Assembly: GCF_032854445.1 (NCBI RefSeq)
Contig: NC_088304.1
Location: 19,567,850-19,631,849, forward strand
Direction of reading: 5' to 3'
DNA: 64,000 bases
DNA from: Liolophura sinensis
Taxonomy: Eukaryota > Mollusca > Polyplacophora > Chitonida > Chitonidae
Positions 1-64,000 of the stretch are shown one piece after another (the first letter of the stretch is position 1; the number at the start of each line of letters is the position of its first letter). The position numbers and the translations under genes are program-made. A model generated the notes under the pieces. That model saw only the letters and a list, made by a program, of their open reading frames with translations. It ran no database searches and was not told the DNA's origin.

Positions 1-166
1 TCCACATTCTATCACTTGACTGTACACAACTACCTTGCCAATCATTTGTAACCAACGCATATTTCCACACAATGTACGAGTCAAACGGGAAGCATTGTGA
101 CTTTGCACAGTTTTACCCATAAAGAGTTATCTCCCATATTCAATTTGCGAATGATTCTGCCTATTT

Positions 167-466
167 TGTAAGACGATCGGAAGCTAGAGACCACATGATC
201 TCCTTAGTAACAAACAGTGTGGGTGAAGAAAATGGTCCTCCCAACGTTATTGCAGAGGAAAATGACTATTTTTGAATCGCTGTCAGCGATCTTGTATCCA
301 CTGGGTTTATATAATTTTAAGCTTTCAGGATAGTCTGAGTATTTCTGCAGAGCTTTCGTGATGTTATTTAGTACAACTAGGCCTTACTGGTCACTAGCAA
401 AGTGGCAAAGTGACCTTTTCCCCCCAAGGTGGTCACGTGACCCCCAACTTGCGAACCCATCTTACA
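167..466. repeat. Dispersed MITE-like repeat D1, copy 1
   Basis: This roughly 300-bp block recurs, diverged by roughly 10-15 percent, at 49461-49795. It is bounded by a short inverted pair, TGTAAGA at the left and TCTTACA at the right. It contains several CACGTGAC/CACATGA-type motifs. No coding frame is evident. A non-autonomous DNA transposon is the simplest reading. Confidence 0.55.
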
Positions 467-988
467 GATTCAACATGAAATAACATATACATGTATATAT
501 GCTTTTAGGAACTAATGCATGTCTTAATTTTTCTAGGTGTATTTGTTACTTCTGTTTTCTTTCACCTATATGCATAATGGGCACATTTGGAGGCATATAT
601 AATACTGATACTCCCCTTATCTAGAGCACTGAAAATATTAAAGACCATATTTACAAACAAGATTGACACTTTTTCATCTGATTTTGACATCATTTTTATG
701 TTCATCAAGAGTTCATCAAGAGTATGAGAAACTGTAAATTGATTTTGAGCCTAGAAAACTGCTCGTATAACATTAAGCAAGACTTTAAGTATACAGTTGA
801 TATCACAAACATTTCATTCTTGTCCTAAACTATGAATTTACAACCAGAATAGATCCTTTATATAAATTCTTGAAAATGACATAATGAACTTCAAAAGAAG
901 TTTTAATATCTTTTTTTCTTTAATGTTATTATCAGTAATTGGCATCCATAGAAAGGATGAATCTCACAACAAAATCCATGTAACTTAC

Positions 989-1025
989 CCTGTGAAGTAA
1001 GGGGATGGACGGAGAATATGGGTCT
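989..1025 (-). CDS. ANKRD27: ANKRD27-like exon 3
   Basis: The exon is 37 nt, with acceptor AATTTCAG and donor GTAAGT. It joins exon 2 in phase and encodes ETHILRPSPYFTG, comparable to ESYILIPVEEHF in human VARP. It ends in phase 2. I found no convincing fourth exon in 1-988. Confidence 0.58.
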
Positions 1026-4000
1026 CTGAAATTAATCAGGGAAGTGGTTTGATAAATAAGGTAGAAACCATGTTTTTCAGCGTACAGAATACAGTTATTA
1101 CCTGCCATCTGTATGTAATTTTACAGAAGAGGAAGTGCAACATATGCATACAAATTTCTGACCTGTACTACATGAACTCATAATAAACTAAAGTATGGTA
1201 ATTTAACTCTGTGTTGAGAAGGGTAAATGGGAATTTAAACCCAGGGGGTGATATTCTAACCCTGAGCCCCAGACTCATACAATTCTTCATTCTTATGAGA
1301 TGCAAATAGGTTCTTGCTGCGCACTGACACATTCTGGGTTGTCATCCATTTCTAGTGACAGACACCTTCAGCAGACGACAGTAGGCCAAACTGAGTTATC
1401 CCCCTTATTATAATCCTGCACAGTAGTTCTAATGCGAAGGGTATAAGGCATTTAAGCCCCCAATGTGATTCATATACCCTGTGTGGGCGTGCCCTGCAGC
1501 TGTGACAAGTGTATGTCAACATTTTGACCCCGTCTGATCAGCCAATGGCAATCAAGAATCACGGAAGATGCAGGGACAAATTATTTAATAATATAGCACT
1601 GTCAGTCTGCTTTTTAACACACTGTCAGGTCACACACATCTGTTTCCTGGTGCCTTCGCAATCAGCGGCTCTAATTAACAAGTCACATTAAGAAAAATAA
1701 GTCCTGCCTTAACTTGACTTTAATCAAAGCATTTGACACTACCAGGAGCCTCAGGGCCTAGTGGTTAGCCTGTTGGCACAGCACAATGAACATGCGCAAC
1801 GACCAGTGCCGTCATTGTGAGTTCAAGTCCAGCTCATGCAGACTTTATACTGTCTTGTCATATATGGTAAGGTCTGTCAGCGAATGGTGGTGGGTTTCCC
1901 TAGGGTTTGCTCAGTTTCCTCTCACCATAATGCTGGCTACCGTCGCATAAGTGAAATACACTACAGTATGGCATAAAACCCATTCAAATAAATAAATTTA
2001 AAAAAACTTACCTATAAATTTCATTGAAAATCTTGAACCCCTCAATGATGTTTTCTGTGGGACACAGATGACACAGCATTCCTTCTGTGCTTTCTCAAAC
2101 ACTCGAAAATCTGTAGTCTGAAACAAATAAGACTATGTCAGAGTAAAACTAAATTTTTTTTCACCACTTTTCTCCACTTGTGCATTATCATCCATGTAGA
2201 TGAAATTAAAGATTGTGAGTTACCCATGCGGTCTATAGGCCTACGACTTTTAGTTTGACTCTGGTTTTACAGTGCTACTTCAGCCCTAAGTGAAGCTAGG
2301 TGGAAATAGTGAAATTATACCTTACATAAGAGAGCTAACACCATGGTTCAAAAAGATTTACGATGAGTAACACTATTTAACCTTAGTAACTGAAGAGTCC
2401 TCAAAAACAAAATCTTCGACAGTTTCCGTAAAATTTTCCAGATGGGATGTGATAACATTCCTTCTATGACAATGAAATGGATAGATGTCGAGTTAAGTAA
2501 GGCAGTTATTCTGGAATGAAAGTATGATGTCATTTGTTGCTATATGTCAGCAATGGGTGATACCACGTGTGCTTGCACGACGTCACATCAGGCAAAATTG
2601 GAAATGACAAAGACCTATTGTTTCTGTGTCATAATTCGAAACTAACGACAGCAGTTTTAAAACATTGCAATATTTGCACAATTTAGGAAAGCAATGCTGA
2701 CTATCTCGATCCTTATCATTCAACTATGCATTTAAGACATACAGGTCTTCACTCTGTAATAGTTCTTTAAGTGACAAGGCTTTGGCAGGTAAATGGCATT
2801 TAGCACCCTTTCCTAATTTGATCAGTGTATTTTTTAAAAGTCATGTCGTACTGCTGTTAAATATTTTTTTTATCCCTCAATCCAATCCTATTTTCCCCAG
2901 TCATATTCCTTCAGAGGGATATCCTGCCCCATTCCTTTGTGGTTTTGTTTCCTTATGTATTCCTTATGCCATTATGGCATGGGAGGCTTAACTACACACT
3001 GAGTCTAGCCTTTAAATGTGTGCTATCTGGGACAATCCACATGCTAATACCTAGGTTTGGCCCTAATTTCAAAGCTACATGTGTATATATAACTGGCATG
3101 TGGAGAACCTCACACAGAGCACATATACTAGCAGCATGCGGAAAAACTCACATAGAGCATATATACTAGCACCATGTGGAGAACCTCACATACAGTATAT
3201 ATACTAGCAGCATGTGGAGAACCTCACATACAGCATATATACTAGCAGCATGTGGAAAAACTCACATAGAGCATATACACTAGCAGCACGTGGAGAACCT
3301 CACATGGAGCAGATACACTAGCAGCATGTGGAGAACCTCGCATACAGCATATATACTAGCAGCATGTGGAGAACCTCACAGAGCATATACACTAGCAGCA
3401 TGTGGAGAACCTCACATAGAGCATATACACTAGCAGCATGTGGAAAAACTCACATAGAGCATATACACTAGCAGCACGTGGAGAACCTCACATAGAGCAT
3501 ATACACTAGCAGCATGTGGAGAACCTCACACAGAGCATATACACTAGTGGCATGTGGAGAACCTCACATAGAGCATATACACTAGCAGCATGTGGAGAAC
3601 ATCACATACAGCATATACACTAGCAGCATGTGGAGAACCTCACATAGAGCAGATACACTAGCAGCATGTGGAGAACCTCACATAGGGAATATACACTAGC
3701 AGCATGTGGAGAACCTCACATAGAGCATATACACTAGTGGCATGTGGAGACCCTCACATAGAGCATATATACTAGCAGCATGTGGAGAACATCACACAGA
3801 GCATATACACTAGCACCATGTGGAGAACCTCACATAGAGCATATACACCAGCAGCATATGGAGAACCTCAAATAGAGCATATCCACTAGCACCATGTGGA
3901 GAACCTCACGTAGAGCATATATACTAGCAGCATGTGGATAATTAAATCTTGAAAGGCAGCTCAAGACATGGTTTTATTGAAAACAGGCATTGTGTTAAGG

Positions 4001-4941
4001 AACAGCAGTCCATCTAGATGAACTCAGTGTGCTGTTTTAAAATTCTGAAATTCCTCGAAATACTGTGTTACACTGAATGTCAGAATTTTAAAATAGCTTA
4101 CACAATGGAGGGACTAAATGAACAGTAGATCCTCATTTTTTCTGTGTATAGTCAAGGATCCATGTCCAAGCACCAAAGTTACCCACACAATTTTCTTAGC
4201 TCTGACTGTGTAGCTCTCTTTCCATCAGCGTACCAGCAGCTGGAGAGCTACTTCACTGTATCTATTGTTTCAACTCAAGGTCTGACTAGTCTGTTTGGAG
4301 CTGTAAGTGAGGAGGTTTGTCAGGTATAGTAAAATGTGACATGCAGTGGTCATACTGAGGGCACTTCTGTTTCCTCTACCCATAAACTAGTTTAATGAGT
4401 TAGGTAAAAATCAGAAATTGTTAAAAATAGACCTCAACGTTAATTTTAAATGAACTATCCATAAACCTGTGTGCCATCACGTAAATGAAAAGTTCTTGAG
4501 TATGGCGTTAAACACCAATCAAATAAACAGATAAATAAGTCAAATAAATCAAACAATGACATTATACTTTTATAAACTTAATTGTTGAAATGTAAATTAA
4601 CTGGCTAAATATGACCACAACCCAAACGACCCTCTCCTAACACTGAACTATCTAGCCGCTTTGTCTTCATTACCTATAGTATAGTGCCACGTGAAATTGG
4701 GAGAAAAACAAGGTAAGACATTAGGTGTCGAAAATTAGGTCCCTAGTGATGCACGAGTTGACAGTTCCACAAAAGTGAGACCGCCCAATATTTTATCTTC
4801 ACTTCCTCAATATTTCCAAAACGACCGAGCGATCGATGACTGTGAACCGGTCACCGAGCTAACACTGATAAGATTCTGTTATGAAATAATTACCTGTAGT
4901 TGTCTATAAAATGGATTGACATCGAGTTCATCGACTTCCAT
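989..4941 (-). CDS. ANKRD27: ANKRD27 (VARP)-like, N-terminal exons 1-3, 3'-partial
   Basis: VARP is a Rab21 guanine-nucleotide exchange factor and VAMP7/Rab32/38 effector acting on endosomes; it has an N-terminal VPS9 region and ankyrin repeats. Three minus-strand exons join in frame: 4941-4894 (16 codons, phase 0), 2117-2012 (106 nt) and 1025-989 (37 nt), all with AG/GT borders. The product begins MEVDELDVNPFYRQLQ and continues with VICVPQKTSL and ETHILRPSPYF. From memory, human ANKRD27 starts with a similar spacing of NPFYLALQ, VLVPCKGSL and FESYILIP, so the order of three short blocks supports the call. About 63 codons are present of a protein near 1050 residues; later exons lie left of the window. 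No ankyrin repeat is visible here, so the assignment rests on the N-terminus only. Confidence 0.62.
1746..2000 (+). repeat. S1 SINE-like repeat
   Basis: The head GGGCCTAGTGGTTAGC resembles a tRNA A box. A conserved middle with CCATAATGCTGGC follows, then the tail with AAGTGAAATACAC and CATTCAAATAAATAAA. It sits just downstream of ANKRD27 exon 2 in intron 2. The same family recurs on both strands through the window. Confidence 0.7.
2012..2117 (-). CDS. ANKRD27: ANKRD27-like exon 2
   Basis: The exon is 106 nt, with acceptor TTTCAG and donor GTAAGT on the minus strand. Only one frame is open. It encodes TTDFRVFEKAQKECCV and then the VPQKTSL block, and ends in phase 1. Confidence 0.6.
3098..3940. 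repeat. 38-bp minisatellite, about 22 copies (ANKRD27 intron 1)
   Basis: The unit is close to CATATACACTAGCAGCATG then TGGAGAACCTCACATAGAG. Copies differ by a few substitutions, and no copy has a convincing coding role. The array lies between ANKRD27 exons 1 and 2. Confidence 0.9.
4470..4556 (+). repeat. S1 SINE 3' fragment
   Basis: Only the tail is present: AAAGTTCTTGAGTATGGCGT, then TTAAACACCAATCAAATAAA with short AAATAA repeats. Confidence 0.55.
4894..4941 (-). CDS. ANKRD27: ANKRD27-like exon 1
   Basis: This start exon has 16 codons from ATG at 4941 (read leftwards) to CAG, followed by a GTAATT donor. It contains the NPFY..LQ block that matches the VARP N-terminus. Confidence 0.62.
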
Positions 4942-6474
4942 TGTGTGTCACGTTTGTTCATCGGCTGCTTCAGCAATCAATCCAAAACTCTGTCACCAAA
5001 AATAGATACGCTCAAAGCTTTCGGTCATCTCCGGTAAATTCCGCTAGCCGTGGCCCACGAATACTTGAACTGTTATTCGGCCCCGATGTCACAGCGGAAG
5101 CCTTATTGTAGCCACAGAGGTCATTCATGGTTTACATCCGGGTCACAGAAATATAAACGCAAGATGGCTTTGCCTTGATGAACAATGACTTGAAATTCTG
5201 CAGAAACGCATTAGCTGCGCGATATAGTGCCCTGGTATGAGTTAAATACTTTAGTCCTTAATACACGACAATATTTTACGTCCATCTAATTAAACTATAT
5301 CGTTAGATAATCGAAGTGAAAGTCGAACAAGGAGTGAATTACAACAACAACATAGGTAAAATGTATGGTGACAAGACTTGACATCGGAATACAGTACATA
5401 ATAAGTAAATTTTCATGGATGCTGAACGTAGTTTTGGTGGTCATTGAGGATTCTTAGTTGTAACTAAGATAGACGTAAATGCTAAAACAGTTACTGAACT
5501 GACATACGTATCATTGTCGCAAATGCTACCCAGTTCAAAGCTGGAAGTCCGTCTGCGCACCTTTCAGTCTAGGCTGGGCCTCACTGCAACTGCGCAACGC
5601 GTGAAGCATATATTTAACGATGAGGGGGTGAACTTAAAGCTTGAACCGGGTAGCATTTGGGATTAAGTCAGGATAGTATGTACATTAGTTCAGTGATCGT
5701 TAGATCAGTGGTAGCTAAGATTGATGTAGTCAAGAAATTGGCTGTGAACTTTTGCCCATTTTGTTTTGGCAATAATTTTGGCATGAATCGCTTGCCGGCA
5801 GGCTCTGTCACAAAACAGGAATTTTGTTATAGACGTTGTCTCAGCTGTTCACAGCCAATTTCTTGACAAACATCAATAGTAAAATTCGTGTATTTTGACA
5901 GAACCTGCCAACAAGCAGCTCGGTGGAACAAAAATATATGCCAAGGCAAAATGGGCAAAAGTCAGGTGAATTACATTTGCCAAGTGCCTATTGGTCTTCT
6001 GAATAATTTATATCTGATTCTGTGGCATTTACGCGTGGTAATTCCATGATATCTCACTCTTTTGCCATACTCACAACTGTCAAAACAGGGTGTGTGTGCA
6101 CATCAAGCTATTGTTTTAACAACCGTCACATACAGGTTTGTGTTTCATCTTTCGTGTCAAAGCACAATTTGCTGTCAAAGCATCAGTGTCTTGTAGTTTT
6201 ATAAGCACCTGATACTTCATACTTAAGATTGATGTAACTTATTCGATTGACACAACCAGGTTTCAAGCCTCTTCGTACCAGATACTATACACCTATAATG
6301 ACTTGTATGCTGGACTGGATGTTGTTCTAGCAATACATGCCCAGATGAAAAACCTTCATCACTGTTACATGTACGGTTAATTTCTATTGTCAAGTTTGAA
6401 ACAGCCTCACATTTAAGGCCATTCTTGTACATTGTACCAATCCTCAATTTTATTTCTTTGTATTTTGCTTGCAG
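4942..6474. promoter_or_regulatory. Divergent ANKRD27-RNF20 promoter region
   Basis: The two genes are transcribed away from each other, and their coding starts are 1.6 kb apart (4941 and 6540). The stretch near 5040-5230 is relatively GC-rich and holds AAGATGGC at 5161, a YY1-like motif common in housekeeping promoters. A possible RNF20 leader exon ends at 5234 before GTATGAG; this is inference. The rest of the region would be RNF20 intron 1 and contains the fold-back structure at 5721-5963. Confidence 0.4.
5721..5963. repeat. Interleaved inverted repeats A-B-A'-B'
   Basis: Arm A (5721-5749) is reverse-complementary to 5847-5876 with one mismatch and one indel. Arm B (about 5748-5815) is reverse-complementary to 5891-5963 at roughly 75 percent. 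The arms alternate rather than nest, so the transcript could form either hairpin or a pseudoknot-like fold. Origin from a decayed inverted-repeat transposon is also possible. Confidence 0.7.
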
Positions 6475-6500
6475 GTCTACGTCCAGTTTTTCTGGTAGCT

Positions 6501-6524
6501 ATGTCTAATGATCGTATGGTATAA
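6501..6524 (+). promoter_or_regulatory. Candidate upstream ORF in RNF20 leader
   Basis: The seven-codon ORF MSNDRMV ends 15 nt before the RNF20 ATG. It lies in the leader if the exon begins after the acceptor TTGCTTGCAG at 6474, which is a strong site. Confidence 0.4.
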
Positions 6525-6539
6525 CCAGTAGGAATAAAC

Positions 6540-6650
6540 ATGGCTAATAAACGACCAAACAACGAACCCTCTGGGTCAGGGGAACCCCCTACCAAGAAGA
6601 AGATGTTGACAACTTTTGAGCCTGTCCAGTTGGGTCCCATCTATAATCTT
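6540..6650 (+). CDS. RNF20: RNF20 exon 1 (codons 1-37)
   Basis: The ATG at 6540 has A at -3 and G at +4. The exon encodes [20 protein letters not shown] followed by [17 protein letters not shown], like the basic, proline-rich Bre1 start. The donor is GTAAGT. Confidence 0.93.
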
Positions 6651-9600
6651 GTAAGTGTAGCATGTCTTATGTGTATGGTAATAGGACTGGCATAATATAA
6701 GAACCCAAGAATATTTCATTTAGACGACAATGGCCAGCATTATTGTGGGAGGACCTGGTTCCCCGCAGTTACACTATTCATGGGGCTTCAGTGATAAGCT
6801 GCCATCGAGTTTCCTGTGACCATTTGTGTAATCTAAGGTTTGTTGAAGACAACTTGTTTTCTGCCATTATGGTGTACACTTATGTATGTTACATGTGGGA
6901 AAGCTCTTCAGTACCTTGCCAAAGTTCAGTGGTTTACTCCTGACACTGTGCCTCCATTAAGCTGACAGGTACTATATTAAGTGAAAAATTCCCCCATAAC
7001 GAGCTAAAACAACAATCAAATAAATGAACCTATCTGCTTTTCAGGAGGATCTTGACTTCAAGACGCTCCAGTTTCAAAACAAGCGGCTTGTTGAGAGGAT
7101 CGAGCAACGGCGTAAATGTGAAGACGACTTGAGGAAGAGAATCGAGCAACTAGAGAAGCGACAGACCACGGACGATGCTGTTCTCATGATTGTTAACAGA
7201 TACTGGAACACTGTACGTACACTTACCTTCTCAGTCAATGTCCTCATTCTTGTCACCTGTATAAGGGTGCAACTTTATATTGATCATTGTAAATTAATCC
7301 ACAAAAAGAATCTTCTTTGTTTTGTTAGCTCTCCACGTCTGATGGATCATCATTTCTCTTTTGTGTCGAATGTCTTAATGAGTTTCAGTGGCTTGACAGT
7401 ACTGCAGTGTTAAATCAGGTAAAGAAACATGGTTATGCTTTTCAAGGTATAATGGCTTTTCAAAAATGTCCAAATCTTAATGTTGCTGGCAGGCAAATGC
7501 GGTTGCAATGCTTATGGGGCCTCTGCGAGAATATGTGGTTGAATCTGTTTATCTGGTTTTACCTTGAAGACTACTTGCTTCCTACCAGTATTACGTGCCT
7601 GTCACAGAAAGTTTCTTGCCCAGTAGGTCAATAATTTATCATGGGTTTCCTCCATCGTATTATACCGGCCCAGATAGCACAGTTTGTAGAGCATCTGCTT
7701 TGGGACCGGTAGATCCAGAATCAATCCTTGATCGAGTCACACCTAAGACTTTAAAAGAGGAAGTTGTATTTTCCTCGCTTGGTGTTCAGCATGAAGGGGA
7801 TAGTGCAACAACTGGTTGACCTGTATCAGTGTAATGGCTTGGGCGGGGCGGCTTACTTGCCTTCGGTAAGTCGTCTCAGTGAAGCAGCACTAAATAAAAG
7901 AGCGGTGGAAATCCGTCCTGCAACAAGGAGGCACATTACACGTACATGCACCCTAATGATTTATTCGTCGTCATATGACTGAAAAATTGTTGAGTTCGAC
8001 GTTAAACCCCAAGCACTCACTCACTCCATGGTATTAGTAAAAAAAACTTCGTGAATATGACACTATCTGTTTAGCATTCAATATTTTATGCATGTTACAT
8101 TTGATGACCTGTTTCTTCACTCCGTATGACCACTTTCCATGTGGTGTTATTTTACTTTGCCTACCATTTGTGGACCAAACTTGAATGATATCTTTATGGT
8201 GCGCTGATTAATCTGTTTTCCCTTTCAGTTAGATGAAGACATCCGAGTTCTTCTCCAGCGATTTGATGCTGAGACAACCGATGAAGCAGAAAATGAGAGT
8301 AAGTCACCTGAATCATGGTGTTATTCATAACATTGAATTCAGGCTGCAGGTTAACATGGAAATATTGGAAAAGTTTGTCAGTTAGCTGATGAATTGCTCT
8401 GGGATTTTGGCACAAATAAAGCTGAACTTTATAAGTAAATAAAATATTTTGGAGCATTTGTAGTAAGCCATGATAATGTAAAGAGTGTATTGCTTTTGGT
8501 CATACATAGCTAACCCTGTGTTTTACAAAAAAACTAGGAAATAACATTACTACAATAAGGGTTCTATAAAATTATCTCCCTTGAGGTCACTCTCCCATAT
8601 AAAAGGCAGACTTTTTGAAGAGTGCTGTGGTGAGGTGAGGCATTGTCTGCTGAAGTTTTTGTCACCGACTAATGATATATTTTTTTGTGTGTGTTAAGAT
8701 GAGAGCAGTGAACTGACATCATTCTTGGCTTTACTGTCTACCTGGGATAAAGTAGAACTGGAACAGCAGCTGTACCAGCGAGTGGAGTTCTCAAAGCGCG
8801 CCATCCGCAAACTTCTGCAGGCATTTGACCGTCTGCAGCAGAGGAATGAGAAGCTGCAGCTGTCAATGGCTGACAAAGTTGACCGGGAAGAGGAAAAGAG
8901 TTCAGAGAAGAAAGATGATAACAAAGATGAGAACAAGGGTAAAGAGGACAAAGCCGAAGGAACGGTCAAAATGGAGACGGATGCTGACGGTGTGAAGAAG
9001 GAAGGGGAGACAACTGTGAAGAAGGAACCAGGAGAGACAGAAAATGGAAAGCCGGCAGCAGAAAACAGTGTCAAACAGGAACCCTCCTCAGGTAGGGTCA
9101 CAAACAGCAAATTTTGCATGGAGGGGGTAAAGGTTGAAGCTTGTTCAGGTAATTCTGCCACCCCAGAAATATAAAATTTTTGCTTAGCATGTCATAAATT
9201 ATTGTTTATGAAGTTTTATGAAGCAAATTTATATCATGTGGATCGTTTTCAAATTAATAAGAGATTTGATAGAATAGTTTTATACGCCTACTTTCAGGAA
9301 TGAAGTTTAGTGGTCTTGTGATTTTGTCTGTCTGTCTTTCAGGGCTAAAACTCCATATGTTTTGCTTGTGCATTTCATATATTGAGCGATATATATTGTA
9401 GATGCAGAAGTGGCATATGAAGGGTCTTATATTTGTCCGTTTTCAGTTTTACCATGGTAGCCAGATTGTCAGTTTCATTCGGTCAACTAAAAAGATAGGT
9501 TCGATTTTTGTCTGGCCAGTAAATCCAGTTGATTTGCATACAGGTTTACCTTTGCGTGGGTACTTAGATACAGAAATGATGTCAAACATTCCCACAGTTG

Positions 9601-12600
9601 CCAAGTTAACCAGAATGCCAGTTTGACTGTACCTGCTACGTATACAGGAAGATATTTGTGCAGGTGTATGTTGAGTGCACACGAACTTTTGTTTCAAAAT
9701 AATATCTTCATTTGTGAACAGGTATAAAAACTGAGGTGAAGGAGGAAGTTGGGGATGGTGACAGTGAACAGAAGAAAGATGAAAAGAAGAAGATAACAGA
9801 GATGATGAAGAAAGAGATTGCTGAATTCAGGGAGGAGAACAAACGACTTCACAATCTGACAACAAAGTTACACCAGAGACATCACGAGACAACACTTAAG
9901 GTTGGTTTGGACTGTTTATTGTGATAACCTGTGGGTGCAGGTTCAAACCTGGCCTTGGACAGAGTATTTGTAAACCTCCCCTGCTCTCTGTTTGTGGGAG
10001 CGCTCATGTGGCAGTTTGTGCAGTCCAATCAATATGGTGTGTATATCTGTGCCTCACACACGGAAAATTTGTGATAACCTGTGGGTGCAGGTTCAAACCT
10101 GGCCTTGGACAGAGTATTTGTAAACCTCCCCTGCTCTCTGTTTGTGGGAGCGCTCATGTGGCAGTTTGTGCAGTCCAATCAATATGGTGTGTATATCTGT
10201 GCCTCACACACAGAAAATTTGTGATAACCTGTGGGTGCAGGTTCAAACCTGGCCTTGGACAGAGTATTTGTAAACCTCCCCTGCTCTCTGTTTGTGGGAG
10301 CGCTCATGTGGCAGTTTGTGCAGTCCAATCAATATGGTGTGTATATCTGTGCCTCACACACGGAAAATTTGTGATAACCTGTGGGTGCAGGTTCAAACCT
10401 GGCCTTGGACAGAGTATTTGTAAACCTCCCCTGCTGTCTGTTTGTGGGAGCGCTCACGTAGCAGTTTGTGCAGTCCAATCAATATAGTGTGTATATCTGT
10501 GCCTCACACACGGAAAATTTGTGATAACCTGTGGGTGCAGGTTCAAACCTGGCCTTGGACAGAGTATTTGTAGACCTCTCCTGCTCTCTGTTTGTGGGAG
10601 CGCTCACGTAGCAGTTTGTGCAGTCCAATCAATATGGTGTGTATATCTGTGCCTCACACACGGAAAATTTGTGATAACCTGTGGGTGCAGGTTCAAACCT
10701 GGCCTTGGACAGAGTATTTGTAAACCTCCCCTGCTCTCTGTTTGTGGGGGTGCTCATGTGGCAGTTTGTGCAGTCCAATCAATATGGTGTGTATATCTGT
10801 GCCTCACACATGGAAAATTTGTCCGTAACTTCTCTGTGGATAACCCTGGGTGCTGAAGTTTCCTCCACAGCATAAAAATGACAACTAGTGTATAAATAAA
10901 AGTCCTTGTGTATGGCTTTGTACATTAAAAGTTAATCAACATTTTCTCATGGAAAATTTAATGAACGGCTTTGTGTTGTGGTCAAAACTTCTACATTTGA
11001 GATCACTAATCTTCTTCCAATGCAGCTACATGTACGTTCGAAGCAGTCTCCCACTGCTGGGCCAGAATGCAGCCCTTTAAGAGTAGATACTCCTGTCTTC
11101 AGCCTGACTAACCAACACTCCACTGAAACACTCCTAATTATGATTCTCTGTCTCTGTTTCCTTTTCCTAGTTATCAGAGCCGTTAGTATATCTGACACAC
11201 TTTTCTTCCCTCAATTTGTCAGATTTGTACGACAGATTAACTTAATAAGCTAACGTGCAAACCAGTAGTTAATATTCAGCACAGATTTGGTTTACCATGT
11301 TTTTTTCCCCCCTCAGTTGTCAGAGCTTCAGGACAAGCTGATGGCTGCAGAGACCGGGCTGGCCGAGGCCAAGAACAAGGTAGAGGAGCTGGAGTATAAC
11401 CTGGAGAACTCCGCCCAGCAGGTGGACAAGTATGACAGACACCTGGCTGATGCCATGCAGAAACTCCACTCGTATGAGGAGTCCACCATCATACAAGTGG
11501 ATGGGAAGAGCATCGCTGGGGTCTCCAAGACCAGGGTGAGTCTGGACTTGATGTTACTGGATCCCCACAGCAACCGGATAACAGTCCTGTAAAAGAACAG
11601 ACAAAATGTTCACAATACAACAACAACAACATGCATATTAGGCCACTGAAAACTGAAGTCTCTCCACCACTCCACTGGCACTCAGACAATGTGTAGAGAT
11701 GTGATGAAAGGGTAGTTTTGATTACTACACTTTTATCATGTCAATTTTCTCCACGTGATTTTATTTGCCAGAAAAAGACAGTCACAATTCACATGATGTC
11801 ATGTGCACGTTGCTATATTGAGAACTTTATGCTGGACGCCATGCGTGGAACTCAGAAGAGTGCAGAAGAGTTTCTTTGAGACTAGCATTATTGATGTTGT
11901 TGTCATAGTTACAGCAGCTGTTGTAGTAAGCTAGCACCGTTTAACTTTACAATCACTCTGAAACAGACAAATAATGTCAGACAGTACATTGTAGTCAAGG
12001 TTAAACAGGTGAACTTGCTCATGTCGTGCTCAGCAACATTTTTTACTTGGTCTCATTTACTTATATGCAGCAGGATAGAATTTGTCAAATTTGCAGAAAG
12101 TTATCTCCCTTTAGTGTAACACCATGAGCTCTTTTGTTAAGTTGAAAAAAAAACAGGCTGAATGCAAATTTGCAATTCTGCAAGACCACCAAGAATGTTG
12201 ACCATGTAAATTTTCATGTTGACTGGCACGCTGGCATTTTGTTATGTGAATGGAGCATGTTAAAAGATGTCAACAATTTCATTGACTGACTGAGTGACAG
12301 ACTGACCAGCTGACAGGCAGAGGGACTTATGGAGGTGCTTGCTGCTGGTAAAATTGGTATTAATTTTAACAACTGTAAGATAGTAATTTTAAAAAAGTGT
12401 TCACACGTATATAGCCAAAAAAAAATAATAAATAAATAATCCCAATTTTTGTGACAGATGCATTATTCGCCAGTAGGCTGAAGTAATATTTTATTCTCAC
12501 CTGTACAGGTAGATGAGATTGTGCATGAGTTGGAGGAGCAGCGAGAATTGGCTCAGACGAGGATGACAGAGCTGGAAAAGCTGCAGATAGATCATCAGGA

Positions 12601-15600
12601 GGCGTGTAAAACTGTGGAGCAGCTCAAACTAGATGTGAGTAGTATCAGTAGCAAGTAATTAGCCAAGTTATTACGGAAACCATTGCCTCTCAATTCATAA
12701 TTTATCAGAAATTCCTGACCTAGAACCTTAGCCAAGGGTCATCACTGAAGAATCAGTGATCTGAACTGAGATACATGTGGCATAGACTGCTCAGTTAGCA
12801 GGAGTTCCAGATCCATCTTTGATAAGAGGGAGAGGATTGGGGTGGTGTGATTTCAACAGTTATTTATTTATTTATTTGATTGGTGTTTTACGTTGTACTC
12901 AAGAATATTTCACTTATACGACGGCGGCCAGCATTATGGTTGGATGAAACCACAGTGATCGCATTGGTGAGAGGCTCCTGGAGTCATTACGCTGCGCTAG
13001 TGTGCTAACCGACTGAGCCACGGAGGCCCCTTCAACAGTTATGTCACCGGAGATATGAGTTCAGTCTCAGATAGAGAATTTTTAAGATTCCCATACTGCG
13101 ATTGTTCCTACTGCTGTCATGGCAATATGGTGTTGACATTGCTCTCTTGTGTAGTATTAATAGAGACCACTTGCCTGCCATAAGTATAACATGTGAGAAA
13201 GTTTACCAGTAACTCGCCTGAGGCCTGTGGTTTATGTTGGGCGCTCAGGATGACTCCAATATGAAACTGGCTACGCAGGTGAAAAATCCTTGCCCCATTA
13301 AAAAACCATCTAATCTATAAAATATATGCAAGTAAATTGTCTAAGATTAATAACATTGCTAATGTGTAATTAATGTAATTTGACGAACACCTTTCTGTCT
13401 GTTTACAGCTGAAAACATTGCCTGAGTCAGTGATCTCTGAGACAACAGAGTACAAGTGCCTTCAATCGCAGTTCTCGGTGTTGTACAATGAGAGCATGCA
13501 TATCCGCACCCAACTTGATGATATGAGGGCGCTGCTTCAGAGCAGTAAAACCTCACACCTACGACAGATAGAGCAGATGGAGGTACGGTTAGGGGGCACT
13601 TGGGTTAAACGAATAGCTACATTAAGGTTCAACTATGGCCGATACCAGTAAAACTGTCAGAAAATATTTTCTCCATAAAATTGAAAATTCTGTGCCAGGT
13701 GCTGCCTGTACAATTGTACATTTATAAATAAATATTTGATTTATTTTATTTGATTGGTATTTTACGCCGTACTCAAGGATATTTCGCTTATACGATGGCG
13801 GCCAGCGTTATGGTGGGAAGAAACTGGGCAGAGCCCAGGGGAGACCCACAACCATCCGCAGGTTGCTGGCTGATCTGCTCATGTACGACTGGAGAGGAAG
13901 CCAGCATGAGCTGTATAAATAAATAAAATGAGTAAATGTTTTAAAAATATTGCTTTTGGTGCTGAAACTTTTCTGGTAGGATAGCACTATACCTAAGCAA
14001 ATCTCAAAGCACAATTCTGTTAACAGATTACTCAGAATCAGGTGAAGTGTTCAAATTAATGGTCATGAGTGAAAGTTTAGGCCATTTACCTTATTTATAT
14101 TTATTCAGGTGTGTAAATATATGTAGCTGTAGATATACATGGAAATGTGTGTAAATGTATAATGTGACAATATGTTGAACGGTCATAAACACTACCAACC
14201 TTTCTATGAGTAGGAGAAAGTGCCTTTTTTTTGATAGCCCGTGTTAAGGTGTCTGAAATCTACATAAGGATCTTTGAACTGTTTTATATTGAAGTTTTAC
14301 CTAATGTTGTAGAGCGACGAGTTGGCAATCCAGAAGCAGATTCGTACGGAGATGATTCAACTGCAGGATACGCTGACCCAAGTGAGGAAGGAGTATGAGA
14401 TGCTGAGGATTGAATTTGAACAGAACCTCACTGCTAATGAGCAAACAGGTGAGGATTGAGTTTGAACAGAACCTCACTGCTAACGAGCAGACAGGTGAGG
14501 AAGGAGTATGAGATGCTGAGGATTGAATTTGAACAGAACCTCACTGCTAACGAGCAAACAGGTGAGGATTGAGTTTGAACAGAACCTCACTGCTAACGAG
14601 CAAACAGGTGAGGATTGAGTTTGAACAGAACCTCACTGCTAACGAGCAGACAGGTGAGAATTGAGTTTGAACAGAACCTCACTGCTAATGAGCAGACAGG
14701 TGAGGAAGGAGTTTGAACAGAACCTCACTGCTAACCAGCAGACAGGTGAGGAAGGAGTTTGAACAGAACCTCACTGCTAACGAGCAGACAGGTGAGGATT
14801 GAGTTTGAACAGAACCTCACTGCTAACCAGCAGACAGGTGAGGAAGGAGTTTGAACAGAACCTCACTGCTAACGAGCAGACAGGTGAGAATTGAGTTTGA
14901 ACAGAACCTCACCGCTAACGAGCAGACAGGTGAGGATTGAGTTTGAACAGAACCTCACTGCTAATGAGCAGACAGGTGAGGAAGGAGTATGAGATGCTGA
15001 GGATTGAATTTGAACAGAACCTCACTGCTAACGAGCAAACAGGTGAGGATTGAGTTTGAACAGAACCTCACTGCTAACCAGCAGACAGATGAGGAAGGAG
15101 TTTGAACAGAACCTCACTGCTAACGAGCAGACAGGTGAGAATTGAGTTTGAACAGAACCTCACTGCTAACGAGCAGACAGGTGAGGATTGAGTTTGAACA
15201 GAACCTCACTGCTAATGAGCAGACAGGTGAGGAAGGAGTATGAGATGCTGAGGATTGAATTTGAACAGAACCTCACTGCTAACGAGCAAACAGGTGAGGA
15301 TTGAGTATAAACAGAACCTCACTGCTAACGAGCAGACAGGTGAGGATTGAGTTTGAACAGAACCTCACTGCTAACGAGCAAACAGGTGAGGATTGAGTTT
15401 GAACAGAACCTCACTGCTAACGAGCAAACAGGTGAGGATTGAGTTTGAACAGAACCTCACTGCTAACGAGCAAACAGGTGAGGATTGAGTTTGAACAGAA
15501 CCTCACTGCTAACCAGCAGACAGGTGAGGATTGAGTTTGAACAGAACCTCACTGCTAACGAGCAAACAGGTGAGGATTGAGTTTGAACAGAACCTCACTG

Positions 15601-18600
15601 CTAACGAGCTTACAGGTGAGGACTGAGTTTAAACAGAACCTGTCTGCTAATGAGCAAACAGGTCAGCATTAAGTTTGAACAAAACATGACTTAATGCAGC
15701 CCCAAAATAGACCATTCATGTGGAAAGAAAACTTAGTGTACTTAGTTATACGGAGAGCTTTATATGTTTGTTATCAAAGGGCCACATCTGATATGGTGTG
15801 TCCGTGTTGTCATTGAGTCTTGTTTATGTTGTCCGTGAGTCTTATATTCTCAGCAAGCGTTATGTGTCTGCAGTCTTATAAGTCTTACTTCTGTTGTATG
15901 ATAGAGCCCTATCTCTTTGTAGTGGTTGAGTCGTGTCAGTGTGTTATGAATGAGTCAGATCGATATAATGTTTGTTATCGCCGACTCACGTGTGTTCGCA
16001 GGCCAGAGGTAGTCACATCTGTATAATTGATAAGTGATATCTAGTGTAATGAGGTTGTCATACATGAATGTTTGTTTGTGTGTTCGCAGGCCAGAGGTAG
16101 TCACATCTGTATAATTGATAAGTGATATCTAGTGTAATGAGGTTGTCATACATGAATGTTTGTTTGTGTGTTCGCAGGCCAGAGGTAGTCACATCTGTAT
16201 GATCGACAAGTGATATCTGGTGTAATGAGGTTGTCATACATGAATGTTTGTTTGTGTGTTCGCAGGCCAGATGTAGTCACATCTGTATGATCGACAAGTG
16301 ATATCTGGTGTAATGAGGTTGTCATACATGAATGTTTGTTATCGCCGACTCTTATGTGTTTGCAGGCCAGAGGTAGTCACATCTGTATAATTGACAAGTG
16401 ATATCTGGTGTAATGAGGTTGTCATACATGAATGTTTGTTTGTGTGTTTGCAGGCCAGAGGTAGTCACATCTGTATAATTGATAAGTGATATCTAGTGTA
16501 ATGAGGTTGTCATACATAAATGTTTGATCGTGTGTTTGCATGCCAGAGGTAGTCACATCTGTATAATTGATAAGTGATATCTAGTGTAATGAGGTTGTCA
16601 TACATAAATGTTTGATCGTGTGTTTGCAGGCCAGAGGTAGTCACATCTGTATTATTGACAAGTGATACCTAGTGTAATGAGGTTGTCATACATGAATGTT
16701 TGTTTGTGTGTTCGCTGGCCAGAGGTAGTCACATCTGTATTATTGACAAGTGGCATCTGGTGTAATGAGGTTGTCATACATGAATGTTTGTTATCGCCGA
16801 CTCATGTGTATTTGCAGGCCAGAGGTAGTCACATCTGTATAATTGATAAGTGATATCTAGTGTAATGAGGTTGTCATACATAAATGTTTGATCGTGTGTT
16901 TGCAGGCCAGAGGTAGTCACATCTGTATAATTGACAAGTGATATCTACTGTAATGAGGTTGTCATACATGAATGTTTGTTATCGCCGACTCACGTGTGTT
17001 TGCAGGCCAGAGGTAGTCACATCTGTATTATTGATAGGTGATATCTAGTGTAATGAGGTTGTCATACATAAATGTTTGATCGTGTGTTTGTTGGCCAGAG
17101 GTAGTCACATCTGTATAATTGATAGGTGATATCTAGTGTAATGAGGTTGTCATACATAAATGTTTGATCGTGTGTTTGCTGGCCAGAGGTAGTCACACCT
17201 GTATTATTGACAAGTGATACCTGGTGTAATGAGGTTGTCATACATGAATGTTTGTTATCGCCGACTCACGTGTGTTTGCAGGCCAGAGGTAGTCACATCT
17301 TTATGATCGACAAGTGATATCTGGTGTAATGAGGTTGTCATACATAAATGTTTGTTTGTGTGTTCGCAGGACCGATCAACCGTGAGATGAGGAACCTGAT
17401 TCAGAGCTTACAGAACCATAATCAGCAGCTGAAGAAGGAAGTGAGCCGCTCCAAGCACCGGTTGAAGGAGGCTCAGACAGAGATAACCAAGGTACAGCAC
17501 CGCACTGGCGTTGGTGTTTGTCATAGAGTCCGCTGGTTTTGTGTGATGGAGAGATGCTGTTTTCATTATTAGTCCCCTGTCAGCAGTATAGCAGATGGAG
17601 AGATGCTGTTGTCATTATTAGTCCCCTGTCAGCAATATAGCAGATAGAGAGATGCTGTTGTCATTATTAGTCCCCTGTCAGCAATATAGTAGATGGAGAG
17701 ATGCTGTTGTCATTATTAGTCCCCTGTCAGCAATATAGCAGGTGCAGAGATGCTGTTGTCATTATTAGTCCCCTGTCAGCAATATAGTAGATGGAGAGAT
17801 GCTGTTGTCATTATTAGTCCCCTGTCAGCAATATAGCAGGTGGAGAGATGCTGTTGTCATTATTAGTCCCCTGTCAGCAATATAGCAGGTGGAGAGATGC
17901 TGTTGTCATTATTAGTCCCCTGTCAGCAATATAGCAGGTGGAGAGATGCTGTTGTCATTATTAGTCCCCTGTCAGCAATATAGCAGATGGAGAGATGCTG
18001 TTGTCATTATTAGTCCCCTGTCAGCAATATAGCAGATAGAGAGATGCTGTTGTCATTATTAGTCCCCTGTCAGCAATATAGTAGGTGGAGAGATGCTGTT
18101 GTCATTATTAGTCCCCTGTCAGCAATATAGCAGGTGGAGAGATGCTGTTGTCATTATTAGTCCCCTGTCAGCAATATAGCAGATAGAGAGATGCAGTATA
18201 GGAGACAGTTCATCACATTGAATTGAATCCTGTACCTTGGGTTCACCTTGGCGAGTTATTGATCAAGTTCAAGTTTTAGGTTTTGTCCGATTTCAACAAA
18301 GAACTGAAGTTTGGTTGGTACCAGTGTGTGGCTTGCACAGGACAAGTTTCAGTTTTCAGAACAATTTCTGTTTTTTTGTTCATTTCTGAACTTTGATATG
18401 ACTATTATTCAAACCAGTAAGGGACCATGTGTTTGGAAAACAACTCACTTCTGGAAGGCTTGTTCAACATTTCTGTGATAAATATCTCAAGTAAGGCATG
18501 AAACATTTATAATACAACAGTGTAAGCTCGGCCCAACATCTGCTGATGGCTGAAATGTGAAAATTTGAGGGTAAAAGGAATGTTTTACCGTTATTCTGAT

Positions 18601-21600
18601 GTTGTCATTGGTCTTCATGTACAGTGTAATGAATTTCAACTTGTGTGTGCTTGTAGTTAAAAGCTGAGGGAGCCACGACCGAAGGGAAGGACGATGTGAG
18701 CCAGCCAACAACGGCTCCTAAGGTGGAGGAGGCAGTAGTGATCAAGAAAGAGGAGGAGGAGCGCGAGGAGGTGGAGGTGCGGGAGAAGGGCAAGACAGAC
18801 GCAGACATCATCAAGGATCTCAAGTCACAGTTCAAGTAAGTCAGCAGGGTGTAATCTCAAGAGTTCAAGTAAGTCAGCAGGGTGTAATGTCAAGAGTTCA
18901 AGTAAGTCAGCAGGGTGTAATGTCAAGAGTTCAAGTAAGTCAGCAGGGTGTAATGTCAAGAGTTCAAGTAAATAACAATAACGTGTGTGAAGTCACGTGC
19001 AACTTGCATATGTAAATCATGTGGATGACTTGTCAAAGCCTTGAAAGTACTTGAAAGTACTTGAAAAGGAGTAGATTTAGAAAAAGAAAAAAACCATTGA
19101 AGTGCTAGATTTTCATTTTTCAGATATCTCGATGATGTATGTACTAAATCACCCGATTCATAAACCAGTGAAGTAAATCTGGTATTTAATCCCCACATGA
19201 AAATGTCAGCCAGATCTGAGAGGTTTGAAAGTACATGTACTGGAAAACATATGTAATGGAGGCCTTTGAAAAGCAAAATTGAAAATTGGTGTTTAATTTT
19301 GAATTTTGAATTTAGGAAAAGTATGTGGTATAGACTAATCTTTATTGATGGGTGGGACCCTCTTCAAATTGAGACTGCCTTGTTTCTGTATGACACTGTA
19401 ATAAACTCATCAAGTGTGACTTTGTGAGCAGTGTTTAAATCCCATGAAGACTCACAGACAAACCTATAGACATGTATGTTTTCTCTGGTATTCACAGGAA
19501 AGCTCAGGATTCTCAGAAAGAACTGAAGCTGTTACTAGACATGTATAAAAGTGCTCCTAAAGAACAAAAGGACAAAGTTCAGGTAAGTTTCCTTGTCCAG
19601 GGCTTCTCATGTGGTTCAGCCCTTGCATTCTGTGACAGTTGAAGGGAAGGGCCATTACCCAATCACAAGCCGAAATCTGGCTGTCACTAGTTTGGCTGAG
19701 ACATAACGTTAGGAGGTTTATCAGGTACCTGCCAAAGGTCGGTGGTTTTCTCCAGGCACTCCAGTTTCCCCCACCCATAAACCCGGTGGCTGACGTGAAA
19801 AATTATTTATGTCGGTTTCATCAATGCTATAAATATATTCTGACATTGTAATCTGTGTAATAAACTTACAGCACTACATGTGCATGCGAATCCTGGGTGT
19901 TAAAACACACTTAATTCATGTTTGTTGAAAGGAATACTTGTATAAAGGGTTAATAGTTGTGGGCTTTTTCCCGCACCTTTCCCACCAAGAAATAAAATCA
20001 CTTCAAATCACTGATGGGAAGCACAAGCACTCACATATTCAAGAAAAACTAAATCTGTGTTTGAACAATTTGCACAGGAATACATGGTATTGTGTGAATC
20101 ATCAGTAAATTGAATTTAAGATGTTATGTTTTGTCCGTAGTTGATGGCAGCCGAGAAGAAGGCCAAACAAGAAATAGAGGATCTAAAGAATGTGATTCGC
20201 AAGATGCAGGAAGCCGAACGGAAGGAGAAGAGAAAGTTAGCTGATGAGGATGCGATAAGGAAAATCAAAAAGTTAGAAGAAACCATCATAGAACTACAGA
20301 AGAACTTGGCTGCTCAAAAACAGGTGGGTTATGTCACATGTGGCACAGTTTGTCAGTTTTTCACTTCTCATAAGTGAAATATCCTTCAGCATAGCACTGA
20401 ACGCCAATTAGTGAAATCAAATGAAGTCCACAGAACAGTTTCAGAGCCTTAAGACAAGTACTGTAAAATGCATCGTTTTAATATGCTTTTGCACTTTTTA
20501 CCCCTAGAATCAAACGTTTGATTGAAGGTGCGTATTATACAGTAGGATATAAGTCGACTGATTTATTTCCATCACAGGTGTAACTTACGTCGTACCCTGA
20601 GCGTCAGCGTCCAAAAATAAAGAAAGCAATGTTAAACAAAATGTTAGGGGTGGTATCTCAGAAAGTACTGCAGGTATTGAGGGTTTACACACATGTAGAG
20701 CAGAATAGCACAAGGGAGATGTTCTATCGTTGGGTGGATGTATGCATATTCAGTACCATAAATTACTGAATAGTTGACTTAGTGTAATGTGTGTAAGAAT
20801 CAATGTTAAACAAAATGTTAGGGGTGGTATCTCAAAAAGTACCACATGTATTGAGCTCCGTGTTCGCACACATGTAGAGCAGACTAGCGCAAGGGGGATG
20901 TTCCATCATTGATACGGTGTGTACATATGAAGGACTGTAAATTACCATAACTGTAAATCACTGTTAAACAGAATGTTAGGGGTGGTATCTCAAAAAGTAC
21001 TGCAGGTATTGAGGTTTTACACACATGTAGAGCAGAATAACACGAGGGAGATGTTCCATCGTTGGGTGGATGTATGCATATTCAGTACCATAAATTACTG
21101 AATAGTTGACTTAGTGTAATGTGTGTAAGAATCAATGTTAAACAAAATGTTAGGGGTGGTATCTCAAAAAGTACCACATGTATTGAGCTCCGTGTTCGCA
21201 CACATGTAGAGCAGACTAGTGCAAGGGGGATGTTCCATCATTGATACGGTGTGTACATATGAAGGACTGTAAATTACCATAACTGTAAATCACTGTTAAA
21301 CAGAATGTTAGGGGTGGTATCTCAAAAAGTACTGCAGGTATTGAGGTTTTACACACATGTAGAGCAGAATAGCACGAGGGGGATGTTCCATCGTTGGGTG
21401 GATGTGTGCATATGAAGGACTGTAAATTACTGTAACTGTAAATCAGTGTTAAACAAAATGTTAGGGTTGGTATCTTAAAATACATTTGTATGTATTGACC
21501 TGAAGTTTTACATGCATATAAAGCACAATGGTGCAAGAGGGATGTTCCATCGCTGATGCTCTATGGGCATATTAATTACAGTAAATTACCAAATTCACAA

Positions 21601-24600
21601 TTGCCGTTCTTTATACATTGAAGTTTTTGCATGAAGTTTTGCATTCATGTGCCTCATGCAGACGGGCTCTTTGGTGGCCATGCTACCAATTCTAAGTTAA
21701 TAAAGTAAAATTCTTTTAACAGCTAATTTGCATTATTACACATGCATTTACATTAAAACATGGTCGCCGTCGGGGTCACGTGTAGGTCAGCTGTTCATTT
21801 GCATAAGCACATGGTGTCAGGCTGCACTCAAACTACTGGTACTTCTGGTCGCTCAGCAGCTAATCATCCATTTCAAAATCTTTAAGTTTTGGTTGAGTTA
21901 TTTCTAACTGAAAAGCCACGAACTTAGGAAGCCAGCCAGCCAAACACCAATCAATGCGGCCGCCATCTTGTGTAGCCAATCTACTAGACAGTACAATCAC
22001 TTGCAGATTGACACAACAGGTCTCACATGAAAACTAAGGAAGCTATCTCTGAATAAAAGAGAACACAGACAATATATGTATTTATATAATATACATATAG
22101 GTATGACTTTATAATGCAACATGCCCCAGGAGCCTCTTAACAATGTGGTCGCTGTGAGTTCAAATCCAGCACATGCTGACTTTCTTTCCGTCCGTGTGTG
22201 GGAAGGTCTGCCAGCAACCTGCGAATGGCCGTGGGTTTCTCCCCACCATAATGCTGGCCGCAGTCATATAAGTGAAATATTCTTGAGTACAGCGTAAAAC
22301 ACCAATTAGATAAATAAATAAATAATGCAACATGCAACATGCTAGGTATAACATGTCAGACTGACCATGTGTGTTGGTAGGTGTCAATACCTGCTGGCAC
22401 ACACCGTGTTGTATCAGCTGTCAACTGCTGATCACATTCGATCAGTGACCACAGACTGTGAAGTTTTAGAGTTCATTAGAAGGCTTTTATGACGTCATAC
22501 ATCGAGCGAATGATGGAGGTGCCTCAAATGCACAGGTACAGATGTTTTTCCAGGATACTTATGGCCAAATTGTCCCCGTGGATTATACTCAAATATGAAG
22601 TACCCTAAATGACCATAGATTTCATCCATGACTAACTTGCCCATTTTTCCTCATTCTGGGAGTTCTTGATTTTAGAAAGGTGTTTTGAGGCTGGCTTGGG
22701 ACATGGGATAATTATTTCCTGGAAAATTGTAAGCTTCAGCACCAGAAATAAAAATTTTGTGACACATATTTGCTTCTAAAAATGTGGACCAAATTGTAGG
22801 TCATTTAGAGTATATTGGTGCATTTACTGCCCATCAAGCAAGGCTGAATAACAGACAAGGCATCAGGCTTAGTTTTGTTCATCAACATACACAGGGTCAT
22901 TAGCGCGCTAGGGCAGTGTAAAGCCTCTCACCAATGCGGTTGCTGTGAGTTTAAGTCCAGCTCATGGTGGCTTCCTCTTCGACCATACGTGGGAAGGTCT
23001 GTCAGCAACCTGCGGATGGTCGTGGGTTTCCCCAGGCCGCTGCCTGGTTTCCTCCCACCATAATGCTGGCTGAGGCCATATAAGTGAAACATTCTTGAGT
23101 ACAGCATAAAACACCAATCAAAAGTACACAGGCTCATCCCAATTATATCATATCCAATATATCACAAAACCAAATTGACAGACAGTGCCATGCCCTGGAT
23201 TAGGGTGTACATGTAGTACAAAGTTTTGTGTTTGAATCCCCAGAGAGAAGAGGCCCTGCTGAACGAGATGGAGGTCACCGGTCAGGCGTTCGAGGACATG
23301 CAGGAACAGAACAGTCGACTCATCATCCAACTACGGGAGAAGGATGACGCAAATTTCAAACTCATGTCAGAGGTCAGTCTTCTTGTCTTTGTGTGCACAT
23401 GTAGGACATCTTTGTCCATGGTCACCGAGAATGATTGCCAGATGCAGGAAAGCATGAAGAGTTTTATGTAAACAGGAAGTGGAATGTATCGTTCGTTGAC
23501 AATACATCTAGTTACACAATTACCCCAGAAATCTAGTGTTCGTGTTCTCTGTGTGTTTTCACAGATTGTCTTTTTCAGTTAGGTATAGATTTGTGGTTAT
23601 TTATCTGAGACTGTGGGTTTCCCCTGGGCACTGCCCAGTTTCCTCCCACTATAATGCTAGTCGCTATCATGCTAAAACTCTGATCAGATAATTAAATAAA
23701 TAAATCATATATCCATACAATTGTACATACGTATATTTGCACTGAAAACAGATGTCATTGTGCGCATGTATGATGTATCTACAAACTGCTTTGAATTGAC
23801 AGAGGCATTGCTTATGGATAACAACTCCTGGATTTATTGTGTTGGTGATGTTTCGATGTAGGTTCTTACATTGTTATCAAACCATATGAACATACAGAGA
23901 TACAAGACAACATATATACAGTAAGAGAGTGAGTGGTGTCAAAAACAGGCAACAATGTAACATAGATAATAGCTTCAGGGTTAATGGCTTCAGGGTTTAA
24001 GGCGGTCACTGTCTAATCTGATGAGGTCATTGTAGGCGCTCGGTAGGTGGTACCCGCTGTCTCGGTTAAGCTGTGGTTTGTGTCGTCGGATCATGATGGC
24101 TTCCAGCAGTTTCCTTCTTTTATATTCTGACTGGTTGTTCTGTAGGGTATGAACTGTGTTCCATTGGAGTTGGTGTTCTGGATGGGCTCTGATGTGGTCA
24201 CTGAGGGCTGATTTTCCATCTAATTTTTCTACTGAGGCCTTGTGCTCTGGAATTCTGATATTGAGTGGTCTACCAGTTTATGCAGTTCTGATATTGAGTG
24301 GTCTACCGGTTTACATTGTTGCCTGTTTTTGACACCACTCAGTCTTTACTGTATATACATTATCTTGTATCTCTGTATGTTCATATCGTTTGATAACGAT
24401 GTAAGAACCTACATCGAAACATCACCAACACAATAAATCCAGGAGTTGTTATCCATAAGTAATGCCTCTGTCAATCTATACCATCCCAATTCCTAAATGC
24501 CTCTGAAAGAAGCCAAACTGCTTTGAAGTCAAGACTAAGCCTGACATGGCCTCACTTAACTGGAAATGTCATTTTAATGTCGACATTTGTCTTAGAGTGT

Positions 24601-26074
24601 CATGAAATTTGTGGTCAATTTCAAATCTAAAGTTAGGAAAATTATCCAGTCAAGACAAAGTCTGATTTATGCAAATTTATAATCTCCATGGCCAGATTGA
24701 TATTCATAAAAAAAAGTGAAAGAAAAGTCACAAAAAATTCTGAAATTTCATTTCTATTCTCATAGAGGATCAAGTCAAATCAGATCCAGAAGATTCTGCG
24801 TGAGGAAAAGGATGTGTTGGCCGAGCAGGTAGCGACATGTCAGAGTCAGGTAGAGGCTCAGAATCTGGTTGTCAGGAAGCTGGAGGAGAAAGAGAGGATA
24901 CTACAGACCAACATGGCCACTGTGGAGAAAGAGCTCAGGTAAGGGAGACTACTCCAAGAGAATTTTCTTAATCTCTTTTCATGAAAGAGTCAGTAAATGT
25001 CCAGTGGTATGTCATGAATTTCACACCAGAGAAATATGTTGTTTAGTTTACCTTGCAACTTTTGTTGTGAGATTTTGGCATCTATCTCGCATGTAAAATT
25101 TCAGCGACTAATTAAACATCCTGTTATGTCACTTCTAATGTTTCTTCATGTACCAGTAATTTCTTCACCTGAACCGGGGCTTTGTTTGAGAATTTAACAG
25201 TTACTTTGTGTAACATTCGGCCTCCATTTTGTCAAGTGTGAAATTCCTCTTTGTGACTTTAGTTTGTGATCGCATCTGTCAGCAAAGCTGAATGTAAAAG
25301 AGTAGATGTATAAGTACAGAATGATTATTGAAATGTATAGATGTGTTTCACTTAATGTCCACGTTTGGATTCTTTTCCTTATAGCCTACGTCAGCAAGGT
25401 ATGGAAATGCACAAGCGTAAGGCCCTGGAGAGTGCGCAGACGGCAGCAGATCTCAAACTTCATCTGGACAAGTACCAGTCACAGCTGAAGGAGGCTCAGG
25501 AAGCTGTTGCTGATAAAACAGCCGCCCTTGAGCAGGAGTCCTTCAAACAAAAGAGGAACCAGGTCAGTCTGACAGGTCATAGGTCAAAGGTCGTAGGTCA
25601 TAATTTTGTAAACTTGTTATTATCACAAAATAACTTGAATTTTGTAAGTTAAGGCACCACAATTCTGAGGCCGCCATTAAAAATGTTTGTTGGGTGTGAA
25701 CTGAACAACCTTCCAAAGAATGGTCCTACTCTAAAGTTCTCTTTGAGACTTTGATGAAAGTTTTTTCTCTCTCTCTCTCTTTTAATTTTTTTTTAAATCC
25801 CTGAATTGTTAAAAAGATAAAAATTTATAACTGACTGACCATATTTTTTCTTATAGGGTCAGTTGGTTTCTCCCAGTTACATGTAGGAATTTTTAAGGAT
25901 TGTCTGAAAAGAAAAGTGCATGTCTTATAAGTGGTACAGGTAATGTTATGTGGCTGTTTTCACCGTTCGCAGGAAGAAATAGCTCGGTTACAGAGAAAGC
26001 TTGAGCGACAGAAGAAGATTGAGATTACAGGAGCTGCGGATGAGGTCCTCATGGAAGAGATTAAGGAATACAAG
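6540..26074 (+). CDS. RNF20: E3 ubiquitin ligase Bre1 (RNF20/RNF40), 17 exons, RING exon missing
   Basis: Bre1 works in the nucleus with RAD6-type E2 enzymes to monoubiquitinate histone H2B during transcription. The 17 exons below join with matching phases into 909 uninterrupted codons. Conserved blocks match the animal family: [93 protein letters not shown] and MEEIKEYK. Most of the protein is predicted coiled coil. Human RNF20 is about 975 residues; the shortfall of about 65 residues equals the terminal RING finger, which is not found between 26075 and the next gene. An assembly gap lies at 27326-27525. RNF20 and RNF40 are vertebrate duplicates, so a single invertebrate Bre1 is expected. 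Confidence 0.96.
6706..7026 (+). repeat. S1 fragment (-) followed by S2 SINE-like repeat (+)
   Basis: A reversed S1 piece (AAGAATATTTCATTTAGACG onward) abuts an S2-type sequence. The S2 part has a CATGGGGCTTCAGTGAT middle, GTGTACACTTATGTATGTTA, and a tail ending AACAACAATCAAATAAAT. It occupies nearly all of RNF20 intron 1-2. Confidence 0.5.
7045..7212 (+). CDS. RNF20: RNF20 exon 2 (codons 38-93)
   Basis: The acceptor is GCTTTTCAG and the donor GTACGT. The exon holds the conserved [13 protein letters not shown] and [16 protein letters not shown] blocks of the N-terminal E2-binding region. Confidence 0.95.
7213..8228 (+). repeat. RNF20 intron 2 with S3 tRNA-like SINE (about 7668-8026)
   Basis: The S3 head GCCCAGATAGCACAGTTTGT, then AGAGCATCTGCTTTGGGACC and GATCCAGAATCAATCC, resembles tRNA A and B boxes. 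The tail has CATATGACTGAAAAATTGTT followed by GACGTTAAACCCCAAGCAC and a short CACT repeat. The remainder of the intron shows nothing recognisable. Confidence 0.6.
8229..8298 (+). CDS. RNF20: RNF20 exon 3 (codons 94-116)
   Basis: The exon encodes [20 protein letters not shown] between CCTTTCAG and GTAAGT, and ends in phase 1. Confidence 0.9.
8699..9091 (+). CDS. RNF20: RNF20 exon 4 (codons 117-247)
   Basis: The first part is the conserved coiled coil ([30 protein letters not shown]). The second half is a Lys/Glu-rich low-complexity linker with repeated psi-K-x-E motifs (VKME, VKKE, VKQE). The acceptor TTAAG is weak but preserves frame, and the donor is GTAGGG. Confidence 0.92.
9722..9900 (+). 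CDS. RNF20: RNF20 exon 5 (codons 248-307)
   Basis: The exon continues the acidic/basic linker (IKTEVKEE) and then a coiled coil with [20 protein letters not shown]. The donor GTTGGT is weak. The S2-derived tandem array starts only about 20 nt further on. Confidence 0.9.
9921..10930 (+). repeat. S2 SINE with internal 150-bp unit amplified six times
   Basis: Units start GTGATAACCTGTGGGTGCAG followed by GTTCAAACCTGGCC, a B-box-like motif. They repeat every 150 bp at about 9921, 10071, 10221, 10371, 10521 and 10671. After the sixth unit the S2 repeat continues through GTATAAATAAAAGTCC. Because 150 is a multiple of three, one reading frame stays open across units; I regard that as incidental. Confidence 0.9.
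10931..11316 (+). other. RNF20 intron 5 remainder, nothing recognised
   Basis: This AT-rich sequence lies between the S2 array and exon 6. It ends in a pyrimidine tract with ten consecutive pyrimidines just before the acceptor. Confidence 0.5.
11317..11535 (+). CDS. RNF20: RNF20 exon 6 (codons 308-380)
   Basis: The 73 codons form a long coiled coil starting [20 protein letters not shown] and ending [10 protein letters not shown]. The exon follows a strong pyrimidine tract and CTCAG, and the donor is GTGAGT. Confidence 0.94.
11536..12508 (+). other. RNF20 intron 6, no gene seen
   Basis: There is no array and no full SINE copy. A stretch near 12280-12330 has short TGACTGAC-type repeats. I see no supported coding or RNA feature. 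Confidence 0.5.
12509..12634 (+). CDS. RNF20: RNF20 exon 7 (codons 381-422)
   Basis: The exon encodes [19 protein letters not shown] and more heptad-like sequence to QLKLD. The acceptor is TGTACAG and the donor GTGAGT. Confidence 0.93.
12862..13031 (-). repeat. S1 SINE-like repeat
   Basis: This is a near full-length reversed copy. TATTTATTTATTTGATTGGT begins the tail complement, and the head complement CTAACCGACTGAGCCACGGA closes it. Confidence 0.7.
13409..13582 (+). CDS. RNF20: RNF20 exon 8 (codons 423-480)
   Basis: The exon contains [13 protein letters not shown], one of the best conserved Bre1 blocks. The acceptor is GTTTACAG and the donor GTACGG. Confidence 0.95.
13725..13925 (-). repeat. 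S1 SINE-like repeat, partial
   Basis: The reversed tail (TGATTGGTATTTTACGCCGT) and middle (CCAGCGTTATGGTGGGAAG) are present. The tRNA-like head is missing. Confidence 0.65.
14313..14448 (+). CDS. RNF20: RNF20 exon 9 (codons 481-525)
   Basis: The exon encodes [20 protein letters not shown] then [15 protein letters not shown], conserved in human RNF20. It ends in phase 1 before GTGAGG. Its last 67 nt (14382-14448) also begin with GTGAGG and are the template of the array that follows. Confidence 0.95.
14449..15690 (+). repeat. 46/67-bp array copied from RNF20 exon 9 end plus 5' splice site
   Basis: About 25 units follow the exon without a break. Short units are 46 bp and long units 67 bp (for example 14495-14561). 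Each carries the exon text GAACAGAACCTCACTGCTAA, then GAGCARACAG and the donor GTGAGG. The long unit equals the last 67 nt of exon 9. The short unit differs by a 21-bp deletion between two GAGG copies. The last units near 15640-15690 are decayed. Confidence 0.95.
16001..17369 (+). repeat. 88/100-bp array ending at the RNF20 exon 10 acceptor
   Basis: Fifteen units start at 16001, 16089, 16177, 16265, 16365, 16453, 16541, 16629, 16717, 16817, 16905, 17005, 17093, 17181 and 17281. Each begins GGCCAGAGGTAGTCACATCT (or a close variant) and ends GTGTGTTYGCAG. The true acceptor at 17368-17369 stands in the same register, 88 bp after the last start. The 100-bp units carry an extra ATCGCCGACTC segment. 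Four units (16541, 16717, 17093, 17181) have lost the AG. Confidence 0.95.
17370..17491 (+). CDS. RNF20: RNF20 exon 10 (codons 526-566)
   Basis: The exon joins exon 9 to read [20 protein letters not shown]. The acceptor GTTCGCAG is the last unit of an 88-bp array, and the donor is GTACAG. Confidence 0.95.
17545..18195 (+). repeat. 49-bp minisatellite, about 13 copies (RNF20 intron 10)
   Basis: The unit is GATGGAGAGATGCTGTTGTC followed by ATTATTAGTCCCCTGTCAGC and AATATAGCA. Units are over 90 percent alike, which suggests recent expansion. No splice-site copy is evident in the unit. Confidence 0.92.
18657..18835 (+). CDS. RNF20: RNF20 exon 11 (codons 567-625)
   Basis: A variable acidic linker rich in Glu and Lys ([15 protein letters not shown]) precedes [15 protein letters not shown]. 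The donor GTAAGT is copied in a 33-bp array immediately downstream. Confidence 0.93.
18831..18968 (+). repeat. 33-bp array copying the RNF20 exon 11 5' splice site
   Basis: TTCAAGTAAGTCAG occurs at 18831 (the true exon end and donor), 18864, 18897 and 18930, exactly 33 bp apart. A decayed fifth copy lies at 18963. Each copy keeps a consensus GTAAGT donor. Confidence 0.93.
19498..19582 (+). CDS. RNF20: RNF20 exon 12 (codons 626-654)
   Basis: The exon encodes [20 protein letters not shown] and EQKDKVQ, nearly identical to the vertebrate block. The acceptor is TTCACAG and the donor GTAAGT. Confidence 0.96.
19640..19870 (+). repeat. S2-like SINE fragment (RNF20 intron 12)
   Basis: CTGCCAAAGGTCGGTGGTTT and the following TCTCCAGGCACTCC match the middle of S2 copies. 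The outer borders are unclear. Confidence 0.35.
20141..20323 (+). CDS. RNF20: RNF20 exon 13 (codons 655-715)
   Basis: The exon starts [15 protein letters not shown] and contains [16 protein letters not shown]. It is a continuous coiled coil, followed by the donor GTGGGT. Confidence 0.95.
20630..21550 (+). repeat. Higher-order tandem repeat, alternating about 175- and 157-bp units
   Basis: The marker GTTAGGGGTGGTATCTCA or a near variant occurs at 20643, 20818, 20975, 21149, 21307 and 21460. Alternate units share variants (CCACATGTATTGAGCTCCGT versus CTGCAGGTATTGAGG), giving a 332-bp higher-order period. It lies in RNF20 intron 13. Confidence 0.85.
21551..22120 (+). other. RNF20 intron 13 segment with possible promoter-like motifs
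   Basis: No gene is seen. The part near 21757-21990 holds GGTCACGTG, the octamer-like ATTTGCAT and GCGGCCGCCATCTTG, a YY1-like site in reverse. A transposed promoter fragment or enhancer is possible but unproven. Confidence 0.3.
22127..22325 (+). repeat. S1 SINE-like repeat
   Basis: The copy runs from CAGGAGCCTCTTAACAATGT to the tail AGATAAATAAATAAAT. It has CCATAATGCTGGCC and AAGTGAAATATTCTTGAGTA in the standard order. Confidence 0.7.
22905..23122 (+). repeat. S1 SINE-like repeat
   Basis: The head is AGCGCGCTAGGGCAGTG, the middle includes CCTCCCACCATAATGCTGGC, and the tail is AACACCAATCAAAAGT. It lies just 5' of RNF20 exon 14. Confidence 0.7.
23244..23372 (+). CDS. RNF20: RNF20 exon 14 (codons 716-758)
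   Basis: The exon contains [15 protein letters not shown] and [14 protein letters not shown], diagnostic of Bre1. The acceptor is TCCCCAG and the donor GTCAGT. Confidence 0.97.
23605..23706 (+). repeat. S1 SINE 3' fragment
   Basis: The fragment keeps CCCCTGGGCACTGCCCAGTT, a TCCTCCCACTATAATGCTAG segment and the AAATAAATAAAT tail. Confidence 0.6.
23796..24514 (-). mobile_element. Penelope-like retroelement remnant with inverted arms
   Basis: A perfect 13-bp direct repeat, AAACTGCTTTGAA, flanks the insert (23783-23795 and 24515-24527). Arms of about 165 bp at 23796-23960 and 24311-24474 are inverted copies. Between them the minus strand encodes the end of a GIY-YIG-type endonuclease domain: [36 protein letters not shown] and LPSAYNDLI. 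That motif series and inverted terminal structure fit Penelope-like elements. Only the 3' end of the element is present; the reverse transcriptase is absent. The arms differ by only a few bases, so insertion is fairly recent. It lies in RNF20 intron 14. Confidence 0.75.
24766..24938 (+). CDS. RNF20: RNF20 exon 15 (codons 759-815)
   Basis: The exon begins [20 protein letters not shown], matching the vertebrate RIKSNQIHKLL block, and continues to VEKEL. It ends in phase 2 before GTAAGG. Confidence 0.95.
25385..25562 (+). CDS. RNF20: RNF20 exon 16 (codons 816-875)
   Basis: The exon encodes [20 protein letters not shown] and onward, comparable to the MNKRKAMEAAQLA region of human RNF20. The donor is GTCAGT. 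Confidence 0.94.
25973..26074 (+). CDS. RNF20: RNF20 exon 17 (codons 876-909), last exon seen
   Basis: The exon encodes [13 protein letters not shown] and ends [12 protein letters not shown], the segment directly before the RING finger in all Bre1 proteins. It ends in phase 0 at GTAACC, so at least one more exon is required. Confidence 0.95.
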
Positions 26075-26280
26075 GTAACCTACCTGTGAGAAGCACTGGA
26101 GCTCTGCATTGGTCTTTTATGGATGTCTCGAACATATATGTTGCATGATTAAGATATTTGTGTTGCAGCAGTCGAACTGTCCTCATGCCTGATTGGGAAT
26201 AAATTTTACGCGGTCTTACATGAAGTTTGTGTACCTTCCATACACCAGTACTAATACACTAATATGGCCTACACATTGAA

Positions 26281-27325
26281 TTGACTTTGCTGGTGGAAAT
26301 GTGTGTAACACAAGTGGGAAAGTCTGTCAGTTACATGCCAAGTCATGTCAGTGGTTTTTGCTGGTGGAAATGTGTGCATCACGAGTGGGAAAGTCTGTCA
26401 GTTACATGCCAAGTCATGTCAGTGGTTTTTGCTGGTGGAAATGTGTGCATCACAAGTGGGAGAGTCTGTCAGTTACATGCCAAGTCATGTCAGTGGTTTT
26501 TGCTGGTGGAAATGTGTGCATCACGAGCGGGAAAGTCTGTCAGTTACATGCCAAGTCATGTCAGTGGTTTTTGCTGGTGGAAATGTGTGCATCACGAGCG
26601 GGAAAGGTCTGTCAGTTACATGCCAAGTCATGTCAGTGGTTTTTTGCTGGTGGAAATGTGTGCATCACAAGTGGGAAAGTCTGTCAGTTACATGCCAAGT
26701 CATGTCAGTGGTTTTTGCTGGTGGAAATGTGTGCATCACAAGTGGGAAAGTCTGTCATTTACATGCCGAGTCATGTCAGTGGTTTTTGCTGGTGGAAATG
26801 TGTGCATCACAAGTGGGAAAGTCTGTCAGTTACATGCCAAGTCATGTCAGTGGTTTTTTGCTGGTGGAAATGTGTGCATCACAAGTGGGAAAGTCTATCA
26901 GTTACATGCCAAGTCATGTCAGTGGTTTTTGCTGGTGGAAATGTGTGCATCACAAGTGGGAAAGTCTGTCAGTTACATGCCAAGTCATGTCAGTGGTTTT
27001 TGCTGGTGGAAAATGTGTGCATCACAAGTGGGAAAGTCTATCAGTTACATGCCAAGTCATGTCAGTGGTTTTTGCTGGTGGAAATGTGTGCATCACAAGT
27101 GGGAAAGTCCTGTCAGTTACATGCCAAGTCATGTCAGTGGTTTTTGCTGGTGGAAATGTGTGCATCACAAGTGGGAATGTCTGTCAGTTACATGCCAAGT
27201 CATGTCAGTGGTTTTTGCTGGTGGAAATGTGTGCATCACGAGTGGGAAAGTCTATCAGTTACATGCCAAGTCATGTCAGTGGTTTTTGCTGGTGGAAATG
27301 TGGTGCATCACAAGTGGGAAAGTCT
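26281..27325 (+). repeat. 70-bp minisatellite running into the assembly gap
   Basis: About 15 units contain TTTTGCTGGTGGAAATGTGT, then GCATCACAAGTGGGAAAGTC and TGTCAGTTACATGCC. Single-base length changes shift the phase between units. The array is cut by the gap, so its true size is unknown. Confidence 0.93.
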
Positions 27326-27525
27326 NNNNNNNNNNNNNNNNNNNNNNNNNNNNNNNNNNNNNNNNNNNNNNNNNNNNNNNNNNNNNNNNNNNNNNNNNNN
27401 NNNNNNNNNNNNNNNNNNNNNNNNNNNNNNNNNNNNNNNNNNNNNNNNNNNNNNNNNNNNNNNNNNNNNNNNNNNNNNNNNNNNNNNNNNNNNNNNNNNN
27501 NNNNNNNNNNNNNNNNNNNNNNNNN
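27326..27525. other. Assembly gap (200 N)
   Basis: A run of exactly 200 N sits inside or at the end of the 70-bp array. Such round numbers usually mean unknown length. The missing RNF20 RING exon is expected around here. Confidence 0.98.
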
Positions 27526-28129
27526 CTGTACCAAAAACAATCGATCACAACTGCACAAATTCACAAACTAAATACATTTCTAGACACTACACCCAGTTTG
27601 GACGCCATCTAGTTCTGATAGTCGTACCTACAAGTTATGTGATTGATGTGAGTCCGGAAAAAAATATAAGGTTGTTTAAGGGCGATAATATAGTGGCATG
27701 AGGCAAGTCTAGTCGCCCATTTGGCTAGTTCACTTCCCCTGTCGTCAGATGACGCGTCAGTCTCGCTTGTTCTTGCATGTGATCAAAATAGATACAGACA
27801 ACTTACGGCCACAGTGCATGTAGTGTGTGAAAATGTATTTATTTTGTGAATTGTGCCATTGTCATGGATCGTTTTTGGTTCTGTAACGCTCAGAACAGGT
27901 TAGTTGAAGATGCGGTAAATGTGGCATGCCGTCGATCCAACACATCAGAAGCAGTTATTTCCAGTAACTCCCCCAACACTTCTTGCTGGTCGATACAGAG
28001 AATTACACTCCGCAATTAGTCTTGGCCTCTGATTTGTGATGTTTGGACTGCATGGTTATGATGTTTACAGCTGATCACCTGTAGTGACTGGTTGTGACGT
28101 TTGAAGTGATCATAATTTTACAGTTGATT
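27526..28129 (+). other. Unassigned sequence after the gap
   Basis: No RING-type Cys/His pattern is present in any frame I read. An ATG at 27864 starts MDRFWFCNAQN before a GTTAGT donor at 27899. It might be the start exon of the tetraspan gene downstream, but a join to that gene is not supported in phase. Confidence 0.3.
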
Positions 28130-29617
28130 CAATGTGTTAACAGGTTTGTCATGTTTCTGCTGGTTGTGCTCTTACACCTTTGTCAACGGGTTTGTCATGT
28201 TTACATTGGTTGTCATGTTGACAGTTTACACAGTTTTCCTGTGTGACATGATGATGTTTATGCTAGTTGTGATGTTATTGCTGGTTGTGATGTTATTGCT
28301 GGTTGTGATGTTTGTGGTGTTTGTAATGGTTGTGAAGTTTATCCTGGTTGAGATGTTCATGCTGGTTGTGATGTTTGTGCTGGTGGTGATGGTCGTGCTG
28401 GTTGTTATGTTTATGCTGGTTGTCATGTTTGCCTTGGTTTGTCTTGTGTGCCTTGGTTTGTCTTGTGTGCCTTGGTTTGTTTGTTTTTTTGCCTTTGTTT
28501 GTATTGTTTATGCTGGTTGTGATGATGGCCTGGCCTGTGAAGTTTATACTGGTTTTCATTTTTAGCTCGATTTGACATGTTTGTTGTGATTTACGGCTGA
28601 TCACCTGTGTCAACCATTTTGTCATGTTTATGCTGATTGCTTTAACTAGTGTGTGTTTACCAAGGTTGGTCATGGTTACACAGGTTGTCATGTTTCACAG
28701 TTTAACAGTGTGATGTGATGATTTTTGTGCTTGTTCTCATGTTTGTGCTGGATTTGATGTTTACCTTGGTTTGTCATATTTACATGTACATTGGTTGTGA
28801 TATTTACAGCTAATCACCTGTGTATGTAGAGCTTAGATGTTTGTACTGGTTGTAATGTTTACCCTGGTTGTGATGTTTTTAGCTAATCACCTATGTATGT
28901 GGAGCTTAGTTGTATGTACTGGTTGTGATGTTTGCAGTTATTCACCTGTGTATGTGGAGCTTAGCTGTTTGTACTGGTTGTGATGTTTGGGCTGGTTGTG
29001 ACGCTTGTAGCTGATCACCTGTGTATTATTATATGTATATAGAGCTAAGATGTTTGTACTGCTTTTGATGTTTACACTGTTGTCATGTTTACAACTAATC
29101 ACCTGTGTATGTGGAGGTTAGATGTTTGTACTGGTTGTGATGTTTGTGCTGGCTGTGATGATTATGCTGTTTGTGATGTTTATGCTGGTTGTGATGTTTA
29201 TGCTGGTTGTATAATGTTTATGCTGATTGTGTGATGTTTTCAGGTAATCACATGTGTACCATTATGGGGAGGTCAGATGTTTGTACTGGTTGTGATGTTT
29301 ATGCTGGTTGTGTGATGTTTCGCTAATCACCTGTGTATCATTATGGGGAGCTCAGATGGTTGTAAAGATTGTGATATTTACCCTGGTTGTGATATTTACC
29401 CTGGTTGTGATGTTTACCCTGGTTGTGATATTTACCCTGGTTGTCATGTTTACCCTGGTTGTCATGTTTACCCTGGTTTCTCATGGTTACAGCTAATCTT
29501 CTGTGTATCATTATGGGGAGGTCAGATGTTTGTAAAGGTTGTGATATTTACCCTGGTTTGCGATGTTGACCCTGGTTGTGATGTTTACACTGGTTGTGAT
29601 GTTTCAGCTAATCACCT
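28130..29617 (+). repeat. Degenerate GGTTGTGATGTTT-type tandem region
   Basis: Short units such as TGCTGGTTGTGATGTTTA recur. Longer repeats of about 100-200 bp contain TTCAGCTAATCACCTGTGTA and a TATGTGGAGCTTAGATG segment. The array runs right up to the first tetraspan exon. Open frames in it (V/L/M-rich on plus, N/T/I-rich on minus) are by-products of the repeat. Confidence 0.85.
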
Positions 29618-29636
29618 GTGTATGTGGTTGTGATAG

Positions 29637-29756
29637 CCTTCATACTGATCATCATTGCACTAGCTGGTACCTGGCTCGAGACTGAGAAAGGAGAAATATC
29701 CGACTCGCTCTGGGAGTCCTGCCGGGAGACACTATGTACAGACCCTGCCAAAACAG
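29637..29756 (+). CDS. Tetraspan exon with TM1 and LW-C-C motif
   Basis: The frame is open from 29612, just after a TAA at 29609. The acceptor could be the AG at 29636 or at 29663, both needing a phase-1 donor upstream. The donor GTGAGA at 29757 is good. Confidence 0.65.
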
Positions 29757-32700
29757 GTGAGAAAAACCAGTCATTATTTGTGTCGCGATTATTTGTGTCA
29801 CTTTCTCAGCATTGCCCGGGTGTAGTGCAAAGTATATTTATACACGTGTACAACTTGGTCTGAATATGTTAACTGTGTGTACACAGCGATGTTTTAACTT
29901 CTCCTGTTTATTATGTGTAAATAATTTCAGCTAAGGTACACATGTAGGCCCACAGGGTTTTTAATAATTAGTGTGCATACCTTACGGAAGGAGGTCAAAG
30001 GTGAAAAACTATTATGACGGCGTAATACCTACTTGTCAGCTGTAACTTGTGAGCTTTGTGAAACGGGCTGCTCTTTGTCTAGGAACTACCTGTAATTGTT
30101 GTTGAAGATTTGTTAGGAACGTTCATGTAGGATGATAATTCTAGCAGAATTATATAAAGTGGCTCAGAAGCACAAATGTTTTTTTGTTTTTTTTATTTGC
30201 CTCTAGTAATTATATAGTAAGTATTTTGGCAAGCTTTTAAGGTTATTTACATTAAATGGTCAGAGTGTGAGAAGTTAGAAGGTGTTTACAGGAACAATGT
30301 GTATCAGATTTCACTTCACCTTTCACATGGTCGTTTTATGACTAAAAAAAAAAATTTGTGTTACCCAGCATTTTTTGTTTCTCTTTTTTTTTCTGGCTAA
30401 TTTGAAGTACATGTAATTTCGATTAATGTAGGTTAAATGTCCATGATCTGGGCTAATGTTCACCTGAACAATTATTCTCTGTCTACAGGTTATAAGCTTT
30501 CTACAGCCTGTTATTTGGCCCTTTTTGAACATCCTGAGCCTATTGATGATAAACACACACGCTCTACTGGCTATTTATAATGCAAACATGAAGTTGACAT
30601 TAGCTCGTCACACATAAATGTACCTGTATATTTAGCAAACATTTGTGCCCAGTTAATCTTGGGAACACCGTAGGTGAACATACGTGTAATGTAATTCTTC
30701 AACCTTTCTGCACGTTCGCAAGGAAGGTGTTTATTCAAGCATATTCTGAAGCATTATTTCGTGTTGACTGGCCAATCCAACCATTGTAGTTTAGTCTCCA
30801 AAATCAAATAAAAAAAATGTGCATAAATTGCAATGGAAGTTGCTCTTTGACATATGAAAATGTTGAGGAATTAGTGTACAAAACAAGGTTCTTGTGTTTG
30901 GGAGCACTGCCATTTGGGCAATAGGGTGTTTTAACATGGTGAATTCAGTGTTAATACGTTATTCACATACCAGATCCATACTAGCACTACATGTATATTA
31001 GTAAAGCAAAGATGAGACATTCAAAGCTTGTATTTTGTCTGAATATCAATACACGCTGACTGATGTTGATATCCTGCTTTGTTTTAACAGACAGATCAGT
31101 ACCTGGAGGTAGGTTCATTGTGTAGTGCATTTGTATGTGTAGTATACGCCGTGCTAGCCCCTGTGTTAGATTTGACAATAGTTTATTGATGTTTGTAGAT
31201 ATGTTTGCACATGTGGATGTTTATAGGTATGTGTACACGTGAATGTATGTAGATATGTGAACACATGTGAATGTACGTAGATATGTGTACGCACATGGTT
31301 GCTTGTAGATATGTGTACACACGTGGATGTATGTAGATATGTATGCACATGTGCATGTTTATATGTATGTGTACACCTGTGAATGTATGTAGATATGTGT
31401 ACACATGTGAATGTATGTAGATATGTGTACGCACATGGTTGCTTGTAGATATGTGTACACACGTGGATGTATGTAGATATGTATGCACATATGGATGTAT
31501 GTAGATATGTATGCACATGTGGATGTATGTAGATATGTGTACACATGTGGATGTATGTAGATATGTATGCACATGTGGATGCATGTTAATGTGTACAGAT
31601 GTGGATGTATGTAGATATGTGTACAGATGTGGATGTACATGTGGCTTCGGGTTCACCCTGAATGGCCTATTCACACCCATGTAGTTTTATACCGTGAGTT
31701 AAAAGTTGACGTACATGTATTTTGCTTCATTGCTCAGCACCTAAAGGCAATTAGTTTGCATTGTTTTTACGATGTGGTTTAGTTTATGCTGTGTCAGCTG
31801 GTAGTGTAGTGACTTGTGACAGCACCTAATCCCTGTGTGATAACAGAGAATGACCAGTGTGTGTTGTGTCCGCTGGTAGTGTAGTGACTTGTGACAGCAC
31901 CTAATCCCTGTGTTGTGTCAGCTGGTAGTGTAGTGACTTGTGACAGCACCTAATCCCTGTGTGATAACAGAGAATGACCAGTGTGTGTTGTGTCCGCTGG
32001 TAGTGTAGTGACTTGTGACAGCACCTAATCCCTGTGTAATCATCAGTTTGTGTTGTGTCCGCTGGTAATGTACCAGTAGTTTAGTGAATTCTTAGCTTTT
32101 AGTTCATATAGAAGGCAAGGAATGAAACAATATGTTGGCATTGTTTTGCTTTTGGCTATATACATGCATACTCAGTTTTGAAGCCCTGGGTTGTGCGAGT
32201 CAGGTATGTGACACTGTATTCACATACTCAGTTTTGAAGCCCTGAGTTGTTTGAGTCATTGGTGTGACACTGTATTCACATACTCAGTTTTGAAGCCCTG
32301 AGTTGTTTGAGTCATGTGTGTGACACTGTATTCACATACTCAGTTTGGAGGTCTTGAGTTGTTTGAGTCGTGTGTGTGACACTGTATTCACATACTCAGT
32401 TTGGAGGTCCTGAGTTGTATGAGTCGTGTGTGTGAAGCTGTATTCACATACTCAGTTTGGAGGCCCTGAGTTGTTTGAGTCATGTGTGTGACACTGTATT
32501 CACATACTCAGTTTGGAGGCCCTATACTCAGTTTGGAGGCCCTGAGTTGTTTGAGTCATGTTTGTGACGCTGTATTCACATACTCAGTTTGGAGGCCCTG
32601 AGTTGTTTGAGTCATGTGTGTGACGCTCTATTCACATTCTCAGTTTGGAGGGCCCTGAGTTGTTTGAGTCGTGTGTGTGACGCTGTATTCACTTAATCAG

Positions 32701-35700
32701 TTTTGAAGCCCTGAGTTGTGTGAGTCAGACATGTGATGATATATCCATATACTTAATTTTTAAGCTATGCGCTGTTTGAACCATGAGCTGTGTGATGCTG
32801 TATTCACATTTTCACTTCCTGTTACCTGCTCAGGTGTAACATCTCATGAGCACAAACACTGTTCTGTATTACAACATGTACAGTACATCTATGGTTAAGG
32901 TATGCTGTGTATCATGAGAACAGGCCGCTATGCTACCTGTCAACTGGGGAGCCTCCACGGCCGAGCAGGTAGCAGGCCAGTGCGGCACAATGACTCAGGA
33001 GCCTCTCACCAATGCGGTTACGGTGAAACCAGCGATTTGTGGTGGGTTTCTCATCTGGCCCTACCCGATTTCCTCCCACCTAAATGGTGGGCGCTGTCAT
33101 ATAGGTGAAATACTCTTGAGTGCAGCGTAAAACACCAGTCAAATAGATAAGTAAGAGACATTCTGTGATACACTATTTTCAAGCAATCTGTTACAAAAGC
33201 ATGTTATGTGCATGTACATGTATGTGTGTGTTAAGGCTTTTTTTTATTATTGTAAATTATTACATGCTGTTACTTACTTTATAGAAAGTTAGACTCTGAT
33301 GCTCATATTGTATTTGGTGGGAATGAAAAAGGTGACCTATGTGTACATATGTACATACTGAATGTTTGGTGAAATGCATGCCTTTCAGATGTTAGGTCAC
33401 TTAAGGTGCAGGTTCAAATCCAGCCCTGGACAGGGGATTCATTGATTCTCCTACTTTCACTATTTGCAGACAAATCTTGTGTGACTGTTTGCAAGATAAC
33501 ATTTGTGAAAGACCGTTTGTTTACCTCGAACATTCTGATTTATTCCACCCATATATATGTAATTGACAGCCATCGCATACCCTAGTTTTTCTACTTATTA
33601 GGACAGATATTAGTAGTGTTGAAAGTAGTATTTATACTTAACCAGCCTTTTAGAAAAGTGAAGATATGAGCATGTTGTGCATTAGATGGTCTAACCATGT
33701 GAGAAATATGAAATTCAATATTCCTGCTACAATTACATGTAAATTGGCTAAAATTAGCAGACCAGGTCTCACAAAAATTAGAAATAGGGAGATGTATTTA
33801 ACCAGAAGTTTAGCATCATTGTTTAGCATCATCAAGTGTGACACTTCACGAACATAATTGGGATTGATTCATCCGCTATTAATAGATGGCCTTTTCAGAG
33901 TTCGTTGTGAAGTGGGATGACTAGTATTTTCTTCTGAGAAAAACTCAGAAAAGTGGTAGCTTCAAAAGTATTATTTTAAGGCCTTTTGTCCTTTAGAAAG
34001 TTAATTTTTAAATACCAACCTTCAGGTAAAATATAGAAAAGGTATGCACTTGCCTTTTAATCACTGAAACACATGAGGTGTGGGCGCAAAACGGGCCTTG
34101 GATGGGGTAGATTTCCCCGTAGTTACTGCTTGTGGGGCCTAAGTGATCAGCGATGATCGTATAACTGTTTGCACAGTTGAGGGACACTTGTCTGTCACCA
34201 ATATGGTGTGCGTATCTGTATGTCACATGTGGCAAAGTGCATCAGTAAGTTACCAAAGGTCTGTGGTTTTCCCTGGTCACTACTTTTTGCTTCACCCTTA
34301 ATACTGAATACCATTGTGAAACTGAAACATTCTTGAGTATGGAGTTAAATTACAATCAAATATGACCACACCACTTTGACATTGGCTGTCCAGTCACAAA
34401 ATGAAGGTCAATGGGGTACAGTTTTCATTAAAGAGGCTCCCTTTGATTTTGTAGAATGAGTTTAAGCAGTATTAGCTAGGCCTAATATATTCAGTGTTTA
34501 TTTCCTGGGTTTAATATGTACTTATCATCTAATCATTCATCCAGATGTACTCACCATCTCATCATTCATCCAGATGTACTCACCATCTCATCATTCATCC
34601 AGATGTACTCACCATCTCATCATTCATCCAGATGTACTCACCATCTCATCTCAAAGGATTCCTTTGTCATCATATGACTGAAAAATTGCTAAGTACGACG
34701 TTAAACCCCATGCACTCACTCATCGTCTCCTTATTCATCCAGATGTATTCATGTCTAAACCATGGTGTGTAAGAAACAGTTTGTTGTTGTTACAGAATGG
34801 CTGGATGCAGTTCGAGCGTTCGCTATCCTTTCCCTGCTCCTGTGTTTTGTGGCCACGTGTTTCCGTGTGGCAGGATGGATCCGGCTAGATGACGGAGTGC
34901 CAGTGTTCAAACTTGTGGCCGGCATTTTCATGGCTTGTGCAAGTGAGTTTTATGTACATATAGGCCTGTGTGATCGTCTTGTGTGTGAGAGGTGAAAGTT
35001 AGTAGGCCTGTCAGTAAATCACCAATAATTTCATGGAATTTTTCACCCTCTGTGCTAAGTTCGTGAAAAATCACATGAAATTTGATGTTTTAGAGCTAAT
35101 CTGTATTTTGTACATGGAAAAGTTTGTAGTCAGCTTGGCAGAGCTCTGGTTTTCTCTTGCCACGAAAGCTGACTGCCTTATTATTCTGGTGAAAAAATTT
35201 TTGGCAATAGACATTCTATCAGTCGGTCAGTCATACCCTGTAAAGGTCAGGTCCTGACCATGTGTTTAAGACGCTTTTCTTGTAGTTGATGTTCTGCTTC
35301 AATAACAGCCTCGCGAAGCCTTGTTTCTCATGACGCAGTTTCAGACCTATGATATTTCGGGCTTGCAGATGGGTACAGAATCAACACTTACTGACTGAGT
35401 CAAAGCAGTCACCATTTACCAAAAATTTAGCTCAAGTTAGCAATATTCTGGATCCCTTTAAATACATGCTGTTTCATGAAGAGCTAGATGGGGGCCTCCA
35501 TGGCTGAGGTGGTTAGCACACCACTCCAGCACAGTGACCCATGGACTTCTCACCAATGTGGTCACTGTTGAGCTCATGCTGTCTTGTTCTCTGACTGTAC
35601 GTGAGAAGGTCTGCCAGCAACCTGCGGATGGGTGTGGCTTTCCCCTAGACTCTGCTCAATTTTCTCGAACCAGTATGCTGGCAGCTGTCGTATAAGTGAA

Positions 35701-36073
35701 ATATTCTTGAGTGCTGCGTAAAACACCAATGAAATACAGAAATATGTAAAGTAATAGCAAGAGTGGTATGTAACTAACTGGTTGCTAAATCAACATCGTT
35801 GTGAGCTGTATGCTTTATGTTCCAGTGGTTAGCATTATCATCGCCCTAATCATCTTCCCCGTGATGACACTGAAGACTCTTCCCTATCGCCTCAACGGCA
35901 CCTGGAAGTTTCATTGGGCCTATGGAGTGGCGTGGGGCGGAGTCATTTTCATGATTGGTTTCATCATCCTTCTCTTCATACCTGAAAATGTGGACCAGTC
36001 GCCGACAGACACCGTCTACAAGGACAAAATATATTATATCAATACAGGCAGTCATTTTGAGACAAATGCTTGA
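29637..36073 (+). CDS. Four-transmembrane protein of the PMP22/claudin superfamily, 5' end unresolved
   Basis: Exons at 29637(approx.)-29756, 34796-34942 and 35826-36073 join in phase (1, 1) and end at TGA. The product shows TM1 (FILIIIALAGTW), an extracellular loop with the superfamily W-LW-C-C pattern (GTWLE...SLWESC...LC), TM2 (AFAILSLLLCFVATCF), TM3 (VFKLVAGIFMACAM onward to IIALIIFPV) and TM4 (GVIFMIGFIILLFIP). A short C-terminal tail ends SHFETNA. A candidate 18-nt microexon at 31091-31108 would add DRSVPG. Members act in junctions, membrane contacts or channel regulation; I cannot name the subfamily. The start codon is not identified, because no in-frame ATG precedes TM1 in this exon. 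Confidence 0.78.
29757..31190 (+). other. Tetraspan intron, no further feature except the microexon candidate
   Basis: The sequence is AT-rich with T runs near 30180 and A runs near 30340. No SINE or array is seen. Confidence 0.4.
31091..31108 (+). CDS. Candidate 18-nt microexon of the tetraspan gene
   Basis: ACAGATCAGTACCTGGAG lies between a strong acceptor (TTTGTTTTAACAG) and the donor GTAGGT. Its length is a multiple of three and its phase fits both neighbours, giving T-DRSVPG-EWLDAVRAF. A Pro before the W-L-AV-AF stretch is common in this superfamily. Chance occurrence cannot be excluded. Confidence 0.4.
31190..31655 (+). repeat. Tandem array of GTAGATATGTGTACACATGT units
   Basis: Units of about 28-30 bp contain ATGTGGATGTATGTAGATAT and the palindromic TGTGTACACA. 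Minus-strand frames rich in His, Tyr and Thr are repeat by-products. Confidence 0.88.
31785..32065 (+). repeat. Tandem repeat with CTGGTAGTGTAGTGACTTGT core, four to five copies
   Basis: Alternating longer and shorter units share GACAGCACCTAATCCCTGTG. Longer ones also have GATAACAGAGAATGACCAGT. Confidence 0.8.
32200..32730 (+). repeat. About 57-bp minisatellite, about 9-10 copies
   Basis: Units contain CACTGTATTCACATACTCAG, then TTTGGAGGCCCTGAGTTGTT and TGAGTCATGTGTGTGA. One unit is partly duplicated near 32520. Confidence 0.88.
32940..33152 (+). repeat. S1 SINE-like repeat
   Basis: The copy begins GGGGAGCCTCCACGGCCGAG, keeps CCTCTCACCAATGCGGTTAC and ends at AACACCAGTCAAATAGATAA. Confidence 0.65.
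33395..33455 (+). repeat. S2 SINE head fragment
   Basis: AGGTGCAGGTTCAAATCCAG then CCCTGGACAGGGGATT matches the B-box-like head of the S2 array at 9921. Confidence 0.45.
34075..34365 (+). repeat. S2 SINE-like repeat
   Basis: Similarity to S2 runs from GGGCCTTGGATGGGGTAG through AATATGGTGTGCGTATCTGT to a tail with AAACATTCTTGAGTATGGAG and TACAATCAAAT. Confidence 0.6.
34520..34725 (+). repeat. 29-bp array (five copies) followed by an S3 SINE tail
   Basis: TCATCATTCATCCAGATGTA followed by CTCACCATC repeats from about 34526 to 34640. The S3 tail CATATGACTGAAAAATTGCT, with ACGTTAAACCCCATGCACTC, follows. The array lies 70-270 bp before the TM2 exon. Confidence 0.8.
34796..34942 (+). CDS. Tetraspan exon with TM2 and start of TM3
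   Basis: The exon encodes EWLDAVRAFAILSLLLCFVA through VFKLVAGIFMACA. The acceptor is TTGTTACAG and the donor GTGAGT. Confidence 0.85.
35488..35742 (+). repeat. S1 SINE-like repeat
   Basis: The copy begins GGGGGCCTCCATGGCTGAGG then TGGTTAGCAC, and ends AACACCAATGAAATACAGAA. It lies just before the last tetraspan exon. Confidence 0.7.
35826..36073 (+). CDS. Tetraspan last coding exon with TM3 end and TM4
   Basis: The exon encodes MVSIIIALIIFPVMTLKTLP, then WAYGVAWGG and TM4, then a hydrophilic tail to TGA at 36071. The acceptor is TGTTCCAG. Confidence 0.87.
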
Positions 36074-38798
36074 AATTGTCCTCCTTTTGTGTAAGCTTCA
36101 GGATCAAATGTACATGAACAGTTGAGTTATACCCAGCAGCATGTGGCTTTCAGCAAGAGATGTCAAGGGAGATAATCAGTTAAACTTTGGGTCTTGGATG
36201 ATATCAACGATTACCTCCCTTTTCATCAACTACCCAGTAATATTATAAGTTACTGATATAAGTTATTGCGGAAAGAATTGTCTTGACTCTTTGTTCGGGA
36301 CACTTTAGCTTCATGGTGCTCATAAAGAGACAGCATTTGAAAATTTGAATTAGTTTTCATCTAAAGAGCATAGTAGCCCAAACAAAGATGAGATAACAAC
36401 TTTTTCCGACAAGCACTGTGCTATGGTACAGATTCTTTCTTAAGTACTCATTTTGGCTGAATTGAAAGGATCTTTGGGCATTTTATCCTACTTCAGCAGC
36501 AACCTTGGTGCATCTCATAAAGCCATTAATGCTGTACATGTGAGTATCACATTGGTATACCCAGTCTGTTTGGATGACCAGTGATAGTTAAGGTTTTTGA
36601 TAACAGAATAAAAATCAAATCACCATGTCTTACAGTTTACAAAAATTCTGCATGGTACACATTGATGTACATTGTTGGTTTGTACTCATGTGACCGGTTT
36701 CAATTTGAAAATTTTTTTTTCTTTTTTGCACAAAGTACAGCAATACTATACCTACTGTATGTACTGTGTTCCCACCTCCTGCGATTGGGGTCAAGCCCAT
36801 AGGTATTGTTAAGTAGGCCTGAGTTACTGTTAGATTGTAGGTTGTATGCTGTGGGCATGACATGGGGAAACGTAAAACATCGTTCATTAAGAACATTAAG
36901 AGCAGAAATCCACACTCTAGATGTCTGTAACTTTGGAACGTCAAAATTGTCAACATCTGAAAAGTTTTTCTCCAAGCACCCTTCCCCCGCCCCCGCCCAT
37001 CACACCCCTTTCCCCCCATTCTCCACCACAAATCCCTGATATATTTGTATATATATATATTACAGAGTATTGCGTCCAAAGTTACATGTCAAAATTGGTT
37101 AATTCTTCCAACAAATATAGTAAAATGTTTGAGTATACATCAGCAAGCAAATTTCATTTTTACATTGTCTTGAAAATTGCATTTTTTCATAGATATTTTT
37201 TGTATTACTATATATCTGTATTTGTTTTGTTTTTTCTTTTTTGTGTCGGTGACCAGTCAGCTAAGTCTCCACATTCTAGCAGCTGGACACAAAAACAGAG
37301 TACATTGAACAGGTTTGGTCGTGAGGGGTTGTGTATGTAGTCTGTGTCTTGAATCTCAAATTTCAAGGGCAGTTACGTCACACATCATCGAATGAAGAAC
37401 CCATTTAATATCTGATGTATAGTTTTACATAGATACAAAATGAGATGTAGTTCTGTAAAGGGGTTTGTGTCTTAAGTTTGGACAGAGTGGGAGGGGGAGC
37501 CATTAAGTGAAAGACTTACGTTAAAAAGATAAGATGTGAAAAATTTGATTGAGCAATAGATGATCCCACACAAAAAGTTGCTTGTCTCAGCTTTGAAATA
37601 TCTTCAGTCTATTTATTAGTCTTTTCACATTTTCTAAAAATGGGTATACCCAGTTGCAGACTAGACATGATTTGGTCCTGCGGACAGAAGATAGGCTAAA
37701 CCTACTCCAACATTACTTAAACTGATATTGATACAGTATATTTATTTGGACTCCTCAATCGTATATTGATTGATTTGTTTATTAGCTCAGACATGGTTGT
37801 GTTCACATTTATTAATCTTACCTTCTTTTATTATCCTTGTCCAAATAATTTTATATACATGTCAGCAGTTTTTTGTGCTATGATAAACTTTACAATGGAG
37901 GTTTTTTTCCATTTGTTTAATTTATGCAAAATTGTACATAGTTTTTTGGCTGGTTTATTCCGCTCTTCCATTTTCAAAGCTTTCCGTTCCTTGTTTATTA
38001 ACATTTGGTGTTTTGTACATAGTTTGTATAGCCAGGCATCGAAAGATGATGCTTATTTTGAAATTTCATTGGTATTCTCTGTTGAATTTTCAGAGTTTGC
38101 AAACATGTAATTTTCTCTTGTTGGTTACAGTTTTGTCTAGTGTGAAAATACTTCCATGAAAGGAACACCAATTTCTTGATATCAAAAGTCTTGTTAGTGT
38201 CCAGGTAATCCCTGACATTCAGCAAAGGGTCAGTGTGGGTTGTGATAGGTCTCATAGCTGGTCTCTGTTAGTTGGTTTAAACCAAGAGTTGAAAATTGAA
38301 CAAGCATATTCCATGACATTTTTATCTGCTGTTTTTTTCCTTAAAAATTCTCAAAAGAAAGACTTTTTAAAAGTGTCTGAAACAAGCATCATGAGCCTGG
38401 AGGAAATGTTGATGTTTTTTCAGTGTCATTCACTCCATTTGAATTCTTGGATAAAATATTCTTGTAGCTTTACTCCAGGAGAGATGTCCTGATACAAAGA
38501 CATTGTCAGTACTATACTCAGCCAAAAATATAGACCATATAAGGTCATATAATCACTCTGCACTCTAATGTTGCAAATTTTCTTGTAAATGAGTGGTAAA
38601 TTTCCAATGCAAAGTTTACTCCTGATGTGTTCATTTTCTGTACAAATTCGACAGATCAGTGTTCAAGGCATTCACTAACTGACATTGAACTTAAGTCTCT
38701 CTAGACTGACAGATACAAGGGCAAATCTCATGGGGCACCTTTCCTGCCAAAATGAGGTGGTTCCAAGTCTTGTGAAAAAGTAAAAATTCTCTGCTGTT
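36074..38798 (+). other. Tetraspan 3' flank or UTR, no gene recognised
   Basis: This AT-rich sequence has short unconvincing frames on both strands. A C-rich patch lies near 36980-37020. Nothing else is recognised. Confidence 0.4.
36607..36612 (+). terminator. Candidate polyadenylation signal for the tetraspan gene
   Basis: AATAAA lies 534 nt after the stop codon. A later AATAAA at 42279 is an alternative if the 3' UTR is very long. Confidence 0.3.
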
Positions 38799-38814
38799 AT
38801 GCTACATGTAAATT

Positions 38815-39797
38815 GCTTATCAACCACAGGTACTTCTTTACTTATGAACCACATTTACTTCTTTGCTTATGAACTGCAGGTACTTCTTTGCTTATCAACC
38901 ACAGATACTTCTTTGCTTATGAATCACAGGTACTTCTTTGCTTATCAACCACAGATACTTCTTTGCTTATCAACCACAGATACTTCTTTGCTTATGAATC
39001 ACAGGTACTTCTTTGCTTATTAACCACAGGTACTTCTTTGCTTATGAATCACAGGTACTTCTTTACTTATGAACCACAGATACTTCTTTGCTTATGAATC
39101 ACAGGTGCTTCTTTGCTTATCAACCACAGGTACGTCTTTGCTTATCAGCCACAGGTACTTCTTTACTTATGAACCACATTTACTTCTTTGCGTATGAATC
39201 ACAGGTACTTCTTTGCTTATGAACCACAGATACTTCTTTGCTTATGAACCACAGGTACGTCTTTGCTTATCAGCCACAGGTACTTCTTTACTTATGAACC
39301 ACATTTACTTCTTTGTGTATGAATCACAGGTACTTCTTTGCTTATGAACTGCAGGTACTTCTTTGCTTATCAACCACAGATACTTCTTTGCTTATGAATC
39401 ACAGGTGCTTCTTTGCTTATCAACCACAGATACTTCTTTGCTTATGAATCACAGGTACTTCTTTACTTATGAACCACAGATACTTCTTTGCTTATGAATC
39501 ACAGGTGCTTCTTTGCTTATCAACCACAGGTACTTCTTTGCTTATGAATCACAGGTATTTCTTTGCTTATGAACCACATTTACTTCTTTGCTTATGAATC
39601 ACAGGTACTTCTTTGCTTATGAACTGCAGGTACTTCTTTGCTTATGAACCACAGATACTTCTTTGCTTATGAATCACAGGTGCTTCTTTGCTTATCAACC
39701 ACAGATACTTCTGTGCTTATGAATCACAGGTACTTCTTTGCTTATTAACCACAGGTACTTCTTTGCTTATGAACCACAGGTACTTCTTTGCTTTACG
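38815..39797 (+). repeat. 25-bp minisatellite, about 39 copies
   Basis: The unit is ACTTCTTTGCTTATGAATCA followed by CAGGT, with CAACCACAG and GAACCACAG variants. Many copies contain AACCACA (RUNX-like), and the CTTATC variants contain a GATA-type site. Confidence 0.93.
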
Positions 39798-42480
39798 AAC
39801 ACAACTATACTGAAACAGTGATGTATTACAGAAAAGAACAAAAGAGGTTGCTGGTTGGGCTGACTTCTTTTAAAGTAGGTTGTATACAGCCCAAAATAAA
39901 GATGCATGTTGATATAAACACTCAGGACCCACTTTCACAAAACATCGTACATCAGTTTTTCGTAAAAAAAAAAAGTTTGGGTAAATAACATCGCCTTATG
40001 GCACAATAACCTAGACAATGTCTTTTACAAAAAAGTTAGAAGAAATGTGAAGTTTTGTGAAAGTGACCCCAGTTCTTCTTTACTGTTATCGTGTAGTTAT
40101 TTCCACATATGGCATTTAAAGACTGTAATAATTCTGCTTATGTTGGTACCTGAAGCAGGTGTTGTTTGGAGTTAAGACCTAACCTTTGTGTGTGTGTGAA
40201 AATGGAAAATGGACAATGATAGACAACACTTCAAAGAGAGAGGCCTACCTGTGATTTTGCCATTCCGTCTTAAGGCTATACTTAAATGTTGTGATACTAC
40301 ATACATGTACGACTTCTCAGAACTGAGCTCAGGTATGCCTGTAGGGTGCCTTGTGTAACGTTAGCCTGTGGTGGTTGGCTGATGTCTGTATAGTTTGATA
40401 TTACTTAGAGCAGGAAGGATTTTGACTTGGGGCTTGGAAATGACATTGACTTGACTTTGGGCATTTAACAGATACATTTTTGGCATGTATGGGTACATAA
40501 ATGGGGAACTTTTCCTTGTTCCCCCCATTGCGATTTTTGGGGGCAAGGCAGGCAGCAAAGTACTTGTTGATTACCAGAGAACAGTGGTCACTCCAGCTTC
40601 AACCCAAATTACGATTGTGCAGCAAAAAGTGCCTCATGAACTTTGATGGCAACATGAATTCTGAATTGCTGCAAATTCTTGGCTGCAAATTTGGATTTAC
40701 TGATACAGGAAGATATAAGGAGGCCCTTTCAAATTGATTTGGAACATAGATGTTTCTGCGTAATGATCCAAATAGTAAGTTGACCACTTGACTTGCTGAG
40801 CGACAATTTTTGTCTTAGGGCTTAGACATTCTTTTCCAGAGTAGGAGTAAAGTTGACATCTATAAGTGCAAATGAGAACAGCATCTTCAAGAAGAACTTC
40901 AAATCTTCTTGTACTCTCATTTTTCTTTGTTAAAGATTTAATTTAATGTATGCGCAGGTGGAGTAATCTTGGTTACATATATGATTGTTATGTAGACCAT
41001 GACCTTACTCATGATCTGACCTGACCTGAATTGTCAAGGACATAAAAGAATAGGTCAAGGTCACCGGTATAGCCTTTAACATAAGACTTTAGCCAACAAA
41101 ATGAAGATGTGCATGTATACAGTTGTTCTGTAGTTGTATGATAAATACAACAAAGAAGAAGTTTTTTTTTTCATTGTTATGCAGATTTTGCAACTTTGCT
41201 AGTATTTTTCTTTTTCTTAATTACTCATTGGTGCAGATTGCAGTATATTTAGTATAGTTGGAGGCATGTAAGTAGGCATATATGGGATTGGTGCTGAATG
41301 TGCGAAATGTTAACAACAAATAGGTTGCAACCAAAAATATTTAATAGCATTTAGACAATTAAACTTCTTTCCTTACTTGTACTGTGTTCTGTACCTCAAA
41401 CAGGGGCTTTGTGCATGTAAGGATCTGTGTTCCTTTCAGACGTTCGCCACGATATGGCTGAAATATTGCCGATGTGGTGTTCAGCCATGATCATTCATTC
41501 ATTCATTCCTTTCAGAGGTTCAAACAGCTTTGCAACTCTTAATTAATAGTTTTTCCATAAGCAAACAGATTAGCTTCAAGTAACTGTTCTGGATTAGAAG
41601 TAAAAGAGCTCATTTTGGCCTCATTGTGATAGGGCGTTTTAAAATGTTCAAAGTAACCAGCCATAAGTATACAGTAGTATATAGGTGACATAGGTTGTGG
41701 TTACTTTGCTGAGCATGCTATAGTGGCTTGTTTTGTTGCATTTGGTTATTTTTGTTCAGCATCTGCCAGTCTCATTTGTTTTCCATCAAACAACAGTTGA
41801 AAGCATACTGTTGCATTTCATACTTTTGGTGGTTCTGTTACATAGTGGCGTGTGTTATTTGTTATGTTTTGGGAAATGTTGAGCATGATCAGTTGTCATG
41901 GTTATGTATTTGTCTGGCTCAGTTAACATGCACTCCTCATCTACAGCTTTACTGTGTCAACATAACAGACTCTTTTTTTTTTCATACTAGTATTCTACTA
42001 CTTGTTTACCATTTGAAATATGTTCATTTGCATTAGTGTACAGATTCGGCATTTCTTAATTGTCATCCCAGTATGTAGAACTATTAAATTTTATCTTCTT
42101 CTGAATTATACAGATATTTACATTTTAAGAGCTTTTGTTCTTATACATGTACACGTATACTATAACTGTATTACAATATACCGCTTATCTCCTTAATGCA
42201 CTCTGTCTTTACCTGTCATTTGCAGATTATTGAATTGTTCAGTCTGATGGAATGTATATGTATACATCATCGTGTACCAATAAACATTTCTCAAACTAAA
42301 TACATTTAGTTAAATTTTGATATGGAGAATTGAGAGATAATATAAATAACAAAATTAAATGTGTACCTAGATTTTTATATTAGTGTGTATAATGTGTGTT
42401 ATGCAAAGAAATGCCACGAATAAACACATATCTGATTGTGAAAAAACTTGCTTGTTTCATTTGTGGGAACTTAATGCAAT
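39798..42480 (+). other. No gene recognised; SINE-like tail at about 41440-41515
   Basis: The sequence is AT-rich. CGCCACGATATGGCTGAAAT followed by ATTGCCGATGTGG and a CATT repeat at 41448-41515 is a tail type I associate with mollusc SINEs. AATAAA occurs at 42279-42284. Confidence 0.4.
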
Positions 42481-42489
42481 GATTTTTTT

Positions 42490-42750
42490 ATTTATTTCGT
42501 TGGTGTTTTACGCCATACTCAAGAATATTTCACTTATACGACGGCAGCCAGCATTATGGTGGGAGGAAACCGTGCAGAGCACGGGGGAAACCCACGACCA
42601 TCTGCAGGTTGCTGCCAGACCTTCCCACTTACGACTGGAGAGGAAGCCAGCATGAGCTGGACTTGAACTCACAGCAACCGCATTGGGGAGAGACTCCTGG
42701 GTCATTACGCTGCGCTAGCGCCCTAACTGACTGAGCCACTGAGGCCCCTC
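42490..42750 (-). repeat. S1 SINE-like repeat, full length
   Basis: The copy is reversed, with TATTTCGTTGGTGTTTTACG at one end and CTAACTGACTGAGCCACTGA then GGCCCC at the other. It is one of the most complete S1 copies. Confidence 0.75.
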
Positions 42751-42824
42751 TTAATGCAGAGTGTTCCCCTCTCTGATCTGAAAGTATTGTGGTGTGTAAT
42801 TTCAGCGTACTGTAAATCTTCAGG

Positions 42825-44110
42825 TATGAATTACTGAGGGTGAACTTACTTTGACAATTATGAATTACTGAGGTTTGACTCACTATGACAGATATGAATT
42901 ACTGAGGGTGAACTCACCATGACAGGTATGAATTACTGAGGAGGATCTCACCATGACAGGTATGAATTACTGAGGGTGATCTCACCATGACAGATATGAA
43001 TTACTGAGGGTGAACTCACCATGACAGGTATGAATTACTGAGGAGGGTCTCACCATGACAGGTATGAATTACTGAGGGTGATCTCACCATGACAGATATG
43101 AATTACTGAGGAGGATCTCACCATGACAATTATGAATTACTGAGGTTTGACTCATTTTGACGGGTATGAATTACTGAGGGTGAACTCACTATGACAGGTA
43201 TGAATTACTGAGGAGGATCTCACCATGACAGATATGAATTACTGAGGAGGATCTCACCATGACAATTATGAATTACTGAGGGTGAACTCACTATGACAGG
43301 TAGGCCTATGAATAACTGAGGGTGAACTCACTCTGACAGGTATGAATAACTGAGGGTGAACTCACCATGACAGGTATGAATAACTGAGGGTGAACTCACC
43401 ATGACAAGTATGAAGTACTGAGGGTGAACTCACTATGACAGGTATGAATAACTGAGGGTGAACTCACCACGACAAGTATGAAGTACTGAGGGTGAACTCA
43501 CTATGACAGGTATGAATTACTGAGGGTGAACTCACTATGACAGGTATGAATTACTGAGGGTGAACTCACCATGACAATAATGAAGTACTGAGGGTGAACT
43601 CACCATGACAGGTATGAATTACTGAGGGTGAACTCACTATGACAGGTATGAATAACTGAGGGTGAACTCACCATGACAAGTATGAAGTACTGAGGGTGAA
43701 CTCACCATGACAGGTATGAATTACTGAGGGTGAACTCACTATGACAGGTATGAATTACTGAGGGTGAACTCACCATGACAGGTATAAATTACTGAGAGTG
43801 AGCTCACTATGACAGGTATGAATTACTGAGGGTGGACTCACTATGACAGGTATGAATTGCTGAGGGTGAACTCACCATGACAAGTATGAAGTACTGAGGG
43901 TGAACTGACTGTGACAGGTATGAATTACTGAGGGTGAACTCACTATGACAGGTAGGCCTATGAATAACTGAGGGTGAACTCACTCTGACAGGTATGAATA
44001 ACTGAGGGTGAACTCACTATGATAGGTATGAGGTACTGAGGGTCAACTCACTGTGACAGGTATGAATTACTGGGGGTGAACTCGGTATAACATTTATGAA
44101 GTACAGGGGA
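42825..44110 (+). repeat. 34-bp minisatellite, about 37 copies
   Basis: The unit is TATGAATTACTGAGGGTGAA followed by CTCACCATGACAGG. The core GGTGAACTCACC is a perfect two-sided palindrome apart from its middle AC. Variants (AAGTACTG, AATAACTG) are spread in blocks, suggesting segmental amplification. Confidence 0.93.
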
Positions 44111-44684
44111 TGTACTCGGTGTGGCAAGTACAAATTAACAAGGAATGTTGACTAAAAATATTACTGCTTGATTCAGTACTGAATCCATGATCATTGTATA
44201 CACGGTAATTAATATAATAATTTCATACCAGTAGAACTACCATTATTTTTACAAGCCACTGAGAAAATGTTGATATCAAGTCTGTTGTCAGGAGTCAGGT
44301 CTCATACATGTACATAAAAGCTTACAATAATGATAATAAATCTTTATTTGAGGAAGGTAACATGTGTTTTGCATGTTAAACTCAACCCGCTCTTGAACTG
44401 AACTGCCTTCTTGACATAAAATTCCATGGATAATTCCATGAAAATAACTATTCTAGGTTTATATATAATCGCCAACAGTTATCTAGTTATCAAAAAAAAA
44501 ATTGCAGTATTGAAAAATTGCCACTATAATGCTGAGAAATGCATTTGTTTAAATCCAGTGGCTTTGAGACATGTTCCATCTGCTTAGAACAAGTTCATTT
44601 TGTGACCTCAACAGTGAAAGGTCATTTTGTGACCTCAACACTGACTACAGGTGAGCTACTCGCCGGCCACTGACTTAGAGATGT

Positions 44685-45137
44685 GGACACAGACCCCCAT
44701 TACAACTTGCGTTTTTCAGTAGGGACGATTGTAGTTCTGTGTATTTTAGGGTGTAAAGTCTTTTTTTGCTGCCAGCCTGCCGTTTTTAGTGTACAAGTGC
44801 ATGCTTGGTATGAAAATGATGGAAATTGTCTAAGCTTTGCGCAGGTATGAGTTTTAATGGTGAAAGTTTGAAATTCTGGGCGAGAGGACACAAGGAGACA
44901 GGTGGTGACGAGGCTGCGAGTGACGTCCCCTTGGCGTTGCTAGGCACCCCTCCCAGCTGCCGGCATGTAAAGGTCCAGATTTTTCCAGTCAACCTATGTC
45001 AAGATTTTTACAGCTTCTTTCTCTCAGGCTGGGCCAGGTATGCACCAAAGCTTATTGGCCTCGGAATGTTTGGGACTGAGCTACAGCGCTAAACGTTAAC
45101 ATTGTCGCTTATGGAAAACTAATGGGGGTCTGTGGCC
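44685..45137. mobile_element. 453-bp non-autonomous DNA transposon (MITE), copy 1
   Basis: The ends are inverted: GGACACAGACCCCCATTA at the left and TAATGGGGGTCTGTGGCC at the right, one mismatch in 18. Its twin at 47586-48038 has the same length and differs at about six bases. I cannot identify a target-site duplication. An 88-codon open frame is present in both copies, but most differences between copies change amino acids, so it is not evidently coding. Confidence 0.8.
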
Positions 45138-47585
45138 TGATCTGTCCACTTGTGCCAAAACATGTAATATGTCACTGTGTGCTCAGATTTGGCAACAGCC
45201 TGATAATATTTGGTGGGTACATCTGCGATGTGGTTTGCATTGACATGGAACTTGATTGAGCAGTTTTAAAGCTTTTTAATTCTATATTTTCCCCACATAT
45301 CCATTTTGTCTAAAAATGGGCTAAAGCGCTCTGTGGTCAAGGGTAGTACAGGAGTATAAACAGACTGGACCAAACACAGACAATGTTTCATTGTTCCTGG
45401 TTTTTAAAATGTCTCTTTTGGGGCTGACATTTGATAAATAATGCAAAATTTGAGTGCTGCGAGTGAAATTGGAGTATGTGGCTGATAGATAGGGTGGTGT
45501 GATTAAGGATGGTCAATAAGGCCTTGCATCACATATAAGGGCCCAGCCTCACACAGGTGGATAAAAACACATCAGCAGATTAATTTACTTGGCTAGAGTA
45601 GTAGAGAGGGCCAGTGTGCATTTAATTTACAAACCAAGTCAGGTTCCTCCCATGTGTGCCACCACACACTAGGTAAATGTGCTTCAAATCATCCTGCAGG
45701 TCACAAAACATGAAAAACAGGCATCTCTGCTGGAACACTGTCTGCTGTTTTGGGCATAGACTTGAAGTGGACAAGGTAAATTTTCCTCTTTAAACTTAAA
45801 AATAAACCACTGTAGGCATGTAGTTTTCATTGCATGTGTATATTCATTCCTCTGACAAGTTACATGTGCACTCACACAGTATGTGTGGCGTTGGAACAAA
45901 AATGATCAATTTCAAGTTTCTAGCATACATGTGAGTGTGATCTGTTGGAATATTGCCCTTGTGAAAATGAGTCTCTGCCCCACCAGGTGTCTGTTTTTCC
46001 ACCAGAACATAGTACGCTGTTCCTGCGACATCTCAAGGAGTTTTTGTTTTAGTATGTGGCCCAGTGTGGCATCCACCTCCCTGGGCAACTGGGATTTTTT
46101 TTATGTTTCCAATGTCCTCACACACAAGTTAGAAATTAGACAGCTACATATGTCTTTCACATCCTAGTTTAATACCTATTGAGCTTTTGTCTTGGTTTCC
46201 CTCTTTAGATCTTGTCTCCCAAACATGGCGTCAGTGAACTTTGCCTGGTTTATGCATATATTGAACTGGGATCTACCTAGGTGAGTGGGGTCTGCTAGCC
46301 GTTCAGCTTCCTCAAAGGCCTGACCATTCGGATGCAGTCTTCGACTCCTTTGGCCGACCTAGAATCCCCGTCATTGGTCCGGTACTACACCATGACACAT
46401 ACCCCTCCGGCCCCCCCACCCCCCCAACCGGGGAAACGTCACAGGTTTCTCATATATGTACAGACAGTTTGAATGTCCATTCCTCATGCCCACCCAGCAA
46501 CACCCAGTGTGGAACCTGATTACGGATGTAATTTCTCACTGATTATTTGAGGATTTCTGTGTTGTTACAGGTTAAAAAGTATAGCTTTTCCCCTCTTCTT
46601 GGGTCCCTTCAACATGTCTTGGGAGGGTTGCCTTGCTGACTGTCTGAATGACCAATGTGCATGTACTGTGTGGCTTTATTTTTGTAAGTGGCAAATTCAT
46701 ATTTCTCCCCTCTACTTATCTCTTGTAGATGCCAGTGTCACACTTTGGTGTTTGTTATGTGGAAAGTACTAATTTAGTCTGAGGCAACAACACAGGTGGT
46801 GGGATTCTTTTGCACTGTGAGTTGAGGTAAGCCAGCCAACCAATGGCAGCCATGGGGGAGACGGGAAAGGGGGGTAGTGTGTGTGTGGGGGGGGGGGAGT
46901 GGGTGATCTTTTAAAGGGTTTTATCATGTGAATCACTATGTAAAAGGGATACTAGTCTTTTCTTTAGCCCTATCCATGGAAACTGTGCCTATGAGCATTT
47001 CTATATCAATTTGGATGCATACGTTTACTTTGATGGTGATCAAAATGTACTTTTCTGGAATTTTGAAACTCCGCTTTGCTACCCACCTGTATCACTTTAA
47101 GTCAAATTTTGCACAAAGTTGCTAAAAGGTATGTCCTATATTTGCTAAGTGAATTGTCAGATAAATTACCTGTCTTTTGATATATATTTTGACACTTTTG
47201 GCTTTTAAGTATTTTCTTAACACTGCTGTAAACAAGAAAATCTACTTGAAAATCCATAATTTTCTAAATGTTTGTCAATGGAAAATGTAAAATACTTTGT
47301 CATTGGAATTTTTTCATTTTTCTTGCAGATATACATACCAGCTTTCCAAAACATTTGACCTGGTTAAGATATTTTGAAGGGTATGTGCACTACAGAGCTT
47401 TGAACTTGGTGCTTGAGGACGGACAAACAGACACATTTCCAAGATAGGGGTACCCCAAGTTAAATTCCTCCTACTGAAAAGTTTTTGCATGTATCAAGCT
47501 GTAACTTTATGTGTGAGGTTTAGAGGTAGTAAGCATTATGTGGTGCAAAAATGATTGATTTTAAAAAAAGTTGGCTGGTGTGATA
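45138..47585 (+). other. Spacer between the twin elements, no gene recognised
   Basis: No exon, SINE or array is supported. C-rich (46408-46436) and G-rich (46889-46899) tracts are present. Confidence 0.4.
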
Positions 47586-48038
47586 GGACACAGACCCCCA
47601 TTACAACTTGCGTTTTTCAGTAGGGACGATTGTAGTTCTGTGTATTTTAGGGTGTAAAGTCTTTTTTTGCTGCCAGCCTGCCGTTTTTAGTGTACAAGTG
47701 CATGCTTGGTATGAAAATGATGGAAATTGTCTAAGCTTTGCGCAGGTATGAGTTTTAATGGTGAAAGTTTGAAATTCTGGGCGAGAGGACACAAGGAGAC
47801 AGGTGGTGATGAGGCTGCGAGTGACGTCCCCTTGGCGTTGCTAAGCACCCCTCCCAGCTGCCGACATGTAAAGGTCCAGATTTTGACGGTCAACCTATGT
47901 CAAGATTTTTACAGCTTCTTTCTCTCAGGCTGGGCCAGGTATGCACCAAAGCTTATTGGCCTCGGAATGTTTGGGACTGAGCTACAGCGCTAAACGTTAA
48001 CATTGTCGCTTATGGAAAACTAATGGGGGTCTGTGGCC
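47586..48038. mobile_element. 453-bp non-autonomous DNA transposon (MITE), copy 2
   Basis: Orientation, length and inverted ends are the same as in copy 1 at 44685-45137, with about 98.7 percent identity by eye. It ends about 370 bp before the SNRPD3 start codon, so it abuts that promoter. Confidence 0.8.
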
Positions 48039-48209
48039 ATGTAAAGGGCATGGGCAAGGGAAGATAACCTTCATCCAACAAAAACTACAAAGGTTGAGCA
48101 ACAAATCATTATTTAATTCATTATGTTAAATATAATAGAAATTTTGCCCACAAAGAACAAAAAATTGCAGACCGGAAAACAGAGAGAGAACAAAAATGGT
48201 GATTTTTAT

Positions 48210-48410
48210 GTTTCGACCAATCAAGCACTAGCGCTTATTCACCCCGACGAGGCGCTATCGTTTTGTTGACGTTGGCCGCCATTTTCAAAACACGGGTGAG
48301 CAGTCAACACGGAAGACCTGTAGAATCCAACGAAAATCCGGAGCATCCGCCCATCTTACGCGGAAATAAGACTTTAAAGTTTCATTTTAGAAACTGATGC
48401 GCACGTGAAG
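48210..48410 (+). promoter_or_regulatory. SNRPD3 promoter and leader
   Basis: A CCAAT box at 48217 (CGACCAATCA) precedes GCCGCCATTTT at 48275, a reverse YY1-like site. A relatively GC-rich leader follows to the ATG. This layout is usual for housekeeping genes. No start site is directly visible. Confidence 0.45.
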
Positions 48411-48723
48411 ATGTCGATTGGGGTACCAATTAAGGTTCTTCACGAAGCGGAGGGCCATGTTATTACATGTGAGACAACAATGGGGGAAGTGTACCGGGGG
48501 AAGCTGGTGGAAGCGGAGGACAACATGAACTGCCAGATGTCTAACATAACAGTAACGTATAGGGATGGCCGAGTGGCACAGCTAGAGAATGTTTACATCC
48601 GAGGTAGCAAAATTCGATTTTTGATTTTACCAGACATGTTGAAAAATGCACCGATGTTCAAAAAGATTCAAGGGAAAGGAGGCGGAGCTGGTCGTGGGAA
48701 ATCGGCCATTCTTAGAGCACAAG
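48411..48723 (+). CDS. SNRPD3: SNRPD3 exon 1
   Basis: There are 104 codons plus one base, covering the whole Sm fold and the start of the basic tail ([12 protein letters not shown]). Confidence 0.97.
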
Positions 48724-51700
48724 GTTAGTATCATGCTGATGAATCGTTGCGAACACTGTAGTGGTATAGTTGTGAGTAGATCTCAAAACTAGGTTTAATT
48801 AATAATAAACTAAGTTAACAATAAACCACACTGATCTCTCGGATCGTTTTAAAGTTTTATTGGGCTGAACCACAGTCGCGTGGAGTTAGCTTTCTATATA
48901 TGCTATTAAAAAATACCCGGTTGTACTTTTGGCAGCCATATTGGAGTACTGTGGCTATACCAGCACTTGTTAACAGGAATCCAATATGGCTGACTGGCTG
49001 TTGTTTTTCCAGGGTAATGTCACATGCAGCCCCGCGGGGAAGTTGTAAAGATTAGCATGATATTTACGTGTAACTTTCTACGTCATTAATTACGTCAGTT
49101 CATTCATGCTTCTTTGAATGAGACTGGCCAGATATGGAGGAGACCCTTTTCAGGTGTAGTCCAAGTGACTACATGTCCAAAAGCATGTGAAGATGTCTTG
49201 AAGCCGCCGTCGTATAAGTGAAATATTCTTGAGTACAGCGTAGAGCACCAATCAATCAAATAAATCTTATAATTGGTGACACGTGATAGTATCTAAAATG
49301 ATAAACGTCTTATATCTGCTGTTTTTCTTTGCTTGCAAAAGAAAAATCCCTATTCAATTTTAACAAATGAAAAATCAGTTAAAGCACGTGACCGTGGGAA
49401 AAAAAATGACGTCAGAATGCATGTGGAAATCAGCACGTAAATATTACCCTAGTCTTACAACTCGGACCGGAAGCTAGTGACCACGTGACCTCCTTAGTAA
49501 CAAATAGCATGGGTGAAGAAAACGGTCCTACCAACATTTTGGCATAGGAAAATACCTATTTTTGAATCGTTGTCAGCAATCTTGTATCTGTTGGATTTGT
49601 ATAATTTTCAGCTTTCTAGATAGTCTGAGTATTTCTGCAGGGCTTTCGTGATGTTATTTTGTACAATTAGGCCTTACTCGTCACTAGCAAAGGGGCAAAA
49701 AGTGACCTTTTCCCCAGTGCTTAAAATTGGGCGCCCATTTTGTTTTAGACACAAAAGGGTGGTCACATGACCTTCAACTTCCAACCCATCTTACAGGATA
49801 GATTGTTGTAGTTCCAGAGGACTCGCAACTCCTTCTTTTATGTTGGCCTACCCCGAAAGGCTCCAACTCTCTTATACTGGTTTAGCATCATCGGATTCTC
49901 GACGCGAACTATGTTAATTTGATTGCCATTGCCACTATCGTGATCAGGTACGCTCATGTCCCGCTCTGAAGTCTAGTAGTGGGAAGATGGCGGCAGTGGC
50001 CAAAGTGTGCCTTGGAGGCCTTCATGACTATAATAAATCTATATTAAAATGAGTAGGCACATATGCTGGTGGTGCTGACTTCAGGTTGATTTGATGTCTT
50101 TATGGAGTAATACAGCTCCAAATGTGTCAGACATACAGTAATGAACATTTACCGCTGTTCACATGTACAGTAAAACTTCACTGTCATAAATCCATGTCAA
50201 CCATGTAGTTTCTGTAATTAAGAGACCAAAACAACCTAAAACATTCAGTGGCGATCAGACCTCTGAATGAAAATTAAGCACTTTTCCAAGCCTATGCCAT
50301 TGCAGTTAGAGAGTTTACCTCCATCATAACTTTGCTTTGACAATGACAGGTGTTGAGGTCATGACTTTATCAGTCAGGTGTAGAGCTGTGTGCATGGACT
50401 GTCTTCCTTAAATGGCATTTTGAGTGGCCACATTGATTACGATTGAAAGGCTTTCTGAAGTAGGGTAGGCCCTTCTGTTATTCTCATGGACAGCATTTTG
50501 GCTAGCCGACCTAAGAACAGGTTAGTTAATTTGTAGGAATATTTGATTTATTCAAGGCAAGTATTAATGTGTATGTAAACAGCGGTAAAAGTTCCTTACC
50601 CTAAGTCGACTAGTTCCCCAACTGCTTTGCTGGAAATGAGTTACCTCACTCTGAAACTATGGGCTGACCTATGGACAAGAATAATTGACTGTTTGGGTGT
50701 GGAAACCAGACTTGATTATGGCCACCTACACATAAGTGACTATGAAACAAACTTTCATCAGGACATTTATCAACGCAATAGGGTCAAAAGGCATATACTT
50801 CAATCTGCCCAGACATAGATATGATGGATTATTATTGTGTTCAGGGGCCCGTGTTACAAAGCTTTGGACTGGATATGTGATGTGAATAAAGTACATGAAA
50901 AATGTGGTAGCATTTGATGTATCGTCAGTGTTGAATGCGACTCAGAAAAAGCCTGGAATAACCTTCAGATGGTCAAATTGGTCATTTTTTTGGCCCATTA
51001 TTTCTAAAAAAAATTTGCACTGGGAAAAGTGGAGGGCACTCTTCCACACTTACCTCGGTTATACCACCCTTGATATTTTGAAAATGGAATTGCCCTATTT
51101 AGCTTGTCTGTAAAAAGTACAGGCATAGTTTATATAGTTAAATATTATGGACATTAAATTTTGATTGTTTTGTACTTGCTCATCAATGTATGTGCATGCT
51201 TTTGTGCTTGCAGTAGGCGCCCAAATTTGTCAGTAAATTGTCTGATAACTGAAATATTGAAAATGTCACCTTTGGTACAAAATCGACTTCAGTGCAGGAA
51301 AGTTATTGACAAAATCAAAATAATGTGTCTCTATGCCATTTTTTAAAAAATGTGTTCAACCTGGGTATGGTCCTGGGTTTCCCCTCGGGCTCTGCCAGGT
51401 TTTCTCCCATTATAATGCTTGTCGTTGTCGTATAAGTGAAATATTCTTGAGTACAGCATAAAACACCAATCAAATAAATGAATAAATAAGTGTTCTTGAA
51501 GCTAGAGGATCCCAAAGCCATATGAAAAATGAAGGTTTGATATGTGCCCTGGGACATTGCAATGTTGCAAAAACTTCAAAATGTTTTGTTACTCCAGTAG
51601 GCCTAGATGTAAATGTATGTGCAGTGGAATGGCATCGTATCCAAGTGTGATGTTCTGTATTTTACCTAAGGTTTGGCCTGTAAAACTGCTCTTTCACAAA

Positions 51701-51933
51701 ATTTTCTGTAGAGAAGAAATTAATCAAACTTGAAACAGAAATTTTCACCGCGGCCTTGTAATGTGGAATATTGAATGAGAATGAAGGAAAAAATTGCTGG
51801 AAAGAAGCCAGACTTTAGGCGAAATTGCAGTGTAGTATTTCTGCAATATTATTTAATATTTTCTTGTTTTTCAGCTGCCAGAGGTCGGGGAAGAGCAGGT
51901 GGCAGAGGCAATGTGTTCCAGAGGAGAAAGTGA
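48411..51933 (+). CDS. SNRPD3: Small nuclear ribonucleoprotein Sm D3, complete, two exons
   Basis: SmD3 is one of seven Sm proteins that ring the Sm site of spliceosomal snRNAs. Exon 1 (48411-48723) encodes [20 protein letters not shown] and both Sm motifs: Sm1 contains [19 protein letters not shown] and Sm2 contains [18 protein letters not shown]. Exon 2 (51875-51933) adds [19 protein letters not shown], the Arg-Gly tail that is symmetrically dimethylated in animals. The total is 123 residues, close to human SmD3 at 126. The start is chosen by homology. The intron has phase 1, donor GTTAGT and acceptor TTTTTCAG. Confidence 0.98.
49200..49262 (+). repeat. S1 SINE 3' fragment
   Basis: GCCGTCGTATAAGTGAAATA, TTCTTGAGTACAGCG and AATCAATCAAATAAAT are present without head or middle. 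Confidence 0.6.
49461..49795. repeat. Dispersed MITE-like repeat D1, copy 2
   Basis: This copy matches 167-466 in the same orientation, with a 40-bp internal addition near 49715-49760. Its right end is the shared CCCATCTTACA. Confidence 0.55.
51360..51490 (+). repeat. S1 SINE 3' half
   Basis: The fragment runs from GGGTATGGTCCTGGGTTTCC to AACACCAATCAAATAAATGA. Confidence 0.65.
51875..51933 (+). CDS. SNRPD3: SNRPD3 exon 2
   Basis: This short terminal exon encodes the Arg-Gly-rich tail and TGA at 51931. It is too short to stand out as an open frame by itself but joins exon 1 exactly. Confidence 0.96.
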
Positions 51934-52715
51934 CAGTAGCAGCAATTTGATTGCATTTCTAATTAATGTGAAGGCAACACACACACAGATGTTATGTTGA
52001 CAAGTGTTCGGTATTGTGGACTGTGTGCTGCACATTGGAAACAAGTCGGAAGCTCTTGTGGATGGTACCAGTAAAGACTGTCTGTCTGCTCCCGCTAATG
52101 TCAGGAATGGATTGATCATAACCAACTCTCATTACATTTTAGAATAATTGTACTTCGCTGTATATCCAGACATTTTCATTTTATCATCCATGTTTGAAAT
52201 AAATTCCATCTTTGTTGATGGCTTAACATCAAATCATTTAGCTTGCCCCACCTGTTTAATGCATTGAATGAAAACGAGGGCTTAACCCCTGATGAGTGCA
52301 CTTCCATGAAGCTGTGGTTGAGTTTGTGAGAATTGATTATGAATTGAAAAGTCTTGTTAATTAGCCTGTGGAGAATTTTTTCAGTTCTTAATTAAGTGAA
52401 TCAAATCAAACTGATTCATAATTTGGTTGAAAGACTTAATCATTCAAAGGTAACTGGGGTTAGGCTGCCATTCACATGATGAGCTAGTCCAACAGGTAGT
52501 TTGAAGTAATATGGTAAGAACACCAGTGATGAATATACAGTTGGTATTGGCTTGTATAGGTGGTCTTGCATGAATTTCAATCAATATGGGGACAGCTTTG
52601 GTTGCTAGGTGGGACCAAACTCTGATTGGGGTCATACAAAAATTGATACTTGATGCTGCCTTGTGTGGCGATCAGCGTGGAAAACGTAGATGAAACAAAC
52701 CAAATTGGTTGGCCT
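51934..52715 (+). other. SNRPD3 3' UTR and flank, no further gene
   Basis: The UTR probably ends shortly after the AATAAA at 52198. Beyond it the sequence is AT-rich with no supported feature. Confidence 0.5.
52198..52203 (+). terminator. SNRPD3 polyadenylation signal
   Basis: AATAAA lies 265 nt after the stop codon and is followed by a T/GT-rich stretch (CATCTTTGTTGATGG), as expected for a poly(A) site. Confidence 0.65.
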
Positions 52716-52835
52716 GGTGTCTTCGGCATGATACTTCAGTGCCAGCCGCAATTTTGGCATCGTGGCACTGGCAGAAAGACGCCAATAACTTCTTGTCATA
52801 TGACTGAAAAATTGTTAAATACGAAACGCGTATGT
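52715..52835 (+). repeat. S3 SINE 3' part
   Basis: GGTGTCTTCGGCATGATACT, GGCACTGGCAGAAAGACGCC and CATATGACTGAAAAATTGTT match the S3 tail also seen reversed near 56100. Confidence 0.55.
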
Positions 52836-54785
52836 ACGTAAATGCATACACATACACATACATCCACCCACCAATCAATGAGCTCACTCTATGCTCTACG
52901 TTTGTCTTCTGTGAGAAAGTTTGCCCAGTACTTGCTGGACCACTTCAAGCGTTACTGTTCTCCCAATTCACCCGTGTAGCAATGCTAGTGTGTATGTTAA
53001 AATACATGTTAAAACAAATTGAGTCAGCCATGCCGGCCTACATACTGGAAACTGAAGGATTCGATCTCTTGTCCTTGGAGTTTGGCACCATCTCTTGCTG
53101 GATGTGTCTTGTGTCGGGAGGTGCCGTGAGGTGGAGGCGTTCGCTTTTCTATGGCGGTGAGACTCTTGCAATGCGTGGGTATTTTCTAATCCCACAGGGT
53201 TGCTCTAGTTTGAAGCAAGACCTCAAGTCACCTCACGCCAGTAAAAGTTTTGCAGTCAGATCATTCCTGGGCCTCCGTTATGTTAGATGTAACTTAAACA
53301 CGACATGCGGAGTGTCAAACTCTAGCCTGCCTGAAAATTAAACATGTCCATTTCGCGTAGAGCTGAGAAGTGCACGTGTTATGTGCAATCTACATCTGCA
53401 GTATGATGAACGAACACAATGAAGTAGTCGTATTTAATCCCATACCTGGTAGTTCCATGTCTGTGAAATTCAATGAACTGGTAAATGAGAAATGTGATCA
53501 TTATAGTTACTTGGGACCGCGCGTGCTGCTGACGTCAGATAAAAAATATTGACCGCAAACCTCATGTGAGCAATGGATGGCTTATGAAGGGCGGGTTATA
53601 TAAAGAAAAGATAATGACCTATCACAGAACTTGGATTGACCAGTTAAATATGAAGACAGCTGTGAGTATATGAGGAATAATAAATAAAAAAATAACTCGT
53701 CCTCGAAGTCCAATCTTTTTTTATATCTGCGTGATCTCAATTTCCACTATCCAGTTCTTGACCACAATAAAAGTGAAATATTCTGGACCTGGTTGTTCGA
53801 AAGTGTATTGGCTAATACTAGAAGGCCATTACCTAGAAGTTTGCAACTTTCCTATAGCTAGTTTCCATGGCACATTACACATGTTACGTCATCTGTAGGA
53901 GCTTGCGCCACCTGGTGGAGAAATATGCCAACCTCTTGGGTGGGAATTGTGAACTGAATCATGGGAAAATCTACTGTAAACGGCTCTTACAACAACTGGC
54001 CATACCTTGAAACCGAAACTTAAAAAATATGATTTCGCTGATTATTGGTGCTATACAGTTAAGAACACACTGACTATTTTTATATTTCAAGCAATTCTAA
54101 AACAATTACTATCACACTGTTGTCCCGTTACAAAAGTTTACTGCGTGGCTTAATGTTAAATCTAGTATAAAGTCTTAAGACAGTTTTGGACAACTATGAC
54201 CTGTGGAATGCCACGTAAGACACCAACATCATGACCTGACCTCAGCTGGGTCTGCAACCGACCAATCTACAGCGGTGACAACATCGGTCATTAAAAGTTG
54301 GAAAGCCAACCATTCTTTATTATGGTTGTGGCCTTTCGAAGTTACAGGCATGTGTTCCTTTCGAAAAGGACTAGAGATGGTCATAGGAGTCCAGGAATGT
54401 CATGAAATTCGTCTCCCTTTTTCAAGACTTGATCATTGGTGGGACTTCATGCACTGTCCTCCGTCTTGAAATTTTAATTATGGAAAAGAAACAATATGTA
54501 CTTAAACATGACACTTTGATCGTGGCTAGCCCTAGAAAGACTTCGAATTTGATAGCCGAAAAGTGTACTAGCTTTGTCTGGATTAAAAGAAGCCAGTTTG
54601 TACATTTTATGACCGAAGAGAACTCCCAATAGCCAGTACATTCTGTGGCCCCGTCACAAAAACGGCCATTTACTTCGAGAGCATTCGCTGACTCGGCAAT
54701 CACGATCCTATAATGTTTTATGTGGTCATCATGTTGAAGCATACTAGGAACTTCCTTCCGGGGTGACGTCATGTGCTCAATTTCA
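52836..54785 (+). other. No gene recognised
   Basis: A 169-codon open frame (52832-53341) has no recognisable domain and starts in SINE-adjacent sequence. The rest is unremarkable. Confidence 0.4.
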
Positions 54786-54789
54786 ACTT

Positions 54790-54970
54790 GGATTTGTTTA
54801 TTTATTGGACCGGTACTCAAGGATTTTTCGATTACACAACGGCGGTCAGCATTATATGGTGTTGGAAATTGGACAGAGCCCTGAGGAAGCCCACGACCAT
54901 CCGTAGGTTGTTGTAAGGCTTCCTGCGTATGGCCGAAGAAGAAACCCGCATGAGCTTGATTTGAGACGGA
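54790..54970 (-). repeat. S1 SINE-like repeat, partial
   Basis: The reversed tail (TTTATTTATTGGACCGGTAC) and middle (GGCGGTCAGCATTATATGGT) are present. The head is decayed. Confidence 0.6.
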
Positions 54971-55924
54971 CGTTATTCTTTTTCAGTTATTCTTCTTTTG
55001 AAAAGAATAAATGATTAATTGTTCTTTTTCTGTCGTCGTTGCATAATTTTCTATCTTGACAAGAATGAATAATGGGTGTTTAACGCCACATAGGCAGTGT
55101 CTTTGAAAATAAATCTGTATACATACGTTTGTGGGCTTGAGAGTTCCTGCAACAAAATTAAATAGATGTGGAAAGTCCCGCCAAAATGGCCACCAAAACA
55201 GCACAGGCCTAGACCTATATATTCACGTACGTCGGTCTGACCAGTGACTATAGAACTCAATGGCCTCGATCCCTGTACTGGATTGCACTGCTCAACAAAA
55301 CAGCTGACCTTTCCACCTCTTTACTCGACATTTACATGATACATATTATATTTACACTTGCTGAACAATGAGACATCCCTGAAATATTTTAAATTCTGCA
55401 AATGGCATGCCTGCACGACTCCGTTGTGTTTAATACACCGCCAGACATGTAACATCATTGCGCGAATTTTCATCCCGTAAGGCGTTAGTAGTCTCACTTC
55501 TGATCGATGAGAGCGCAGACTCGAATCCAGCTTTTGCTGGCACGCCTTATAGCCATGAAGTTTGTCAGATGGACAAAGGTAGGGCAGATTCCAGTTTTCA
55601 CCATCCATAAAAGTAACTGACGTTTTAAAACTTACCTAGACGAAATTTCTCCCCTTTTGTGCCCTCTCCGCCAATATAGTGCGCATATATGTGTCGGAAT
55701 CGCATCTGGCAAAGTTGGCCATTAACAGGCCAAAGAGCGGTGGTTTACCCCAATCACCCCGATTTTCTCGTGTACTTTGATATCAAGGCTCAAAAGAACG
55801 AAGTATAGGAAGTGCTAACTTTTATAGTTTTTGCAAGAAACAAAGCTTATTGTACAACGAATATGTGTATCAATGCCAGCGTTAATGATTAGCACAAGTG
55901 CATGAACAGAATCTAGTACACGTT
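54971..55924 (+). other. No gene recognised; S2 fragment at about 55680-55775
   Basis: GTGCGCATATATGTGTCGGA and AGGCCAAAGAGCGGTGGTTT resemble the S2 middle. The remainder shows no supported feature. Confidence 0.35.
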
Positions 55925-56150
55925 CATGCAACAACAGCATGAATGAATGTTTGGGGTTTAACGGTGTGGTTAACAATTTTTCAGTCATATAATGACGAGG
56001 TGTCATTAGGTGTGTGCTCATGTACATATACTGCACCTTCTTGTACCAGGGTGAATTCATGTCGCCAAAATGCTGCCGCCACTGAAGTATCATGCCGAAG
56101 ACACCAGACATGACACCCCACCCATTCACATTATACTTACTCCAAGGGGA
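55925..56150 (-). repeat. S3 SINE-like repeat
   Basis: GTTTGGGGTTTAACGGTGTG and CAATTTTTCAGTCATATAAT are the reversed S3 tail. AAGTATCATGCCGAAGACAC matches the 52715 copy in reverse. Confidence 0.55.
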
Positions 56151-56227
56151 CCAGTCCTGTTTCCTTGCTCTAAACTCTCAGTGCTGGGCGCCTCGGTGAA
56201 GCAGCAATAAGCACCATTATAAACTTT

Positions 56228-56430
56228 TTGTCATGCGCTGGCCTTTACCTTCCCGAGACCTGAACCCGACTGGACATGTTTGTAATGGACTGGGAAGACT
56301 AGCGTGACAACAGCTGAATTCACAACAAGTCATCGCGATCTTGGGCAAGCGCTCCTTGACCAATGGCGGCGACGGTTAGAATGCTCCGAGAGATTCAATT
56401 CGTTACATCTTATATGCCGCTCTCTGCCCT
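56228..56430 (+). pseudogene. Tc1/mariner-like transposase fossil (C-terminal part)
   Basis: Plus-strand sequence encodes WPLPSRDLNPTGHVCNGLGR, matching the Tc1-family signature W-P-x-x-S-P-D-L-N-P-I-E-H-x-W-x-x-L. A later piece in another frame encodes LGQALLDQWRRRL, matching the usual helix after it. The catalytic Glu of DD34E is replaced (NPTGH for NPIEH) and the frame is shifted between the two pieces, so it is dead. No terminal inverted repeats were found. Confidence 0.7.
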
Positions 56431-59094
56431 TCGATTCACATCACTGTCAACAATATACAAGCTTGACCTTTGGAGCCTGTGAGACGCAAGTAGCCTTGTT
56501 AAGGCTCAGCCTCATCATGTGTGTCCTCAAGTGGAACTGTTTAATGAGCATTCATCAATAAATTGTTTTAGATGCTGGTTAGCATCATGTTGTAGGCCTA
56601 CACACTTTAGATAAAGATAATACATTTGTATAGACTTATTATACATCAAAATTATTAGAAACAAAGGCTGAGACGGATTGTTGTGTTTTCTGACATCACT
56701 TCCTGTCTCATCACCGTGACCCCAGTGACCTCGGCGTTGTTCAAGATTTGTGTACAAAATCTGCCAGTGGTGCTAGTGGTGACAATGATGTGAAGCGAGT
56801 GTAGAGAACGACGCATGCGCTGTAAAAAGTATGCGAGGGTTCGTCGAGTCTGTGGCGGTCACCCAGGGAGGTCACACGGGTTAAGGACTTGTTTAGTTTC
56901 TACAGTTTTGTCACTGTGAATTTCGACTTCTCAGGGGAGTAAACTGGTATCGTAGACTATATAGGCCTACAACTAGAATTACTCAAAATTCCGTCACATT
57001 TAACAACCAAGAACATGAAAACAATGAAAAGTAGAACACAATTGTTTTAGACTCACACAAACATTCACGAATCCTAGTTTTGTTCCAGGCTATCATTTCA
57101 TAAAATACATACATAGCATAAATTTTAAATAAACGAAGTTTTACATGATTTTCGCCAACAATGTCGTCAAAGTTTATTTTCACAGTTCTGGTAAAAGTTT
57201 TGTGAATGTGAAATCTCTACAACAGGTTAACAAATAGGGAATATTTCATTTTACACAAATTGACCACGGACATAATGCAGTCTGTCAATATTTCAGCAAC
57301 TTCACACAAAGCATAGGCCCCCTACCTGTTGATCAAGCCAAATCATAGGGCTCACGTGTGCAAAAAAATTTTTAGGTTACTGATATGTTTTGACCTGGGA
57401 TCTTTATGTCAAGAGCCTGTATTTTCAGTATTTACCGTCAATCTCCGCATAGCTTTCAAACAGGCTTTGGCTCTGATCTACCTGCAGATGGCAATTAAAT
57501 ATGTAATTCAGTTTTATTTGCTCACCCGTGAGATGATACCCCTGAGATTTCACAGCATATAGATGCCCAGTTAACTAGAACATAAGGACTGCGAAGATAC
57601 ATGAATATTAGAGTGTGCGAATTCCGAGGGGAAGAATGGTATATACTGACAATTTCGAGAGTGTGCGAATTCCGAGGGGAAGAAGAGTATATACTGAAAA
57701 TTTCAAGAGGTGGCTTGCGTACTGTTAACCCAGAAACATGGATGAGTGTGTCCTTGAAACAGAAGTTTGAACACTGAGACTAATGGCATGCTGGTCCACT
57801 GCTCATGCGCATATGAGCCTATGCACCTAACTTCACATAGGCCTACCATCGGTGAACGCGCTCAGTGTCGGATACATAGCCTCACAGGATATACAGCTTC
57901 TAATACATACAGCCAAAAGCTTAAAGTAAGGTGAGTGTACATGGTTACGGTACCTATCCCTAAATTTCACGAAGACGACATCAACGTATATAGCAGCTGC
58001 GTGCATGCAGCTAATGTAAAATTGTTATGGAATGTTGTCTATGTAATTCAATATTTGTATTCATGCATGCTCACGTTTAGTTTCAGAACTGCACATTGTT
58101 TCATAGGCAAGCATTTCTGAAACAGTTATACAGCATGACATGTCATTTCGAATGTGAAATACTTTACGGCTGAATATCGAACTAAATTACCAGCTACCTA
58201 TTTTTTTTTTTTCAACATAGACATCGAGTTGGGCGAATTGCATACCTATGTCTATTATGTCGCCAGGTTGATGTCTTGTTACTCAGCCTAATGTTACATC
58301 TATGTCACGTCACTTAACTCAACCAACAACATCAAACGGGCCATTATACTGTTTGGATAATGGCGAGGAGGTTTGAGTAGCATTACATATCTTTGTCTCA
58401 GATGCCAGGGCGATATCGCGCTCATACAGCCTAGTCGAATGATTGTATTGTTATAAAAAAAAAAACCAATTAATTGTTACGGAATGTTCCATCGAACCTT
58501 TAAAGCTATAATTAGTCCACAGAAGAAAAGCCAAATATACATACGATATATATGGGATTGATATGGTTTTATTGGTAACACTAGGAGAGTTTATATTTGA
58601 TTTTTGGGGGGTTGGTGGGGGGGGGGGGGGCGGCTGCATATCCAGTTTATCGATTATTGTCCCATATAAAGTTCAGCTTACAGTCATCACATACATGCCA
58701 TATCCATTCGGTTTTTTGTATGGTATTTATTGATTGCAAGAAACTATCTGGGACACCACTATCGTCACCTCGGGGATGACCACATTGAACTGCATCTTGA
58801 CGGAGGCCTATAGGCCTATGTGCCCTACTGTTCACCTCACGAACACTTAGTATTCTTGACACGATTTGATAGATAACAGCTGAAACAAGCTATACAGTTG
58901 TGTAAATGTCAGGACTGGAAAGCTAAAACACTTAGAAATCAACGAATGTCGCGCCAGCAAGATTATTCTCAGATATGGCAACTGTTTAAGAGTGCGCCAT
59001 GACAGGAATATCCGGTCACAAACCACGCAGACAAGTAAACCACTCGCAATTCAACACCACACGGTAAGTACTCCAAAACACTGTCTTTCTTGAA
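56431..59094 (+). other. No gene recognised; short duplication at 57611-57708 and poly-G at 58606-58632
   Basis: GTGTGCGAATTCCGAGGGGA occurs at 57613 and again at 57661, a 48-bp tandem pair. A G-rich tract with 14 consecutive G lies at about 58617-58630. Nothing else is supported. Confidence 0.45.
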
Positions 59095-59210
59095 ATCGGG
59101 CAGTGCCCGGGTGAAACCCAGACCATCCCATGCACGTGTGGCTGGAGAGGAAGCCAGCATGAGCTTGACTTGAACTCACAACGACCGCAGTGCTGACACG
59201 CCGACAACGT
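59095..59210 (-). repeat. S1 SINE fragment
   Basis: The reversed middle is present: GGGCAGTGCCCGGGTGAAAC, GGCTGGAGAGGAAGCCAGCA and TTGAACTCACAACGACCGCA. Confidence 0.55.
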
Positions 59211-59284
59211 GGACCCTTCTATGTATTAAAACACTGCATATCACTAACTGTAATAAAAGAAAAACCAAACGTTTTACGTATCCT

Positions 59285-59700
59285 TTAAGTAGCCGTGTCA
59301 TTTAGGCAGGAAAGTGTGTGACTAACTCTTAGACAAAAAAGGTTCTCTGTCATATGTACAACTGAGTAGTGATTAGCCTGTAAATGAGACAGGTTCTCTG
59401 TATGTACAGCCCAGAAGTGAATAACTTATCTAGACGAGAAAGATTCTTTATTACAGCCGAGCACTGACTACCCTTTAAACGAGATAGGTTCTCCCTTACA
59501 GGTACAAATGAGAAGTGACTAGCCTTTAAATGACAAATGCTTTCTACGATATGTACAGGTGAGAAGAAAATAAGGCATCTTGACCAAAAAGGATTTCCAT
59601 TACAGCTACAGGGCTAGCCCGAGAATTATTCTTCATCGTGTGTGTAGCTAAGAAGTGACTACGGTAGCCTTTAGACAAGATATATATGTAGATTCCCTAT
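59285..59700 (+). repeat. Degenerate tandem repeat of about 60 bp
   Basis: Loose copies of AGGTTCTCTGTCATATGTAC and AGTGACTAGCCTTTAAATGA recur about six times with strong divergence, so this is an old array. Confidence 0.5.
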
Positions 59701-61583
59701 AATTTTATACAAATGTGATTTATTTATAGGGTTGAGGAAGATGACTAAATCAGCTTATACAGAAAATTGTAAGGTTTCCTATTTTATATGTACAGCATGG
59801 TTAGTGGCTGTCCTGTGGACCAGAGCGCTTCCCTATATTTAAAGGCCTGCAGTAGCTTGTGTTCGTGCATGCTTCCATGGTGCATGCAGATGGCTACTAA
59901 TACAATGAGAGAAACAGTGAGTGCGTATAAACTGTTGTATTCTGTCGCTATCGGTATCGGCTTTTGTGAGCAACAGCGGTAATGGTGGGCCAAATACGTG
60001 TAGTTAAGGACGTTTTATTACTGTTTCATTGTCTCAATGGCGGCATTATCAATTCTCACCTGCAGATATTTCGCACTTTTTACGATTGACAGGTAAAATG
60101 TGTATAGGCCCATAGCTTTGTGTACGTAGTTGTTTGGTAGGAGTAGCCTTGGATTGGCTTGTACTCAGTGACTGGCGTGTTTAGAAATCCAGTTGTTAAT
60201 TCAGTGTGGTCGGTTGTACAGAAATGAACTTGAAACCATTAACTTAAGCATGAACATATGCCTTAATCGAAAGCTTGTTGAGCCATTCCGCTAAACCCTA
60301 TTCCATAGATCTCATTGTGGAGGTCACTGAGACTGGGGTCGTGTGGACAGCACGTGACCAGGCACGGGTGTGCAAGGAAGCACGCTAAACGGGTGTCTGG
60401 GATAATAGCGTCATTTCTGTTTGATGGGCCTGGGTATGGTTTATCGTATCGACCATTCTGTTCAAAGATGCCTAGATTGCGAGACCTACATTAGGTGCTA
60501 ATAGTATTCACTCAAATCCCCCTCCGGATTTGGCGGTGTAAGTGAAATGAAGGAAGGGTCGCACTCCAGGCCCGATTCTCGTTACTTATGTTTTCTTTTC
60601 TTTTATCTCGAAAATGTATCCTTTGTTTACTGCTTTTAATCGTCCTCCTGGTTGTGCATTGTGAGACTCGTGGCTAGTACTCAAAAATTGCGGACTGTGG
60701 ACAAAAAGGGAATATTTATTCTTAAATTAGTCAACGTTAACCTTGCATCCACTTATCACCATGGATACAAGTCGACACGTTGTTGTTGTAAACTCTTTTA
60801 TAAAGCCTGACTGGTGTGTGAATTCTACGCTGAGGGTAAACATGTTGCAGAGCTGTCAGTCTAGATAGGACCATAGGATTGAGAAACCCAAACAGTCGGT
60901 GTGGCCCAGGGCAAATTCCTGGGAGTGGGGGTCTAAGGGGAAGAAGTTTCCTGGAAAAAAAAATGATTTTGTGTATTTTTAATTGTGTTTTGTAAGCTTT
61001 TGCTAGCAAGTTTACACACATATTTCAGCTACATTAAACATCATGGATGTGGGCATACATATTCCCACACCTATCACAAACTCACTAGTAGGCCCATCCC
61101 ATGTGACAGTAATGCATATATGTATTAATTTCTCCTGCCAAGAGAAGTACATGTTAAATAGATGTGTGATGACTATTGAAAAATAGAGGCATGAAAGAGA
61201 CTCAAAACAAGATCCAGCAATCGTGGCTTGAGGGTGCGCTGATTATTCAGACGTGATCTTATGAGATCTTACATGACGGCATTTCAGGAGTCCCACAAGT
61301 TCCTGCAGATAATGACGAGACAGGGTGGGGACTCTAACTAACACAGCTGAAAGGCAAGATTTTAAGGTACACCTACTTTTAAGCTTTTGTGTACATGGCT
61401 TATGTAGGCTACATGAGGAACTTATATCACACCTTATTGTTTGACATTTTACATCAAACAGCAGGTAATGCCAGAATTTAGGGGAATGTGACCCTACTAC
61501 ATATACACTAATCTAATCCTGAAGTAACTTTTTCTGACATTTGGCAAAGAGAGTGTTCAAGATAGAGCATTCAAAAAGAAATT
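59701..61583 (+). other. No gene recognised
   Basis: No array, SINE or coding exon is supported in this stretch. Confidence 0.4.
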
Positions 61584-61585
61584 TT

Positions 61586-61835
61586 GGGTGGCCTCGGTGG
61601 CCTAGTGGTTAGCACAATGACACTGAAGCCTCTCACCAATGTGATCTCTGTGAATTCAAGTCCAGTTCATGCTGTCTTCCTCTCCGTGTGCCAAAGTCTC
61701 CAGCTACCTGCAGGTCGTTGTGTGTTTTCCCAAGGCTCTGCCAGGTTTTCTCCCGCCATAATGCTGGTCGCTGTCGTATTTATGTAAATGAAATGTTGAG
61801 TATGGCATAAAACCTCAATCAAACAATCAATCAAG
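61586..61835 (+). repeat. S1 SINE-like repeat, full length
   Basis: The copy begins GGTGGCCTCGGTGGCCTAGT then GGTTAGCACAATGACAC, keeps CCGCCATAATGCTGGTCGCT, and ends AACAATCAATCAAG. Confidence 0.75.
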
Positions 61836-61989
61836 AGCATTGGCAATAATGCATATTGTTATGCTTATACTTACATTTTAACCCAAATTTAATATAGAAT
61901 GTTTACATGTTTTACATCCATGTAAACCATAAGGAAAAAGTTTTGCCATTGGTGCCCCGTAAATTAAAAAATTCCTGACTTCGTCTACC

Positions 61990-62070
61990 AATATGCAACT
62001 ATTTATTTGTTTATTTACTTGATTGTTGCTTGACACCTTGCTCAAAAACTTCTTTAATACTTCTGTGAGG
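61990..62070 (-). repeat. S1 SINE tail fragment
   Basis: TATTTGTTTATTTACTTGAT, TGTTGCTTGACACC and TTGCTCAAAAACTTC are a reversed, decayed tail. Confidence 0.4.
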
Positions 62071-63263
62071 CCATCCTTAAAAAAAAAAAAAAATTTTGGG
62101 AGGTAACCCATCCCTATTGGAAAAAAGTAGGTTGTTGCCCAACTCCCTCTCCCCCATACCCTCTGCACTTTTCATTTGCTTCCTATGTCCCCAGTATGGT
62201 AGTACATATACTTTATCATTCAATGGGTTCAATCCTAGATTTCTTTATGCCTTGATCTTTATGGGAGCTTGGTGACAGTAAGTAGTCAACGATGCTGGTG
62301 TGATAGATTGCATAGCCTTAATGTTGCGGAAAGCCACTTATATGCGTGTCACATGATGCGCAAACTTGTCGGTGATTTACCAGTTTCACAAACTGACCAC
62401 CATTGTATAACTGAAAAATTCTTGAGTGTGGCATAAAACAATAATCAGATATATAATACATCATCTATTGGTCACAGAAGTATGCCTGGAGTTTTTCTAT
62501 ATTATCCTGTATCCTGTAAAAAAATCCTGTATTTTTATTTTAAACGTCCTATATTTTCTTCTATATATTTGCTGAGAGACACTCTGAGGGCTGGTACTTG
62601 TTAGACTAAATATATATATATTGCATAGCCGGGTCAGTTGGCTCAAGAGCGCTGGTGGCAGCTACCATAAAATCACGTCTCGCAAGACTCCTGAAATGCT
62701 GACTAAGCTTATTAAAATGTAAAGTAATATGCACCATATCAAACTTGTAACTTACAATCAGATGAAAGGATTAGACCTTTGCATACATGATGGTAGATTT
62801 TTTTTACAGAAAGGACACTCTTCAGCTGTAAATAGGCATATTACTATAAAGGGCACTTTTTATACGGTAAATTTAAAGTGGTAGCATCAGATAACCAGGC
62901 TCTGAATTAGCATAGTTCAAGGCCCTCATTGCACTCAGTGAAATATTTGCTGAAACGTTGCTGTAGGTGTTCTTTGTCTTCAGATTTCTGGAATTTCCAA
63001 GAAACTAACTTTCAGTTTCACTTTTCGTCTTGTTGATCTGTGTTCACTCAGTTCTTAAGCAGCTGCATCATACTTCTTTTGGGAATATTTGTATGTATCA
63101 GTACTTTCTCTTTCAGTTTCATTTCAGAATGACTTGTTGAAGATACCCATACTTTGTGAAGCTGGAGGTTTATGGTATTGTTGTGGTGACGGCGGTGAAT
63201 TAATGCTCCTGTTTTAACTGTTGTGATTATCTGTGCTGAGACATTCAGGGTCAGACAATCATC
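62071..63263 (+). other. SLC22-like gene upstream region, no exon assigned
   Basis: A SINE-tail fragment lies at 62395-62455 (AACTGAAAAATTCTTGAGTG). A tRNA-like head is seen at about 62632 (GGTCAGTTGGCTCAAGAGCG). The 5' UTR of the transporter is not delimited. Confidence 0.35.
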
Positions 63264-63581
63264 ATGAAGATTGCTATGGATGAACTAGTGAAGCGGCTTG
63301 GGAACCCAGGCAAGTGTCAGCTGTTCCTGTATGTGCTGTTAGGCCTGAACTACTTCCCTGTTGTCACCAACCATCTTCTTATGGCTGTTTTGGGGTCGAA
63401 AATTCCTTTCCACTGTGATGAAGACAGGAGTAATGGGTATTCCATGGCCAACATCACTAGCCAATCACAGAACACGTGTGAGGTGCCCAGCAAAGGCACA
63501 CACAATGGAACGACCAATCAAACACAGGATTGTACAACTGGGTGGGTGTATGATACATCTGAAGTCACCATTGTAACAGAG
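63264..63581 (+). CDS. SLC22-type organic ion transporter, first coding exon, 3'-partial
   Basis: SLC22 proteins are 12-TM major-facilitator carriers for organic cations, carnitine or anions at the plasma membrane. The exon gives 106 codons and ends in phase 0 at GTATGT. It shows the cytosolic start MDELVKRLGNPGKCQ, TM1 (LFLYVLLGLNYFPVVTNHLL), and a large extracellular loop with Cys residues and N-glycosylation sequons (NIT, NGT, NQT). It then has CTTGWVYDTSEVTIVTE, the hallmark C..GW.YD.S....IVTEW of the family. The Trp after TE would start the next exon, beyond 64000. I cannot tell cation from anion type. Confidence 0.88.
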
Positions 63582-64000
63582 GTATGTCGAAATTCGAAAT
63601 TTTAAGCAACTTTTCAGCTTCGTGTAGCTAGAAACACACAAGTTAAGAAAAGGTTGAAGGATGAAAGAAATAAAATTACTATGTTTGATTCAAGGAATCA
63701 GGGTCATTACCATTCAGAATTTTACATGGATTATCAAAAATTTCCTGGTGTGCTTAAGTTTAAATTCTTGATCTGAAAATTATCACAAAATTTAACCATC
63801 ACTACATAATGCATGTGCTCTATTTTGGTGGTACATCTAACTATGTGACTACATTTCTCAGCAGTAATGGATAATTGTATTTCCATTTTTTTTATTGGCA
63901 GCTTTCGATGCAAAATTTGTTTTGACAATGGAATGTATATTTTTGGTTCCCATTCCAGGATCTTTCAGGATTGTAAAATATGTCCAGTACATATGAGCAG
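63582..64000 (+). other. SLC22-like intron 1, no exon 2 seen
   Basis: The sequence is AT-rich. An AG at 63958 is followed in phase by DLSGL and a stop, which does not match the expected W-D-L-V-C, so I do not call it an exon. Confidence 0.5.

Follow-up and report, generated by a model that had tools for sequence, protein, structure and literature searches.

Results

RNF20 and the source exon

The window analysed here, a 64-kb stretch of Liolophura sinensis DNA, contains an RNF20/BRE1 gene represented by an open 17-exon model on the plus strand (909 aa, without the last exon or exons). The model aligned to BRE1B in PDB with an E value of 6.7e-222, confirming the gene name proposed in an initial annotation of the window. 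Coding exons 9, 10 and 11 of the model were placed at 14313–14448, 17370–17491 and 18657–18835, respectively (all plus strand). Exon 9 is 136 nt long, and its last 67 nt (14382–14448) are the source of the array described below. Searches against Pfam returned a single match for exon 9, far under the cut-off; the truncated RNF20 protein had no match. The peptide encoded by exon 9 was nearly identical to BRE1B in PDB on alignment, which identifies the exon as the conserved source and the array as the copy.

A minisatellite made of copied exon end and donor

Units of 46 and 67 bp, derived from the final 67 nt of exon 9, recur in tandem between positions 14382 and 15685; the portion downstream of the exon (14449–15685, plus strand) carries 25 copied boundaries, of which 24 have GT. 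The closest copy matches 66 of the 67 exon-end nucleotides (score 64) with the donor copied along, in agreement with the earlier description of a repeat made from the exon end and its donor; control segments ending 60–105 nt upstream of the exon 9 junction scored 2–7. When the true exon end at 14448 is included, there are 26 unit boundaries, 25 with GT and one with AT. The 9-mer CAGGTGAGG was found at 21 of them (the true donor and 20 of the 25 copies), upholding the claim of about 25 decoy donors near-identical to the true one, and had no occurrence outside the array on either strand of the window. The statement that nearly every unit offers the exact donor context proved a little too strong: GAGCAAACAG precedes GTGAGG at nine boundaries and GAGCAGACAG at eight, giving 17 of 26 in total; the shorter CAG|GTGAG, with G or A as the next base, is present at 24 of 26. 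A genome search with the array as query, which passes over very common words, matched a single place.

The array could be cut without indels into 22 46-bp units and four 67-bp units, one of the four being the end of the exon itself. These two lengths, and no others, equal the distances between two exonic TGAGG motifs and the TGAGG of the true 5′ splice site (CAG|GTGAGG, 14449–14454, plus strand). The first exonic motif (14383–14387, plus strand) lies 67 nt upstream of that of the donor (14383 to 14450) and the second (14404–14408, plus strand) 46 nt upstream (14404 to 14450). We propose that mispairing of an exonic TGAGG with the TGAGG of the donor would have duplicated exon end and donor together, and that the array may then have been enlarged through unequal exchange. 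Unit types b, a′, a, 67 and a follow one another in identical order at units 9–13 and 14–18, which fits past unequal exchange.

The material is one assembled haplotype, and tandem arrays did trouble its assembly, as a neighbouring array at 26286–27325 runs into a 200-N gap; the exact copy number in the assembly may be off. Even so, it is hardly credible that the copies were inserted or multiplied by the assembler: the unit variants are varied and ordered, other genes show the same build, and the mean HiFi read given for Liolophura in the excerpted genome report (8,347 bp, at 14-fold coverage; PMC11068029) is longer than the 2,921-nt intron.

Arrays at other junctions of RNF20

Two further arrays had been missed in the initial annotation. 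The opposite end of intron 9 is occupied by a minisatellite (15990–17369, plus strand) whose 15 units, 88 or 100 bp long, each copy the final stretch of the intron plus a G and run up to the true acceptor, with AG intact in 11 of the 15. A second, smaller donor array (18829–18971, plus strand) spans the end of exon 11, with a 33-bp unit containing 7 nt of exon plus GTAAGT; three further GTAAGT and one GTAAAT were counted. Each of the three arrays matched its own adjacent junction best, well above 300 shuffles, the best-matching junction of RNF20 for the acceptor array being its own acceptor. The 7 nt of exon 11 recurring in its array compare with 2–4 nt in controls, representing no or little excess, and the contact of three out of seven RNF20 arrays with junctions was not significant against random placement (P = 0.078). 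A minus-strand donor in the array at 34516–34650 was dropped from consideration because an open exon follows on the plus strand.

The acceptor array probably arose separately, out of the acceptor of intron 9 itself. Under the Rogers model of intron birth through tandem duplication of an exon piece, the donor would instead be an exonic GTGAGG put to new use, and the array would be the young intron itself. The 67-bp copies do put the exonic GTGAGG (codons Val-Arg) directly after ACAG, yielding a donor from coding sequence, and a cryptic donor was activated likewise in a potato gene described in the excerpted text of PMC4974935. Such an origin nevertheless appears very unlikely, since the splice sites of intron 9 are not both copies of one exon piece: in comparisons covering the two arrays of the intron, similarity of the acceptor array to the exon 9 end did not exceed that of shuffles, and exon 10 sequence was not recognisable in the acceptor unit (local alignment no better than shuffles, P = 0.85).

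Reading-frame consequences and donor choice

Reading past the true donor in phase gives T-G-E-D and then an in-frame TGA at 14457, which is met from all 25 alternative boundaries. The stop precedes all later donors, and the first donor alone therefore keeps the protein, as had been anticipated; the true site is the sole one of the 26 boundaries which leaves the frame open. Possible lengths of exon 9 run from 136 nt through 182, 249, 295 and 341 nt up to 1,349 nt. All 11 alternative AG acceptors of the acceptor array lead to a stop after three codons. When 25 GT donors are combined with 12 AG acceptors (true ones counted), just one of 300 pairs is productive, pairs of two alternative sites being unproductive because TGA lies before every later donor.

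In a 113-nt stretch surrounding the true donor, the best copies are up to 111/113 identical and no clear distinguishing feature was seen, so that correct choice must rest on position or on the exon's first half. The copies, lying within the intron, would be spliced out together with it if the acceptor preceding exon 9 (14312) is paired by the spliceosome with whichever donor lies closest, whether through exon definition or because the donor transcribed first is used first. Splicing from a later donor, or to an alternative AG of the acceptor array, would bring an early stop into the message; continued choice of the donor next to the exon presumably explains why the array is tolerated.

Selection on the donor copies was rejected, as their columns vary no less than expected by chance: among randomly drawn sets of nine columns, 32 percent were at least as invariant across units as the donor 9-mer. 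Coding constraint in the copies was rejected as well; the most frequent variants leave the amino acids unchanged when read in the frame of exon 9, with an excess that was not significant (P = 0.15 and 0.16; P = 0.07 with edge units and one recombinant type removed).

The same build in other genes

In 10 of 29 donor-bearing arrays sampled in the genome, the start coincides with the end of a coding exon that could be recognised through a relative of solved structure; the other 19 had no such exon at the start. The host genes comprise those for a helicase-like protein (presumably Mot1/BTAF1), fucosidase, an Fe-hydrogenase-like protein, OGDH, ABCC and SPT3, and a further set of SMAD2/3, alpha-glucosidase, RPC1 and TRPM. 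Between 21 and 49 exon-end nucleotides recur in the array in eight of these ten genes; in the other two, 5–6 nt recur and controls were equal or barely lower. In a uniform edge test, upstream edges matched in at least 9 of 29 arrays (a lower bound, taken from the best 60 of 75 matches) and downstream edges in 1 of 29 (P = 0.008 in sign test, P = 0.012 in Fisher's test). The first-donor exon of array L039 was searched separately and is not counted in this test, and arrays L056 and L060 contain a similar unit and are perhaps not independent. The second open stretch of L045 had no match in the search for relatives of solved structure. The Fe-hydrogenase alignment extends some 16 residues beyond the exon end.

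Reading past the donor remained open for 58 and 92 codons in two of the ten genes, so a quick stop is no rule of the class. This counts against the possibility, akin to the lowered RNF20 output suggested in the initial annotation, that the RNF20 array works as a decoy or poison element, some transcripts using later donors or earlier acceptors, gaining a stop and being destroyed, with array length tuning RNF20 output. The solitary productive pair among the 300, the stops reached from alternative donors and AG acceptors and the near-identity of the donors at local scale would all suit such a role, but donor positions are no more conserved among units than random columns, and the comparable arrays of lancelets appear not to disturb splicing; on balance we regard it as unlikely. 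Similar rows in other genes hold up to 74 AG|GTRAG, which, together with the 24 GT copies in 1.2 kb of RNF20, could be taken to suggest a platform recruiting U1 snRNP to the intron and aiding transcription or blocking early polyadenylation. The lack of special conservation in the donor columns argues against this, and we consider it highly improbable.

Genome-wide, one donor motif was strongly in excess over its reversed-motif control (673 versus 28) and a second weakly so (264 versus 158), although such counts clump in large arrays. For the initial 50 Mb of contig 1, the listing gave at least 14 arrays of one motif. Extrapolating from these 14 arrays, we offer as a tentative and somewhat doubtful suggestion that exon ends could be a general minisatellite seed in this chiton, perhaps leaving hundreds of introns with splice-site ladders of their own. 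The spliceosome would then face identical decoys throughout the genome, with either a strong exon-proximal rule or ladders acting as a length-tuned brake on output.

Discussion

We consider it likely that the RNF20 array is a 'mirage' minisatellite, which would have grown from an exon–intron boundary through duplication at TGAGG microhomologies, spread by unequal exchange and been tolerated with the exon-proximal donor chosen. Repeats of this kind are already known from lancelets; the chiton example is large, occupies both ends of one intron and has counterparts in ten or more further genes of the animal.

To our knowledge, choice among equal donors has mostly been studied in built minigenes holding few donors. 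The RNF20 ladders are natural, and at most steps their flanks are nearly alike on both sides; RNA counts over them would distinguish limits on exon length from first-come choice and from 3′-proximal preference. Our literature search found nothing on competing identical donors. No mollusc or chiton case appeared in titles and abstracts among the matches listed (papers on Lucina, earthworm and abalone being judged by their listing), and the term 'minisatellite' was absent from the chiton genome papers searched.

Several known systems invite comparison. A minisatellite is on record in humans whose unit is reportedly about 12 nt. Going by the title of the paper, cited in PMC2572611, it "provides multiple splice donor sites", and on that basis it resembles the RNF20 array in that several donors are supplied by a minisatellite. 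Introns gained when AGGT-bearing exon pieces were duplicated in tandem are reported for fission yeast SPOG_01682 and potato RdRp in the excerpts of PMC4974935; the tandem duplication of an exon piece is shared with these cases and the potato gene adds activation of a cryptic donor, but RNF20 shows an existing intron lengthened and no new intron.

The closest parallel is found in lancelet mirages, tandem repeats over exon–intron boundaries with AG/GT signals in many units (PMC3087553); with these and, judged by title, the human minisatellite on record, the initial annotation's remark that no case built this way had been described cannot stand. The excerpts of PMC3087553 and PMC3902484 report that 5′ or 3′ boundaries can both be affected, list Adh3, the globins BflGb6 and BflGb9 and troponin C as mirage genes, with similar duplications in PGBD5, note length instability and suggest normal splicing from RT-PCR. 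The chiton units likewise span the boundary, the array beginning inside exon 9; the copies occupy the intron, exons 9 and 10 are conserved, the gene model is open, and signals are kept in many units (GT in 24/25 donor copies, AG in 11/15 acceptor copies). Unlike the lancelet examples, the host is a mollusc, arrays stand at both ends of one intron, unit lengths are traced to two exonic microhomologies, and the build occurs in eleven genes of one genome. RNF20 carries 24 GT donor copies compared with 3 and 6 units in two BflGb6 haplotypes of lancelet, the chiton array being known from a single assembled haplotype and its splicing deduced from sequence. With occurrences in a mollusc and in eleven genes, mirages look less like a peculiarity of lancelets and more like a general route of intron growth.

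Structure of the exon 9 donor array

The last 67 nt of RNF20 coding exon 9 (14313-14448, plus strand) and the adjoining donor were found in head-to-tail repeats at 14382-15685, running into intron 9 (14449-17369) as 46- and 67-bp units, as the initial annotation had held. Splitting the array at every ACAG/RT boundary gave 26 boundaries including the true one (25 GT, one AT), with 22 units of 46 bp and four of 67 bp, the exon's own end being one of the four. The 9-mer at the boundary was CAGGTGAGG in 21 of 26 cases, CAGGTGAGA in three, CAGATGAGG in one and CAGGTCAGC in one, at the far edge; CAGGTGAGG did not occur elsewhere in the window. An ungapped comparison covering 113 nt across the junction showed 110 or 111 positions identical to the true donor in the three closest copies and 70-93 in the remaining ones, the 46-bp units losing register upstream.

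The gene, RNF20/BRE1, has 17 coding exons on the plus strand within the window, and its joined translation (909 residues) matched BRE1B (E = 6.7e-222) and BRE1A (E = 6.1e-196) in PDB, as well as mollusc Bre1 proteins. In a quick RNF20 tree with 35 of 120 listed relatives, the query fell outside cephalopods, gastropods and bivalves, yet grouped with them (SH-aLRT 96 and 98), as a chiton should. The model stops at EEIKEYK; in a tblastn search with the C-terminal 70 residues from four relatives, only the first 12 aligned, to the model end, and no RING finger was found in the window. A 71-bp array at 26286-27325 (observed within 26075-29600) runs into a 200-N gap (27326-27525), and the last exon or exons therefore probably lie within that gap.

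An assembly artefact behind the intron 9 arrays is unlikely, because HiFi reads (mean length 8,347 bp, 14-fold coverage; PMC11068029) can span the intron; exact copy number may still differ. The species name given to the published assembly has since been corrected, to Liolophura sinensis (PMC12441733).

Acceptor and exon 11 arrays

From 15990 to the true acceptor before exon 10, which starts at 17370, the intron end preceding that acceptor is present in 15 copies, each 88 or 100 bp long, with AG intact in 11 and the last repeat forming the real acceptor. The unit comprises the intron end plus G, and comparison revealed no recognisable exon 10 sequence in it. A third array (18829-18971) lies across the end of exon 11, repeating 7 exon nt plus GTAAGT, with three more GTAAGT and one GTAAAT.

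Seven RNF20 array sequences were compared with every junction of the gene. For the exon 9 donor, acceptor and exon 11 arrays, the best match in each case was the junction next to the array itself (scores 37, 21 and 17; null maxima 10, 11 and 11). Scores for the remaining four arrays were 10-12, two of them slightly exceeding the null (intron 5, 10 versus 9; intron 10, 12 versus 10) through matches to distant junctions. Arrays in introns 5 (9919-10822), 10 (17545-18194) and 13 (20623-21480) overlap no junction; two of these begin downstream of a donor, by 18 and 53 nt.

Elsewhere in the window, two arrays lie away from any noticed exon: about 37 copies of a 34-bp unit at 42821-44104, many carrying CAG/GTATGA, and about 39 copies of a 25-bp unit at 38813-39793, many carrying CAG/GTACTT. 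Two near-identical copies of about 450 bp (44680-45125 and 47585-48036) with inverted ends CAGACCCCCATTA...TAATGGGGGTCTG look, by eye, like a pair of small DNA transposons, and an open frame at 48408-48724 reads like the spliceosomal protein SmD3, a putative assignment.

Origin of the copies and splice-site choice

Judged from its sequence, exon 9 is the source of the copies, since a 21-residue stretch of its encoded protein is almost identical in PDB BRE1B. TGAGG occurs at 14383 and 14404 in the exon and at 14450 in the donor; the spacings, 67 and 46 nt, equal both unit lengths and so suggest two kinds of slip between exonic and donor TGAGG. Variant units named b, a', a, 67 and a follow in the same order at units 9-13 and 14-18, the pattern that unequal exchange would be expected to leave. 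Most likely, slippage at a chance microhomology started the growth of this repeat over an exon-intron boundary (a mirage, a name from lancelet genes), unequal exchange spread the copies, and the array is tolerated because the spliceosome takes the first donor.

Read-through of the true donor ends as T-G-E-D-stop, as the initial annotation had it: TGA at 14457 precedes all 25 later boundaries, so that pairs of two alternative sites are also unproductive. At the acceptor end, all 11 alternative AG sites lead to a stop after 3 codons, and among 25 GT donors and 12 AG acceptors, true ones counted, one pair is productive. That the array acts as a regulatory brake on RNF20 seems to us quite improbable; we favour a tolerated array with use of the first donor. 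In some copies the 67 nt upstream match the true donor but for one base and the downstream sequence is nearly the same; we therefore infer, on general grounds of exon definition, that the choice must rest on position (the true donor gives an exon of 136 nt, versus 182 nt and more for later donors), on order of transcription or on the opening 69 nt of exon 9.

Donor arrays elsewhere in the genome

Three CAGGTGAGT spaced 15-45 nt gave 673 genome matches versus 28 for the reversed motif. The same search with CAGGTAAGT gave 264 versus 158, so the argument from counts is mixed; matches clump in large arrays. We sampled every distinct array among the matches listed (100 of 673 and 100 of 264; 14 and 15 arrays) and searched the two longest open stretches at each edge against PDB (E <= 0.01). 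Upstream edges matched in at least 9 of 29 arrays, a lower bound because part of the matches came from the best 60 of 75: a helicase-like protein (1.7e-15), fucosidase (9.8e-9), Fe-hydrogenase (1.5e-6), OGDH (3.1e-19), ABCC (6.4e-16), SPT3 (1.7e-5), SMAD2/3 (1.7e-26), maltase-glucoamylase (6.3e-22) and RPC1 (4.4e-7). One downstream edge of 29 matched, SMAD again. A tenth array was assigned to TRPM by a separate PDB search with its first-donor exon (E = 2.1e-7), and 19 of 29 gave no match among the PDB matches listed.

With each exon end set at the array's first donor, 21-49 nt of exon end reappeared in the array in eight of the ten genes (longest in OGDH, 39/49 identical), versus scores of 2-6 for controls from farther upstream; only 6 and 5 nt reappeared in fucosidase and SMAD. 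Later AG/GTRAG donors numbered from 4 (ABCC) to 74 (TRPM), and a stop followed the first donor within 14 codons in eight genes; the frame stayed open for 58 codons in fucosidase and for 92 in alpha-glucosidase.

Three of these arrays stand out individually (coordinates local to each fetched sequence). The alpha-glucosidase array (L052, 3937-4666, sense strand) repeats the exon end in 39-bp units, a multiple of three, and later donors, if used, would extend the protein by 13 residues at a time. In SMAD2/3 (L058, 4021-4876, sense strand) a 31-bp donor-copy array nearly fills the intron, the match to the next exon beginning about 100 nt past it. The TRPM array (L039, 929-7085) places 74 AG/GTRAG sites over about 6 kb after one exon.

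Comparison with known mirages

Titles and abstracts of the literature searched, which excludes most subscription journals, yielded no mollusc or chiton case, nor did a term search of two chiton genome papers. The kind of repeat is already known, and the initial annotation's view that no case built this way had been described does not hold: the name mirages has been given to tandem repeats over exon-intron boundaries in lancelet genes, among them globin genes and Adh3 (PMC3087553). A later paper adds troponin C by citation and describes comparable duplications in PGBD5 (PMC3902484). A human minisatellite is also reported to supply several splice donors. In lancelets both 5' and 3' boundaries are affected, AG/GT is kept in many units, RT-PCR suggests normal splicing, and lengths differ between haplotypes and even within the soma (PMC3087553).
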